In this document: positions 1 to 48,254 of the stretch, in pieces
How positions within the stretch are numbered: position 1 is the first letter of the stretch
How the letters are laid out: each line of letters begins with the position of its first letter
Virus record (IMG/VR): IMGVR_UViG_3300018081_000006
Location: 1 to 48,254 of that record
Length of the DNA: 48,254 nucleotides
DNA from: a virus
Reading direction: 5' to 3' (one strand)
The notes under the pieces: model-generated
What the model saw: only the letters and a program-made list of their open reading frames with translations
Databases searched by the model: none
Told to the model about the DNA's origin: nothing
Translations under genes and position numbers: made by a program

Positions 1-463
1 CAGCTCTTTGCAGCCCTTGTCTCTGGATGAACGCGGTTTACGCATAAACTCATTCTCAGATAGAAGCGGCGGGCCTTCAGGTCTTTGACAACTTAAAAGC
101 CACATCTAGCGCCAACTCAAGCTCTGTTGTGAGTCTACAACGGCTCATTTGCGGATAATGCATCGTTTGGCGAGACACTCTGTTGGATAGGCAAAACCCT
201 GAAGATGCCGGTATGACACTTTGAATGACCGAGGCCGGGCAATTTGGTCGGAGGGGAAGCAGATAGAACAGTCTCGATTGAATACAGCGAATAAGAGGAA
301 ACCAATACCTTGAACGCGCACGTGGCGGGGAGTAGCGACCCCAAATCATCCATCAAACACAATTCGAGACGGGGACTGGCTGCGGCTGGTTCCCGTCTAT
401 AAACTCTTTTGAGCATCGGAATGATAGCAATTGCTCTGATTCGGTTTCTCAAAGGAAAAGCTA
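1..463. other. leader region without a supported gene
   Basis: No reading frame here combines a credible start, a ribosome binding site and protein-like composition. The two minus-strand open frames (77-349 and 135-452) overlap each other, have irregular composition and no Shine-Dalgarno sequence. The region precedes the first rightward gene and so should hold the early promoter. A TTGACA lies at 85-90, but no acceptable -10 follows at 16 to 18 bp, so I do not call a promoter. Confidence 0.5.
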
Positions 464-643
464 ATGCATAAGAAAAGGAATCCTCGAATCTTCACAATGT
501 ATGCGAAGAATCCAGAGATTTGGGAACGTGCGCGTGAGATTGCTGCATCACAGGGCATTTCACTTTCCCAATACGTCGAGCAGGAACTGTGCAAGTCAAT
601 CATTCGCCTGCACGACGGCGAGCACACACTCAGAATCGCGTAA
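464..643 (+). CDS. small ribbon-helix-helix-like protein (59 aa)
   Basis: A 59-residue protein starting at ATG 464 behind AAAGGA (451-456). After a basic N-terminus (MHKKRNPRIF) comes a helix, a short turn (ASQGISLSQYVEQEL) and a second helix. This is the strand-helix-turn-helix pattern of Arc/CopG-type ribbon-helix-helix DNA-binding proteins, where the short N-terminal strand contacts DNA and 'GISLSQYVEQEL' would be the second helix. It is the first gene of the rightward block, a common place for a phage transcription regulator. The fold assignment rests on pattern only; a regulatory role is inferred. Confidence 0.6.
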   Translation: MHKKRNPRIFTMYAKNPEIWERAREIAASQGISLSQYVEQELCKSIIRLHDGEHTLRIA

Positions 644-660
644 TTAATCAGGAGTTCATG

Positions 661-873
661 ATGAACGAGCAATCGAAGAAAGAGTATTACGTCGCCACGC
701 GGCGGCACACGGAGTCTGGCTGGATCTTGGAGGACACGATCTGGCCGGAGCACAATGACGCGAAGGATGTTGCCGAGTATCTGTTCGCGACGGGCACATA
801 CTTTCAGGCGTGCTGTCTCGTGTCAATCAACGGTGGCTTTCCGACGGCCTACTACACGTTGGAGCAGCGGTGA
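661..873 (+). CDS. hypothetical small early protein (70 aa)
   Basis: Not recognised. The 70-residue product begins MNEQSKKEYYV and contains several aromatic residues. The start is one of two adjacent ATG codons (658 and 661) after AGGAG at 650-654. The second gives the better 6-nt spacing, so it is chosen. The stop (TGA 871-873) overlaps the ATG of the next gene. The initiation region is almost identical to that of the gene at 1176, although the proteins differ. Confidence 0.65.
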   Translation: MNEQSKKEYYVATRRHTESGWILEDTIWPEHNDAKDVAEYLFATGTYFQACCLVSINGGFPTAYYTLEQR

Positions 874-1163
874 TGAGAATGGATGTTACTCATCGCTTTG
901 GTTTCGCTCGAATGCAAATGCCATCGAAATGCCCTGATTGTGGACAGAGGATGTCCGAAATCAAGTATGATAGCAATCATTGGGATCATCTTTGGGGGTC
1001 GGCTCGTTCGGTGCGGCACTACAGAGATTGTGGATGCGGCTGCATTCTCATGTGGGGATATGCTCCTGAGCACCTTCCCAGACTAGTAGCTGCATTCGTC
1101 AGGACACATGTTCTTCCCCTGTTTGCTGAGCGTGAAACGGTTCAAATCGTAGACAAATTCTAA
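873..1163 (+). CDS. hypothetical protein with Cys pairs (96 aa)
   Basis: Not recognised. The start ATG 873 overlaps the previous stop (TGATG), so translation is probably coupled. It contains a CPDCG pair near residue 20 and a second Cys cluster, CGCGC, near residue 54, spaced like a small zinc-binding domain. The rest is a mix of aromatic and hydrophobic residues without a clear fold. Being in the early gene cluster suggests a role in host takeover or replication, but nothing in the sequence shows which. Confidence 0.6.
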   Translation: MRMDVTHRFGFARMQMPSKCPDCGQRMSEIKYDSNHWDHLWGSARSVRHYRDCGCGCILMWGYAPEHLPRLVAAFVRTHVLPLFAERETVQIVDKF

Positions 1164-1175
1164 TAGGAGTTCATG

Positions 1176-1367
1176 ATGAACGAAGTCAATCTCGAAACGA
1201 AGGTTCTGGACTGCACTGCTCTGCGCGCGTATTACGAGCTGATGACCTCAGTGGCTCTGAAGAAATTCATCAAGACTTATAACCAGCTGAACGACAGCTA
1301 CAACCGCTCGATTGCTGACAACGAGCAGCGCATCCGTATCATCAACGAGATTCTTAAGGACCGATGA
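1176..1367 (+). CDS. hypothetical small helical protein (63 aa)
   Basis: Not recognised. The product is mostly predicted helix (for example 'LMTSVALKKFIKTYNQLND' and a charged C-terminal helix ending EILKDR). The start is the second of two ATG codons after AGGAG (1165-1169). The translation start region repeats that of the gene at 661 almost base for base. The stop overlaps a possible 26-residue frame that starts at 1364. Confidence 0.6.
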   Translation: MNEVNLETKVLDCTALRAYYELMTSVALKKFIKTYNQLNDSYNRSIADNEQRIRIINEILKDR

Positions 1368-1444
1368 AGTTCGGGGAAAGGGATGTTGTCGCAAGACAAT
1401 TATCCTTTTCTCGGTGCTTCGTTAGTTCGTGTATCAACAAGTAA
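1364..1444 (+). CDS. possible 26-aa peptide
   Basis: The ATG at 1364 overlaps the preceding stop (ATGA) and opens a 26-codon frame that fills almost all of the gap before the next ribosome binding site. The overlap fits the packing seen everywhere in this block. The peptide (MKFGERDVVARQLSF...) has no recognisable motif. It also covers a small hairpin TTGTC-GCAA-GACAA, so the interval may be regulatory instead. Low confidence. Confidence 0.25.
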   Translation: MKFGERDVVARQLSFSRCFVSSCINK

Positions 1445-1456
1445 GTGGAGGACATG

Positions 1457-2221
1457 ATGTCTGAGTTCAGAGCAGAGAAACCAGAAAACAACGAGAAGAT
1501 GAAAGAAATGTCAGAGGCAAAGGCAAGCGACGGCGTGGAAATTCCAGTCGTAGAAGCCAAGTTGGCGAAGACAACTTCGACGGGCAGTGATTGGAAGGCT
1601 CGGCTGGCCGCGATGAAAATCAAGGCGGTTGCACCTAAGCAGGACAAGACGCCGAGTTCGGTCCCAGCAGAAAAGCTTCCACATCAGGTTCACGACGAGG
1701 CCGAGGCCAAGATCGGCAAGGCTCAGATCGAACAGGAAGAACTGAAGCGTCAGTCTGACGTCGTCCTGAACGCCGAAGCGCTCTTCATCGAATCACTCGG
1801 TGAGAGGTCGGATGACAGGGACGAGCTGTTCAAGACGACATTCGTCAACAAGATTCAGGAGGTCGTTGGCCTGAACTTGGATGAAATCCGTGATCGCATT
1901 CTGGCTGCACAGCGGGTCATTTACGACAACCGCGTCGGCATTCAGGCGTGGCTGGCTTATCGCGGAGAGGTGCTGAAAGAGGCATCATCTGAGGAGCGTC
2001 AGAAGCGTCTGAAAGAGGATTTCGCATTCAAGGCGCCCAAAACTGCGAAAGCGAACGGCAGCCCGAAGTCGTCGAAAGGCTCTGTCAAGAAAGAGAAGTT
2101 CGACCCATTCGCCGCCATGAAGCGAACGCTCATTGAGAAGTTCGTTTCTAAGGGAATGAGCTTGGCAGATGCAACGGCCAAGGCTGAGAAGAAGGTTGCA
2201 GCGTTCGGCGACGAATCGTAA
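1457..2221 (+). CDS. hypothetical charged protein upstream of helicase (254 aa)
   Basis: Not recognised. The protein is rich in Lys, Glu and Ala. It has a disordered, acidic/basic N-terminal third, a helical central part (about residues 90 to 190) and a basic C-terminus containing KSSKGSVKKEKF. The end ('AAMKRTLIEKFVSKGMSLADATAKAEKKVAAF') resembles short helical C-terminal tails of phage scaffold or DNA-binding proteins. The start is one of the tandem ATG codons at 1454/1457 behind GGAGG. It lies 35 bases before the SNF2-type helicase and is probably co-transcribed with it. An accessory DNA-binding role is only a guess. Confidence 0.65.
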   Translation: MSEFRAEKPENNEKMKEMSEAKASDGVEIPVVEAKLAKTTSTGSDWKARLAAMKIKAVAPKQDKTPSSVPAEKLPHQVHDEAEAKIGKAQIEQEELKRQSDVVLNAEALFIESLGERSDDRDELFKTTFVNKIQEVVGLNLDEIRDRILAAQRVIYDNRVGIQAWLAYRGEVLKEASSEERQKRLKEDFAFKAPKTAKANGSPKSSKGSVKKEKFDPFAAMKRTLIEKFVSKGMSLADATAKAEKKVAAFGDES

Positions 2222-2256
2222 GCGTTCAATCGCTGAACAGTTAAAGGACGCTTATC

Positions 2257-3888
2257 ATGGCAACTTTCTCTCAAAAGCAATACTGTCACGCGGCAGGCAA
2301 GGACGGCAAAGCCTGCGGCAAGGTGATGGAAATTCTCTCAACGCGCATTGTCGCGAGTCGCAAGCTACATCAGCTCAAGTGTGGACACATTTGGGTTGAA
2401 ACTCGGGAGTTCACGAAGGCTCAGCAGGAACGGGATGAGAAAGAAGCGATTTATGACTTCCATTTCGGCGAGCACGACGAGATGCAGCTCATGCCGTTCC
2501 AAAAGGACGGGGTCAAGTTTCTGGAGCGCGCGAACTTCAGGGCGTTGCTCGCAGATGACCCGGGTTTGGGAAAGACGTTCCAGTTCCTGACGCCGTTGAG
2601 ACTGCATCCGAAGAAACTGCTTCCTGCACTGATTGTCTGTAAAGCGGGACTCCGCTCTCAGATTGGAACTGCAGTCACCCGGATGACCGACATACCGGCT
2701 CAGGTGATGTATGCTTCTCATCACAAACCGCAGATGTTCTCCAAGGCAATCGTCGTCGTCAGTTACGATTCGCTCTGGAGAATGAAGTGGGACGAGAGCA
2801 TCTGGTCGAAGTTCAAGACAGTTATCCTCGACGAATGCCAGGCCATGAAGAATGGCGAAAGCAATCGCACTCAGAAAATCAAGGAGCTGTCGAAGACTTA
2901 TGAGTATCCATATCGGATGGCAGCTTCAGCAACTCCTATCAAAAATAGGGGCTCCGAATACTTCCAGATCCTGCACTGGCTCGACTCTGCAAGATTTCCT
3001 ACCGAGGCAGGATTTCAGCTCAGATGGCTGGACTTTGATGAGAAAGGTCGTGCGCGTGGGGTTCGCAACGACAAGCTGGAAGCGTGGAAAGAGTTCACGA
3101 AAGACCTAATTATTCGTCGTAAGAAGGAAGACGTGCTTCCTGACCTGCCTCCGGTTCGTCGCGTCTACAGAGACTGCGATCTGGCCGAGGAGGTCGAAGA
3201 CGCATACGCCGAGGAGATGCAGGGATTCATGAAGGAGTATGCTGAGGGCGAGATGACTCAGATACGATACATGCATCTGCTCGCATACATCTCGAAGATG
3301 CGTCATCTCGTGGCGATCAGCAAGATTCCTGACACACTGGAAGAAATTGACGAAGTTCTGCTCGGCTCGAACGAGAAGATTGTCGTCTTCATCCATCACA
3401 TCGCTGTGGGCCGCAGGCTCATGACGAAACTGCTCGCACGGTGCGACGACGCAGGATACGGTTGGGAGCCGGTGTGGCTTGAGGGTGGGATGCCGCAGCA
3501 TAAGCGGGATGACGTCATCGAGCAGTTCACGAAAGGCCCATCGCGTGTCATGATTGCCTCGGCTCTGGCATCGGGCGAAGGCGTCGATGGCTTGCAGGAA
3601 GTGTGCGGACTCGCCATCATGCACGAACGCCAGTGGAATCCAGCTGGTGAGGAACAGTGCGAAGGACGATTCTCTCGCATTGGGTCGAAGATGACATCAA
3701 TTCTCGTCAAGTATATGATTGCCAAAGGGACAATCGATGAGTGGATCACAGCACTCATTGACGAGAAGCGGGTCGATGTCACAGCAACGCTCGATGGCAG
3801 AGAGACAACAATAGAGGAGACTGCATTGACCCGGGAGATGATGGACATTATCTTCAGGGAGGGCAGGACACGATGGAAGCTTCGTTGA
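2257..3888 (+). CDS. SNF2-family DEAD-like helicase/ATPase (543 aa)
   Basis: A superfamily 2 helicase of the SNF2 type, which uses ATP to translocate on double-stranded DNA. An N-terminal Cys-rich segment (C10, C20, C42) looks like a small zinc finger. The RecA-like domain 1 follows: Q-motif-like 'LMPFQKDGVKFL' (about 78-89), Walker A 'DPGLGKT' (101-107), motif II DECQ (192-195, a variant of DEAH) and motif III SATP (224-227). Domain 2 has 'GEGVDGL' (440-446) and motif VI 'QCEGRFSRIG' (467-476). Length suits minimal phage SNF2 proteins. Phage homologues are linked to replication or recombination; the exact role here is not shown. The next gene overlaps its end by 16 bases. Confidence 0.93.
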   Translation: MATFSQKQYCHAAGKDGKACGKVMEILSTRIVASRKLHQLKCGHIWVETREFTKAQQERDEKEAIYDFHFGEHDEMQLMPFQKDGVKFLERANFRALLADDPGLGKTFQFLTPLRLHPKKLLPALIVCKAGLRSQIGTAVTRMTDIPAQVMYASHHKPQMFSKAIVVVSYDSLWRMKWDESIWSKFKTVILDECQAMKNGESNRTQKIKELSKTYEYPYRMAASATPIKNRGSEYFQILHWLDSARFPTEAGFQLRWLDFDEKGRARGVRNDKLEAWKEFTKDLIIRRKKEDVLPDLPPVRRVYRDCDLAEEVEDAYAEEMQGFMKEYAEGEMTQIRYMHLLAYISKMRHLVAISKIPDTLEEIDEVLLGSNEKIVVFIHHIAVGRRLMTKLLARCDDAGYGWEPVWLEGGMPQHKRDDVIEQFTKGPSRVMIASALASGEGVDGLQEVCGLAIMHERQWNPAGEEQCEGRFSRIGSKMTSILVKYMIAKGTIDEWITALIDEKRVDVTATLDGRETTIEETALTREMMDIIFREGRTRWKLR

Positions 3889-4136
3889 CAGAAAATGGGG
3901 GAGGACAGCAGACTCCCCACATCAAAAGCCAAAGGGTGAACAGGATGTTCAGAGAGATTTCGTGTGTGGAATTGGATTTGGACATGGGGCTTCCGCTCCG
4001 TCCATTCATTGTTCGGATGTGGAACGGTCAGATCCGTCATGTCTACGCGACGCATGTGATGTGCGTGGTGGAGTGTCTCGACAAGAAAGAGATCTATCAG
4101 ATTTTTCAGCTGAAGTGGACTTCTAGGGCATCATGA
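3873..4136 (+). CDS. hypothetical early protein (87 aa)
   Basis: Not recognised. Start ATG 3873 lies inside the end of the helicase gene, behind AGGA. An alternative start is ATG 3945 (MFREISCVEL), which would remove an unconserved-looking, Gln- and Gly-rich N-terminus. The C-terminal part (IVRMWNGQIRHVY... HVMCVVECLDKKEIYQIFQL) looks like a small beta-sheet domain. The stop overlaps the next start (ATGA). Confidence 0.55.
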   Translation: MEASLTENGGGQQTPHIKSQRVNRMFREISCVELDLDMGLPLRPFIVRMWNGQIRHVYATHVMCVVECLDKKEIYQIFQLKWTSRAS

Positions 4137-4303
4137 TTTCGCTTAGGAGTCGGGTCGTGCGCGCCATGATCGCAACGACGAATTGGCTGTGCTACGACCG
4201 GCAGATGACTGTCGCACAGGTGGCTGACCATAAGCTCATACTTGCCATCGTGGACTTGTATGGGTTTGTGTTGGCGCAAGAGGTAAATAGGAGTTCAAGA
4301 TGA
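4133..4303 (+). CDS. hypothetical small protein (56 aa)
   Basis: This 56-codon frame starts at ATG 4133 and overlaps both neighbours by four bases (ATGA at each end). This makes translation likely even though no family is recognised. The sequence begins MISLRSRVVRAMIATTNW and has a hydrophobic stretch, LILAIVDLYGFVLA, in the second half. That stretch is too short and too interrupted for a certain membrane segment. Confidence 0.5.
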   Translation: MISLRSRVVRAMIATTNWLCYDRQMTVAQVADHKLILAIVDLYGFVLAQEVNRSSR

Positions 4304-4509
4304 ACAAGAGCATTTTGACGTTCCATCATCTGAATGAGGACACGATCGAGGTGATCGACACCGGCGAGACTGTCGCTCGGATCGAATGGAACCCTGACGA
4401 CAAGAAGTTCGAGTTCGACGCCATCGATGGTGACTACGTGTATTTCACGGAGGATTTGATTGCCATCGTGGAGTTCATGGACGCAGAAGAATCAAAGAGG
4501 AGAACATGA
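4300..4509 (+). CDS. hypothetical acidic protein (69 aa)
   Basis: Not recognised. Acidic protein with alternating strands (ILTFHHLNEDTIEVIDTGETVARIEWN) consistent with a small beta-rich fold. Ribosome site AGGAG at 4290-4294 with the motif AGGAGTTCAAGATGAAC, which copies the initiation regions at 650 and 1165 with one change. The stop overlaps the start of the next gene. Confidence 0.6.
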   Translation: MNKSILTFHHLNEDTIEVIDTGETVARIEWNPDDKKFEFDAIDGDYVYFTEDLIAIVEFMDAEESKRRT

Positions 4510-4799
4510 TGTTCACAGACAGAGATCCTCATGATGAGGACTGGATGGATTGGGATTGGGACTGGGATTTCGAGGAGGACGACGTGCAGTGCAGTCTAAG
4601 TAGTGAGGAGTGTGGAAAGCACTCAGGAATTCCACCTTGCTGTCGGCAGTTCTTCGAGAAGGTCTGGGCTGAGCGCGTGTATGATACGACCTCATTCAAC
4701 TCGGCTCTCGAAATGCCTGACTGGGTCAACTACATTCCTTGTCCCGGCTGTCGTGCGGTCGGAGCGTTTGTTCATCTCAAGCCCTGTCCGAAGAAGTAG
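4509..4799 (+). CDS. Cys-rich protein with Trp/Asp-rich N-terminus (96 aa)
   Basis: Not recognised. An unusual N-terminus alternates Asp and Trp (WMDWDWDWDFEED). Cys residues follow in CSLSSEEC, a CC pair (PPCCRQFF) and CPGC...C near the end, suggesting one or two zinc sites. The start is one of two adjacent ATG codons (4506/4509) behind GAGGAG. Acidic, aromatic-rich ends of this kind sometimes mimic DNA or engage host proteins, but there is no direct evidence for that here. Confidence 0.6.
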   Translation: MFTDRDPHDEDWMDWDWDWDFEEDDVQCSLSSEECGKHSGIPPCCRQFFEKVWAERVYDTTSFNSALEMPDWVNYIPCPGCRAVGAFVHLKPCPKK

Positions 4800-4808
4800 G
4801 AGGACATG

Positions 4809-5093
4809 ATGTCCGAAGCAGAGGATCTCTACAGCTACAAGGTCGAGGTCGTGCGCCACTTGAGCCAGCGACCCGACGCATTTCCGACATACACGGAGCT
4901 GAATGGCTTCATCGGATTGAAGGACGCGGTCCTGTTAGCGCACATGATCAACAGAGTCATCGCGATCAACTTCTCACAGAACGTGACAACCTTTGCAACG
5001 GCGAAGGACATCGAGGAGTGCATCGCTGAGGCCAAGCGCAACGCCGAGTGGCAGGCTTGGTTGATGATGGCCGAGCCAAGGGTCATTCACTGA
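4809..5093 (+). CDS. hypothetical helical protein (94 aa)
   Basis: Not recognised. Helical, slightly acidic protein starting MSEAEDLYSYKVEVV. The start is the second of two ATG codons behind AGGAGG (4799-4804). The initiation sequence GGAGGACATGATGTC is shared with the gene at 1457. The stop overlaps the next start (TGATGATG). Confidence 0.6.
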   Translation: MSEAEDLYSYKVEVVRHLSQRPDAFPTYTELNGFIGLKDAVLLAHMINRVIAINFSQNVTTFATAKDIEECIAEAKRNAEWQAWLMMAEPRVIH

Positions 5094-5365
5094 TGATGAC
5101 ATTCGAAGCATACCGACGACAGGTTCTGAAGGAGCTGACAAAGATCCGCATCTACAAGAACTTTCACGTCTGTGTGAAGTCATTCGCGGATGTGGGAGGA
5201 TTAGAGCAGTTTGCTACAAGTTTACTTCCTCTCATCAAGTCCTGCTGGCAGTTGGAGAAGTCCATCGAATTTACTGCTCAGAGATTGGACACGTTGACGG
5301 AAGCAAACATGATGGCGAGTATGTTATACGCCGCCGAAGATAAACTAGATAGGAGGTCAAGATGA
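5093..5365 (+). CDS. hypothetical helical protein (90 aa)
   Basis: Not recognised. Predicted all-helical (MTFEAYRRQVLKELTKIRIY, then LEQFATSLLPLIKSCWQLEK). ATG 5093 overlaps the preceding TGA; ATG 5096 is equally possible. Ends RRSR and overlaps the next gene by four bases, where the ribosome site for that gene (AGGAGG) lies inside this one. Confidence 0.55.
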   Translation: MMTFEAYRRQVLKELTKIRIYKNFHVCVKSFADVGGLEQFATSLLPLIKSCWQLEKSIEFTAQRLDTLTEANMMASMLYAAEDKLDRRSR

Positions 5366-5682
5366 CTGTAGTGCTGATGAAGAATGGCGAGGTCTTGAAG
5401 GTGGGAGACTGCGTCGAGGACTTTCGTGGGGAGAAACGCTGGATCAAGGGAATCTATCCTCCCGGAACTTCTTCTGGAGGTGCAGGTGGACGGGTCTCGC
5501 TGGCCGATCATCCCCAGAAAGACTTCGCTCCCCTCTTTTTCGTGTCGGTAATTCGTGCTGACTGGCGAGAGCTGGGGGACAACGGCCAGACTATCGGAGA
5601 AGCGCAAGATCCACTGGAAGCTCCCAAGTCTTCACCTCGATTCCGCCGTGCGATGGCAGAGGAAAAGGGCTATGGCGACTGA
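5362..5682 (+). CDS. hypothetical protein with SH3-like N-terminus (106 aa)
   Basis: Not recognised by name. The N-terminal half (VLMKNGEVLKVGDCVEDFRGEKRWIKGI) has the spacing of a small SH3-like beta-barrel, 'G-x-V-x-D-F-R-G-E', found in many uncharacterised phage proteins. The C-terminal half is probably disordered. Ribosome site AGGAGG 5351-5356. Overlaps the next gene by 11 bases. Confidence 0.6.
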   Translation: MTVVLMKNGEVLKVGDCVEDFRGEKRWIKGIYPPGTSSGGAGGRVSLADHPQKDFAPLFFVSVIRADWRELGDNGQTIGEAQDPLEAPKSSPRFRRAMAEEKGYGD

Positions 5683-5956
5683 CAACGGACATCTCGTAAC
5701 TCGCCTGTTGGGAAGACTCAAGGTCAACCACGGCGATGGCGTCATTGAGTTCGAGATCAGGAATCCGACGGAGATAAGGCGTCGTGGTGCGCGTCGTCTC
5801 CTTCGTATCACTGGACTCGGCGACATTCCTCGACTCCAAGACGGAGTGACCATCGACATTGATGCTCTGTTCGCAGGCAACGTCGTGGTCAGATATGAGA
5901 AAACGGATGAAGACATCTCAGAGGTTCTTACTGATCGACGAGGCAACAGGACGTGA
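5672..5956 (+). CDS. hypothetical beta-rich protein (94 aa)
   Basis: Not recognised. Start ATG 5672 behind GGAAAAGGG gives MATDNGHLVTRLLG. The body alternates strands and turns ('VIEFEIRNPTEIRRRGARRL', 'DGVTIDIDALFAGNVVVRYE'). It overlaps both neighbours. The last 60 bases are also open in a second frame, discussed under findings. Confidence 0.55.
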   Translation: MATDNGHLVTRLLGRLKVNHGDGVIEFEIRNPTEIRRRGARRLLRITGLGDIPRLQDGVTIDIDALFAGNVVVRYEKTDEDISEVLTDRRGNRT

Positions 5957-6168
5957 GATTTACGAGGCGCTCCAACGAGAGTTCATCCCCACAAAGTTTG
6001 AGAGAGTCCATAAGCTCATCAGAATTTGCGGTGAGGTGGATTCTCTACCTTCTGTGGCTCATCGGAACGACGGCGAGCGCGGGTTTATTCGCCATGACCC
6101 AGAATTGGCTTTACGCAATGCTGTGCGTCGTGTTTCTGTCACTTATCGTGATGGAAGCTACCACATAG
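5953..6168 (+). CDS. small membrane protein, two membrane segments (71 aa)
   Basis: GTG start at 5953 overlapping the previous stop (GTGA). After about 27 polar residues come two hydrophobic segments, WILYLLWLIGTTASAGLFAM (about 29-48) and WLYAMLCVVFLSLIVM (about 52-67), separated by a short turn: a likely two-span inner-membrane hairpin. Size and topology would suit a holin or a membrane-active early protein, but it lies far from any recognised lysis gene and none was found in the window. An overlapping frame to 6218 competes with it. Confidence 0.5.
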   Translation: MRFTRRSNESSSPQSLRESISSSEFAVRWILYLLWLIGTTASAGLFAMTQNWLYAMLCVVFLSLIVMEATT

Positions 6169-6201
6169 AAGAACGGACAGTTAACTCTAACGGGAGGCAT
6201 G

Positions 6202-6690
6202 ATGCCAAAGACAAATGAACCGCTCCAGAGCATTCGGATTCACGTCGATGACGAGCACATCGCAAACGCACAGAGGAAGAACTCGCATCGCTGCATGATT
6301 GCTGATGCCCTCAAGACCGCAATTCCTGAGGCCAAGTTCATCAGCGTCGACTTGCAGTCGATCAGATTCTCTCTCTTGGAGGAGAAGACTCGATACTTCT
6401 ACTTCACTCCGACGCTCGCTCAGCACGCAATCCTTCAGTATGACAAGGGAAAGAAGCTGAGAGGATTCGACTTCACCATGCGGGAGGGGATCAGAAAGAG
6501 GATTCTTCCTCCAAAGGCGGACAAGACGAAGCGTCGTCACGACGTCAACAAGGGCGTCCGAAAGCACATCGTTCGGAAAGAGCGTGAGTTCGGAATCCGT
6601 ATGTTCGAGAAGGTTCCAGACCCCATCCAGCTACCGAGGCTGGTGAAAGATCCCAAGATCCTACGCGCCAACGTCAGCAAAGCGGTGTAG
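6202..6690 (+). CDS. hypothetical basic protein (162 aa)
   Basis: Not recognised. Tandem ATG codons at 6199/6202 behind GGGAGG; the second gives better spacing. The product is basic, especially the C-terminal half (KADKTKRRHDVNKGVRKHIV), which suggests nucleic acid contact. The N-terminal part has DDEHIANAQRKNSHRCMIADAL, which looks like a helix-turn-helix-like or ribbon-type segment. No family is claimed. Confidence 0.6.
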   Translation: MPKTNEPLQSIRIHVDDEHIANAQRKNSHRCMIADALKTAIPEAKFISVDLQSIRFSLLEEKTRYFYFTPTLAQHAILQYDKGKKLRGFDFTMREGIRKRILPPKADKTKRRHDVNKGVRKHIVRKEREFGIRMFEKVPDPIQLPRLVKDPKILRANVSKAV

Positions 6691-6692
6691 TC

Positions 6693-6884
6693 ATGCTGCT
6701 CAGGCTCGTCGGTCAAGGTGGGAAGAGACGGCTAGAGAAAGATGTCGTCCTACCAATCGAGGGGATGTCAGATGAATGGCTGGTTAAGACCTTTTTCGTT
6801 CTGAAGAAGGAAGGTATGAGAAGGAACATAATCAGCCGTCACGGTTATCGCAAGAGACTGAAACAGGAGGCCAAGATTGGCTGA
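6693..6884 (+). CDS. hypothetical basic protein (63 aa)
   Basis: Not recognised. Small basic protein (MLLRLVGQGGKRRLEKDVV...). It starts two bases after the previous stop. Its end overlaps the TTG-started gene that follows and contains that gene's AGGAGG ribosome site. Confidence 0.5.
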   Translation: MLLRLVGQGGKRRLEKDVVLPIEGMSDEWLVKTFFVLKKEGMRRNIISRHGYRKRLKQEAKIG

Positions 6885-7158
6885 TTCAGATAGCATCGAC
6901 GACACACCCGAGTTTCTGCTCATCACAGCACCGGGACGGAACGACTTGTTTTGGAGGCCAGAGCGACAAGGATACACAGTTCAAATCGCTGAAGCTGGAG
7001 TCTATAGTCGGCGTGAGGCCGAGGGCATCGTTAGAAACCAGCGTGGTGATAAGATGTGGGATCTTCGTGATTACCGCACGACGATCATTGACTTGATCCG
7101 TCAGTGCGATGAGCACAAAAAGTCTCTGCAAGATATGCTGGAGATGCTCAATGGCTGA
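6877..7158 (+). CDS. hypothetical protein, TTG start (93 aa)
   Basis: Not recognised. The start is TTG 6877 behind a perfect AGGAGG (6865-6870, 6-nt spacing), giving MADSDSIDDTPEF. The initiation region (AGGAGGCCAAGATTGGCTGA) matches that of the Sak4-like gene at 10109 except for one base. The C-terminal helix (TTIIDLIRQCDEHKKSLQDMLE) looks like a short coiled coil. It overlaps the nuclease gene by eight bases. Confidence 0.6.
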   Translation: MADSDSIDDTPEFLLITAPGRNDLFWRPERQGYTVQIAEAGVYSRREAEGIVRNQRGDKMWDLRDYRTTIIDLIRQCDEHKKSLQDMLEMLNG

Positions 7159-8107
7159 TCCAGAAGTATTCGTATTCGATTCGACTGTGCTCAACGATAC
7201 GCAGGCTTGTGCGCGTAAGTTGGAGTTCGGTCATGTCAACAATTGGAGGCCGCTGACTGGCAAAGCCTTCGCTCTTGACCGTGGTTCGATGCTGCACGAC
7301 ATGCTGGCATTGTATCGAATCTTGCTCAAGTTGAATTGGAAGGGCGGAGATGCAGCTTGCCTGACCAAGAGCGAGGCCGAGTTTCTGAAGGGGAACGAGA
7401 CAGAGGCCAAGTCCTACCCGTGGAACGAGGTCGTAGAGAGATCTATCTTTCTTGGCCGACATTACATGGCTACTCAGTCGGAGAACATCACGGTCGATGA
7501 AGGTGAGGAGGTAATCAAAAACTTCTCGGAATACGTTGACCACTACCAGAATGATGGATGGCAGCCAATCGAGGTGGAAGCTGCCTTCTCAAGGATTCTG
7601 TATGAGTCACCAGAACTTATCCTCGTCGTCGAGGGACGAATCGATCTGGTTACTGACAGCCGCTCAGGACGAACTGTTGTCGATTCAAAAAGTGCTAGTC
7701 GTAGACAAGAGCCAGTCCTCCTGTCAAACCAGTTTATCTGTTACGCGTGGGCGACGGACGTTCCATCTGTCACTGTCGATAAGATTGGATTCCAAAAGAC
7801 GCTCAAGCCAAAGGAACGATTCCAACGACACATCCTCAGCTACCCCAAGGAGATCAAAGAAGAATGGAGAGAGTGGGCCATCTACTGGGGGAAGATGATG
7901 GTCTTCTACATCAGAGAGGGAATCTTCCCACCCAACTTCACGTCATGCGACAAGTATGGCGGTTGTATCTTCCTACCCGTGTGCTCGACGACCCCGTCTG
8001 CACGCGAATGGAAGGCATCGACACTGTTCAAGGTAGGAGAGCAGTGGAGTCCTCAGAATACTGGGGTGACTCAGCCTGAGGTGCTATCTGGAAAGGAACA
8101 AGAGTAA
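7151..8107 (+). CDS. Cas4/RecB-type PD-(D/E)XK nuclease with Fe-S cysteines (318 aa)
   Basis: A nuclease of the Cas4/AddB/RecB-like PD-(D/E)XK group. Visible motifs: a C20 before a basic helix (ACARKLEF), an early His in RGSMLHDML (H49), the GRIDLV motif with D165, then VVDSKSAS with D178 and K180 as the metal/catalytic pair, and QFICY (Q194, Y198) as the QxxxY motif. Three more Cys near the end (C266, C272, C278) combine with C20 in the pattern that binds a 4Fe-4S cluster in this family. Start ATG 7151 (MADPEVF) overlaps the previous gene. Likely makes or trims DNA ends for recombination with the Sak4-like ATPase nearby. Confidence 0.88.
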   Translation: MADPEVFVFDSTVLNDTQACARKLEFGHVNNWRPLTGKAFALDRGSMLHDMLALYRILLKLNWKGGDAACLTKSEAEFLKGNETEAKSYPWNEVVERSIFLGRHYMATQSENITVDEGEEVIKNFSEYVDHYQNDGWQPIEVEAAFSRILYESPELILVVEGRIDLVTDSRSGRTVVDSKSASRRQEPVLLSNQFICYAWATDVPSVTVDKIGFQKTLKPKERFQRHILSYPKEIKEEWREWAIYWGKMMVFYIREGIFPPNFTSCDKYGGCIFLPVCSTTPSAREWKASTLFKVGEQWSPQNTGVTQPEVLSGKEQE

Positions 8108-8395
8108 TTGGCTAAGGCCCATGCTCATCCTGACCGACCGCATAAGTATCTGCGGATAAAGGTCAAGGGTCGGACGTCTGTCAGCACGTATCGATGGCGC
8201 TGTGTTCAACCGGGGTGCCATCACTATCTGTTGGAGGACTTCATCGTTGGAGCCACGGCAGAATGTTGGCGGTGTGGTGACGAGTTCGTTATCGATAAGA
8301 TGACCAAGCTCATGAAGCCTCACTGTAGGAAATGCACTCGAAGGCGTGATGAGGAAGAGGAACAATTGCCTGCTATCGAGGAGTCTCCTATCTAA
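8108..8395 (+). CDS. zinc-ribbon-like protein, TTG start (95 aa)
   Basis: Not recognised. TTG 8108 directly follows the nuclease stop; the region shows AAGGAACAAGAG as ribosome site. Three Cys pairs (CVQPGC, CWRC, CRKC) are spaced like a zinc ribbon plus a third pair. The protein is basic in its first half and acidic at its end (RRDEEEEQ). Placement after the nuclease suggests a nucleic-acid-related role; this is inferred. Confidence 0.6.
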   Translation: MAKAHAHPDRPHKYLRIKVKGRTSVSTYRWRCVQPGCHHYLLEDFIVGATAECWRCGDEFVIDKMTKLMKPHCRKCTRRRDEEEEQLPAIEESPI

Positions 8396-9690
8396 TGGAC
8401 AAAGAAAAGGTCTACGATTACTGCAATCAGATTGATGGTCTGGTGCAGAAGATTCGGGATGAGGTCGATGCATCAGTCGATCCTGAACCTGAAGAAGAAG
8501 ACATTGTCGATTTCGCAAACGAGCTGCAACCGGCGATAACAGCAGGAGGGCATGTCGCAATTGCCGTTGGCCTCAAATGCCACAATGGAGGCGGCTACAT
8601 CTTCAATACGCCGTCAACCAAGCTGCGTGGATTGGGTGACAACAAGGTTAGCAGCGACACAAATCCTGCTCTCCGCGTTGACACTACTGTCGACGATATC
8701 ATCATCGAGTCGATGGAGCTTGCGGCTTCGGCCTATGACAGCGTGATTCGTATCGGAAAGAATGATTCGAGTCAGACGGCTGTCGAGCAAGCACCCGACT
8801 TGGTGCGGATTCATGCGGTCGTCATCAAACAGCACCGAGGCAAGCGAGGCATCGAGATCAATGGCTCCAACGTGGAGATCATCGACTGCGATATTCGCGA
8901 CGTCTACGCTCCGAGCAAGCAGGATTCACAGGCCATCTGGATTGGCAATGCACCCGGTCCTGTTGTCATCGAGGGCGGCTACTTCGAGGCTGCATCCGAG
9001 TGTCTGCTGGTCGGTGGGGATGCGATGAAGATTCCCAACTGCCGACCGACAGGCATCATCATTCGTGACTCGACCTTTACCAAGAAATTGGAATGGAAGG
9101 GTGACGCTGCAATTCCGGTCAAGAACATACTCGAACTCAAGGACGGACATGACGTTCTGATCGAGAATTGTGATTTGTCCTATTGCTGGCCGTCTGGGCA
9201 GGATGGATACGCTTTCATGCTCACTCCGACAAGGGGTGGGTCACTGAAGAACGTGGTCATCAAGGACTGCCGAGTGACCGAGGTCAGCGCGATCGTGAAC
9301 ATCACGGGAAGAGATTCCGAAGACACCGAAAAGCTCTATCGTTCGCAGATCGAGTTCATCGGTGGAAACTACCGGACCAACAAAATCGTTATGGGTGGTT
9401 CTGGACGATTCTGTCTCATCGGTCGTGGGCCTGAATGGGTGAAGTTCAATCAGGTCTATACTCGACACGAGGGCAGTTCGTTCATCGACTGCTCGGACAA
9501 AGAGGTCATCGAACAACTCCATGTCATCGGATGCGACTGGAACTACGGAACCTATGGCATCCGCATCGGAGGATACAATCACGGAGATAACCAGCTTGGC
9601 CTGATCAAGGATCTCCGAGTCGAAGGCAATACCATCACCGGCGCTCATTCACAGTTCAAGACGAGGTATCCGAACAACACATACCTCTAA
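8395..9690 (+). CDS. parallel beta-helix (pectin-lyase-like) protein (431 aa)
   Basis: After a short acidic N-terminal helix region (about 1-45) the protein is a run of short strands with repeated 'I-x-I-x-(N/D/G)-C/S' units (for example VEIIDCDIRDVY, VVIEGGYFEA, GIIIRDSTFT, VLIENCDLSY, VVIKDCRVTE, LRVEGNTIT). This is the ladder pattern of right-handed parallel beta-helices such as tailspikes and pectate lyases. No catalytic motif is evident. Such proteins are usually virion parts; this one sits on the opposite strand among replication genes, with no head-binding domain. A glycan-binding or degrading role is possible but unproven. Confidence 0.8.
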   Translation: MDKEKVYDYCNQIDGLVQKIRDEVDASVDPEPEEEDIVDFANELQPAITAGGHVAIAVGLKCHNGGGYIFNTPSTKLRGLGDNKVSSDTNPALRVDTTVDDIIIESMELAASAYDSVIRIGKNDSSQTAVEQAPDLVRIHAVVIKQHRGKRGIEINGSNVEIIDCDIRDVYAPSKQDSQAIWIGNAPGPVVIEGGYFEAASECLLVGGDAMKIPNCRPTGIIIRDSTFTKKLEWKGDAAIPVKNILELKDGHDVLIENCDLSYCWPSGQDGYAFMLTPTRGGSLKNVVIKDCRVTEVSAIVNITGRDSEDTEKLYRSQIEFIGGNYRTNKIVMGGSGRFCLIGRGPEWVKFNQVYTRHEGSSFIDCSDKEVIEQLHVIGCDWNYGTYGIRIGGYNHGDNQLGLIKDLRVEGNTITGAHSQFKTRYPNNTYL

Positions 9691-9700
9691 GGAGAGCATG

Positions 9701-9814
9701 ATGCTCACATGGTTAGTGCAGTTGGTTCGTCTCATCGTGAGAATCCATCGCGAGCGGGACGACCAGTATGTCAATCCAGAAAGATTCAGGAGCGTGAAGT
9801 ATGAGCATGAATGA
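9701..9814 (+). CDS. small protein with hydrophobic N-terminus (37 aa)
   Basis: A 37-residue frame after AAGGAGAGC with tandem ATG codons (9698/9701), matching the initiation style of many neighbours. The N-terminus MLTWLVQLVRLIVRI is amphipathic and could be a short membrane anchor; the rest is charged. It overlaps the next start by 14 bases. Not recognised. Confidence 0.45.
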   Translation: MLTWLVQLVRLIVRIHRERDDQYVNPERFRSVKYEHE

Positions 9815-10097
9815 CGACGAGATTCCAGCTGGTGTATCGAAAGAGCATGTGGACTTCATGCGCCAGCTCGCGGAAAACGTCCGAATCATGCTTGGTGATG
9901 CTGGCATGGTGGCAGTCGTGGGGAATGAGCAGAATGGTGTCTATGGCATCATGATTTCAGTTCACCAGCTGCCTCCAGGTCTAGTGATGGTTGCCGTCGT
10001 GAACATGATTACTGACAAGGTTCTGATGGAAATGTCAGAGCGTCACAATCAGATCGTGCAGGCATCAGATAAGTCCATGAGTAAGTTCATCAACTAA
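9801..10097 (+). CDS. hypothetical protein (98 aa)
   Basis: Not recognised. Start ATG 9801 behind CAGGAGCG. The sequence has a hydrophobic beta-type core (MVAVVGNEQNGVYGIMISVHQ, GLVMVAVVNMITDKVLMEM) flanked by helices, suggesting a compact alpha/beta domain. It immediately precedes the Sak4-like gene and may belong to the same unit. Confidence 0.6.
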   Translation: MSMNDDEIPAGVSKEHVDFMRQLAENVRIMLGDAGMVAVVGNEQNGVYGIMISVHQLPPGLVMVAVVNMITDKVLMEMSERHNQIVQASDKSMSKFIN

Positions 10098-10108
10098 GGA
10101 GGCCATGA

Positions 10109-10930
10109 TTGGCTGAATCGATTCTGAACTATAAGCCTGAGGGAATGTCACTGTTCTGCATGTTCAAAGGTGACCCTGGAACCGGAAAGACTCCGGCAGC
10201 AGCGTCATTCCCTGAACCCTACATCGCTGACGTGGATGGACGGATTGCTTCGGTCGTCAACTACTGGGCACCGAAGGGTAAGGAAGTCCACTACGACAGC
10301 ATGACGAATAACTACCCCAAGCTGTGCGCGAAGCTGGAGGCGTTGATTCGTTACAATCCCTACCAGACTGTGGTCATCGACTCCATCACAACCATTGCTC
10401 GTTCGCTCCACACTCTCATGTTTGAAGCAAGAGGAGCCGGAGCGCAAGCAAAGGATGAATACGATGACAAGGACAAGAAGAAGCGTGTCTATATGAACGC
10501 TGCCAAGATACCTGGCAAGTTCGAAGGCATTCCTGTCCTTGAGATCGACGACTACAAGACAGAGTCCACCGGCTTGATACAGATTCTTGATGGGTGTCGA
10601 GTTCTCTGGAACGATGGCAAGGGGTGCAACATCATCGTCATCGCTCACGTGGTCGAGGTCGAGAATCGTGACCTTAAGAATCGCGTAACCAGAACAAGAT
10701 CCATCATGACAGGCGGTCGCAAGATTGCCGCAGAGATTCCCGTCTACTTCAACGAAGCCTATCATTTCTACAATACGGTCAGTGGCGGCTTCGAGATCAT
10801 CACGAAAGCAGACGGTGAGGACTGGGCAAAGACCGCGCTCAATCTCCCACAGCGCATTGACTTCACCGACAAGAACCTCTACGATGAAATCGATGCATAC
10901 AGAAGGGGAGAGAAAGTAGCAGCAGCGTGA
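10109..10930 (+). CDS. Sak4-like RecA-fold ATPase (273 aa)
   Basis: A RecA/RAD55-type P-loop ATPase of the kind phages use for single-strand annealing or recombination (Sak4 group). Walker A is GDPGTGKT (21-28), Walker B ends in VVIDSIT with D91, and a conserved 'IIVIAHV' strand follows near residue 175, as in this family. TTG start at 10109 behind AAGGAGG. Neighbours (Cas4-like nuclease upstream, DUF669-like protein downstream) match recombination cassettes known in many phages. Its length is normal. I cannot exclude a more general AAA_24-type ATPase label. Confidence 0.82.
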   Translation: MAESILNYKPEGMSLFCMFKGDPGTGKTPAAASFPEPYIADVDGRIASVVNYWAPKGKEVHYDSMTNNYPKLCAKLEALIRYNPYQTVVIDSITTIARSLHTLMFEARGAGAQAKDEYDDKDKKKRVYMNAAKIPGKFEGIPVLEIDDYKTESTGLIQILDGCRVLWNDGKGCNIIVIAHVVEVENRDLKNRVTRTRSIMTGGRKIAAEIPVYFNEAYHFYNTVSGGFEIITKADGEDWAKTALNLPQRIDFTDKNLYDEIDAYRRGEKVAAA

Positions 10931-11208
10931 TGGCGAGAAAGGACAAGAGGGTTTTGACGTCTGATATCAAGGACGAACACAAACTCTCCAATGGAGCCGA
11001 AGTGTCACGGACTTCATATGATTGTGAGGTTTGTGTCCATCGGAACGAGGAACCATCCAAGTCGGAATTTCGCATCGACTACGAGATGCAGCAGTTGGAG
11101 ATCTGTGCTGCTCACATGCAAGAAGTTCTCGACAGTGATGATGAGGGAAAGGAGGGAATTCTCGAGGAGTTTTTTGGTATCGATGCAGAAGAGGCAGAGA
11201 ATCTGTAA
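10930..11208 (+). CDS. hypothetical protein with Cys pair (92 aa)
   Basis: Not recognised. ATG 10930 overlaps the Sak4-like stop. It holds CEVC near residue 33 and a later Cys in the segment QLEICAAHMQEV, a possible small zinc site. The C-terminal third is strongly acidic. Confidence 0.55.
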   Translation: MARKDKRVLTSDIKDEHKLSNGAEVSRTSYDCEVCVHRNEEPSKSEFRIDYEMQQLEICAAHMQEVLDSDDEGKEGILEEFFGIDAEEAENL

Positions 11209-11222
11209 CTAGGAGAACAATC

Positions 11223-11384
11223 ATGGAAGAACGCGAAAAACCGACCCAGCTTCCCGCAGATCGTCCCGGTCAGGATCGTCCAGGTCAGAACCGTCCCGGT
11301 GCACATCCCGACCAGGAGTTGCCAGGTGGTGGGAAGCCGGATCGTCCGGGTCAGGGCGGCGAAAAGCCCGAACCCAAGAAGTAG
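11223..11384 (+). CDS. Pro/Gly/Arg repeat peptide (53 aa)
   Basis: A 53-residue frame from ATG 11223 behind TAGGAGAAC. The product is built from DRPGQ-like units (DRPGQ at about 13, 18 and 40; NRPGA at about 23) and has no hydrophobic core, so it should be disordered. A clear ribosome site, stop context and GC-biased codon use support translation. No function is known to me. Confidence 0.6.
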   Translation: MEEREKPTQLPADRPGQDRPGQNRPGAHPDQELPGGGKPDRPGQGGEKPEPKK

Positions 11385-11414
11385 TCAGCCACAGCAGAAA
11401 GTAGGAGACAACGT

Positions 11415-11792
11415 ATGAAGTTCAGAGCTACGGCGGAAGACCTCGCAAAGGGCCAGATCGTCAAGGTCGGCTGGCACCCGGTCGAGATCACTCGGGGCGA
11501 AGAAACCACGGATGGCGACGGAGCCGGACTGTTTCGTGTCACGGCGAAGATCATCGGTGGGGATGCTGATGACAAGGGCGCTGTCCTGCGTGCTCAGTTT
11601 TCGGAGAAGGCGCAGGGTATGATCAAGAACTTCCACGAGGCGCTCACCGGCGCGAAGTTCGAACCCGAGAAGGACTACGACTATCGGGATCAGCAGGTCC
11701 GCGGCAAGAAGATGGAGTGGTATGTCGAGCGTGGAAAGTATCGCGGTCGGGATACCAACGAGGTCATCGACTACAGGCCGATGCAGGTCTGA
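11415..11792 (+). CDS. DUF669-like protein, possible ssDNA-binding partner (125 aa)
   Basis: The layout matches DUF669-type phage proteins found next to annealing/recombination ATPases: strands with G-x-Y/V-x-V near the start (GQIVKVGWHPVEIT), a helix (MIKNFHEALTGAKF) and a C-terminal 'G-K-K-x-x-x-Y-V...G-x-x-x-N-E-V' strand pair. Start ATG 11415 follows AGGAGAC. Some members of this group are thought to bind single-stranded DNA. Assignment by pattern and context, not by any certain motif. Confidence 0.55.
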   Translation: MKFRATAEDLAKGQIVKVGWHPVEITRGEETTDGDGAGLFRVTAKIIGGDADDKGAVLRAQFSEKAQGMIKNFHEALTGAKFEPEKDYDYRDQQVRGKKMEWYVERGKYRGRDTNEVIDYRPMQV

Positions 11793-12016
11793 TTTGTTTT
11801 GTGCTGTCCAGACATGGTGCGTGCGTTGCTCTACCAGTTGCCATCGAGTAAGGGCGCACAAGACCGCCAGCATCGATGATGTCAACGGCTTCCATGTTGG
11901 GCGGCACAAACAAAAGCTCCGTCCTATTTGCCAAGTAGGATGAGCCGGGTTGGTGTTCTGCTGGTCTTGTCCAATGGGGCATAATCAAGATCAGATTTTC
12001 ATTGAGGAGAAAACAA
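11793..12016. other. intergenic gap, no supported gene
   Basis: About 220 bases without a rightward gene. A minus-strand frame across it encodes a protein-like 72-residue stretch but has no ribosome site and lies against all neighbouring genes, so it is not called. GAGGAG at 12005-12010 serves the next gene. A possible tRNA was considered and rejected. Confidence 0.4.
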
Positions 12017-12829
12017 ATGGCGGAAAGCGTCACGGAACGACTGAAGCGCGAGGCACAGGAAAAGTCATCGACCAAGGCAGGGGCAAAGCCAACTCCAGAT
12101 CCTCCTCGCGACGGTGGGTCAATGTCCGGCGAACGTCTTGACCCGCGTGGAGAGGGGAGCAAGGATCGTGACGTGGCCGCCGGTCCGAAGTCCCTGCCCG
12201 AGAAGTCCAAGGTGGCTGAGGAAAAGATCGCCAAAGCCAAGGCAGAGGATCAGGAAGACACGCGCGAGGAGACCAGTGGCGATGAACGTCACGACCTCGT
12301 CGCAGGGAAGGAACTCAACATTCCTCCCAGCATCGTCTCGGAACGTCTTCGGAACGGGCAGAACCCGTCGACCGGCGAACCGTGGACGAAGGCAGAGCGG
12401 ATGGCTTTCGACAAGGCCACCGAACAGGCACGGCAGGAGCACAGGGCTGCTGTCCGTGAAGCGGAGTTGACCGCGCGCAAGGAGGAAGCGGAGGCCAAAG
12501 CTCCGGCAACGCCTGCATCGCATGTGCCCCGGTCCTTTCTGACCGACAGACAGGTCGAGGCCATGCAGGAATCGCAGGACAGAGGTGAGGGGCCTTACGC
12601 TCAGGCCGCAGCGCGCGATCGTAATCATCCCGATGAACTCGGGAAAGCTGAAGGTGAGCGTCGAATGGCAAAGTCACAGGACAAGTCACAGGATCAGGAC
12701 AACAACCGCCTCGACTCAGGATTCGACAAGGATCTGGTGGAGTCGGATCGCGAGAAGGCGGAAGGGGAACGTGCAGAGGACGCCGACGTCGTCGAGAAGG
12801 ACCTCGAGGAACACGCGTCGCGGAAGTAG
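12017..12829 (+). CDS. highly charged disordered protein (270 aa)
   Basis: Start ATG 12017 behind GAGGAG. The protein is almost entirely Lys, Glu, Asp, Arg, Gln and Ala with Pro/Gly linkers, and should be disordered with helical, possibly coiled stretches (for example RMAFDKATEQARQEHRAAVREAELTARKEEAEA). No domain is recognised. It is the last gene before a strong terminator. Scaffold-like, chaperone or DNA-mimic roles are possible; none is shown. Confidence 0.65.
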   Translation: MAESVTERLKREAQEKSSTKAGAKPTPDPPRDGGSMSGERLDPRGEGSKDRDVAAGPKSLPEKSKVAEEKIAKAKAEDQEDTREETSGDERHDLVAGKELNIPPSIVSERLRNGQNPSTGEPWTKAERMAFDKATEQARQEHRAAVREAELTARKEEAEAKAPATPASHVPRSFLTDRQVEAMQESQDRGEGPYAQAAARDRNHPDELGKAEGERRMAKSQDKSQDQDNNRLDSGFDKDLVESDREKAEGERAEDADVVEKDLEEHASRK

Positions 12830-12839
12830 GGTTCACTTT

Positions 12840-12872
12840 GGGGAGGGGACTAATAATCCTCTCCCCTTTTTT
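12840..12872 (+). terminator. Rho-independent terminator
   Basis: Stem of 10 pairs including one G-U: GGGGAGGGGA (12840-12849) with TCCTCTCCCC (12857-12866), seven-base loop, then six T (12867-12872). It lies 10 bases after the stop at 12829 and only 14 bases before the start of the next gene. Confidence 0.9.
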
Positions 12873-12886
12873 GTGCCAAAATCTAA

Positions 12887-14140
12887 ATGATTTCCATTTC
12901 AATCGAACTTGTTACTTGTGACCTACAGCCATCTGAGGAACTCAAGGCTAAGATCGATGAGCTTGCAGAGTCCATCAGAGAGCAGGGTCTTTTCCACCCT
13001 ATTACTGTTCATGAGTTGAACACTTCGCCTCTGTCGTATGAGGTCATTGCTGGTAAGAAACGCTATCTTGCCATCAAACAGTTGGAACACAACTCAGTTT
13101 TCTGCGAGATAAAGCAGAATCTGGATCAGTTTCAGAAAGAGGAGATCTCTCTCCACGAAAACCTCAAACGAGGTCAGCTTCCTTGGTATGATGAGGTCGT
13201 CCTAGTTCAACGACTGCATGAACTTCGTCAGCAACAACATGGCATCCAACCAGCATCTCGACCAGCCGATGGCACAAAGAAAGGCTGGGGGATGAGGGAT
13301 ACTGCAAAGGAACTTGGCAAGGCTCTGGGTGGAGTCAGCGAGGACATTCACTTGGCTCGCATGGTCAAGCAGAATCCCGCACTGAAGAACATCAAGGACA
13401 AAGCCACAGCAGTCAAGGTCATTCGTCAGACTGTCAAGCGCATCTCAGCTGAAGAAGAGCAAGCCTTCTCTGTTGGTGCCGATTGCGCCGACGAAGTCTA
13501 TCTTGGGGATGCAACAACGATCCTTCCTCAATTGCCAGACACGGTATTTGATTTCTGTATCACTGACCCACCGTGGCTGAAGTTTGAGAAGTCGGATGAC
13601 CCCACACTGAAACGGGACGAGTTCACATTGCCCGTTTTCAAAGAACTGTTCCGGACCATGAAGTGGGATTCGTTCCTCTACATGTTCGTCAGTTCAGATG
13701 ACTTTGAATTCTACAAGAAGAAACTCGTCAACATCGGATGGAAAGTGCAGGCTCATCCATGCGTGTGGGTAAAGGAGGGCAGTTTATCGAGGACCGGGGT
13801 CCGACAGTGGGAACATGGGAGGGACCTGGAACTTATCCTGGTGGCCGTCAAAGGTTCACCTGTGCTCGCATCGAACACTCAGGTCTCCTCTATATTTCAC
13901 CATGCGGTTGTGCCTTCGAGGCTCCTGACTCACCCGCACGAGAAGCCTACGGGTCTGCTCGCATCCATAGCAAAAGTCTGCTCATTCGACGGTTCGCTGG
14001 GGATAGATCCTTTCGGTGGTTCGGGGTCTTTCGCGAAGATGTGTCAAAGAAACAAGAGACACTTCACAGTCATCGAGAGGGAACCGGATCGCTACAAAAA
14101 GATTCTGGAACTCGTTCGTCGGAAGGATGATGACAAATGA
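12887..14140 (+). CDS. ParB-like domain fused to DNA methyltransferase (417 aa)
   Basis: Residues 1 to about 100 form a ParB/Srx-like domain: LAESIREQGLFHPITV, then AGKKRY (55-60, the equivalent of G-x-R-R) and ENLKR (91-95). Residues from about 205 form an SAM-dependent amino-methyltransferase of the N6-adenine/N4-cytosine type, in beta-class order: DPPW (227-230) is catalytic motif IV, and DPFGGSG (374-380) is motif I that binds SAM. HPHEKP (349-354) is the typical lead-in. The fusion is known in phages and mobile elements. The protein may methylate phage DNA against restriction. Start ATG 12887 has no clear ribosome site. Confidence 0.88.
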   Translation: MISISIELVTCDLQPSEELKAKIDELAESIREQGLFHPITVHELNTSPLSYEVIAGKKRYLAIKQLEHNSVFCEIKQNLDQFQKEEISLHENLKRGQLPWYDEVVLVQRLHELRQQQHGIQPASRPADGTKKGWGMRDTAKELGKALGGVSEDIHLARMVKQNPALKNIKDKATAVKVIRQTVKRISAEEEQAFSVGADCADEVYLGDATTILPQLPDTVFDFCITDPPWLKFEKSDDPTLKRDEFTLPVFKELFRTMKWDSFLYMFVSSDDFEFYKKKLVNIGWKVQAHPCVWVKEGSLSRTGVRQWEHGRDLELILVAVKGSPVLASNTQVSSIFHHAVVPSRLLTHPHEKPTGLLASIAKVCSFDGSLGIDPFGGSGSFAKMCQRNKRHFTVIEREPDRYKKILELVRRKDDDK

Positions 14141-14370
14141 AGTTCAATGCCAAAGAAAAATGGGAGAAGAAAGAGCCTGATCCTGACATTGACTACGAGC
14201 AGCTCGCATCCATGCTCGAAACCTGTCTCGACCACATGGCTCGCTTCAACGGATGGGAGGAGGAGTTCATCAACGACATGGTCGAGAAGGTTGGTGAACA
14301 AAAGTTCCTGTCAGTGAAGCAGCGTGAAATCATCGGCAATCTCTATGAGAAGGCGATCAAGGTCAGATGA
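14137..14370 (+). CDS. hypothetical acidic helical protein (77 aa)
   Basis: Not recognised. ATG 14137 overlaps the methyltransferase stop (ATGA). Helical and acidic, with IDYEQLASMLETCLDHMARFNGW and SVKQREIIGNLYEKAIKV. The stop overlaps the next start. Confidence 0.6.
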   Translation: MKFNAKEKWEKKEPDPDIDYEQLASMLETCLDHMARFNGWEEEFINDMVEKVGEQKFLSVKQREIIGNLYEKAIKVR

Positions 14371-14573
14371 CCATCGTTGTCTTGCTCAAGGACAATGTGC
14401 CCGGAGCCATCTTTGGTAAGTCACTAGATAAGGAAGACATGTATCTCTTTGAAGTTCTTCTAGTGCGCGACCTGGGATCGGCTTACATGATTGTCCCCAA
14501 AAACGTCGATGATGCCAAGACCCGCTGGACGTGGGACAAGGACAAAGTCGGCTTCATTGGAATCTATCGCTAA
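14367..14573 (+). CDS. hypothetical beta-rich protein (68 aa)
   Basis: Not recognised. ATG 14367 overlaps the previous stop by four bases, and its TAA overlaps the next ATG by one. Strand-rich sequence (TIVVLLKDNVPGAIFGKSL, MYLFEVLLVRDLGSAYMIV) suggests a small beta domain. Confidence 0.55.
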   Translation: MTIVVLLKDNVPGAIFGKSLDKEDMYLFEVLLVRDLGSAYMIVPKNVDDAKTRWTWDKDKVGFIGIYR

Positions 14574-14755
14574 TGGGTAACTCAACTATCTGGACGCAGA
14601 CTCGTGTGTGGTGCCGAACTCACCCTGAGAAGAAGGCTGCCATCGTAATCCCAACTGGGACATACATCATCGTCTTTCTACCAAACAAGGAAGGCGAGAA
14701 ACTCGCAGATGCTAGTTGGATAACGAAAGAGTTCATAGGGAAAGATGATGCCTGA
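14573..14755 (+). CDS. hypothetical small protein (60 aa)
   Basis: Not recognised. ATG 14573 overlaps the previous stop (TAATG). Strands predominate (TIWTQTRVWCRTHPEKKAAIVIPTGTYIIVFLPN). The end overlaps the polymerase start by 11 bases, and a GGG-AAAG stretch there may serve as the polymerase ribosome site. Confidence 0.5.
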   Translation: MGNSTIWTQTRVWCRTHPEKKAAIVIPTGTYIIVFLPNKEGEKLADASWITKEFIGKDDA

Positions 14756-17237
14756 ACTCCGATACGTAAGGGGTGAAGGTCCCCTCCACGCCAAGCTCAT
14801 GATTATTGGCGAAGCTCCGGGCCGTGAGGAGGAAGCTGAAGGACGTCCTTTCGTTGGCTCATCTGGTCGGCTGCTCAACAAGTTTCTACACGAAGCAGGT
14901 ATCGACCGAAGCCAATGTTACGTCTCAAACATCGTCAAAGTTCGACCGCCTGACAATAAGTTTGAGCGATTGAGAGAATACAATCTCAGTCCGGTAGACT
15001 TTCTACCAGAACTGTGGACAGAGATACAGGCTGTTCAGCCAAATTGCATTCTGGCTCTCGGAAAGAATCCTCTGAAGTTTCTGACGGGACGAAGTGGGAA
15101 GAACAACTCCATCACAGAGAACAGAGGATCAATTCTAACTCTCGTCTCGCAGGCAGGACACAAGTGCAAGGTCATTGCAACCTATCATCCCGCTCATCTC
15201 CTCCACATGAGAGGTGGGGATATAGATGATCCCAAAGCTCGACTCTACATGGCAATGGACTTTAAGCGTGCCGTGGAAGAGGCTCAATTTCCAGAGCTTG
15301 ATTTACCTAATCGGCACTTACAGGTTGGAAGAAGCTCGCTTGATACATATCAATATCTCCGACGGAATCAACACAAGCGGAGATGGAGCGTTGACTGTGA
15401 GGTTCTCAATGCAATCCCTACAGTCCTCGGACTATCGTGTGATCCCTCCGAAGCTTACGCTATCCCTCTTTTGGATTTTCAATCTGCCATCCATCCAGCA
15501 GAGGGACTTTGTAGATCAGCTCGCGACGTTGCGGATTCTCTCTATCAAATTTTCCAGCTCCTGGCCAATCCTGACATTGAGGTAGTCGGTCAGAACTTCA
15601 AGTTTGACCATGACAAGATTGAGATCCTAGGAGCGAGGATCAAAGGGCGAATCCTAGACGTAATGCTACTTCACGCGACGCTTTACCCAGAGTTTCCCAA
15701 ATCGCTGGAGTTTATGGCGTCTATCCGCACGCGGGAACCATACTGGAAGAACGATACAATGTATAAGACCAATCTTCACAATCTTTGTGTGGGGTGTGGT
15801 CGAGACGCAGCAGTGTCGTTGGAAATCTGCAATGATCTACTTCCTGAACTTGACGAAGCTGGACTACGTGAGTTCTATTTCGGTTATCCGAGAGACAACT
15901 GGCGGCACCCCTTCTGTGTCGAGAGACTCCATCACCTGTATCGTGGTATGGACCATGTGGGTTTTCTCTACGACAAGGGCAAGAACAAAGAACTCAAAGA
16001 GAAATATCGAGGACTAGCAGCCGCAGGCCAGGTCGAGTTGAACATGCTCTGTGGAGCAGATATAAATGTCAATTCCCCGAAGCAGGTAGCTGTCCTCCTA
16101 TACGATCACATTGGTCTCCCAACTCGTGGAAAGGAAGGACGCGGGACAGGAGAGGACGTTCTCGTTAAGTTGATGAACAGTCCTGCTGTCAAGAACGAAG
16201 AACATCGACGGATCATGCACCTCATCATGGAAGTGCGTCGTCTGAGGAAAGTCGTCAGCACCTATCTCAATGCACCACCAGACTTTGATGGTCGCGTCAG
16301 AACCAACTACAACATAGTCGGAACAGAGACGGGCAGAACATCGACCCAACAACAGAAGCCTCCAGTCCGCCCCTATCCTATGGGGCTAGCCTATCAAACC
16401 ATCAGCAAGCACGGCGAGTTGGGTCCAGACATGCGTAAGCAGTTCATCTGCGACCCTGGATATGTGATGATGCAAGCTGATGCTCGACAGGCTGAGGCGC
16501 GCGTGGTCTTCCTCCTTGCTCGAAATCTTGAGGGTCTTGAGCGGATGAACGACCCAGATTACGACATTCACGCGCACACGGCTAGTTGGTTCAATCCGAA
16601 CTTCACGATGGAGCAGTTGAAGAAAGACAAACTACGTCGATTCAGTGGGAAGAAAGTTCGACACGCGGGCAATTACGACATGCAGAAAGGTCGATGCGCG
16701 GTCGAATATAACAACGATGCCAAGAGGTTCGGTCTGGATGCTCAAATCACCGAGTGGAAAGCCGGACAATTGCTCGACATCTTTCACGCGAATGACCCAT
16801 CAATTCGTGGAGTTTTTCACGAGGAGGTTAAGGAAGTCCTCGACGCAACGAAAGTCCTCACTTCCCCATTTGGACGGCGTCGAGAGTTTTTTGGAGACCC
16901 AGATGACCACGGTTTCTACAAAGAAGGTTATGCTCACATACCTCAAGCGTCTGTCGCGGACAACACTAAGAGAGCTATGTTGGGCATCCAAGAAGAAGTC
17001 CAAGACATCCGTTACATACTAGAGTGGCATGACGGATTTCTTGCGCTAGTTCCAGAGAAGGAGACAGATGCATACGGACGACTTTTCATCCAATGGATGG
17101 AGAAGGCCATTGACTTCTCAGAATGCTCGCTCCCACGGGGTGAACTTATCATACCCTGTGAGCTGGAAATCTCAGAGACCAACTTCTACGACCTGAGAAC
17201 CTATGAACTGGATCGACACAGTGTTGTTGGGCACTGA
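14745..17237 (+). CDS. uracil-DNA glycosylase / family A DNA polymerase fusion (830 aa)
   Basis: Residues about 12 to 180 match family 4/5 uracil-DNA glycosylases: GEAPGREEEAEGRPFVG (22-38), VSNIVKVRPP (60-69), LGKNPL, and the late HPAHLLH (148-154). Cys ligands of the usual 4Fe-4S cluster (CxxC, K-C-R-P-P) are missing. A 3'-5' exonuclease domain follows: VDCE (216-219), NFKFD (284-288), GRDAA. The polymerase domain has motif A with D578 (QADARQAEAR), motif B with K637 and Y644 (GKKVRHAGNYDMQKG), and motif C HDG (762-764) in place of HDE. It should replicate phage DNA; the glycosylase domain may remove uracil or only bind it. Confidence 0.9.
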   Translation: MMPELRYVRGEGPLHAKLMIIGEAPGREEEAEGRPFVGSSGRLLNKFLHEAGIDRSQCYVSNIVKVRPPDNKFERLREYNLSPVDFLPELWTEIQAVQPNCILALGKNPLKFLTGRSGKNNSITENRGSILTLVSQAGHKCKVIATYHPAHLLHMRGGDIDDPKARLYMAMDFKRAVEEAQFPELDLPNRHLQVGRSSLDTYQYLRRNQHKRRWSVDCEVLNAIPTVLGLSCDPSEAYAIPLLDFQSAIHPAEGLCRSARDVADSLYQIFQLLANPDIEVVGQNFKFDHDKIEILGARIKGRILDVMLLHATLYPEFPKSLEFMASIRTREPYWKNDTMYKTNLHNLCVGCGRDAAVSLEICNDLLPELDEAGLREFYFGYPRDNWRHPFCVERLHHLYRGMDHVGFLYDKGKNKELKEKYRGLAAAGQVELNMLCGADINVNSPKQVAVLLYDHIGLPTRGKEGRGTGEDVLVKLMNSPAVKNEEHRRIMHLIMEVRRLRKVVSTYLNAPPDFDGRVRTNYNIVGTETGRTSTQQQKPPVRPYPMGLAYQTISKHGELGPDMRKQFICDPGYVMMQADARQAEARVVFLLARNLEGLERMNDPDYDIHAHTASWFNPNFTMEQLKKDKLRRFSGKKVRHAGNYDMQKGRCAVEYNNDAKRFGLDAQITEWKAGQLLDIFHANDPSIRGVFHEEVKEVLDATKVLTSPFGRRREFFGDPDDHGFYKEGYAHIPQASVADNTKRAMLGIQEEVQDIRYILEWHDGFLALVPEKETDAYGRLFIQWMEKAIDFSECSLPRGELIIPCELEISETNFYDLRTYELDRHSVVGH

Positions 17238-18447
17238 CCATGTCGAGACGCCAAAGGACTTCGTCAAGTGGTCGTTGTTTTCAGCTATCGCGGCAGTTAC
17301 TTCCCCTAATGTGTCGGTAGACAAGCAGGGTGCATACCAGCTACATCCCAACGTCTATGTGATGCTATTGGCGGAGTCGGGCGTCGGCAAAGGTTTTGGT
17401 GTCTGGCTTGCTAAATCATTAGTTGCTGCAGCAGATGCCACACGGGTGTTTGCAGGAAGGAACTCTATCCAAAAGATAGTTACCGACCTTAGCATGGCAT
17501 ACACTCGTGGTAAAGGCAAGGAGATGATCAAGGATGCAAGGGCCTATCTGTCCTCCGGAGAGTTCGTTAACTTCCTCCTCAGGGATGAGCAGTCAATCTC
17601 CATCCTTACGGAATGGTATGACACTCATTACGTTAAAGAGTGGCCCAATAGTCTTAAATCTAGTGGCACGGAGACGCTTAAGGACGTTAACATCACGCTT
17701 CTCGGCGCTTCCACCGCAGATTACCTTCGCGAATCTGTCCCAGTTGCTGCAATTCGTGGAGGATTCTTTGGTCGTCTCTGCGTCATCTACTCAGCAGAAA
17801 AGGGAAAACTCAACGCGCTCATCGACGAGCCGAAGGAAGAAGAACAAATCGCACCCAAGGTAGCTGATTGGGCGAAGTATCTCAAGGAACTGGCTAAGAT
17901 AGCCCCAGGTAGCAAGATGGTCCCGAGTGAGAAAGCAAGGGACTTCTATAGGCCGTGGTATTATGACCTACAAGAGCGCATTCGGCGAGGTCAACTTGTC
18001 GATAAGACGGGATATATTCATCGTATCCATGATCACGCGCTCAAGATTGCTACAATTATATCTCTATCCGAGTCCACGGATCTTGTGCTCACAAAGCATC
18101 ACGTGGAGGAAGGGATATCGTATGCTCAAGGTCTGCTTGCCACGGTCAGGAAAACTACTCTTGGGATTGGACTTTCTCAGAGTGCGCCACAGAATGAGGC
18201 CTTCCTGAGGACACTGTTCAAGGCACCAGATCATCGCATGTCAAGGAAACGTATGATGGGTATGAACCATGCTGAATTTGACTGCGTTGAAATGGACCGA
18301 GTTGCTCAGACTATGGAGGAGGCAGGGTTCATTAAGACTGAAGGTCAAGGAGTCAAGGCTGAGTTTGTTCTTACGACGCTCGGACGGAAGCAATTCCTTG
18401 ATGTCCAAGAAGAACTCCGAAAGAGAAGAAATGGAAAGGAACGCTAG
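17203..18447 (+). CDS. DUF3987-like P-loop ATPase (414 aa)
   Basis: A P-loop ATPase related to the DUF3987 family of phage and plasmid replication proteins. It shows FSAIAAVTSPNVSVD, HPNVYVMLLAESGVGKG (Walker A at 58-64), GEFVNFL and a conserved later core 'LLGASTADYL...AIRGGFFGRL' as in that family. The C-terminal 100 residues look like a winged helix ('MDRVAQTMEEAGFIKTEGQGVKAEFVLTTLG'). The gene overlaps the polymerase by 35 bases. In similar phages this family sits next to polymerase and primase genes. A helicase or loader role is likely but unproven. Confidence 0.75.
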   Translation: MNWIDTVLLGTDHVETPKDFVKWSLFSAIAAVTSPNVSVDKQGAYQLHPNVYVMLLAESGVGKGFGVWLAKSLVAAADATRVFAGRNSIQKIVTDLSMAYTRGKGKEMIKDARAYLSSGEFVNFLLRDEQSISILTEWYDTHYVKEWPNSLKSSGTETLKDVNITLLGASTADYLRESVPVAAIRGGFFGRLCVIYSAEKGKLNALIDEPKEEEQIAPKVADWAKYLKELAKIAPGSKMVPSEKARDFYRPWYYDLQERIRRGQLVDKTGYIHRIHDHALKIATIISLSESTDLVLTKHHVEEGISYAQGLLATVRKTTLGIGLSQSAPQNEAFLRTLFKAPDHRMSRKRMMGMNHAEFDCVEMDRVAQTMEEAGFIKTEGQGVKAEFVLTTLGRKQFLDVQEELRKRRNGKER

Positions 18448-18643
18448 GGTCTTTCGCTATCAGGACCAAGGCGGAGTGCATGTCATCACCTGGGGAGAGA
18501 TCATTGAGCAATACTATCCCTTCTGGTGTGCGGGAATGTGCTCCATCGGAAAGCAGAACCAAGTTTCAGAACAGAACTGCGTCGATGACTTTGTGGTTGT
18601 GCATTGGGCGGAGGAGATAACGCATGAAAAGAGTGGTGATTGA
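18431..18643 (+). CDS. hypothetical Cys-containing protein (70 aa)
   Basis: Not recognised. ATG 18431 behind AAGAGAAGAA, overlapping the previous end by 17 bases. The product (MERNARVFRYQDQGGVHVIT...) has a CAGMC pair and a later Cys, but no clear domain. It overlaps the next gene by 20 bases. Confidence 0.5.
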   Translation: MERNARVFRYQDQGGVHVITWGEIIEQYYPFWCAGMCSIGKQNQVSEQNCVDDFVVVHWAEEITHEKSGD

Positions 18644-19130
18644 GTCACCTCTGGGAGCAGCATCAAGAGACTTGATCAACGACAACAAAGTCTACGCATG
18701 TCAGTGTATGCGGGACTGTCTTCGTCGTAATGAGGCGCCTTACGCGTCCCATCTTCTGTTCGATCAGGTAGGCATACTGGATGATCAGATTCCTGCTGAA
18801 CGAGAGCAAGGCATCAAGGCAGGATTCGTATGGGGAGAAGCCGCTGAAGCTGTGATTTTCTACGTCGACAAAGGAATCTCTCGGGGAATGCTGGCTGGAT
18901 TCGAGCGCGCCTTGACAACCGATGCCGACGTTATGGTCCGTTCATTGGAGACAGGTGAGGAACTTTACGTCCCCGTCGACATTGGATTCCCAACGACAGA
19001 ATTCGAAGAGGAGGCAAAAAGACGAAACATTGCCTCCTTCATCGAAACCGCACGAGTCGTTACTGGGCGTGACGTTTCAGTCGTCGCTTATGAACCTGAA
19101 CGGAGGCGCCAAAGAAAGACGGCGCCATAA
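18624..19130 (+). CDS. DUF7768-like protein (168 aa)
   Basis: Matches the phage protein type in which 'V-I-E-S-P-L-G' near the start is followed by a helix with CMRDCLRRNEAPYASHLLF and later GFVWGEAAEAVIFYVDKGISRGM. This is the pattern of DUF7768, a Rossmann-like family related to nucleoside 2-deoxyribosyltransferases. Such proteins are widespread in phages, with enzymatic function not established. ATG 18624. Its last 71 bases overlap the convergent large virion gene. Confidence 0.7.
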   Translation: MKRVVIESPLGAASRDLINDNKVYACQCMRDCLRRNEAPYASHLLFDQVGILDDQIPAEREQGIKAGFVWGEAAEAVIFYVDKGISRGMLAGFERALTTDADVMVRSLETGEELYVPVDIGFPTTEFEEEAKRRNIASFIETARVVTGRDVSVVAYEPERRRQRKTAP

Positions 19131-22100
19131 GTCCCATCAGGTTCGGGTCTTCGTCGTAGAGGTCATACATGTCCTGGACGATCATGGGTGACAGACGACG
19201 ACCAACTTGGGACTTGAAGTATTCCTCTCTAGACGGGAGCACTTCACCCTTCTGCAGCTCCGGCAGCATCTGAATTTTCTCGCCGCTGAAGTCTTTCCCC
19301 TCGCCTAGGTCAATCATCAGACCAAGCAGGGGAGAGGCTTTGGCTTCGAGAAATTCCATTGCTACATCTTTCCTCGTTGGGTCTTTGAACTTTTTTCCGA
19401 GTTGTTTGATCCTACCCGTCGCCAAATCCTTCCTTTCACCCGTTGCAATCTGAGACGCTGCTCGAATGTATTGCTGGAAGCCTGCTCCAATGTCAAGTCT
19501 GGTATTGCCAATTTTGATCTTGGCGAAGTCAGATGACCTCGGATCAGTCTCGACCTCGGCACCGCCCATCTCAGCAAGTTTCAACGTGGTCCCAACCGCA
19601 CCTCCAAAAGCCAACATCGACTTGAGATACTCCTTCCTCACAAAGGGATCAGCCTTCATGTAGGTCGCAGGATTCAGCATGTTGACTCTGGATGCCATCA
19701 GACGTGGCGAAAAGAACGCAGCATTGAGCAGTGGAGCGGAGCTTTCCAATCCACCGAGACTGCCACGTCCAGTTGCATCATTGATGTATTTGGCTATGGC
19801 CTTGGGATCAGTTCCTTTCGGTGCCGCTGCCATCAATGAATCGAATGAGTCGGCTCTGAGCTTGTTGAGGAATCCGACGTATCCCCTGCCTGACCCACGA
19901 ATGATGCGACCCAGACCAGGAATGCGCTCTGCAACTCTCGACATGAAAAGTTCTTCACGTTGAGTAGCATCAGCCGCAGTCTTGCCAAGGTCACTGAGGG
20001 CAAGGCCAGATTTCCTCATTGTCTCAAAGCTTGGTCTTGTAGCAATTTCTGCTTGCAACGCTTTGAAGGAATCCTCACTTGCGAAAGCTTTCACCATTCC
20101 TGGCAAAGCCTTCCAGTATTCAGGCCGGTGGATCATAGTCGCTCCCTGACGCAATGGAGCAGACAAGTCCGCCGATGCCATGATAGCTCTCGGAGCATTG
20201 AGTGTATCTACCGCTTCCGCTTTGATTCTGGCTCGTCCGAGTTTTGTAAATGGATTCGGCTTCGGCTGTGTGATCGGCGGCTTGGTCGTGAAGGTTCCTC
20301 GTGTGCCACCGGACCTTCCGAGTGTCGGAGCGACCGAAGCGCCAACGCCAAGAGCTGCTCCGATAGCTGCGTTTCGGAGTCGCTCTTCTGTGGTGTCTCC
20401 GTGCATTCCTCCAACAGCTCCACCAAATAGACCTGCTCCAGCATGTCTGCCAAGTTCAAGTGCAGCTCCTACGGGGGCTGACCCCGATTCATTTCCCAGA
20501 AATTCGGACGTCTTGCCCTCACTGGAAAAAAGCCTGTTCCAAGGTGATTTCTTCGGGACATCTGGTGATGGGACAGTCGGCCCATTCACAACCATATCAA
20601 TTTCCGATGCTGACAAATCGCGTCCCAAATCTTGCGCGGCCTGCTCAACCTCCATCATCTTACTAGGAGGAATGTCAGAAGCCAACCCAGGACTTGGAAC
20701 ATCAGGGATTTGACTGGCAGCCGAAGTCGCGCCTTTTTGACCGCTTTTGGAGAGGACAGAGTTTTCCAGATCAGTAAGCGCGAGTTCTCTAGCACTTGCA
20801 TTTGGAGCAGGTATTTTTGGAGTGTAATCGGGTTGACCGACATACTCTCTTGTCGGAACGTCAGTTCGAGCTGTCCTCGTTGTTGCAGGGTTTCTAATTG
20901 GCTCCGGGACATTGGCCGATCTTTCCCTGAGGAGGGACATGTAATCGGAGTCGGATAGTCCGGCAGCTTGCGCAGGAATCGGCGGAGCGGGGACTTCAAC
21001 GTCTCGTCCCATGTAATCAATGTATGGCGCTTGGGCCTCGGGAGGAAGGTCCGCGAAAGGCGGGGCGGACGGATCGGCAGGTAGAGATAGTGCTTCCTCA
21101 GGAGTTCGTGCCCTGAATCTTCCCGCTTGTCCGCGAACAGGTCGAGCGTTTTCTGTAACTCTTCTTGCCGCTTCTGTCTGACCGCTTCCCGCCAAAACCT
21201 CCGCCTGTGCAGCACCGGGGATGGGCGCCGTAACATCGATAGGAGCGCGTCCTTCAGCACCGAGAAATCGTCCTCCAGCCGAAGCCGCCGCCGGTGGGAG
21301 CTGACGTTGCGCACGTTGAGTGGGCGGTGCCCACGGACTTTGGGGCAAGGTGTAGTCTGGGGGCAGTTCTCTGGGTCCGAGGAGACTGTCTGCGGCTTCT
21401 GCATTGGAAACTGGCCTTGGGACACGGGGCGTTGGAGGTGGAGGTTCTGCACCAAATAGAGTCTCTGCTCCTTCAATGTCAGTCGCTCGGGGTCCACGCC
21501 CGACCATGATGTTCTCGGCCTCACGCCCACCCATTCCGGGAGCAGGTGGACCGAACAGACTCTCCGCGGCCTGCTGAGTATTCCTACTTGCTCCTGGACC
21601 TAGAATCGTTTGCTCAGCTTCCCAGGGCTGCATCCTACCGAGCAACGTGTCAGCAGCCTCTCGATTGCCCTGTGCTGCAGATTCCGCCGCCTGCTCAGCT
21701 CCACTCCCGAAGAATCGCTGGACATATGGAGCAGCCTTACGTCCAATGTATCCAGCAACAGGGGGTGCGACGACACCAACACCTGCACCGAGAGCCATCT
21801 GTCTGGGATCACCGGCTGATTGGAGTCCGGCAATTCCAGCACCCGTCAAGCCCTCAATGCCAAGCCGTCCGGCAAGGCTTAGACCTTTCGCAGCCTTCGT
21901 GATGTTCGAGCCAGGAATGGCGAACTGTGCGACGTCACCACCAACCGATCCAATTGTCCCACCCCATGAATCAGGAGCAGTCCGAGCTTCCTTGATATCA
22001 GGCTCGTCATAGATGTGGCCCTGCTGTTCACCGGTGTAGAAGTCCGTCCACTTTGTTGGACCGAGGACTTTATCGACACCAGAGCGAATCAGCTCACCAC

Positions 22101-22386
22101 CACCATATACGGTCCTGGCAATGGATGATGCGACACCGCCCGGAATATCCGAGACGTTGTCCATGAGAGAGTTGAACCACGATTCCCCACCATGATTCGG
22201 TTGAGGCATCGGAGCGCCCTGCTCAGGATCAGTCCTTTCACCAGGAGCCTGATACTGATGGGGCTTGAGGATCGCACCGCCAGACATGATTGTCTTGACT
22301 TGATCGGAAGTCGGAGGAGTATCCTGATCCCAATCAATGAGACTAATCTTGCCCGTCTTGCTATCGCGAACTCTGTATCTCGGCAT
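19060..22386 (-). CDS. large internal virion / DNA ejection protein (1108 aa)
   Basis: Last gene of the late operon. Start ATG 22386 (MPRYRVRDSKTGKISL), two bases after the previous stop. Residues 1-230 contain Gly/Ala-rich hydrophobic stretches. Residues 242-337 contain six spaced 'EAA-x-x-L-L/F-G' repeats. A long Pro-rich, disordered part follows, and a C-terminal part (from about 730) is helical and basic, with 'NAAFFSPRLMASRVNMLNPATYMK' and a KSMLAFGGAVGTTLKLAEMG stretch. Size, position after the tail genes and composition fit internal virion/ejection proteins of podoviruses. The end overlaps the convergent early gene by 71 bases. No lysozyme motif was found. Confidence 0.7.
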   Translation of the reverse strand: MPRYRVRDSKTGKISLIDWDQDTPPTSDQVKTIMSGGAILKPHQYQAPGERTDPEQGAPMPQPNHGGESWFNSLMDNVSDIPGGVASSIARTVYGGGELIRSGVDKVLGPTKWTDFYTGEQQGHIYDEPDIKEARTAPDSWGGTIGSVGGDVAQFAIPGSNITKAAKGLSLAGRLGIEGLTGAGIAGLQSAGDPRQMALGAGVGVVAPPVAGYIGRKAAPYVQRFFGSGAEQAAESAAQGNREAADTLLGRMQPWEAEQTILGPGASRNTQQAAESLFGPPAPGMGGREAENIMVGRGPRATDIEGAETLFGAEPPPPTPRVPRPVSNAEAADSLLGPRELPPDYTLPQSPWAPPTQRAQRQLPPAAASAGGRFLGAEGRAPIDVTAPIPGAAQAEVLAGSGQTEAARRVTENARPVRGQAGRFRARTPEEALSLPADPSAPPFADLPPEAQAPYIDYMGRDVEVPAPPIPAQAAGLSDSDYMSLLRERSANVPEPIRNPATTRTARTDVPTREYVGQPDYTPKIPAPNASARELALTDLENSVLSKSGQKGATSAASQIPDVPSPGLASDIPPSKMMEVEQAAQDLGRDLSASEIDMVVNGPTVPSPDVPKKSPWNRLFSSEGKTSEFLGNESGSAPVGAALELGRHAGAGLFGGAVGGMHGDTTEERLRNAAIGAALGVGASVAPTLGRSGGTRGTFTTKPPITQPKPNPFTKLGRARIKAEAVDTLNAPRAIMASADLSAPLRQGATMIHRPEYWKALPGMVKAFASEDSFKALQAEIATRPSFETMRKSGLALSDLGKTAADATQREELFMSRVAERIPGLGRIIRGSGRGYVGFLNKLRADSFDSLMAAAPKGTDPKAIAKYINDATGRGSLGGLESSAPLLNAAFFSPRLMASRVNMLNPATYMKADPFVRKEYLKSMLAFGGAVGTTLKLAEMGGAEVETDPRSSDFAKIKIGNTRLDIGAGFQQYIRAASQIATGERKDLATGRIKQLGKKFKDPTRKDVAMEFLEAKASPLLGLMIDLGEGKDFSGEKIQMLPELQKGEVLPSREEYFKSQVGRRLSPMIVQDMYDLYDEDPNLMGLMAPSFFGASVQVHKRRLKRHAQ

Positions 22387-22388
22387 GA

Positions 22389-23483
22389 TTAGTAGTCGAT
22401 TATCGGTGGATACCGTGGCTTGTTGAAGATTCCTCCCTCGATGGATTCGGCTCGACGTAGAAAGTTCTGGAACTCCTGCCACTTCTCGGGATCGTTCCTT
22501 CTGGGGGGATTCGCCATCCCGGTCTCAGGATCGATGAAGTCTGCCCATCCCGACTTCTCTGTTGCTGCCCTCTGCAATGCTGACGATCGAGCAGTTGCCT
22601 GAGCATTCGGGTCCATCGGAGTGGAGGCGATTCGAGACTCACGTTCCTGTCCAAGTCGGAGATTTCCTTCACCAGTTGCCGCTTGACGATTCGCGACACC
22701 GACGTTGGCCCATCCAATCTTTCGGGTCTCGGCAGCATTCTTGATATCCGCTGCCTTGTCAGATGCTCCGACCAGACGACCCGGACCAGTTGATCCAGGC
22801 ATCCTCTCACGGAGATTTCCTTGTTCATCCGTGTAGGTTTCCAGATCCTGACGATCCCAACGACCCCTTTCGGCGGCTCGTTGATTCTCGTCGTTGGCCT
22901 CCTGTTGAAGTTTGAAGTCGTAGTCTCGCATCCACTTCCCGTATTCCCGTTCGTCCTTCGACATCTGACGAGCAGTATTCATGAAGTCGATGCGACGTTG
23001 AGATGCCTTGTCCTCGGCGGCAACGTTGCGACCCAGAGCCTGTTCTTTCGCAGCCCACTGACCAAGCTCTCGCTTGTATGGAGCCGTAGCAGCTTCCTGA
23101 GCAGCACGCCATCCTGAAGCAGCACCTGAGCGAAGTCCTTCAGCACCTCCAACAAGAGCTGCTCCGAACTTGCCCCACTTGGAAGGTGTCTGATATTCAG
23201 GCATTTGTCCAAGATGCTCTTTATACGCGCTCTGGGCCGGACCCTCCTTCGTATAAGCATCCCGCAACTCAGACATCCAGTTGCCCCAATCAGGTCCAGA
23301 TGGTTGAGGAGGACCAGCATTGGCGGTGACGGCTGGCTGCTCGTAAGTTCCTGCCTGCTCTAGAAATCTTTGTTGATTGGCAGCGGCAGGATCTTCTGGA
23401 GCGCCAGAGAAAGCGTTCCTTCGCTTCTTGGGAGCATAGATCTCCCCGAAGTCGAAGTTCTCGAATGCATTTCTGAGGGACAT
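22389..23483 (-). CDS. putative internal virion protein (364 aa)
   Basis: Start ATG 23483 overlaps the previous stop (TAATG). The open frame extends upstream, but that part is a shadow of the preceding gene. The protein is helical and charged, with Arg, Gln, Glu and Ala (for example KQALGRNVAAEDKASQRRID and KRELGQWAAKEQ), and has an aromatic N-terminal segment (AFENFDFGEIYAPKKRR). It lies between two other long late proteins and looks like an ejection protein; no family is recognised. Confidence 0.6.
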   Translation of the reverse strand: MSLRNAFENFDFGEIYAPKKRRNAFSGAPEDPAAANQQRFLEQAGTYEQPAVTANAGPPQPSGPDWGNWMSELRDAYTKEGPAQSAYKEHLGQMPEYQTPSKWGKFGAALVGGAEGLRSGAASGWRAAQEAATAPYKRELGQWAAKEQALGRNVAAEDKASQRRIDFMNTARQMSKDEREYGKWMRDYDFKLQQEANDENQRAAERGRWDRQDLETYTDEQGNLRERMPGSTGPGRLVGASDKAADIKNAAETRKIGWANVGVANRQAATGEGNLRLGQERESRIASTPMDPNAQATARSSALQRAATEKSGWADFIDPETGMANPPRRNDPEKWQEFQNFLRRAESIEGGIFNKPRYPPIIDY

Positions 23484-24802
23484 TACATCCACGCTCCGTT
23501 CAACTTCTTGAGGTTTTGTGCTCCTCCGAGACCACTGATTCCTGTTGAGACCCCACCTGTCATGAGGCCACCCGCGATACCAGCACCAGCTCCGAGGAGA
23601 TTGGTTGCTGTATCCCATGCGCTCTTGTTATTGCCCGGCGCACCATATCTCTGGCCGATAGTCTGATTGGCCGCTCCAGCTTGTCCTCCAATGCCTTCGA
23701 GCTGATAGCCCGTCTGCATATTGACTTCGCCTGGTGTCTGACCACGCAGTTTGAAGAGACCTTCCATCCCTTCCATCCGCAACATGTCGTTGTAACGAGC
23801 GTTGGAAGAACCTGCTGATGCATTCGATGCTGCATTGGCTGCTTCCGCTCCAGCAACCGATTCGAGGCCTTGCGCGCCTGAGAGCTTGCCTCTCTGCAAC
23901 ATCTCCTGAATTCCAGATTCCGATTGATTCCACATGCCAGCACCAGACAAACGATTCTTGGCAGTGGTGTCGGCCAATCCCATCTCGCCGCCGAGCGCTC
24001 CGCCCATGCCAGCCAGACGATTGGAACTCAAGAGCCCTTGGAGGTTCCCTTCCGAGGAGGCCATACCTTCGCCGCCCCATTGACGACCCTGACGGACTCT
24101 ATCTGAAATTCCGAGTTCAGTTCCGAGAGCAGCTTCTCCAGCCGCTTTAGATCGGTCCCTTCCCATCTTAAGCGCAGCTGCATTCGCCATCGCCGAGGAA
24201 CCACCCCTGATTCGTCTGGCACGATTCATCTCATCCGACATTCCCCCATACATCGCCGATATGGGAGCATTCCCACGTGCTCTGAGATTACGAGCCTCAG
24301 CCTCAGAGACGCCGCCAGTCCGAGCAAACTCATCGAATATGCCGCCACCACGCATCCGTGCTTGAGCAGCCGCATCGACTCCCCCGGTCTCACCGAGAGT
24401 TCGATACTTTTGGATATCTCTGAGAATTCGCGCTTTCGTGTCGGCATCGAATCCGCCAGTTTCCGAAATCTCCTTCATCGTGCCATGACCGGCCTGACGA
24501 ATCTTCTCCTCGTCGATGCCTCCGGTCTTGCCGAACAGTTCGTAGATCTCTTTGGCCTGACCATAAGTGGCCGGTAGAGCCCACCCGCCCCCACCTCCAC
24601 CACCATAGCCAGCTCCAGCCAGATTGCCAGATGCCAGATTCCCGTATTGTTCTTCCAGCGTTCCAGCCAATCTGTCAGACCGCTCTTGTGCGGTTCCAGA
24701 TCGAGCCGTCTGTTGATCGATGAACGACCCATAGTTCTTGTTCTGGGTCTGTAGCTGAGCAGTGTTCAGCTTGTTCGTGTTTTTCGCTTCACCTTTTGCC
24801 AT
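23483..24802 (-). CDS. putative internal virion protein with TGG repeats (439 aa)
   Basis: Ala/Gly/Met-rich helical protein. The first third holds four units beginning TGG(I/F/V), spaced by about 20 to 35 residues, each with a helix such as 'DEEKIRQ', 'DADTKARI', 'DAAAQARM', 'SEAEARNL' (about residues 92-180). A Gly-rich run precedes them. The C-terminus has a hydrophobic glycine-rich segment (LLGAGAGIAGGLMTGGVSTG), typical of membrane-inserting ejection proteins. ATG 24802 overlaps the previous stop. Internal virion assignment is by position and composition. Confidence 0.6.
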   Translation of the reverse strand: MAKGEAKNTNKLNTAQLQTQNKNYGSFIDQQTARSGTAQERSDRLAGTLEEQYGNLASGNLAGAGYGGGGGGGWALPATYGQAKEIYELFGKTGGIDEEKIRQAGHGTMKEISETGGFDADTKARILRDIQKYRTLGETGGVDAAAQARMRGGGIFDEFARTGGVSEAEARNLRARGNAPISAMYGGMSDEMNRARRIRGGSSAMANAAALKMGRDRSKAAGEAALGTELGISDRVRQGRQWGGEGMASSEGNLQGLLSSNRLAGMGGALGGEMGLADTTAKNRLSGAGMWNQSESGIQEMLQRGKLSGAQGLESVAGAEAANAASNASAGSSNARYNDMLRMEGMEGLFKLRGQTPGEVNMQTGYQLEGIGGQAGAANQTIGQRYGAPGNNKSAWDTATNLLGAGAGIAGGLMTGGVSTGISGLGGAQNLKKLNGAWM

Positions 24803-25188
24803 CAGAACTCCTTGACTAGGGCGACGCCAGTAGCTATTTTGAAACCGAACTTCTGACAGAGAAGGCGTTGCATGGCAGGATCTTGGACGAACACATGAAG
24901 ATGCTCAATGTTCTGATCCTCACACGCTCGAAATCCTTCCGCTAACAGCTTTTCCAATGCAATCAATCGATCAGCTTTGGACTTGCTAAGATCGAGAATC
25001 GCGATACCTTCAGCAAATCCCTTAACAAGACCAAAACCGATGATTGCTCCATCCTTATCAGCCACAACAGTCGTGATAATGTTCGTTAGAGCAGGCAATC
25101 CAAAATGCTCTGAATGTCCTGACTCCTTCCAGATTCGATCTATCTCCTCAAGATCCCTCTGCTTCAATTCACGCAAATGAATCGACAT
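24802..25188 (-). CDS. GNAT-like acetyltransferase (128 aa)
   Basis: A small GNAT-type domain: N-terminal strand and helix (HLRELKQRDLEEIDRIWKESG), central strand with GAIIGFGLVKGFAEGIAILDL, then a helix and 'IEHLHVFVQDPAMQRLLCQKFGFKIA', which matches the late conserved part of GNAT folds (N-x-x-A-x-x-L-Y-x-K-x-G-F). The acetyl-CoA loop (Q/R-x-x-G-x-G/A) is degenerate. It overlaps the methyltransferase gene by 20 bases and closes the modification cassette, so it may act on the same substrate or on virion proteins. Confidence 0.65.
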   Translation of the reverse strand: MSIHLRELKQRDLEEIDRIWKESGHSEHFGLPALTNIITTVVADKDGAIIGFGLVKGFAEGIAILDLSKSKADRLIALEKLLAEGFRACEDQNIEHLHVFVQDPAMQRLLCQKFGFKIATGVALVKEF

Positions 25189-26578
25189 GCATGGACCTCA
25201 ACAGATAAGCTACGATATTTCCATCCCTACTCGTCTTGCGAGTAATGAACTTGAATCTGAAATATTCCTCAGCCCATGCATCCAGGTTTTCTCCATCGTA
25301 TGTATAGATCAGGAGATAGTCAGTGTCACGGGCAATGCGTGCAAATAGCTCTTTGCGGTCCTCCTTATTCATCTCAATGAATCGATTCACCGAAATGAGA
25401 ATCAAACCATAAGGAGGATTCCACTGAGCTTCATCTGTCAAGTCGCCATGAACAATGACAATCCTTGATGCATCCATCCTTTCTTTTGCCCGCTCCCAGC
25501 GAGCTAGGTCAATCTCGATTCCGTGTAGATCAGCCGGGAACATCTTGCCGATCTTTTCCAATAGAACGCCATTCCCACAGCCCAAATCAAGGACCTTAGT
25601 GATAGCTGGGACTTCAAGTCTAGTCAAGGTCTCAAGCAAAATCACATGGGCTTTGTCCATATCAGCGATGGAATCAAACCCATTGTCTCGCCAGAGAAAA
25701 GCATTCCTCTTGAGCAACTGAATCGGAGAGGATCGCATGAACGGAAATTCGAGTCCTGAAGCTCCCTCTTTCGGATAGCTTGTCCCCTTCCGATCAATGA
25801 TGATCTTCTCTGCAAAAGCGTCCGTGGAAGTGACGATTCGCATAACAGGAGTCGTGATGGTCACGATCCCATGCAACGAATTCCATCGGATTGGCCAGTC
25901 AAGCATCTCACGAAGCCATGAGGTTTCTTGAGGAAATAGACGGCCTGCTAACTCAAGGAGCATCTTGCCCATGCGTTCAGTTGCTGAACAGTTAAAGCTG
26001 CAAGGAAGATGGCTAACTGCTCTGACTCCAAGCCATCGGAGGAGAATATTGCATTCAATTGGGCCATTGACCTCGTAATGAGTCTTGTCACCCAATTCTA
26101 TTACCATCGGATAAGTCGTGTCCCTGAATCCTCCATTGACCCAATACGTCTGGAAGAATTCCACGCAGCAATCAGGAAAGCCCAAGAGAGAACCAATGGC
26201 TCGATCATCCTTTGCTTTCCATGCCTTCAAAAATTGACGAAGAACACCATGTCGAGCAATGGCCAGTCGATAGGCCCAAGGCTTTCCATCCTCAAAGGGA
26301 ATCGCAGCATTCGAGTATGATCCTGAAGAACCACATCGTTCAAGTGGCGCGACATCAAGACCTAGGTCCAGAGTCTCATCAGCTAGACCAGCAAGTTCCT
26401 GTGGAGTAGAGGCTTGCAGAGCTGCTGGCTTGATGCCCTCACGAACTGCATGGACCTCAACACGTTGGAACATCTGGGAGACAACACTAATCCTTGGCTC
26501 CCAAACCGATCGTGCTTCTTCACTGACCCAAATAGTTCTCACGAACTCTGGAACAGTGAGATCAATCCTTTCATTCAT
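25169..26578 (-). CDS. Cys-rich (DUF483-like) domain fused to SAM methyltransferase (469 aa)
   Basis: Two domains. Residues about 100-215 hold GFPDCCVEFF (133-142) and HLPCSFNCSAT (190-200), a Cys-rich arrangement that resembles DUF483 domains. Residues 325 to 450 are a class I SAM-dependent methyltransferase: VLDLGCGNGVLLEKIG (329-344, motif I), HGIEIDLARWERA (352-364), VIVHGDLT (374-381) and a post-motif strand LILISVNRFIEM. Start ATG 26578 overlaps the radical SAM gene by eight bases. Immediate coupling to that gene suggests the same peptide or protein substrate. Specific target atom unknown. Confidence 0.8.
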   Translation of the reverse strand: MNERIDLTVPEFVRTIWVSEEARSVWEPRISVVSQMFQRVEVHAVREGIKPAALQASTPQELAGLADETLDLGLDVAPLERCGSSGSYSNAAIPFEDGKPWAYRLAIARHGVLRQFLKAWKAKDDRAIGSLLGFPDCCVEFFQTYWVNGGFRDTTYPMVIELGDKTHYEVNGPIECNILLRWLGVRAVSHLPCSFNCSATERMGKMLLELAGRLFPQETSWLREMLDWPIRWNSLHGIVTITTPVMRIVTSTDAFAEKIIIDRKGTSYPKEGASGLEFPFMRSSPIQLLKRNAFLWRDNGFDSIADMDKAHVILLETLTRLEVPAITKVLDLGCGNGVLLEKIGKMFPADLHGIEIDLARWERAKERMDASRIVIVHGDLTDEAQWNPPYGLILISVNRFIEMNKEDRKELFARIARDTDYLLIYTYDGENLDAWAEEYFRFKFITRKTSRDGNIVAYLLRSMHVDSFA

Positions 26579-27740
26579 CGAATGGACTCCGCTCTAGAAT
26601 AACCGCTGGAATGCCCTTTGGATAGTCTGTATGGTCCCCATGCTCGTCGCCATGAGGTCTGTCTCCATGCTGATTAGATTGCCCTTGCTCAACAAAGATT
26701 TTCTGAGTTAGAGCTTTCTTCTGACATGAAGTTAGGAGATTTTCTTGATTGTCCTTCTCAATCCTAGAGAATAGAGAATACCAGAGAGAACAGTTTATGG
26801 TTCGGTTTCTCCAGTCTCCGTCGATTGCAGTTCCAGGACAATGCCCTTTGCAGAAAACGAAATATTGACAGTCTTTACACCCTCCAAACTTCTGAGGAGT
26901 TCCATAAAGCGAGATATATCTTTCTCGCCCGGGAGTGTTAGCTTTAACCCAGTTGATCCCGTCCTTGTTAGTCCGACCGCAATTTGACATTGTTCCATCA
27001 GGAGAAACTCCCTGAACTGCTGCCGTCGTCAGTGGATCACAATGATTCCAGGTGCACATGACCTGAGGATTCTCTTGAGTGAGCAGCTTCTTGATGTCCA
27101 TGAATGGCTCAACCTGCATGGCCGAGAACTTTGACCATTCATAGAGATGAAGAAACGTCTCAATCTGCCTCGTCTCGGATAGTGCTAGATGGTGCTGACC
27201 ACAATCGATCTCCATTTCATGCAGGTTCAGATGCTTGACCCCGAGAGCCTCAAGCTCATTGAACCAGTTTGTCAACTGTTCCAGATCGTTATTTCCCTTG
27301 TGGATCGTGCAAATGATTGATGGGATGACTTTTACAGCACAGAGTTTCCGAATCGCAACTTCAGTTCGAGCAGTCAACTCTAGAGAGCAGCGAACTGCAT
27401 TCATCTCATCAGGACCATCAAAGGAAATTCCCACACCAACCTTATACTTGGCGAACATCTCAATATGCTCGTCAGTGATCAACGATCCATTGGTCTGGAT
27501 TCCATTACTTCCAAATCTCTCGAGACCAAATTCCCAGACTTCCTTTAGATGCTCGATAGGAGCAAGCAATGGCTCACCACCAAAGACAGCAAAGTTTTGA
27601 CCCAGTCTATCAAGCTGTCTCTTGGCATGAGACCAATCGCGAGGCATGTTGATATTGCCAGCATCTCGCATGGGATCTTGATAGCAATACCCACACTTGA
27701 TGTTGCAGGCGATACCAACGGGTAAATACTCGACAGACAT
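26571..27740 (-). CDS. radical SAM/SPASM protein maturase with HxD tail (389 aa)
   Basis: A radical SAM enzyme with the canonical CxxxCxxC (C12, C16, C19) that binds the SAM-cleaving 4Fe-4S cluster, followed by FGGEPLL (53-59). A SPASM-type domain for auxiliary clusters follows, with C229, C234, C254, C288, C291, C297, C301 and C317 ('SPDGTMSNCG' and 'CKDCQYFVFCKGHC' being typical). Members of this family modify ribosomal peptides or proteins. After residue 350 a tail carries HGD, HGD, HGD and HTD triplets (358-372), echoing the upstream HxD protein. The start overlaps that gene's stop (TAATG). Its substrate is most likely the HxD protein; this is inference. Confidence 0.9.
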   Translation of the reverse strand: MSVEYLPVGIACNIKCGYCYQDPMRDAGNINMPRDWSHAKRQLDRLGQNFAVFGGEPLLAPIEHLKEVWEFGLERFGSNGIQTNGSLITDEHIEMFAKYKVGVGISFDGPDEMNAVRCSLELTARTEVAIRKLCAVKVIPSIICTIHKGNNDLEQLTNWFNELEALGVKHLNLHEMEIDCGQHHLALSETRQIETFLHLYEWSKFSAMQVEPFMDIKKLLTQENPQVMCTWNHCDPLTTAAVQGVSPDGTMSNCGRTNKDGINWVKANTPGRERYISLYGTPQKFGGCKDCQYFVFCKGHCPGTAIDGDWRNRTINCSLWYSLFSRIEKDNQENLLTSCQKKALTQKIFVEQGQSNQHGDRPHGDEHGDHTDYPKGIPAVILERSPFDE

Positions 27741-28603
27741 TAATAACCTACAAACGTCGGATTGTCAACATGCGGAACGTCGACGTGAGCTACGTCCGTG
27801 TGATCACTATGTGGGACATCACTGTGTGGCACGTCACCATGTGCTCCAGCAGGAACATCCGAGTGTGGAGTATCTCCATGACTGTAACCACCTGGGTCAT
27901 CATGATGAGGCACATCGGAATGAGTGTCTGAATGCACAACATCTCCATGCTCATCGACATGGGAGTCTGTATGAAGCCTAGATCCATCATTGTGATAATC
28001 GGTGTGACCATCCTGATGAGAATAATCGGTATGATTGACATCGAAATGTCCACCAGCAGGTGCATCATAGTGGTCCATATGCCCACCATCACCATGATAG
28101 CCATCATCATGGGCATCTGCATGATCATCCCAATGAGCATAGTCATCATGATAATCCGTATGAGAATCACCATGAGGCCAATCGTTATGGACGTCGTTAT
28201 GAATTACATCCTGATGCCCACCAGGAGCAAGGTCTGTATGAGCAACTTGGTCTGTGTGGTCCACATGGGTCGATGCACCACCGCCATCTTGATGAACCGT
28301 GTCTGCATGGACCCAACAATCATAGGGATCGATTTCAATATGGAGATTGTTTCCATCAATCCATATAGATCCCCACATCCTTCCAGCTACGGTGCTGAGA
28401 ATGACAATGGGAAGTCTGAAATGAGCAGTCCCAGCTTGATTGACGTAATTGATTCCCCACGGATCGCACCAAACAGATCCTGGGGCTGCAGATCCAGTGA
28501 CATATTTGATGAACTCACCAGTAGTTCTCCACTCAGCTCCACCAGAGCCAACGTAGTGGAAAGTATCTCCATCTATCCAGATTGAGCCAGGAGCTTTCGG
28601 CAT
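27740..28603 (-). CDS. His-Xaa-Asp repeat protein, probable modified tail component (287 aa)
   Basis: The N-terminal third has three related units beginning PGSIWIDG, PGSVWCDP and WGSIWIDG (about 5, 41 and 77), like short repeats of tail fibre proteins. From residue 99 to 280 there are about 36 His-Xaa-Asp triplets, one roughly every five residues, with small or polar residues between them and few hydrophobics. Nothing suggests an enzyme. HxD triplets could bind metal ions or be sites of modification by the downstream radical SAM enzyme. Start ATG 28603 overlaps the fibre gene stop (TAATG). The match to known precursor families is by analogy only. Confidence 0.8.
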   Translation of the reverse strand: MPKAPGSIWIDGDTFHYVGSGGAEWRTTGEFIKYVTGSAAPGSVWCDPWGINYVNQAGTAHFRLPIVILSTVAGRMWGSIWIDGNNLHIEIDPYDCWVHADTVHQDGGGASTHVDHTDQVAHTDLAPGGHQDVIHNDVHNDWPHGDSHTDYHDDYAHWDDHADAHDDGYHGDGGHMDHYDAPAGGHFDVNHTDYSHQDGHTDYHNDGSRLHTDSHVDEHGDVVHSDTHSDVPHHDDPGGYSHGDTPHSDVPAGAHGDVPHSDVPHSDHTDVAHVDVPHVDNPTFVGY

Positions 28604-29229
28604 TACAGGGGCGCCCAAGCATCAACGCCAACCGGGATGACCAAACGGTGCGTGAAATGAGCCACCATGTCTCCGTAGATATTCATGCCAACACGATCTG
28701 CGTTTCGATTTCTGATCTGAAATGCGTAGTCGCCTCTGACGTATCCTGCCTGAGCGATCAGACCAAAAGAGCCACCAGAAACACCAGACCCAACGAAGAA
28801 TCCAGCATATCCGGCTGAAGTTGGAGGACCGTATGAAACTAGTCCATGACCTGCATTCTGGTTGATGGTCAACGTCCCAGAATGCACATTGATGCCGTTG
28901 TGGAGAGTCACAGCACTAAGACTTCCTCCAGTGACAGCAATTGCGTTGGCATTTTGGATCGCCATCGTCCCTAGACCAAGAGCAGTGCGTGCTCCAGCTA
29001 GAGTATTGGACCCAGTGCCGCCTCCCTCAACAGCTAAAATGCGATCGACAAATGCAGTTCCACTCCACTCCTGAAACTTGACAGGTGCCCTGACGAGCTT
29101 AATTGCTCCAGTCGGAGGACCAGTTACAGGATTGAGTTGTAAAGTGATTGCGTCGACGTCACGATTCTTCGCCTCATCGACGAAGAGGACGTAATCACTT
29201 AGAATTGTCGGCTTCGACCAATCTGCCAT
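28603..29229 (-). CDS. tail fibre protein (208 aa)
   Basis: Contains the phage tail fibre repeat 'GGTGSNTLAGARTALGLG' followed by AIQNANAIAVTGGSLSAVTLHNG, typical of fibre shafts, and an N-terminal LSDYVLFVDEAKNRDVDAI segment. The C-terminal half is a Gly/Ser-rich beta domain (VSYGPPTSAGYAGFFVGSGVSGGSFGL). Start ATG 29229; the stop overlaps the HxD gene start. It probably forms a trimeric fibre with the neighbouring gene products. Confidence 0.8.
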   Translation of the reverse strand: MADWSKPTILSDYVLFVDEAKNRDVDAITLQLNPVTGPPTGAIKLVRAPVKFQEWSGTAFVDRILAVEGGGTGSNTLAGARTALGLGTMAIQNANAIAVTGGSLSAVTLHNGINVHSGTLTINQNAGHGLVSYGPPTSAGYAGFFVGSGVSGGSFGLIAQAGYVRGDYAFQIRNRNADRVGMNIYGDMVAHFTHRLVIPVGVDAWAPL

Positions 29230-29371
29230 TTTCGGCTCTCACTCGTTCGATTTCCTGAGACATCTCGAAGATCTGTTTCTGCAGATAATGCCGGACGACT
29301 ATCGACTCCCCAATGATCTTGTAAAGTTCGTCTAGCTCGACTTGCATTGGAATTGGCGGTTGATTCATCAT
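29195..29371 (-). CDS. small coiled-coil protein (58 aa)
   Basis: A 58-codon frame between the fibre genes with tandem ATG codons (29371/29368) behind GAGGT. The product begins MNQPPIPMQ and then forms one long helix with heptad-like hydrophobics (VELDELYKIIGESIVV, KQIFEMSQEIERVRAENGRL), a likely coiled coil. It overlaps the tail fibre start by 35 bases. Small coiled-coil proteins at this place often act as fibre chaperones or linkers; that role is inferred. Confidence 0.55.
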   Translation of the reverse strand: MMNQPPIPMQVELDELYKIIGESIVVRHYLQKQIFEMSQEIERVRAENGRLVEADNSK

Positions 29372-29376
29372 TGACC

Positions 29377-29712
29377 TCAGATTGGATCGGGAGTTCCTTG
29401 AACTGTGCCTGGAAGGACTCCATCAGCAGATAGCTTTTCCAGGATTCTCTTATTCATGGATTTCGTTGTAAAGTTTCCGGTATTGATGGCTTTTATGTAG
29501 TCAACTGCTTCTTTTCCAATATATGTATGTGTGAATAGGCCACCAAGATTATCCTTTAAATTGATACGAAAATATCCCGATTCCTGAACAGCCGGTGGAG
29601 GAGGCTGGGGCTGAATAATAGTCTCGTGATCCATTATTAGAGATATTATCTTATACTTGGCTTTAACCTGCTCAGGAGTAACCTCTGGCTCAGTCAGAAC
29701 TAATTCTTCCAT
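29377..29712 (-). CDS. hypothetical tail-region protein (111 aa)
   Basis: Not recognised. A Pro-rich linker (IIQPQPPPPAVQ) separates an acidic N-terminal helix from a mixed C-terminal domain (FRINLKDNLGGLFTHTYIGKEAVDYIK). ATG 29712 overlaps the stop of the fibre gene before it. Likely a tail accessory protein by position. Confidence 0.55.
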   Translation of the reverse strand: MEELVLTEPEVTPEQVKAKYKIISLIMDHETIIQPQPPPPAVQESGYFRINLKDNLGGLFTHTYIGKEAVDYIKAINTGNFTTKSMNKRILEKLSADGVLPGTVQGTPDPI

Positions 29713-30923
29713 TACTTTCTCTCCGCTAGTTCCTGAATGGCAGCAACGAGCATTGGGATCATTTCGAGGTAATTGATCTGCACAAGGCCATCTGGAGTGA
29801 GAGGTGTTTTCATTCCTGTATTGCGAACCAGCTCAGGCGCGATTTTCTGAACATCCTGTGCGAGTAATCCGAGATGCATGTTGAGATCTGGGTCATCACT
29901 AACTGGCAAGAAATAGAACGACCCCGGACGCATCTGTAGCACCTTGTCAAGACTACTTACTAGTGGTGTGAAATCGCGCTTAATACGTGCGTCAGAAGCG
30001 AGCGTGATGTCGCCAAAGTAGCTCGCGTCGATCCAGCACTGGATTGCGCCGGTCCACTGGAAGTTGAAGAAATTCCCACCATAAGTGCCATACACACCCG
30101 CACGACAGGCATATCCCCATCCTGATTTTATCGTCCCACCAGTTATGAGGTTACCGCCATTGTCCAACGTGCCAGTATCGACTTGGGAGTTGTTGCGGAA
30201 AGTGATGCCGTTGCCTTGTATATAGGTGGGCGCTCCTGCCCCAAAATGAAAGCGTTGATTGCCATCATTGCTGTTGTGCCAGACACCACAAGGTAATGTC
30301 AGTATGCCACCAATGCTCGCCCCGCCCGCCACCGTCAATGCTCCAGCGAGATACAATCCGGTATTGGAATACAGCCCATAGGAAGCGTGTGAGCACAGAT
30401 ACCACGACGTTTGCACCGTCCAGCCAGTGTCTTGACGACCAGGATATATTGGCGCATTTGAGAAGAGATTCCAGCCCGAAGTTATGTCGCCTTGCGTTCC
30501 ACGAGCTGTGCTAATCGCACCAGCGCAAGTGATGTTACCAGCCGTTACATTGACGCCATTCGTAAAGTTGGTCGCCCCACAGGTCAAATCTGCGAGATTG
30601 TTAAAGGAAGCAGTGGAGACGAAATTTGCTGCTCGTATCGTTGCCCAATTACTCTGGTCAGGATAGACGGCTTCTATCGCAGATGCGTAACCACCAACAC
30701 CAACACCAGATCGAATTGCAGCACTACCAACTTGCAACCAAGGGACAGACTGCACCAATGTAAAAGTATTGGCAACATTCGTATAGGCTACAGGACCAAG
30801 AACAGCCGGACTTAACGATCCCTCATTCAAAACAGAAGCATTAAGAGGCAGAGGTGCCCACGTCAGTCCATTGTTCTCGGACTTCTCGAAGATGTGGGTC
30901 GTCTGGTTGTAACGCTGCCACAT
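29712..30923 (-). CDS. tail fibre/spike with C-terminal S74-type intramolecular chaperone (403 aa)
   Basis: The last ~100 residues form an S74-type intramolecular chaperone and self-cleaving peptidase domain: SDARIKRDFTPL (Ser near 310, Lys near 315, the catalytic dyad), LGLLAQDVQKIAPELV and the C-terminal helix MIPMLVAAIQEL. These domains help fibres trimerise and then cut themselves off. Upstream is a Gly/Asn/Thr-rich beta fibre (TNGVNVTAGNITCAGAIS, GALTVAGGASIGGILTL) and an N-terminal segment, MWQRYNQTTHIFEKSENNG, probably for attachment. Most likely a host-recognition fibre. Confidence 0.88.
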   Translation of the reverse strand: MWQRYNQTTHIFEKSENNGLTWAPLPLNASVLNEGSLSPAVLGPVAYTNVANTFTLVQSVPWLQVGSAAIRSGVGVGGYASAIEAVYPDQSNWATIRAANFVSTASFNNLADLTCGATNFTNGVNVTAGNITCAGAISTARGTQGDITSGWNLFSNAPIYPGRQDTGWTVQTSWYLCSHASYGLYSNTGLYLAGALTVAGGASIGGILTLPCGVWHNSNDGNQRFHFGAGAPTYIQGNGITFRNNSQVDTGTLDNGGNLITGGTIKSGWGYACRAGVYGTYGGNFFNFQWTGAIQCWIDASYFGDITLASDARIKRDFTPLVSSLDKVLQMRPGSFYFLPVSDDPDLNMHLGLLAQDVQKIAPELVRNTGMKTPLTPDGLVQINYLEMIPMLVAAIQELAERK

Positions 30924-31264
30924 TATCGGACAATCCTAAGATTCTGAGGAGGACCAATCCACTTGAAAACTACACCTACATCAAAAGAGCACTCTGTGTT
31001 ATCACATGCTCTTACAACGAAGGTATGAGTTCCGCTTGTTGTAAAAGGAACTGGATAGGTATAAGTGTGATTCCCTGACAACGTAGTTGGGAAACTTTCC
31101 TGGGCTGGAATCCCGACTGATTGATATTGTCCATTGTCGATTTTGACTTCAAATCGAATAATGTTTCCAATCTCTGAATCGGGATAATCCCATGCAGCTT
31201 TCAGGATCGGCTGCGATTGTAAAGGAACAGTGAGAAGAATGAGAATTAGGATTACTTTTCTCAT
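30923..31264 (-). CDS. secreted-looking Ig/FN3-like protein (113 aa)
   Basis: Start ATG 31264 (MRKVILILILLTVPLQS) gives a typical Sec-type signal peptide: basic N-terminus, hydrophobic core, then SQ-S. The mature part resembles a fibronectin type III or Ig-like beta sandwich (AAWDYPDSEIGNIIRFEVKI, GTHTFVVRACDNTECS). ATG overlaps the previous stop (ATGA). A secreted protein within the virion operon is unusual; it may be displayed at the periplasm or cell surface. An alternative is that the hydrophobic stretch is a tail anchor. Confidence 0.6.
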   Translation of the reverse strand: MRKVILILILLTVPLQSQPILKAAWDYPDSEIGNIIRFEVKIDNGQYQSVGIPAQESFPTTLSGNHTYTYPVPFTTSGTHTFVVRACDNTECSFDVGVVFKWIGPPQNLRIVR

Positions 31265-32721
31265 ACCACGCCTCGTGCCTTCCATTCAACGGTCTTGCTC
31301 ACGCGATTTCCTGTTGAGTCGAAGACAAACACTCTGAATCCCACAGGATCAGGAACATCCTGAAAGTCCACAACGACAGTGAAAGGTTCTTGTGGCGTCT
31401 TGATTGTCGCCGTGACACTTTCAACATCCTTGAAGATTTTCGTGAAATAAACCTGAGTTCCTAGAGCATCATCTTTGCTCGCGATTACTTCGCCTCCATC
31501 ATTCTCACGCTTGACTGCAATGTTGACGAGCAGATTGAAAACTCTCATCAACACAGTATCCTCACTGGCAGTGAATTCAATGCGAAGTTTGAGATAGCGC
31601 AATGAGGGAAGAAACTGTGATGCACCATGAACAAAGGGCGTATAAGTTACCCCATCATCAGAGACTGCCATCATGGTGACGACCAACATCGTTCCTTCTT
31701 GGATCAGCTTTTCACTATTGAATCGAATTGTCGCGATGACATTCTTCATCACAACACCGAAATCTACGACCTCCTCGTATGAACCAGTCAGTGCCGTTGG
31801 CTGGACATAAATTGGATATCCAGCAGTAATTTGATCTTCAGGATCACTCCATGTCCTACTTTGAAAGTGGAACTGCCAAGTTTCTGGAGCGACACAAGCG
31901 ATCAGAGAAGGTCCATCAATCTTGACCGTATTGACCTTAGTTCCATTGAACGAGCTGAGAAACTCATCTTGAAGAACATAGTCAGGCGGTTGATTGACCA
32001 AAAGCTCTATCGATGCAGGATCTCCAATATTGCCAGCAATGTCGACAGGAACAATAGTATATAGGTAAGCACCTGCAACGACCTCAAAAGAACTAAAGAA
32101 ATTTCCTTCAATGTAACCTTGTGATTCACCATCCTTGAATATCTCGTAGTAGTCAATCTCGTAGGAGCCTGTCAGAGGTTCAGTCCATTGGAGCAAGATG
32201 TTGTTGTCAATAACCTGCCCCGTAATGACAACCGCACCAGGAGGAACGATGAGAACGTCGGTCGTCGCTTCCAGATCTGAATAGTTGCCCAGATCATTCA
32301 AACTTTTGATCCGAAAGGTTCCGGTCAGACCAACAAATGGAGCTACATCAACCTGGGTCGATTGAGTCCTCAGAACGAACTGAGACGTATCCCAACTGAC
32401 CGTTCCGAATCGAATCTCATAGCTCAGAAGTCCCGGGACATCAGGCTTATCCCACGACAGTCGAATCGTGCGCTTGGTTACGACGTTCGTGAAATTGATT
32501 GGAGGATAAAGAAGCGCTCCAACAGGCGTGCGTTCCCTTAGCGTAATGACGATAGGCGAGATAGCCAGGGTCGTCTGGCGCATCTGCTCACAAAGCATCA
32601 TTATGCATTCATAGAGCTTTGGGTCTTCTAACTGGAGTCCACGAATCAGACGCTTGGCCTGATCCGTATTGTCCATGATGACCGGAAAGTCTATGTCTTC
32701 GAGCGCGATGGGATCTGCCAT
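31261..32721 (-). CDS. FN3-domain tail protein (486 aa)
   Basis: Residues about 75 to 160 and 165 to 245 form two fibronectin type III-like domains: 'TKRTIRLSWDKPDVPGLLSYEIRF' and 'NNILLQWTEPLTGSYEIDYYEIF' have the conserved Trp and Tyr pattern. An N-terminal helical part (QLEDPKLYECIMMLCEQM) precedes them and a beta-rich C-terminal region follows. FN3 repeats are common in tail proteins and bind host carbohydrates. Its neighbour upstream is the nozzle-like protein; it probably lies at the tail tip. Confidence 0.75.
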   Translation of the reverse strand: MADPIALEDIDFPVIMDNTDQAKRLIRGLQLEDPKLYECIMMLCEQMRQTTLAISPIVITLRERTPVGALLYPPINFTNVVTKRTIRLSWDKPDVPGLLSYEIRFGTVSWDTSQFVLRTQSTQVDVAPFVGLTGTFRIKSLNDLGNYSDLEATTDVLIVPPGAVVITGQVIDNNILLQWTEPLTGSYEIDYYEIFKDGESQGYIEGNFFSSFEVVAGAYLYTIVPVDIAGNIGDPASIELLVNQPPDYVLQDEFLSSFNGTKVNTVKIDGPSLIACVAPETWQFHFQSRTWSDPEDQITAGYPIYVQPTALTGSYEEVVDFGVVMKNVIATIRFNSEKLIQEGTMLVVTMMAVSDDGVTYTPFVHGASQFLPSLRYLKLRIEFTASEDTVLMRVFNLLVNIAVKRENDGGEVIASKDDALGTQVYFTKIFKDVESVTATIKTPQEPFTVVVDFQDVPDPVGFRVFVFDSTGNRVSKTVEWKARGVV

Positions 32722-34607
32722 TATCCAGGTTCCTCGAAGAACTCCTGCTTGGAATAGATCGAAGTCCTAGCTATCCTGAAGCGCTCGCCATAGTTGTTCG
32801 TCCACACTTTCAGGCGTCCGAGTTGGCTACTCAGATTGAAATCACGTTGGAGTAAGCGACCGGGCTGCTGTGAGAGAACAAAACCTGGAGGATTGACCGT
32901 AATAACGTCATCCAGTCCACTGAACTGTAGAGCCAAGACACCTGTCCCTGTGGCACGAAGACGTATCCCGCCGTAGTAGTTAACAGCGCCTTCTGGATCA
33001 CCCACGTAAGCAGTCCGGGCTGTTGGTTGCGGAATTGCCACCAGATTATCGCCCTGAGCAGATGTGTCGAGGAAATAGACATGACCTTGCGACGACGCAA
33101 TCTTAAGAACTGGACTGCCATCAACGGCAAGATCCACACCGATTGCTGTCGGCGCATATGGGAACGTCCACTTTGCCCATCGGACATCAGCAGCATTCAG
33201 ACCATTTGAGTAGTCACAGTAGAGCAAACAGTTCGGGACAGCTGAACCATCCAGTGGAACTGCTACGACAATGAATTCATTGATAGGATCAAGAACGACC
33301 TGGACCTTGTGCCAAGCAGTTCGAGTTATCCTCATCCAAATGTCGTCGATAGAGGTCGATAGGATATTCTCGAAGTTACCCTCGTAAGCAATGAGTCCCG
33401 TTTTGGCTGCTAGGATGTATCGATCGACGGTGTTTCCTTCCTCGTCGAGAATTGCTGCAACACCAAAGACGGACGTCCCAATTGCTGAATCTACCCTATC
33501 GACTTTCCAATAAACTGGCTCCTCACCATTGTTCGATGTCGTGTAGACCTTCCCCGACTTGTGAATCATCAGAGCCGCACCGCGATATTCCACGCAGTTC
33601 GTGACCCCTCCACCAGTTGTTGGCTCGACTTCGATTCCTCCCTCAATAAGCGAGATGCTCTCTGGTTCTCCAGCTCGTGAGAGATAAACCGATGAAGGCT
33701 CTGTATTTGGCGCCCATCCGACAAGGCTGCCAGCAAAAGTCGTGAATCCAAGGACAGCAGGAATCGTCTCCATGTTGTCACGAAGATAGTCTGCTGAACG
33801 GACTAGTTGTGAGTCATAAAAGTCAAGAATTGTCTCAACAGCCATGTTGTTATTGAGAACTCCGCCAAACTCCGATTCTACGAAGAATAGCTCTACGTCC
33901 TCAATGTTGCCATCGAAACTCGTCGTTATTGCCTGACTGGCTAAGATGTGACGCGCGACTGTTCCTCCAGGACCAAGGCCAATACCCTGCAATCTGATAC
34001 GGCAAGCCTCCTCAAATGTGTTGGAATGGAATCCAGGAGGTCCAGGTCTGGTTATATGTCCAGTGGCAGTCTCATAGGCGACAGCAAGAACTCGAAATCC
34101 AGCATCAATCTTACCATCACCTATGCTGTCGGAGCTGGAAATTAGAGTGAAACCAACAGGAGCTGGACCAGCAGCAAGTCTAGCAACAACTCCACCTCCT
34201 GTATAAACGTAGATGAACTGACCCGGCATCCCTGACTTCCCATTATGAGGAGACAGATATGCTCGATCATTCATGACAATCATGGAGAAGTCTTGCATCC
34301 CCACGACTGTATGAATAGGAGTGGCAGGGAACAGGGAATCATATATCTTGCCCGTGTTGCTTGGAGCATCATAGGTCAGATACAGAACCCTGTCCGCCTG
34401 CCCCTCGATCAGATATGGGAAAAACCGACGGACACCTTCGGGAACGTTTTCCGAGATACTCGTGCCATAGCGAGTCTCGTAGCCGTTGTTGAAATATCGA
34501 ATGTTGTCGGCTATGTCGAGATAGCTGGGAGGCGTCATCTCGCTCGGTCCCCTAGAGAACCAGCCGTTACATTGCGATATGTGTGTCGGTGTCAGTTCGT
34601 CCAACAT
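32721..34607 (-). CDS. tail nozzle / DNA stabilisation-like protein (628 aa)
   Basis: Long beta-rich protein with a layout expected of the P22 gp10/T7 gp12-like nozzle: an N-terminal domain with ADNIRYFNNGYETRYG, repeated short beta units around EYRGAALMIHKSG and ILAAKTGLIAYEGN (propeller-like), and a C-terminal beta domain. It lies two genes downstream of the adaptor candidate, in the usual head-to-tail order, and its size fits. The call rests on architecture and position, not on a single signature motif. Confidence 0.65.
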   Translation of the reverse strand: MLDELTPTHISQCNGWFSRGPSEMTPPSYLDIADNIRYFNNGYETRYGTSISENVPEGVRRFFPYLIEGQADRVLYLTYDAPSNTGKIYDSLFPATPIHTVVGMQDFSMIVMNDRAYLSPHNGKSGMPGQFIYVYTGGGVVARLAAGPAPVGFTLISSSDSIGDGKIDAGFRVLAVAYETATGHITRPGPPGFHSNTFEEACRIRLQGIGLGPGGTVARHILASQAITTSFDGNIEDVELFFVESEFGGVLNNNMAVETILDFYDSQLVRSADYLRDNMETIPAVLGFTTFAGSLVGWAPNTEPSSVYLSRAGEPESISLIEGGIEVEPTTGGGVTNCVEYRGAALMIHKSGKVYTTSNNGEEPVYWKVDRVDSAIGTSVFGVAAILDEEGNTVDRYILAAKTGLIAYEGNFENILSTSIDDIWMRITRTAWHKVQVVLDPINEFIVVAVPLDGSAVPNCLLYCDYSNGLNAADVRWAKWTFPYAPTAIGVDLAVDGSPVLKIASSQGHVYFLDTSAQGDNLVAIPQPTARTAYVGDPEGAVNYYGGIRLRATGTGVLALQFSGLDDVITVNPPGFVLSQQPGRLLQRDFNLSSQLGRLKVWTNNYGERFRIARTSIYSKQEFFEEPG

Positions 34608-34610
34608 GAT

Positions 34611-34922
34611 CTAACCGAGCTTGGGGAACTCCGCCATGTAGGTGATGACATCACCCGTGTATCCAGCGGCATATGCACCCGCCGCCAGTTCCGTCCCGAC
34701 AGCCGAGAACGCCTTCATCGTCTTCGCCACGGGGTCCCATCCGAAATCGTTCCCGTTCTTGCTGGTGAAGCTGACGTTGTAGGGGTCCTTCGTCGTGTAG
34801 GGTTTCGGGATCGCGAGTGGATCTCCACCCGTTGCATACGATCCAGAGAGAACAACGGTCCCAGTGCTCCTGACCGAGCGAAGCTCTGGAAACTTCCGAG
34901 TTTCTGTTGCTACCGCCGCCAT
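34611..34922 (-). CDS. small structural protein candidate (103 aa)
   Basis: Not recognised. Ala/Gly/Thr-rich, beta-strand-like sequence (VRSTGTVVLSGSYATGGDP, GDVITYMAEFPKLG) without charged clusters, between the adaptor and nozzle genes. Such small proteins are often tail or head-completion components. It overlaps the adaptor gene by 13 bases. Confidence 0.55.
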   Translation of the reverse strand: MAAVATETRKFPELRSVRSTGTVVLSGSYATGGDPLAIPKPYTTKDPYNVSFTSKNGNDFGWDPVAKTMKAFSAVGTELAAGAYAAGYTGDVITYMAEFPKLG

Positions 34923-35548
34923 AGATACCTCCTTCTTCGGACGGGTCTGTCCTGAAGACGTTTCGTAATTGTGCTGATGACAAGCCGCTTGAAGTATTCG
35001 GCCCGCTCGTTGGCACTATTTCCACGAGTCGTGGCACTTCCTCCAAACTGAGATGCCAATCCTGCCGTCCGAGCAGCAAGGAATCCTTTAGCATTGGCTA
35101 CTTCGATGACTGAATTCTCACTGACAATTGCACTCAGCGATCGAAGATACCGAAGACGAACCTCACGATTCGCTGTAGAACCCAAGAACTGAATGGTGCC
35201 CTCTCTGAAAACGTAATGCTCCAGTTTACCAGTCGGGTCAGCATCGGGTTCCCAAGAAAGTTCGACCAGGTCAGTAAATCGAGTCTCTCCAGGCGCACGT
35301 TCACCCAGATAGACAGGAAATACGAAATCCAGAGGCAAGTCGAGGAATGTCTCACCCGCAGGGACAGGAATGATGGCTCCAATCTCATAGAGCGGTGGGA
35401 GATCATTGCTTTCCAGCTCGGATTGCAACTCTCCAATCGCAGAACGCAGATAAGGGAGCAGGACCGCATGAGGCCAGCGAATTTTGGCGGCGTCATTCAG
35501 ATAGACGCTGGCGCTCTCGTCCATTACCTCGCTTGCAAGAAGGGGCAT
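34910..35548 (-). CDS. head-to-tail adaptor candidate (212 aa)
   Basis: Has the typical layout of T7 gp11/P22 gp4-like adaptors: an N-terminal helix motif LNDAAKIRWPHAVLLPYLRSAIGELQSEL, where a hydrophobic/helical part precedes a small beta domain (GAIIPVPAGETFLDLPLDFVFP), then helices ending in a very basic tail (RPVRRRRYLWRR). Located right after the capsid genes and before the nozzle. Family assignment by pattern and position. Confidence 0.7.
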   Translation of the reverse strand: MPLLASEVMDESASVYLNDAAKIRWPHAVLLPYLRSAIGELQSELESNDLPPLYEIGAIIPVPAGETFLDLPLDFVFPVYLGERAPGETRFTDLVELSWEPDADPTGKLEHYVFREGTIQFLGSTANREVRLRYLRSLSAIVSENSVIEVANAKGFLAARTAGLASQFGGSATTRGNSANERAEYFKRLVISTITKRLQDRPVRRRRYLWRR

Positions 35549-35552
35549 GAGG

Positions 35553-36212
35553 TTATTCCTTGCCTAGAGGCTCGGCAACACCTGAAATCTCTCCCTGTAG
35601 CTCGCGATATGCCACCATGTCGAGGATTTCTCGGCAGGTTGGACACTTGACGGCGCCGTATGGCACCTCGGCCTTGCAGAACCGACAAGAATTGGCCGAT
35701 TCTCCAGTCCGAATGATCCACGGACGCTGAATCGACAGCCTCTTGGCCGCCAATCTCTGCAACGCCGACACACTCGTGTGCCTCTGGGTGCGCGCGTAGG
35801 TGTCATCGGCGATCTCGACGAGGTTCGTGAACCATGCGAGCTGTCTTTTCTCCCACTTGTCCAGCTCGTCGGCGAAATTGTCTCGAATCTCCTGTTTTCT
35901 CCACTGTCCGGCGACCCAGAACAGTCCTGGCTCAGCAATTTCAGGCACGCGACCAATGTGCGATGTCTGGAAATCCTGACAGATTGACTCCGCCAGCGTG
36001 TAATACGGGGTCCGAACCTGCGTTTTGACGTCGTTCTTCGTTTCCTGATAGTAGATGCCGTCACCAACAATCAGGAAAGAAAAATCTCCCAACGGAGCCG
36101 CCGGAATCACGAAATAACCCGGATAGAGACCCGGTTTCGTCTCGTTGATTTCGAGCGGAAAGAGGGAGACGACAGTTGCCTTCAGAGATTCCTGTGGAAT
36201 ATCGCGATTCAT
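35553..36212 (-). CDS. structural-region protein with C-terminal zinc ribbon (219 aa)
   Basis: Not recognised overall. N-terminal half beta-rich (YPGYFVIPAAPLGDFSFLIVGDG), helical centre (NFADELDKWEKRQLAWFTNLVEIADD), then a zinc ribbon with two pairs, CRFC and CPTC, separated by about 11 residues near 175-193. It lies downstream of the major capsid gene in the head-to-tail part. Could be a head completion or assembly protein. Confidence 0.6.
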   Translation of the reverse strand: MNRDIPQESLKATVVSLFPLEINETKPGLYPGYFVIPAAPLGDFSFLIVGDGIYYQETKNDVKTQVRTPYYTLAESICQDFQTSHIGRVPEIAEPGLFWVAGQWRKQEIRDNFADELDKWEKRQLAWFTNLVEIADDTYARTQRHTSVSALQRLAAKRLSIQRPWIIRTGESANSCRFCKAEVPYGAVKCPTCREILDMVAYRELQGEISGVAEPLGKE

Positions 36213-36823
36213 AGCTCACCTTTCGTAACTCCGATGGTGCCCGGAATTATTGTCCTCTCAGGCCGCTCGTAATTGCGTGGGACCGTCACGACAGCCTTCG
36301 GGTCCATGAAAATCCACGAGCGCCCTTCGTCATCCAACAAGTCCTTGAAGTAACCGATTTCCTGATCGAACAGCTTCTTGTCCCTGTCCGTCAGATAATT
36401 CATTAGTTCTTGCGGATTTTGTGGGTTCCGAAGACACCAGATTATGATTTCGCACACCCGAAACAAGGGTTCGAGCGGTTCCTGCTTGGAGGACATAAAC
36501 GGATATACAATCTCGTAATGTCCATTCTTCGACTCAGGAAGTTCCCGAATCGGAGCATACACGAACTGCTCAAGAACCCAGCAATCGGGGAAATCTGGAT
36601 ACTTCGGAACCTCTAACTCTCCGGTTTCTTCACGGAGGAAAATGTGTTCCATGTAGTAGAAATGGTAAGTCCCAAATCTACGTTCGGTCTGGTTCGTTGA
36701 CCACGAGATCCTGAAGTTCGGCTTGTTGCGCTCGACGTTCTTGTGATACCTCATCTCCAAGGCAAAGTTGATCCCATTTGCCTCAGACTGCCAGGGTGCG
36801 ATTTTGACTTTTCCTGTGTCCAT
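36209..36823 (-). CDS. hypothetical structural-region protein (204 aa)
   Basis: Not recognised. Soluble, mixed alpha/beta with many aromatics (FGTYHFYYMEHIF, CWVLEQFVYAPI) and a helical 'MNYLTDRDKKLFDQEIGYFKDLLDDEG' segment. ATG 36823 is the first after the capsid gene's terminator-like hairpin. It overlaps the zinc ribbon gene by four bases, indicating they are translated together. Confidence 0.55.
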   Translation of the reverse strand: MDTGKVKIAPWQSEANGINFALEMRYHKNVERNKPNFRISWSTNQTERRFGTYHFYYMEHIFLREETGELEVPKYPDFPDCWVLEQFVYAPIRELPESKNGHYEIVYPFMSSKQEPLEPLFRVCEIIIWCLRNPQNPQELMNYLTDRDKKLFDQEIGYFKDLLDDEGRSWIFMDPKAVVTVPRNYERPERTIIPGTIGVTKGEL

Positions 36824-36835
36824 TAGCTAATCCTT

Positions 36836-36877
36836 AAAAGCGGGAGTGGAGCGAGGCACCCACCAGACTCCACTCCC
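36836..36877 (-). terminator. hairpin terminator/attenuator after capsid gene
   Basis: On the minus strand GGGAGTGGAG (36877-36868) pairs with CTCCACTCCC (36851-36842) over ten bases with a 16-base loop, followed by GCTTTT. The T run is short, so it probably attenuates and lets some transcription pass to the genes below, giving more capsid than tail mRNA. Confidence 0.65.
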
Positions 36878-36899
36878 CATGCCGACGAACTACCGTGGC

Positions 36900-38159
36900 C
36901 TAATAGCCCGCGGGCACTGTCAGACCGTAGATGTAGGCGATTTCCGCCGGATTGCGAACGAAGAAGTTGAACGACGCACACAGATAGAACACCTGTGACG
37001 TCGCCACGCCTCCCGAAGCGCCCCGGATCTCGAAAATTCGCCGTCCATCGACGGTATAGAATCCCGGAGCGTGCATTTCCGCACGGCCCCAGGCGTCATT
37101 GGCGATGAAATCGATGCGCGTCTTGTCCCACGAGAAATGAGTCTTGATGGGGATACCAGCAATCGTCATGTTCTCGCCGAAATACGCATCGAACTTCTCA
37201 CCACCACTGGGCGAGCGGTTGACGACGCTGACCAGCATTCCGATCTCCTCGTATGCGACGAGCTGAGCGGGATGCATCCACGCCGTAACCTTCTTTCCCT
37301 TGCCCATGCCGACACGATCGCCCACCTTGTTCATGGCGAGGCGCGCGTGAGGAAGGGCCAGTCCACCAGCAGCGTTGACGGAGTTGCCACGAATTTCCGG
37401 CGTGATCGCACGGTCGAATCCGAGCCACTGTCCAGTCGTTGCCGATGAGTGGTGATATGGAATTCCCAAAAGCGAGACAGGTGGAGTTGCCGACAGGCCA
37501 GAAACGACGATCTTGTCGCCGTTCGCAAGGCCAGCGACGTCCGCGAACCGAATCTGCTTGTTCGGGCCGTCGTAGAATGAGATGGCTCGTTCGGCCGCAG
37601 CTGTCTTGTTCGTCGTCAACGTAGAGTTGTAGATGTTGATGTTCTGCCCGTAGCGCAGCAAACGCGCTCCGAACCCATCAGATCCCAACGTCGCCGTCGT
37701 GACGCCAGCTGCTGACGAAAAGGCCGAAATCGTGCCGAGCACTCCATCTCCACCCTGCATGGACAGAGAGTCGATGTTGCGTCGGAATTCGGCCATCGAA
37801 GTGGCAAGCAGATGGCGCAGAGTGTTGACCACGGCCTTCCGCCGGTCGTCGGTCGCCCACTCGGCCTTCTTCGTCCACTCCACCGCGTGCTTGAGATTGA
37901 CTGTGTTGACCACAGCCTTGTCAAACAGCGGACCATCACCACGTCCCATGTCGCCGCCGTCGGTATCGAAATGCCCGAACTTGCCACCGGGACGCAATTC
38001 GAGGGGAATCCTCATGTCGCGTTCCGAAATGACTTGTACGGGGCGCTTCTCGATGAAAGAGTAGAACGTATCCTCTCTTTCGAACAGAACTGGAAGAGCG
38101 CCTCTGTCATCGATCTTTTCCAGTTCGGTCCCGACGACCTGAATGGCTGTCATCGCCAT
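36900..38159 (-). CDS. major capsid protein (419 aa)
   Basis: Position right after the scaffold gene, length and layout fit a podovirus major capsid protein with the HK97-like fold: an N-terminal arm (AMTAIQVVGTELEKIDDRG), an E-loop-like part with RPGGKFGHFDTDGGDMGRGDGP, a long helix (KHAVEWTKKAEWATDDRRKAVVNTLRHLL) and beta-rich domains with 'MHPAQLVAYEEIGML'. Ribosome site GGAG eight bases before the ATG at 38159. An attenuator-like hairpin lies just downstream. Assembly with the upstream scaffold protein forms the procapsid. Confidence 0.8.
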   Translation of the reverse strand: MAMTAIQVVGTELEKIDDRGALPVLFEREDTFYSFIEKRPVQVISERDMRIPLELRPGGKFGHFDTDGGDMGRGDGPLFDKAVVNTVNLKHAVEWTKKAEWATDDRRKAVVNTLRHLLATSMAEFRRNIDSLSMQGGDGVLGTISAFSSAAGVTTATLGSDGFGARLLRYGQNINIYNSTLTTNKTAAAERAISFYDGPNKQIRFADVAGLANGDKIVVSGLSATPPVSLLGIPYHHSSATTGQWLGFDRAITPEIRGNSVNAAGGLALPHARLAMNKVGDRVGMGKGKKVTAWMHPAQLVAYEEIGMLVSVVNRSPSGGEKFDAYFGENMTIAGIPIKTHFSWDKTRIDFIANDAWGRAEMHAPGFYTVDGRRIFEIRGASGGVATSQVFYLCASFNFFVRNPAEIAYIYGLTVPAGY

Positions 38160-38171
38160 GTTGTCGTCTCC

Positions 38172-39536
38172 CTACTTCCGGAGCCTTGCCTTCCCTGAGA
38201 GTATGTCTTCGTCCGAGGTTCTGTTCCAATCGATTGACCGGGGATTGGTGTCCCGTATTGTTTTCGGACTCGCCTGACTCCCACCATTGGGCCTTGCTGC
38301 CGGACCTTGTTCTCTCCTCTGAACCGGCCTTGGACTGCGCTCGCCCCCATTAGGCCGACTGTCGGAGATGTTGAGTTCTTCCCTGACCTTTCTCGCATGT
38401 TTGGGCAACAGTTGTTTAGCGCGCTCCAGATACGCGGAAATTATCCTGGAAGTGTGCCCTTGTGCGTAGGACGAGCGTCTTGCGTTGGCCCACAGACGTT
38501 GAACCCTTGTCATGTGGTTCGAGTCTGAGGCAACCTCTTGGTCGATATCCCGAACGAGTTGATCAACCAAAGCTTTCTTGGTCGTCTCTTTCAGTGAACC
38601 ATTCGGGTCGATAGCGCGTTCGATCAGACCGACGAGACCAGTGCGAATCGAAGTGTTGACGGTTCCAGAAGCATCTTGGAGTTTCTTCTCCTCGAACTCC
38701 TGAACTCGCTGTTCAAACTGTCGATCCGCCTCACTCGGTCCTGCCTTCTGGGGTGATGGATTGCCATCCTTCCCCAGGAAACGCCACATATACATCGCCG
38801 AGTGCATGAGGTTCTTGTCATTGTTCCTCTGTGCGCGAGTATATGCAGCGTGGACGAACTGAGTGATTGGCTCCTCGGTGATTTCGTAGTAGAGATCTTT
38901 CGAGCGTTCCAGAACAGCCGGAAGTATCTTGCGGACCAGGCGAGCGGTTGCTGGCCCATCCGCCCTGTTGAGTTCGTCGAGGAGGAACCCGAAGTCGGTC
39001 TTGTCCAGGACTTGCTCGCGTAGATCCGCAAGATTCGATTGAGCCTGCGTGGCCTCTTTCGCCTCATCGACTGACGAGAACATATCCCGGAACTGACGAT
39101 GCTCCGCGATAGCAACGCGCAAAGCAGGATGCTTCTTGAAGATGTCCGGATAGTCCGCCTTCAGTGCTTTGATCGACGCGAGGTCGTCTTTTGCGGCGAC
39201 TTTGTCTTCGTCGTCTTCTGCTTTGGCGGCGGGCTTTTCGGCTTCTTCTTTGTCCTCATCTTCGTCGCCCTCGTCAACTTCGGCTGGCTCTTTTTTGGCC
39301 TTTGGAGTTGGCTTTTCCCTTTCGATCTTTTCGTCCTCGTCGCCTTCTTCTTCGGTGACGGCATCGCTTTCACCAGCGTCACCATCATCGTCATCCCCCG
39401 CGAGAGCGTCAAGATCCGCATCTGATGGAGAGGGAACTTCTGGGAGACTTTGGACGTCAGATCCTCCTCCACCACCTCCACCCTCCCCATCATAGAAAGG
39501 TTGGAGCCACCGAAAACCGTGACCTATGCCAAACAT
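38172..39536 (-). CDS. scaffolding protein (454 aa)
   Basis: A Gly-rich N-terminus is followed by a long acidic, low-complexity region (runs of Asp and Glu, Lys/Ala/Pro-rich linkers, about residues 35 to 115) and then a helical part ('KALKADYPDIFKKHPALRVAIAEHRQ', helices through 360). The C-terminus is basic with RPNGG repeats. This is characteristic of podovirus scaffolding proteins located directly upstream of the major capsid gene. It should guide procapsid assembly and then leave. Confidence 0.75.
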   Translation of the reverse strand: MFGIGHGFRWLQPFYDGEGGGGGGGSDVQSLPEVPSPSDADLDALAGDDDDGDAGESDAVTEEEGDEDEKIEREKPTPKAKKEPAEVDEGDEDEDKEEAEKPAAKAEDDEDKVAAKDDLASIKALKADYPDIFKKHPALRVAIAEHRQFRDMFSSVDEAKEATQAQSNLADLREQVLDKTDFGFLLDELNRADGPATARLVRKILPAVLERSKDLYYEITEEPITQFVHAAYTRAQRNNDKNLMHSAMYMWRFLGKDGNPSPQKAGPSEADRQFEQRVQEFEEKKLQDASGTVNTSIRTGLVGLIERAIDPNGSLKETTKKALVDQLVRDIDQEVASDSNHMTRVQRLWANARRSSYAQGHTSRIISAYLERAKQLLPKHARKVREELNISDSRPNGGERSPRPVQRREQGPAARPNGGSQASPKTIRDTNPRSIDWNRTSDEDILSGKARLRK

Positions 39537-39551
39537 ACTGAGGACTCCTTA

Positions 39552-40193
39552 CTACTCGCCTTTTTCGATCGTTAGGGACTCCCAGGCGTGCGGGTCGCCG
39601 TCCTTGCCGATGAATTCGATGGGAGCATCCACCTCTGTCGGCCCACCACCCTTGATGCCCATGAGCAGACCCGAGTTGGTGCGGAGTGCGATCTTGTCGC
39701 CCAGCTTGACGCCAGTGAATCCTTCGATCGCCTGTGCGATGCTGTCGTCGATCATCGCCTGAACTTGCGCTTCGGTCAGACCAGAACTGGTAGGAGGAAC
39801 CGAACCGCCTCCACTTCCAGAATCAGCTCCCGTCACGGGAGAATATGGATTGCCTGAGATCCATCGCCAGTTCCAGACCAGACCACCGGAGCCGTCTTCG
39901 GCATCATCGATGACCTGAATCTGACGTGTGTAGTAGCCGTTCTCGTCGGCCTTTGCCGCCGGGAGGAAGATGCGCCCACGAGGTCCGTCCGACCACATCT
40001 GGGTGACGCCGAAGTTGGGCCAGTTCGCGTTCGCCTTCAGCCCTGGAGTGTAGACGTTCTGTGGAAGATTGGAGTTCTGCATCACTCCCTTCCAATCATT
40101 CGCCGGTTGCCCGATGGACCGACCGAAGAGAGCGAAAACGTAATCCATCATTTCCGCTTCACTCTGAGGGCAACGATTCAAATCATAGCTCAT
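39552..40193 (-). CDS. putative virion protein (213 aa)
   Basis: Not recognised by name. An N-terminal domain with 'MMDYVFALFGRSIGQPANDW' is followed by a beta-rich stretch (VTQMWSDGPRGRIFLPAAKAD), a Ser/Gly/Pro linker (SGSGGGSVPPTSSGLT), a short helix (EAQVQAMIDDSIAQAIEG) and a C-terminal beta domain. This arrangement resembles capsid-attached fibres or head decoration proteins. Situated between portal and scaffold. Confidence 0.55.
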   Translation of the reverse strand: MSYDLNRCPQSEAEMMDYVFALFGRSIGQPANDWKGVMQNSNLPQNVYTPGLKANANWPNFGVTQMWSDGPRGRIFLPAAKADENGYYTRQIQVIDDAEDGSGGLVWNWRWISGNPYSPVTGADSGSGGGSVPPTSSGLTEAQVQAMIDDSIAQAIEGFTGVKLGDKIALRTNSGLLMGIKGGGPTEVDAPIEFIGKDGDPHAWESLTIEKGE

Positions 40194-40204
40194 TTAGCAA
40201 CTCC

Positions 40205-42556
40205 TTATGCTTGACCGCTTTCGACTCCCTGAGGAGCCTCGACATTGGGATTTTCTTCATCCCCAGGAACTTCAGACTCTGGTCCGCCGGCGCCTCCAGT
40301 CATCATCCCCTGCTTCATAGACATCATCATCTGACCCATTTCGTGCGCTTTGTAATGAGCCAGACAATTCTCGTAACCCATTGGATTCTCGACCTTGACC
40401 AATTGACCCGTCTCAGACACCAAGAATGATTTCAGTGTCTGCATGTGAATCGCGTGGTCGTCGATGTCCTGGTCGGGCATGACCGTAGGCTGCATTTGAG
40501 GCTGCCCGGTCATTGGGTCCATGCCAGCGGGGATGGGCTGACCTGTTAAGAGAAGTGTGATTTCGTTGAGCTGTTTCGAACGATCGTCGTCACCCGGAAT
40601 ATACAGATCGGGGAATCCAATCAGGGTTGCGACGTTGGAAACATTCTCGGGATGGAAGATTGCCGCGTCGATATTGGGATTCTTCATCTCCAGCATCTTC
40701 ATCAACAGATCTCGCTTCTGGACATTGTTGACCGGGAACTGCTCGGAGGTCTCAGCGACGGCTTCTCCGACCTTTCCAGTCATTTCGGACTTTCTGATCC
40801 ACACGTTGATGTATCCCATCTTTCCGTGCGGCTTCACAAAGCGTTCATCATACTTGAGATTGTTCAAGTAATCTTTGACAGCCTTGCTCATCATTTCAGT
40901 CCAGCACTCAGAGACGTTTCTCCAAGTGATCTGGAGTCGCTGCAATGCTTGTGCGCGCGACATCTCATATTCTTTGGCGGTATTGCTTCCACCCGATGCA
41001 ACACCACCATAGATTGAAGGAAACGCACCAGAAGCAAACTGACCGAACTCCTTCAGCTCTCCAGAGAAGTAGCGGACCTCCTCAGAAAGGGTCGACGGCT
41101 TCGTCTCATGGATGTAATTGGCGATATTCGATCCCGGAGGAACTTTCACAGGATACATCGTTCCGGGCGCGACTCTCGACTCCTTGAATTTCCTGAGATT
41201 CAGAACATCGGCGTCCACCAAGGCCATTGGCGTTCCATGCTCGATGTTGTCAATGGTCATCGTGACCAGTTCGTTCGTCAGCTCTTGGATTTGCTTAAGA
41301 GATTTTCCCAGAGCTTGCGCGAACAGATGCGGCGATGTGGGCGATGTAGAAATTGTCCAGTGGTCATCGAGATTTTCGTCTCGGGCCGTAATGAAGTTAT
41401 CTCCTGCCTGGACGAAATATACACCATTAGGGAATCTCTGTTTAAGATCTTCCCTGATGAGTTCTTCCTCGATCTCCTCAAGCGCCCAGCTCCTTAACCA
41501 ACGCTGACGAACAGTGACGAGATTCGTTTCGGTATATCCTCGGTCGCTACTCAGGTTTCGCGCCCATCGGTCATACCGCTCTTCGTCCTTGCTCCCAACG
41601 ACCAATTCCCTGATGTTCGGCACATCCTTCGCATACGTAGCGATGACTGCTCCCGGTGCGAGTTCCGTGTCGAGTGTAAGCCATCCACACTCCTCTTGAG
41701 AAGTAGCACGATGAGGTATACGAAAGAAGAGAGGACTGAAGACTTTAACATCCTCAGTAACCCGATCAATCTCCTCTTCCCCGACGATACCCGGAACCTG
41801 TTCTGTGATCTCATCTGATTGGGGCGGCTCTTGACTCCCACAAGTCGGACAGGGAGGAGCCTGCATGTTGTTGCCACAGACAGCACAATACGATTCCACG
41901 CGCGCCTGATCAACCATTCCATGGACGGGCTGAATCACTGTCCCAAGCTTCGGGTCCTTTCGTGCATAGTTGTAATACGCACAGACCCCTTGGTTCCACA
42001 GAATGTATAGAGATCTGATAAGGAGAAGTGGTGCTTTATTGCGACGCTGTATAAGTTCCGCTGCTCTCGAATATACCTTGGAAGTAGACACGTCATCCTG
42101 AGAGTCTGCGTCATCAGGAAAGAATTTCGTGGCAGGAATTCCAGCAGACATTGCTGCGATGATAGACTCACCATGAGCCTTGTAAATGTTGACCGTTCTT
42201 GGTTCGAAACCTTCCAAGTCCAGGTCGTCTTCATCAGCATAGCTCTGAATTGGGCGCCAGTCCTGTGCCACCTCCGACCAGATATTGTGTTGATTGTCAT
42301 GCCAGAAGTGCTCCATCAACTTCCACTCGCGCAGCATCGTTTCCCGAAAGTCTTCTTCCTCCTGCTCATACTTGTCGACGAGAGCAATCAATGCGTCGCT
42401 CAGCTCTTTGGGCAGAACTGTCTCAGTCGCTGTGTTCGCCTCGTTGACCTCACCCTGGACCTCCGGAACCAACGCCTCAGGATTCTCGTCCAAGATAGCA
42501 GCTTGCTCTTGAACAGCCAAATCCTCAGGATCGCCCTCGTATGGTCCGTTAGCCAT
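40205..42556 (-). CDS. portal protein with zinc-ribbon insert (783 aa)
   Basis: Length, position directly downstream of the terminase cluster and the helical core (for example 'HLFAQALGKSLKQIQELTNELVTMTIDNI', and a C-terminal helical barrel) fit a podovirus portal. A zinc-ribbon-like insert with C224, C227, C236 and C239 is unusual. The N-terminus (about 1-60) and C-terminus are acidic and probably disordered. It forms the 12-subunit vertex ring through which DNA is packaged and ejected. The ATG at 42556 lies 25 bases after the preceding gene. Confidence 0.85.
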   Translation of the reverse strand: MANGPYEGDPEDLAVQEQAAILDENPEALVPEVQGEVNEANTATETVLPKELSDALIALVDKYEQEEEDFRETMLREWKLMEHFWHDNQHNIWSEVAQDWRPIQSYADEDDLDLEGFEPRTVNIYKAHGESIIAAMSAGIPATKFFPDDADSQDDVSTSKVYSRAAELIQRRNKAPLLLIRSLYILWNQGVCAYYNYARKDPKLGTVIQPVHGMVDQARVESYCAVCGNNMQAPPCPTCGSQEPPQSDEITEQVPGIVGEEEIDRVTEDVKVFSPLFFRIPHRATSQEECGWLTLDTELAPGAVIATYAKDVPNIRELVVGSKDEERYDRWARNLSSDRGYTETNLVTVRQRWLRSWALEEIEEELIREDLKQRFPNGVYFVQAGDNFITARDENLDDHWTISTSPTSPHLFAQALGKSLKQIQELTNELVTMTIDNIEHGTPMALVDADVLNLRKFKESRVAPGTMYPVKVPPGSNIANYIHETKPSTLSEEVRYFSGELKEFGQFASGAFPSIYGGVASGGSNTAKEYEMSRAQALQRLQITWRNVSECWTEMMSKAVKDYLNNLKYDERFVKPHGKMGYINVWIRKSEMTGKVGEAVAETSEQFPVNNVQKRDLLMKMLEMKNPNIDAAIFHPENVSNVATLIGFPDLYIPGDDDRSKQLNEITLLLTGQPIPAGMDPMTGQPQMQPTVMPDQDIDDHAIHMQTLKSFLVSETGQLVKVENPMGYENCLAHYKAHEMGQMMMSMKQGMMTGGAGGPESEVPGDEENPNVEAPQGVESGQA

Positions 42557-42581
42557 TAGTGTTCAGTCCTTGAACGGTTTG

Positions 42582-42812
42582 CTACTTCTTCAGGATGACC
42601 TGAGCAATCCCAGTCGAGCAGCGAACATATGCACCAGAAGGAACCATCCCCTGCGCCCATGATGCAGGTGCCGCTGTCCACGGACCACCCGGAAGCATGG
42701 CGAAGTCAAGGATTGCTCCGCTGAAGACAGTGCAATCACACGATGGCAAGGCCCAGACTTCATTTTGTGCGATTGCTGTCAGAACTCCGACGGACAATTG
42801 GGGTGTTGGCAT
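42582..42812 (-). CDS. hypothetical small protein (76 aa)
   Basis: Not recognised. Hydrophobic and Ala/Gly/Pro-rich with a CDC pair (PSCDCTVF) and no clear membrane span; probably a small beta protein. ATG 42812 follows the preceding stop by two bases (TGACATG). Likely virion-related by position. Confidence 0.5.
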   Translation of the reverse strand: MPTPQLSVGVLTAIAQNEVWALPSCDCTVFSGAILDFAMLPGGPWTAAPASWAQGMVPSGAYVRCSTGIAQVILKK

Positions 42813-42813
42813 G

Positions 42814-42993
42814 TCAGTCCCTCAGAACGCGAGAACCGAAACCGCGACCAGCGAATGCTGCACGTTTCTTCGGTGGTGTTTTTTCCACGATTTCACGTGC
42901 GACACCTTCAGACGGCCCATCCTTGACCTTCGGCTCCGCCCCGTGCGCTACGGCCTGCATCAGACGATATTGCTTGCTCGATTTCGCTGGCAT
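42814..42993 (-). CDS. DUF3008-like small protein (59 aa)
   Basis: The 59-residue product starts MPAKSSKQYRLMQAVAHG and continues with a basic helix (GVAREIVEKTPPKKRA). 'MPAKSKxQxRxM' starts mark a family of short phage and bacterial proteins, some called DUF3008, of unknown function, often placed beside terminase or portal. The stop is two bases before the next ATG. It shares 86 bases with the end of the upstream coiled-coil gene in a different frame. Confidence 0.6.
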   Translation of the reverse strand: MPAKSSKQYRLMQAVAHGAEPKVKDGPSEGVAREIVEKTPPKKRAAFAGRGFGSRVLRD

Positions 42994-43339
42994 TGGAGAC
43001 CTCTTCTGGTTTCTCTAGTCTTTTTCTTTCAAACTCTCTGACTCTTTTCGCGGCCTCTTGGAATGACATGGTCCTTGGTCCGACGGGTTCCATCGGCGAC
43101 TCGCTAGCAGCTGGTCGATAAGGCTGCTTAGCTGCGAGCAATTCATCAAGGAGACGCTGATTGGTTCCGTGCGCGCGATCGAGTTCAGCCTCGAGCCGCC
43201 TGATGTATCCTGTGTAGAGTTCTCGCTCATTGTCAACCAGACGCGCACCGAGCTTCTTAATGCGAAAATGAGCGTCCGCGCCTGACTCGATTGACCTTTC
43301 CGAACTTGGGCGCGTGATAGAGCTGAGTCGGTTGATCAT
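42908..43339 (-). CDS. coiled-coil protein after terminase, start uncertain (up to 143 aa)
   Basis: Residues LVDNERELYTGYIRRLEAELDRAHGTNQRLLDELLAAK form a convincing coiled coil, with a second helix SFQEAAKRVREFERKRLEK. There is no good ATG after the terminase stop (43257). The only in-frame ATG is at 43339, inside the terminase gene, without a clear ribosome site. The alternative is a rare ATT start at 43261, giving 117 residues. The last 86 bases overlap the DUF3008-like gene. Probably a small head or packaging accessory protein. Confidence 0.5.
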   Translation of the reverse strand: MINRLSSITRPSSERSIESGADAHFRIKKLGARLVDNERELYTGYIRRLEAELDRAHGTNQRLLDELLAAKQPYRPAASESPMEPVGPRTMSFQEAAKRVREFERKRLEKPEEVSNASEIEQAISSDAGRSARGGAEGQGWAV

Positions 43340-44951
43340 CGCCGCGATGCTTCGCTTCAAATCGTTCCATTGCACGATAGTAGCTCGTCTGATCACCTGT
43401 TTGCTGGAGACGATCCACGATGACACCTTGTTCAACTAACTCCTCCAAGTGCGCGTCGGGTGAGTCTAGGAGATCCTCAGCTGCATTGACTGCATAGCGA
43501 GTCTCATCGTAGGCGTCATCCCCGTCGAATTCCTTGACGTCCTCTGGATTCTTTCCTGCCTTACTTGGGTCATTGTAGACGCACTTTGGAAGAACGTCTA
43601 TTGTCTCTCTACAGCCACGAAAGACTAGGAGCTTTGGAAGATTCCCCTCCGGTTTCTCGGGGAGGAACATTTCCTTATACTCCCTAAGACCCTTCGTTCC
43701 GTGGACCCTCCAGATTCTCGTCGCGAGTTCTTCACTATATCCTTCAGGCGGAATATAACGAGCTGGCTTAACGGTCCACCTGAGATACTCGTGAAGGAGT
43801 TGCTTCCCTCCAAGGCGATCATTATTGGCTTTCTCTGTAATGAGGAACTTGGAGTGCTTGACGAATTCTTCCTGAATTGTATGACGTTGCCCACGATTAG
43901 CCCATGCCGATGGATCAAGAACAATTCGTTTGAGCGGTTCTTCTGTGCTCAAGCGCGCTACATCAGCCGCCCAGATCGCTATCTTGTCCTTGGACGTGTA
44001 TTCTCGATACTTGAAAACTCTACGTCCAGGGGAAATTGCATACCATCCAGCGACTGTCTGAGCCTTTCGCTCCGGATTCACCCCACCCCAATCTATCGAC
44101 AGAACACGGGGCCAATAGGCTGGGATGATGAAGGGATCTACAACATGAACTGCATATCGTGGCTCACCTTCAATAGCGAACTCTCTCCACTCACTAAAGA
44201 CCTGTCCGGCGAATACCCACCAATCTCCTTCGACCTTAGCTTTATACTCAGCGGGCGGCAGCCGACGTAGACGATTGATATAATTCGGGTCATTCGTCAT
44301 CAGATAGGGGTTATCAGTTAGTCGTGCCCTGACAAACGCCCTATATGTCTGAGAATTCTCGTCGAATATTATCGTGTCGCCTAGCCCCTCACGATCCGGT
44401 TCAACAAATAGAGTCCTAACCCAACCGTGACCAATGTTGCCAGGATTAGAGGCTGACCTAACGCAAGCAGGAAGCTCAGGATCTGTGCTGCGAACACGAG
44501 AAGAAGCAATGTAGGTGTATTCACCCTCCTCAAAGTGTGTCAGCTCATCAAAGGCTGCGTAGTGGAACTCCGAGGTGTCATGCGACCTCGCATCAGCCAT
44601 GCTCTCCAAATAGCTGAATTTAATGACGGCACCACTAGGAAATTTCCATATGTGGTCTGTCGCATTATATTCAGCACCGAGAGCGCGATAGATCTCCTCG
44701 CTACGTGGAATCAGGGACTCTTTCAGTTCCGGCATTGTCCGGCGAAAGATGATCCCTCTAAACTGAGCCTTTCTATACCACCCCTTCAGGACAGGCAGCA
44801 GAACTAGAAGCTCGCTTTTCCCTCCACCAACAGACCCACCATAGAAGCCTTCAAAGACCTCATCGGGGAGGCTGAGGAATTTTTCTTGGCGCGGGAATGG
44901 TCTCCAGGTCCTGCGAACCCCTCCCTCAAAGTATTCGATCTGAAGCGGCAC
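43257..44951 (-). CDS. terL: terminase large subunit (564 aa)
   Basis: The DNA packaging motor ATPase and nuclease. ATPase domain: GGSVGGGKSE (38-47) is Walker A with an extra Gly, and YAAFDEL with D134 and E135 is Walker B. C-terminal RNase H-like nuclease: D286 in LSIDWGG, D345 in IVLDPSAW, and D478/D481 in GDDAYDETRY are the expected metal ligands. Length is normal. It lies four bases from the Acb2-like gene and upstream of the portal gene. It should cut concatemers and pump DNA with the small subunit candidate at 45539-46186. Confidence 0.95.
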   Translation of the reverse strand: MPLQIEYFEGGVRRTWRPFPRQEKFLSLPDEVFEGFYGGSVGGGKSELLVLLPVLKGWYRKAQFRGIIFRRTMPELKESLIPRSEEIYRALGAEYNATDHIWKFPSGAVIKFSYLESMADARSHDTSEFHYAAFDELTHFEEGEYTYIASSRVRSTDPELPACVRSASNPGNIGHGWVRTLFVEPDREGLGDTIIFDENSQTYRAFVRARLTDNPYLMTNDPNYINRLRRLPPAEYKAKVEGDWWVFAGQVFSEWREFAIEGEPRYAVHVVDPFIIPAYWPRVLSIDWGGVNPERKAQTVAGWYAISPGRRVFKYREYTSKDKIAIWAADVARLSTEEPLKRIVLDPSAWANRGQRHTIQEEFVKHSKFLITEKANNDRLGGKQLLHEYLRWTVKPARYIPPEGYSEELATRIWRVHGTKGLREYKEMFLPEKPEGNLPKLLVFRGCRETIDVLPKCVYNDPSKAGKNPEDVKEFDGDDAYDETRYAVNAAEDLLDSPDAHLEELVEQGVIVDRLQQTGDQTSYYRAMERFEAKHRGDDQPTQLYHAPKFGKVNRVRRGRSFSH

Positions 44952-44954
44952 TTG

Positions 44955-45161
44955 TTACGTGCGACGTGGTGTCGGACCAGCCAGAACCGCGCGCACCGCC
45001 GCATCCTTGCACTCCAAGAGCTTTCTCAGAGCAACCGTCCGCTCAGGATTCTCAGGAAACTCATCCACGACCTTGTGCGCGAGATCACAGAAAGGTTTCG
45101 AGGCGTCCCGAAGTTTCTCTGGGAGGTGATCGTATTGAAAGAACTGAAGCATCCACTCCAT
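44955..45161 (-). CDS. Acb2-like (Acb2/Tad1 hairpin) anti-defence protein (68 aa)
   Basis: The 68-residue product matches the small helical family named for Acb2, the phage protein that sponges cyclic oligonucleotide signals of CBASS defence. It shows Phe-x-Tyr/His at the start (FFQYDHLPEKL), then a helix 'SKPFCDLAHKVVDEFP' and 'PERTVALRKLLECKDAAVRAVLA', the conserved helical hairpin. ATG 45161 directly follows the stop of the membrane peptide. If active it would bind cyclic di- or trinucleotides. Family assignment is by pattern. Confidence 0.75.
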   Translation of the reverse strand: MEWMLQFFQYDHLPEKLRDASKPFCDLAHKVVDEFPENPERTVALRKLLECKDAAVRAVLAGPTPRRT

Positions 45162-45317
45162 CTAGAGCCGACCTCTCCCCAACAAGAAATAGAGCAGCAA
45201 GATCACCAGGACAATTCCCAGCAATCCAGAAGGACCATAGCCCCATGAGCGCGAGTATGGATACCAAGGACCAGTGCCGAGCAACAAGATGAGCAAGACG
45301 ACAATAATCAGCAACAT
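45162..45317 (-). CDS. DUF3309-like small membrane protein (51 aa)
   Basis: The frame MLLIIVVLLILLLGTGPWYPYSRSWGYGPSG... ends with a second hydrophobic segment (LLGIVLVILLLYFLLG). Two membrane segments flanking 'P-x-x-P-Y-S-R-S-W-G-Y-G-P-S' is the signature of DUF3309, short membrane proteins common in proteobacteria. It stops directly before the Acb2-like ATG. It may have been acquired from a host and could act as a small holin-like or membrane stress protein; this is speculation. Confidence 0.75.
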   Translation of the reverse strand: MLLIIVVLLILLLGTGPWYPYSRSWGYGPSGLLGIVLVILLLYFLLGRGRL

Positions 45318-45321
45318 TGCT

Positions 45322-45561
45322 CTACTCCGTCTTTATGCAGAATGCCCGTGGCCCGTCGTCTGTCGCTCCTGGCTGAAACGAGACAAGCTCGTTTACTTTA
45401 AGATTGCGGAATTGCTTCGAGAATTTGTCGAGCTCTGTCCAATGAAAAAAGTAGTCTCGGCCATCTACTCCCTCTATGAAGCCGAATCCTTTGTTGAGAC
45501 GGACGACTTTGCCATCCATCCTTCGATCTTCACGAGTTTCATTCTGAGCTTGATTGGGCAT
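45322..45561 (-). CDS. cold-shock domain protein (79 aa)
   Basis: A cold-shock (CSD) nucleic-acid-binding domain: residues from 'MDGKVVRLNKGFGFIEG' (RNP1 KGFGFIE) to 'DYFFHWTEL' (RNP2-like) and a C-terminal strand. A 14-residue polar N-terminal extension is present if the start is ATG 45561; a second possible start is ATG 45519, the typical CSD beginning. It overlaps the upstream gene by 23 bases. These proteins bind single-stranded RNA or DNA and melt RNA structure. Probably a chaperone of late mRNA. Confidence 0.85.
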   Translation of the reverse strand: MPNQAQNETREDRRMDGKVVRLNKGFGFIEGVDGRDYFFHWTELDKFSKQFRNLKVNELVSFQPGATDDGPRAFCIKTE

Positions 45562-46186
45562 TCGATGAACCTGTGGCTTCAGAATCAGTGTTTCCACCAA
45601 TCCTTTTGATAGTGAATGCAGTTATCGGTCTAGTTTCGGGCGCGTAGAGATGAAGATGAGTGCTTCTGCTATCATGCAGATGCTCGCCCTTGTTGATGGT
45701 TCGGTCGATGACAGAGCTGAGCTGATTGGAGATATTGGCTAGAACCTTCGCCTTGTCACTACCCTTGATGGCTCCAAGCGATACCTCATCAATGCCATCC
45801 AGTGCCATCATCAATTTCTCGCGGGCCTTCTCCCTGATAGATGCGAGTCCTTCGTAAACGGCATCCTTCAGTTCCTGATTTCTCCTATCCCGTTCCTCTG
45901 GGTCCAGAGCCGTGCTATAGCTTCCCCTGGCCAGAACCTTGGCATAGGACTCAGAAACATCAAGGACTTCAGCAGCCTTCTTTGGTCCGAGCGCAATCGC
46001 AGAGACTCCGATCAGTGCACGTTGCTCTGGAGAATACTCGGGCGTCTTTCTGTTGGTTCCATCTTTTTTGAACTTGGAGGTATCGAGAGGGACATCGATT
46101 GGCTCAGATGGAGCGACAGACATGCGCTCGATCAGATTATTCGATTCCTCTTTGCGCCTTGCGAGTTCTTTCACGTCTATAAACAT
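45539..46186 (-). CDS. terminase small subunit candidate (215 aa)
   Basis: First gene of the late operon. Start ATG 46186 (MFIDVKELARRKEE). Residues around 60-95 hold a helix-turn-helix (SPEQRALIGVSAIALGPKKAAEVLDVSESYAKVLARG) that resembles the N-terminal DNA-binding domain of small terminases. A central helical part and a C-terminal 'SRSTHLHLYAPE' tail follow. Being four genes upstream of the large terminase is usual. The function is inferred from fold pattern and position. Confidence 0.7.
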   Translation of the reverse strand: MFIDVKELARRKEESNNLIERMSVAPSEPIDVPLDTSKFKKDGTNRKTPEYSPEQRALIGVSAIALGPKKAAEVLDVSESYAKVLARGSYSTALDPEERDRRNQELKDAVYEGLASIREKAREKLMMALDGIDEVSLGAIKGSDKAKVLANISNQLSSVIDRTINKGEHLHDSRSTHLHLYAPETRPITAFTIKRIGGNTDSEATGSSNAQSSSE

Positions 46187-46242
46187 GGCTAAATAGATAG
46201 ACCCCGAGCCAATCGTTGCGAAGCAAAAGATGGATTGCATCT

Positions 46243-46271
46243 AGACTAGCACGATAGGGGATTTTTGTCAA
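46243..46271 (-). promoter_or_regulatory. late promoter, sigma70 type
   Basis: Minus strand TTGACA (46271-46266), 17-bp spacer ending TGC, then TAGTCT (46248-46243). Transcription would start near 46236, about 50 bases before the small terminase ATG at 46186. The TGC before the -10 box makes an extended -10. Confidence 0.75.
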
Positions 46272-46437
46272 CCCCCCTTTTCCTTAACGAAATCGCGGTT
46301 ATCTGGGCGTTCAAAAACTGAACGGTTCTGGTTCTTATCCCCAAACCAACCCTATCTTTTAGGTTAGTTCTTGATAGGCTCTATGTGTTTAACGGGAAAT
46401 GCTTCGCAGGGGGGCCAGGAAATGGGACCCGTCGGTG

Positions 46438-46545
46438 GGACTATATAAAGTATAGCTGCTATATAAAGGTAAGTCGCTATACAAAAGGAAGCCGCTATAT
46501 CTACGTGCGTCCCTATAGATTTATTAGTTGATATAGAAAAGTATG
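46438..46545. repeat. 18-bp-period degenerate repeat array
   Basis: Six units with CTATA (ATATA in the sixth) at 46441, 46459, 46477, 46495, 46513 and 46531, exactly 18 bp apart. The consensus of each unit is near G(T/C)CGCTATAxAAAxGxA. Direct repeats of constant phase resemble iterons for a replication or regulatory protein. Confidence 0.75.
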
Positions 46546-46596
46546 TCGAGAGCGGATGGTGCGGTAGCGGATACTACGATATCGGAATATACGGGA

Positions 46597-46627
46597 TGAA
46601 AAGAGGCGGGGTTTGCTGTCCCCCGCC
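46597..46627 (-). terminator. Rho-independent terminator of the orphan gene
   Basis: Minus strand GGCGGGG (46627-46621) pairs with CCCCGCC (46611-46605) through a nine-base loop, followed by TCTTTTC. It lies just beyond the stop of the gene at 46642. Confidence 0.85.
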
Positions 46628-46641
46628 TTGATAGATTGCGA

Positions 46642-47241
46642 CTATTCGTCGCCGTCATCCTCCAGCATGGCGACCGCCTTCGCCATTGCCTTTTCACGCG
46701 ACATGCCGGGCTTCGCCTTTTGAAGCTGATCGGCCATGCGTTCGATCGCGCGTTCCGGGCCTTCAGCCGCTGCCTTGACCCGCTGGCTCACCCGCGAACG
46801 CGAGGCCAGATCAGCGCCGTAAAGCGCAAACTTCTCCAACGACGGCTTGCGCATGTCGCGGGTTTCGCCGTCTTCCTTGAACGGCGCGCGCAAGTTGCCG
46901 TTCGCGATCATGAGAAGTCCCATGATCACATCATCATCCGTTTTCGCGCCGTCGCCCAACGTGAGCCGGATGTAATCGCCGGAGTATTTGTCCTCGTCCA
47001 CGTTGGCCTGATCAATCACGGCCTTGATGATGCCCTGTTCGATCAGCCCCGTGACTTCCGCCGGGAGCTGGCCTTCCGCGATAAGGTCTGCAATGCCCTG
47101 TTCCACCGAAGCCACGAAAACTTTCTTTTCGGGCTGTTTTTCCGTTTTGCCGTTTTCCATTTTCTTCGTTTCCTTTGCGATTGTCTTGCTGTTGACGATT
47201 GTCTTTCCGCTGACGAGGTTTGAGCCGTTTTTGTTTTTCAT
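46642..47241 (-). CDS. orphan gene of unknown function (199 aa)
   Basis: Start ATG 47241 behind GGAG (only three bases from ATG). A Lys/Asn-rich N-terminus (MKNKNGSNLVSGK) is followed by helical, charged sequence with 'IADLIAEGQLPAEVTGLIEQGIIKAVIDQA' and a C-terminal 'SREKAMAKAVAMLEDDGDE'. The gene has its own promoter and terminator and is not part of the late operon. Not recognised. Its GC-richer codon use suggests separate origin. Candidate roles are DNA binding at the adjacent repeats or host takeover. Confidence 0.65.
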   Translation of the reverse strand: MKNKNGSNLVSGKTIVNSKTIAKETKKMENGKTEKQPEKKVFVASVEQGIADLIAEGQLPAEVTGLIEQGIIKAVIDQANVDEDKYSGDYIRLTLGDGAKTDDDVIMGLLMIANGNLRAPFKEDGETRDMRKPSLEKFALYGADLASRSRVSQRVKAAAEGPERAIERMADQLQKAKPGMSREKAMAKAVAMLEDDGDE

Positions 47242-47248
47242 AAACTCC

Positions 47249-47260
47249 ACTCTATAGAGT
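47249..47260. promoter_or_regulatory. ACTCTATAGAGT palindrome, possible operator
   Basis: Perfect 12-bp palindrome in the 5' untranslated region, eight bases before the start codon of the orphan gene. The TCTATAGA core recurs at 47594 and 48029. Confidence 0.55.
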
Positions 47261-47323
47261 GTTTCGGTCTTTCAGGGTAGCGGGTTATTCCGCTCGCCCG
47301 TTCCAACCGCCGACTGAGTCAAT

Positions 47324-47352
47324 AGAATAGCAAATCCATAGACCATTGTCAA
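47324..47352 (-). promoter_or_regulatory. orphan gene promoter, sigma70 type
   Basis: Minus strand TTGACA (47352-47347), 17-bp spacer ending TGC, then TATTCT (47329-47324). Start of transcription would be near 47317, about 76 bases before the ATG at 47241. Confidence 0.75.
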
Positions 47353-47682
47353 ACGCACAAAAACGCTAACAAAAACGCGCGTTTTGCAGCCACCTTGCAC
47401 AAACAACCGCCGATGCCTGATCCGCCCGTATCTCATGAGATGACTTCGCCCGGCATATAGAATCCCCGTCATTTCCAGCAGCCTCGTCGAGCACCAGCTC
47501 CAGCTCGAAAGCGGCTCGTATCTATAGGGGCGTCCTACCTGAGCTTGTCACCAGGGGCTCGTCGAGCGTGGCGCCTGATGATGGATTTGGGAATCTATAG
47601 ATGTTGTAAAATAGGGCTGGTTCTACCGGGCTTAGGGGTCGGCCTAAACAAGTGTTCATTTGCCCTGTATACCTGTTCATTT

Positions 47683-47732
47683 GAACGATCGGAGGCAGGG
47701 TGGTATCCAAGTGCGTGCTCTGCCGATCGTTC
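47683..47732. repeat. inverted repeat GAACGATCGG
   Basis: GAACGATCGG (47683-47692) and CCGATCGTTC (47723-47732) are perfect inverted copies with a 30-base spacer. No T tract follows, so it is more likely a protein site or cruciform than a terminator. Confidence 0.55.
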
Positions 47733-47776
47733 GTCCTAGGGGCTGTGAGCGGAGCTTTATAGATTGGCTGCGCCGA

Positions 47777-47860
47777 TTAGCGCCGACGGGATACAGGATT
47801 GCTCGCAGTGAACAGGAATGTCGTCGCGAGAACTAGTAGTGTGAGGCCGGTTGCATCCAT
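47777..47860 (-). CDS. possible 27-aa membrane peptide
   Basis: ATG 47860 behind AAAGG (nine-base spacing) encodes 27 residues with a hydrophobic core (GLTLLVLATTFLFTA) and a basic end (SRRR): a single short membrane span. A well-formed promoter (47901-47929) starts 34 bases upstream. The combination of promoter, ribosome site and membrane-type peptide makes a real short gene plausible. It could be a toxin-like or membrane-active peptide; no family is claimed. Confidence 0.45.
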   Translation of the reverse strand: MDATGLTLLVLATTFLFTASNPVSRRR

Positions 47861-47900
47861 GATCTTGTGCCTTTCTGAATCGTGCGCGTGTTGAGTAATA

Positions 47901-47929
47901 AGGATAGCAAGCGGCGCCACATAAGTCAA
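47901..47929 (-). promoter_or_regulatory. promoter of the 27-aa peptide
   Basis: Minus strand TTGACT (47929-47924), 17-bp spacer ending TGC, then TATCCT (47906-47901). The architecture matches the other two right-end promoters. Confidence 0.65.
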
Positions 47930-48088
47930 TAGGGCAGATCGGGCCTAGATTGCTTGAAATTGAGCGAAAGTGTTCATTTCCTGAACTGCGTTTGATTGGC
48001 CCGGCTGTCCCTCGTCCAGGCTGATCAATCTATAGATGATTTCTACCTGATAGCTCGTCCACATAGCTTCCTGTATGGACAGGGCAAT

Positions 48089-48132
48089 TCCGGTATAAAT
48101 CCGGTATAAATCCGGTATAATTCCGGTATTAA
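48089..48132. repeat. four 11-bp tandem repeats TCCGGTATAAN
   Basis: Units at 48089, 48100, 48111 and 48122 read TCCGGTATAAA, TCCGGTATAAA, TCCGGTATAAT and TCCGGTATTAA, head to tail without gaps. The one-helical-turn period is typical of iterons bound on one face of DNA. Confidence 0.85.
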
Positions 48133-48254
48133 ATTGGATAAAGTGCAGGAAGTGTTCAGGGCAATGAATATGGGCCTTTTTAAGTGTTCACCATGTATAG
48201 GTGTGTATGTGTATAGAATAGACCCCCACACACTTCTAAAAATGTCCTCCGGTC

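Follow-up and report, generated by a model that had tools for sequence, protein, structure and literature searches.

What is a radical SAM enzyme doing next to a repetitive fibre-like protein, inside a tail-fibre block, in the virus record IMGVR_UViG_3300018081_000006 (IMG/VR), and is the pairing general? We analysed positions 1 to 48,254 of this record (48,254 nucleotides, hereafter the window), in which a first-pass annotation, made from the sequence alone, had noted four overlapping genes (a His-Xaa-Asp repeat protein, a radical SAM/SPASM enzyme, a Cys-rich/methyltransferase fusion and a GNAT-like acetyltransferase) and had proposed that the phage modifies a tail protein, for example to build cross-links or metal sites. 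We find that many uncultivated phages, and a few that can be grown in the laboratory, carry a gene for such a fibre-like protein with dozens of HxD repeats next to the enzyme and a helper protein, which probably join the repeats into rigid rings.

The gene cassette and its context

The observation itself is confirmed: all four genes are present, on the minus strand, and encode the HxD protein (27740-28603, ATG start, 287 aa), the radical SAM enzyme (rSAM; 26571-27740, 389 aa), a DUF483-like domain fused to a class I methyltransferase (25169-26578, 469 aa), and the small GNAT-like protein (24802-25188, 128 aa). Neighbouring reading frames overlap by 1, 8, 20 and 1 bases. The gene directly upstream of the HxD gene, whose frame overlaps the HxD start by 1 base, is tail-fibre-like (28603-29229, weak tail-fibre PHROG hits), and is preceded by a tail fibre with a C-terminal S74 chaperone (29712-30923; PF13884, 2.3e-12, and tail-fibre PHROGs) and a J-like tail protein/host specificity gene (31261-32721; phrog_1727, 5.2e-20), all on the minus strand. 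The HxD protein of the window itself gave no match to known tail fibres in Pfam or PHROG searches.

The HxD protein can be divided into three parts. Its N-terminal domain (28310-28603, residues 1-98) contains three beta repeats of about 33 residues (GSIWIDGDTFHYVG..EWR) in an alignment of 22 relatives, and AlphaFold (AF2) gave a confident all-beta model (pLDDT mostly 85-97 over residues 1-100), although Foldseek and VIA searches found no convincing match to this predicted domain among solved structures (best Z 4.0, a lectin-like bacteriocin). The HxD-repeat region (27764-28309, residues 99-280), the proposed substrate, contains 37 HxD units, spaced mostly 5 or 4 residues, as compared to a mean of 7.8 and a maximum of 15 in 2000 composition-preserving shuffles; most of it was modelled with pLDDT under 50, so we claim no fold for it. 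The C-terminal strand NPTFVGY (27740-27763 including the stop; strand 283-286, pLDDT about 91 in the last block; P282 is invariant) is predicted to pair back onto the N-terminal domain, so that the HxD region would be a loop closed at both ends.

We also considered whether the repeats are merely a recent DNA tandem repeat, which we reject: both His codons (CAT 29, CAC 8) and both Asp codons (GAT 23, GAC 14) are used, and between the window and the close relative L001, 34 of 35 His and 34 of 35 Asp positions are kept, against 13 of 33 x positions and 45 of 72 spacer positions, so selection acts on the protein. Conservation over the 22 aligned HxD proteins is partly circular, since the aligner matches H with H; the close pair with L001 is less affected. 

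The enzyme matches the radical SAM family above cut-off (PF04055, 1.9e-11), and has the CX3CX2C motif (27684-27707; C12, C16, C19) and a full SPASM set of cysteines (26790-27041; C234-X14-G-X4-C254, C288X2C291X5C297X3C301, C317; consensus C-X9-15-G-X4-C/CX2CX5CX3C/C), all invariant in 25 relatives. Its nearest solved structure is an anaerobic sulfatase maturase (9.9e-22). The enzyme itself ends in an HxD tail, HGDRPHGDEHGDHTD (26625-26669, residues 358-372), which the first-pass annotation missed; H367 and D369 are invariant and H370 and D372 are found in at least 90% of 25 relatives. Most phage enzymes end in such a tail (HGDxPHGDxHGDHTD), and 68 of 85 viral rSAM ORFs have two or more HxD in the last 150 aa.

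The domain that had been called Cys-rich is DUF483-like (about residues 4-283; 20.7 bits, 4.5e-4, below the Pfam gathering score of 25 for PF04467; the homologue in Thermus phage Cumys is annotated DUF483), and contains a Cys/His site (25988-26170; C137, C138, H190, C193, C197) that is invariant in 38 relatives. It is followed by the methyltransferase domain (about residues 292-465; Methyltransf_25, 5.5e-10). The fusion was modelled with a mean pLDDT of 91.6, and structure searches returned only matches to the methyltransferase domain (Z about 17). The GNAT-like gene had no Pfam or NCBIfam hit as a single sequence, lies apart from the cassette in several relatives, next to the downstream structural gene, and is absent next to it in Thermus phages; on this gene order we reject it as a member of the cassette.

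Co-occurrence of HxD proteins and the radical SAM enzyme

We next asked if HxD proteins and the enzyme are found together in other genomes, as the first-pass annotation had suggested checking, by searching in both directions. A search of IMG/VR for HxD-encoding DNA alone gave 49 contigs with HxD proteins, of which 41 carry a radical SAM gene (PF04055), against 4 of 50 pattern-matched controls (Fisher p 3e-15). Of the 8 contigs without an rSAM, some hold fragments or DNA tandem repeats, and one such family does have the enzyme in another contig (L091/L326). In the enzyme-first search, 73 of 79 viral loci have an HxD ORF, at a median distance of 8 bp; of the six without, one (locus L322) has an FxN repeat protein of the same design and four are cut off close upstream of the enzyme. 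The set is conserved across enzymes that are about 30-75% identical. Bacterial relatives sit with HxD peptides and with RiPP-type aKG-HExxH hydroxylases, but many others (Bradyrhizobium, Tahibacter, Nannocystis) have the enzyme and DUF483 with no HxD protein found, and a search for other motif-rich substrates next to these HxD-less bacterial enzymes found nothing clear.

Among named phages, searches for HxD proteins found only Thermus phages, and the HxD genes of two of these, Cumys and phiLo, lie beside baseplate genes. The HxD proteins of the Thermus phages include phiMa_29, Cumys_13, phiLo_136 and phiLo_137. In addition, a J-like central tail fibre at another locus (L197, positions 2641-6219; PF13550) holds HxD repeats in the same ORF.

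Substitutions in the repeat

Position 3 of the repeat units is D in 87%, N in 12% and E in only 0.5%; position 1 is H in 81%, with F (7.4x), Y (3.3x) and W (2.9x) enriched among the rest, and D, S and V depleted; and Pro is almost absent at x (3 of 3206). Two homologues, L322 (37 FxN, 6 HxD) and L334 (38 FxN, 2 HxD), are dominated by FxN, and a third, L352, is W-rich (17 WxD); all three sit with the same enzyme family. FxN, WxN, WxD and YxD are proven motifs of triceptide (three-residue cyclophane) enzymes, and His C2-Cbeta links are proven for HaaB, ScaB and YhhB (PMC11002830).

Proposed function and alternatives

We propose that the cassette is a phage-encoded protein-stapling system. In this view, the HxD protein is a structural, fibre-type protein whose repeat region is the substrate; the rSAM most likely abstracts a hydrogen from the beta carbon of the third residue (Asp or Asn) and joins that carbon to the ring of the aromatic first residue (His, less often Phe, Tyr or Trp), making a three-residue ring at each unit, and tens of such rings would stiffen the chain. 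The DUF483-like domain, with its CC...HxPCxxxC site, would be the constant partner, probably binding a metal or cluster and presenting substrate; the fused methyltransferase would be optional tailoring; and the tail on the enzyme is inferred to dock it on, or imitate, its repetitive substrate. The genes, their conserved order, the co-occurrence in both directions, the invariant cofactor motifs, the enzyme tail and the substitution rules are direct results of this analysis, whereas the rest is inferred from sequence alone, including the modification itself, metal binding, and the presence of the protein in virions (no virion proteomics was found). We consider it very likely that the HxD protein is the substrate, likely that the product is located in the virion tail (assembled, we infer, at the tip), and more likely than not, with moderate confidence, that the chemistry is of the cyclophane type. 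A His-to-Asp cyclophane as such is not reported in the literature we read, in which the known His links end on Ala or Arg. The interpretation in the first-pass annotation is partly supported: its core idea, an enzyme modifying an adjacent HxD-repeat, fibre-type protein, is strongly supported by the searches in both directions, and its cross-link option gains over its metal-site option from the substitution pattern and the HxD-to-FxN switch, but the GNAT-like gene does not belong to the cassette, the resemblance to His-Xaa-Ser systems is only conceptual, and the module had already been noted in print in Thermus phages.

Other explanations are possible but less likely. The HxD protein may be the substrate of the rSAM while the product is not a three-residue ring but, for example, epimerised, hydroxylated or otherwise C-C linked residues, since rSAM/SPASM enzymes make many products, also on repeat substrates (TvgB makes cyclopropylglycine in a TVGG repeat; PMC9062424), and a methyltransferase resembling peptide/protein methyltransferases (NTMT1, plantazolicin MTase) is often fused. 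We consider this unlikely, because aromatic replacement at position 1, Asp/Asn only at position 3 and the FxN switch are what a three-residue cyclophane needs and are not needed for epimerisation or hydroxylation; and the methyltransferase is missing in Thermus phages and others. Still less likely, the repeats could be unmodified metal ligands that trimerise or stiffen a fibre, with the rSAM acting on something else: His and Asp are metal ligands, and some tail fibres have iron-binding HxH tips (T4 gp37). However, the HxD proteins co-occur with the rSAM, the enzyme carries an HxD tail, Glu almost never replaces Asp, other ligands do not replace His, and the Phe-x-Asn homologues cannot bind metal that way. 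The published suggestion for Cumys and phiMa, that the module modifies phage DNA, rests on homologues near deazapurine genes in some cyanobacteria (PMC11437467), and is in our view the least likely, since the constant neighbour in phages is the HxD protein and not DNA-modification genes, the enzyme falls among SPASM peptide maturases and carries an HxD tail, and bacterial relatives sit with HxD peptides and peptide hydroxylases.

A further-reaching reading, which we consider about as likely as not, is that phages of many lineages build tail-fibre parts that are poly-cyclophanes, with tens to over a hundred ring-to-C-beta staples per chain, installed on large structural proteins by a dedicated rSAM that carries its own copy of the repeat, with a DUF483 partner. 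On a midpoint-rooted tree the bacterial chromosomal versions, some with short HxD peptides, form one clade among the phage enzymes, as if domesticated. If our interpretation is right, this is a widespread radical-chemistry maturation of phage structural proteins, of which we found no earlier description (searches of the open-access literature found no rSAM-modified virion protein): a covalent way to make a thin rigid fibre, a new substrate size class for cyclophane enzymes, and a role for the DUF483 family. It makes a published but unexplained module in cultivable Thermus phages directly testable by routine proteomics, and the natural HxD, HxN, FxN and WxD variants are a ready set for studying enzyme specificity.

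Comparison with known systems

The rSAM module of Cumys and phiMa (Viruses 2024; PMC11437467) consists of the same genes (Cumys_13 HxD, Cumys_12 rSAM, Cumys_11 DUF483), but the passages we found call the partner protein unknown, do not mention HxD, and propose DNA modification. The His-Xaa-Ser system shares the concept of a His-x repeat protein with a radical SAM enzyme; however, the HxsA model (TIGR03979) had no match up to E 10, HxsB (TIGR03978) scored 26 bits against a cut-off of 370, HxsC (TIGR03977) had no match, there is one rSAM in the window, and Asp/Asn takes the place of Ser. In the TVG system (TvgA/TvgB; PMC9062424) an rSAM also acts many times along a repeat substrate, but the motif, reaction and partners are different. 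The better analogues are the triceptide systems (XncB, OscB/GrrM, MscB, YxdB, HaaB, YhhB; PMC11002830), in which a SPASM rSAM sits beside a substrate with aromatic-x-X motifs, and FxN, WxN, WxD, YxD and His-ring links all occur; here the adjacent protein has HxD in the window and FxN, WxD and YxD in relatives. The nearest NCBIfam model to our enzyme is a cyclophane maturase (AmcB, 2.6e-20), but the enzyme scores far below every cyclophane-maturase cut-off (AmcB 72.8/425, YhhB 59.4/445, GrrM/OscB 43.2/310, FxsB 37/370, XyeB 34.3/450 bits), so its reaction cannot be read from family membership. It further differs from these systems in its DUF483 partner, in the HxD tail on the enzyme, and in its proposed substrate, a phage protein of roughly 200-1400 aa (287 aa in the window) with tens of units instead of a short peptide, short HxD peptides being found only in bacterial relatives.

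Genomic context of the HxD locus

The 48 kb IMG/VR virus record contains terminase, DNA polymerase and tail genes. On its minus strand we identified a run of genes comprising a J-like host-specificity gene (31261-32721), an S74 fibre gene (29712-30923), a small tail-fibre-like gene (28603-29229), the HxD protein gene (27740-28603), the radical SAM (rSAM) gene (26571-27740), a gene for a DUF483-like/methyltransferase fusion (25169-26578), a small GNAT-like gene (24802-25188) and a Gly-rich gene (23483-24802); neighbouring reading frames overlap at each step of the set. The HxD protein has 37 HxD units, whereas shuffles of its repeat region give 7.8 on average and at most 15. The first-pass annotation, which had described overlapping genes for an HxD-repeat protein and a radical SAM enzyme in this region, was correct as an observation.

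The radical SAM enzyme

The enzyme has the radical SAM triad and a complete SPASM motif, and all of these Cys are invariant in 25 relatives. Comparison with the NCBIfam models places it among peptide maturases, nearest to the cyclophane maturase AmcB, but far below any cut-off; the nearest solved structures are anaerobic sulfatase maturases. The C-terminus of the enzyme (26625-26669) is HGDRPHGDEHGDHTD, that is, the enzyme ends in an HxD repeat tail of its own. This tail is present in most phage members (68 of 85 have two or more HxD in the last 150 residues), and H367 and D369 are invariant in the 25-sequence alignment; most bacterial chromosomal members lack it. The tail keeps HGD even in phages whose repeat protein uses mostly HxN (loci L006, L007 and L286), so it is not a simple copy of the substrate. 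In L286, the rSAM reading frame is split by one in-frame TAG stop (8691-8693), which may reflect recoding, decay or a sequencing error. Tandem pairs of rSAM genes of this family also occur in one cassette (loci L186, L338, L341, L342 and L348), the first often having an expanded HxD-rich C-terminus.

Co-occurrence of HxD proteins and the enzyme

We tested the association in both directions. IMG/VR was first scanned for DNA encoding four HxD units, with no reference to the enzyme (the contigs are not an exhaustive set), and the contigs were divided by ORF inspection, before any search for the rSAM, into an HxD set and a control set matching the same DNA pattern. Of the 49 contigs in the HxD set, 41 contain PF04055 (40 of them over the cut-off), as compared to 4 of the 50 control contigs (Fisher p = 3e-15). 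Contigs L034, L063 and L085 have HxDT-type proteins but no radical SAM hit; however, the contig of L091/L326, with the same protein type, does hold the enzyme elsewhere. Conversely, among 79 viral loci found through the enzyme, 73 have an HxD ORF, at a median of 8 bp from the enzyme gene. Of the six loci without one, L322 has a repeat protein of the same design made of FxN, four (L298, L302, L323 and L345) start close to the contig end on the upstream side, and for one (L296) we found no explanation. The order HxD, rSAM, DUF483 holds in most loci, although a sub-clade has HxD, DUF483-MTase, and then the rSAM.

Substitutions within the repeat units

We examined 88 dereplicated HxD proteins for the residues that replace His and Asp in units flanked by other units. 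The third place is D in 86.7%, N in 11.9%, and E in 0.5%. The first place is H in 81%; among the replacements F is enriched 7.4-fold, Y 3.3-fold and W 2.9-fold, while D, S and V are depleted, and T appears but near background (1.3-fold). Phe cannot be reached from His by one base change. Pro is almost absent at x (3 of 3206), though it is common in spacers. In addition, homologous repeat proteins beside the same enzyme family in L322 (2896-3942) and L334 (6196-7983) have FxN units (37 and 38, respectively) instead of HxD, and in them F is paired with N, seldom D; the proteins of L319, L321 and L325 mix HxD, HxN and FxN, and that of L352 has 17 WxD.

The DUF483-like partner

The DUF483-like domain has invariant C137, C138, H190, C193 and C197, which looks like a metal or cluster site, as inferred from sequence alone. 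The predicted model of the fusion is confident (mean pLDDT 91.6). The methyltransferase domain resembles protein N-terminal and RiPP methyltransferases by fold or sequence (NTMT1, Z about 16-17; plantazolicin MTase), but it is absent in Thermus phages and others, so it is optional.

Circumstantial evidence for a proposed location in the tail

The HxD protein of the window has no tail homology in the profile searches, and support for its location is circumstantial: it sits in the fibre block; in L197, the HxD repeats are in the same ORF as a J-like central tail fibre; others carry Laminin_G-like domains or have hits to tail or virion profiles; and the Cumys HxD gene follows baseplate and collar-fibre genes, while the phiLo HxD genes follow baseplate wedge genes. 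AlphaFold models residues 1-98 as a confident beta domain, leaves most of the repeat region under a pLDDT of 50, and predicts a confident last strand (residues 283-286), which would make the repeat region a loop fixed at both ends.

Relatives beyond phages

A tree of 97 enzymes puts most bacterial chromosomal members in one clade (support 100/96) among the phage ones; the root is a midpoint, so direction is not proven. Several of the bacterial members sit with short HxD peptides, and three of these peptides (L207:10127-10498, L208:10131-10499 and L232:10811-11299), next to rSAM and DUF483, have twin-arginine-like signals as read by eye, suggesting export after modification. Three bacterial rSAM-DUF483 loci adjoin aKG-HExxH-type peptide beta-hydroxylases (TIGR04267; L213:10019-10906, L216:9091-10914 and L227:9156-9953), and are thus likely RiPP clusters. 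In others no HxD substrate was found, including Bradyrhizobium, Tahibacter and Nannocystis chromosomes that have the enzyme and DUF483 (L218, L222, L224, L225, L226, L228 and L230). An archaeal (Diapherotrites) contig, L231, contains an HxD/WxD protein of the same N-terminal design (7059-9272) plus rSAM and DUF483, and could be a provirus.

Interpretation and comparison with known systems

The substitutions bear on what the repeat units are for. Metal binding predicts Glu and other ligands, not Phe-x-Asn. Three-residue cyclophane enzymes, on the other hand, act on aromatic-x-Asn/Asp: XncB and OscB on FxN, OscB on WxN/WxD, and YxdB on YxD, with His C2 links shown for HaaB, ScaB and YhhB (PMC11002830). 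We therefore infer ring-to-C-beta staples, although a His-to-Asp link itself was not found in the literature that we could read. The rSAM, the DUF483 and an unknown protein of Cumys/phiMa were described as a module in 2024, with a suggestion of DNA modification; we found no report of HxD repeats as its substrate, or of a radical-SAM-modified virion protein, within the open-access literature.

The proposal of the first-pass annotation, that the phage modifies a tail protein post-translationally through this cassette, is supported in part. Its core is strongly supported by the comparisons, and the gene set, the co-occurrence in both directions, the invariant Cys and the substitution pattern rest on direct analysis of the sequences; the chemistry, any change of mass in the HxD protein and its presence in virions remain inferences. 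On present evidence the system would work like a triceptide system, but it fails the triceptide and Hxs family models, so we do not assign it to either.
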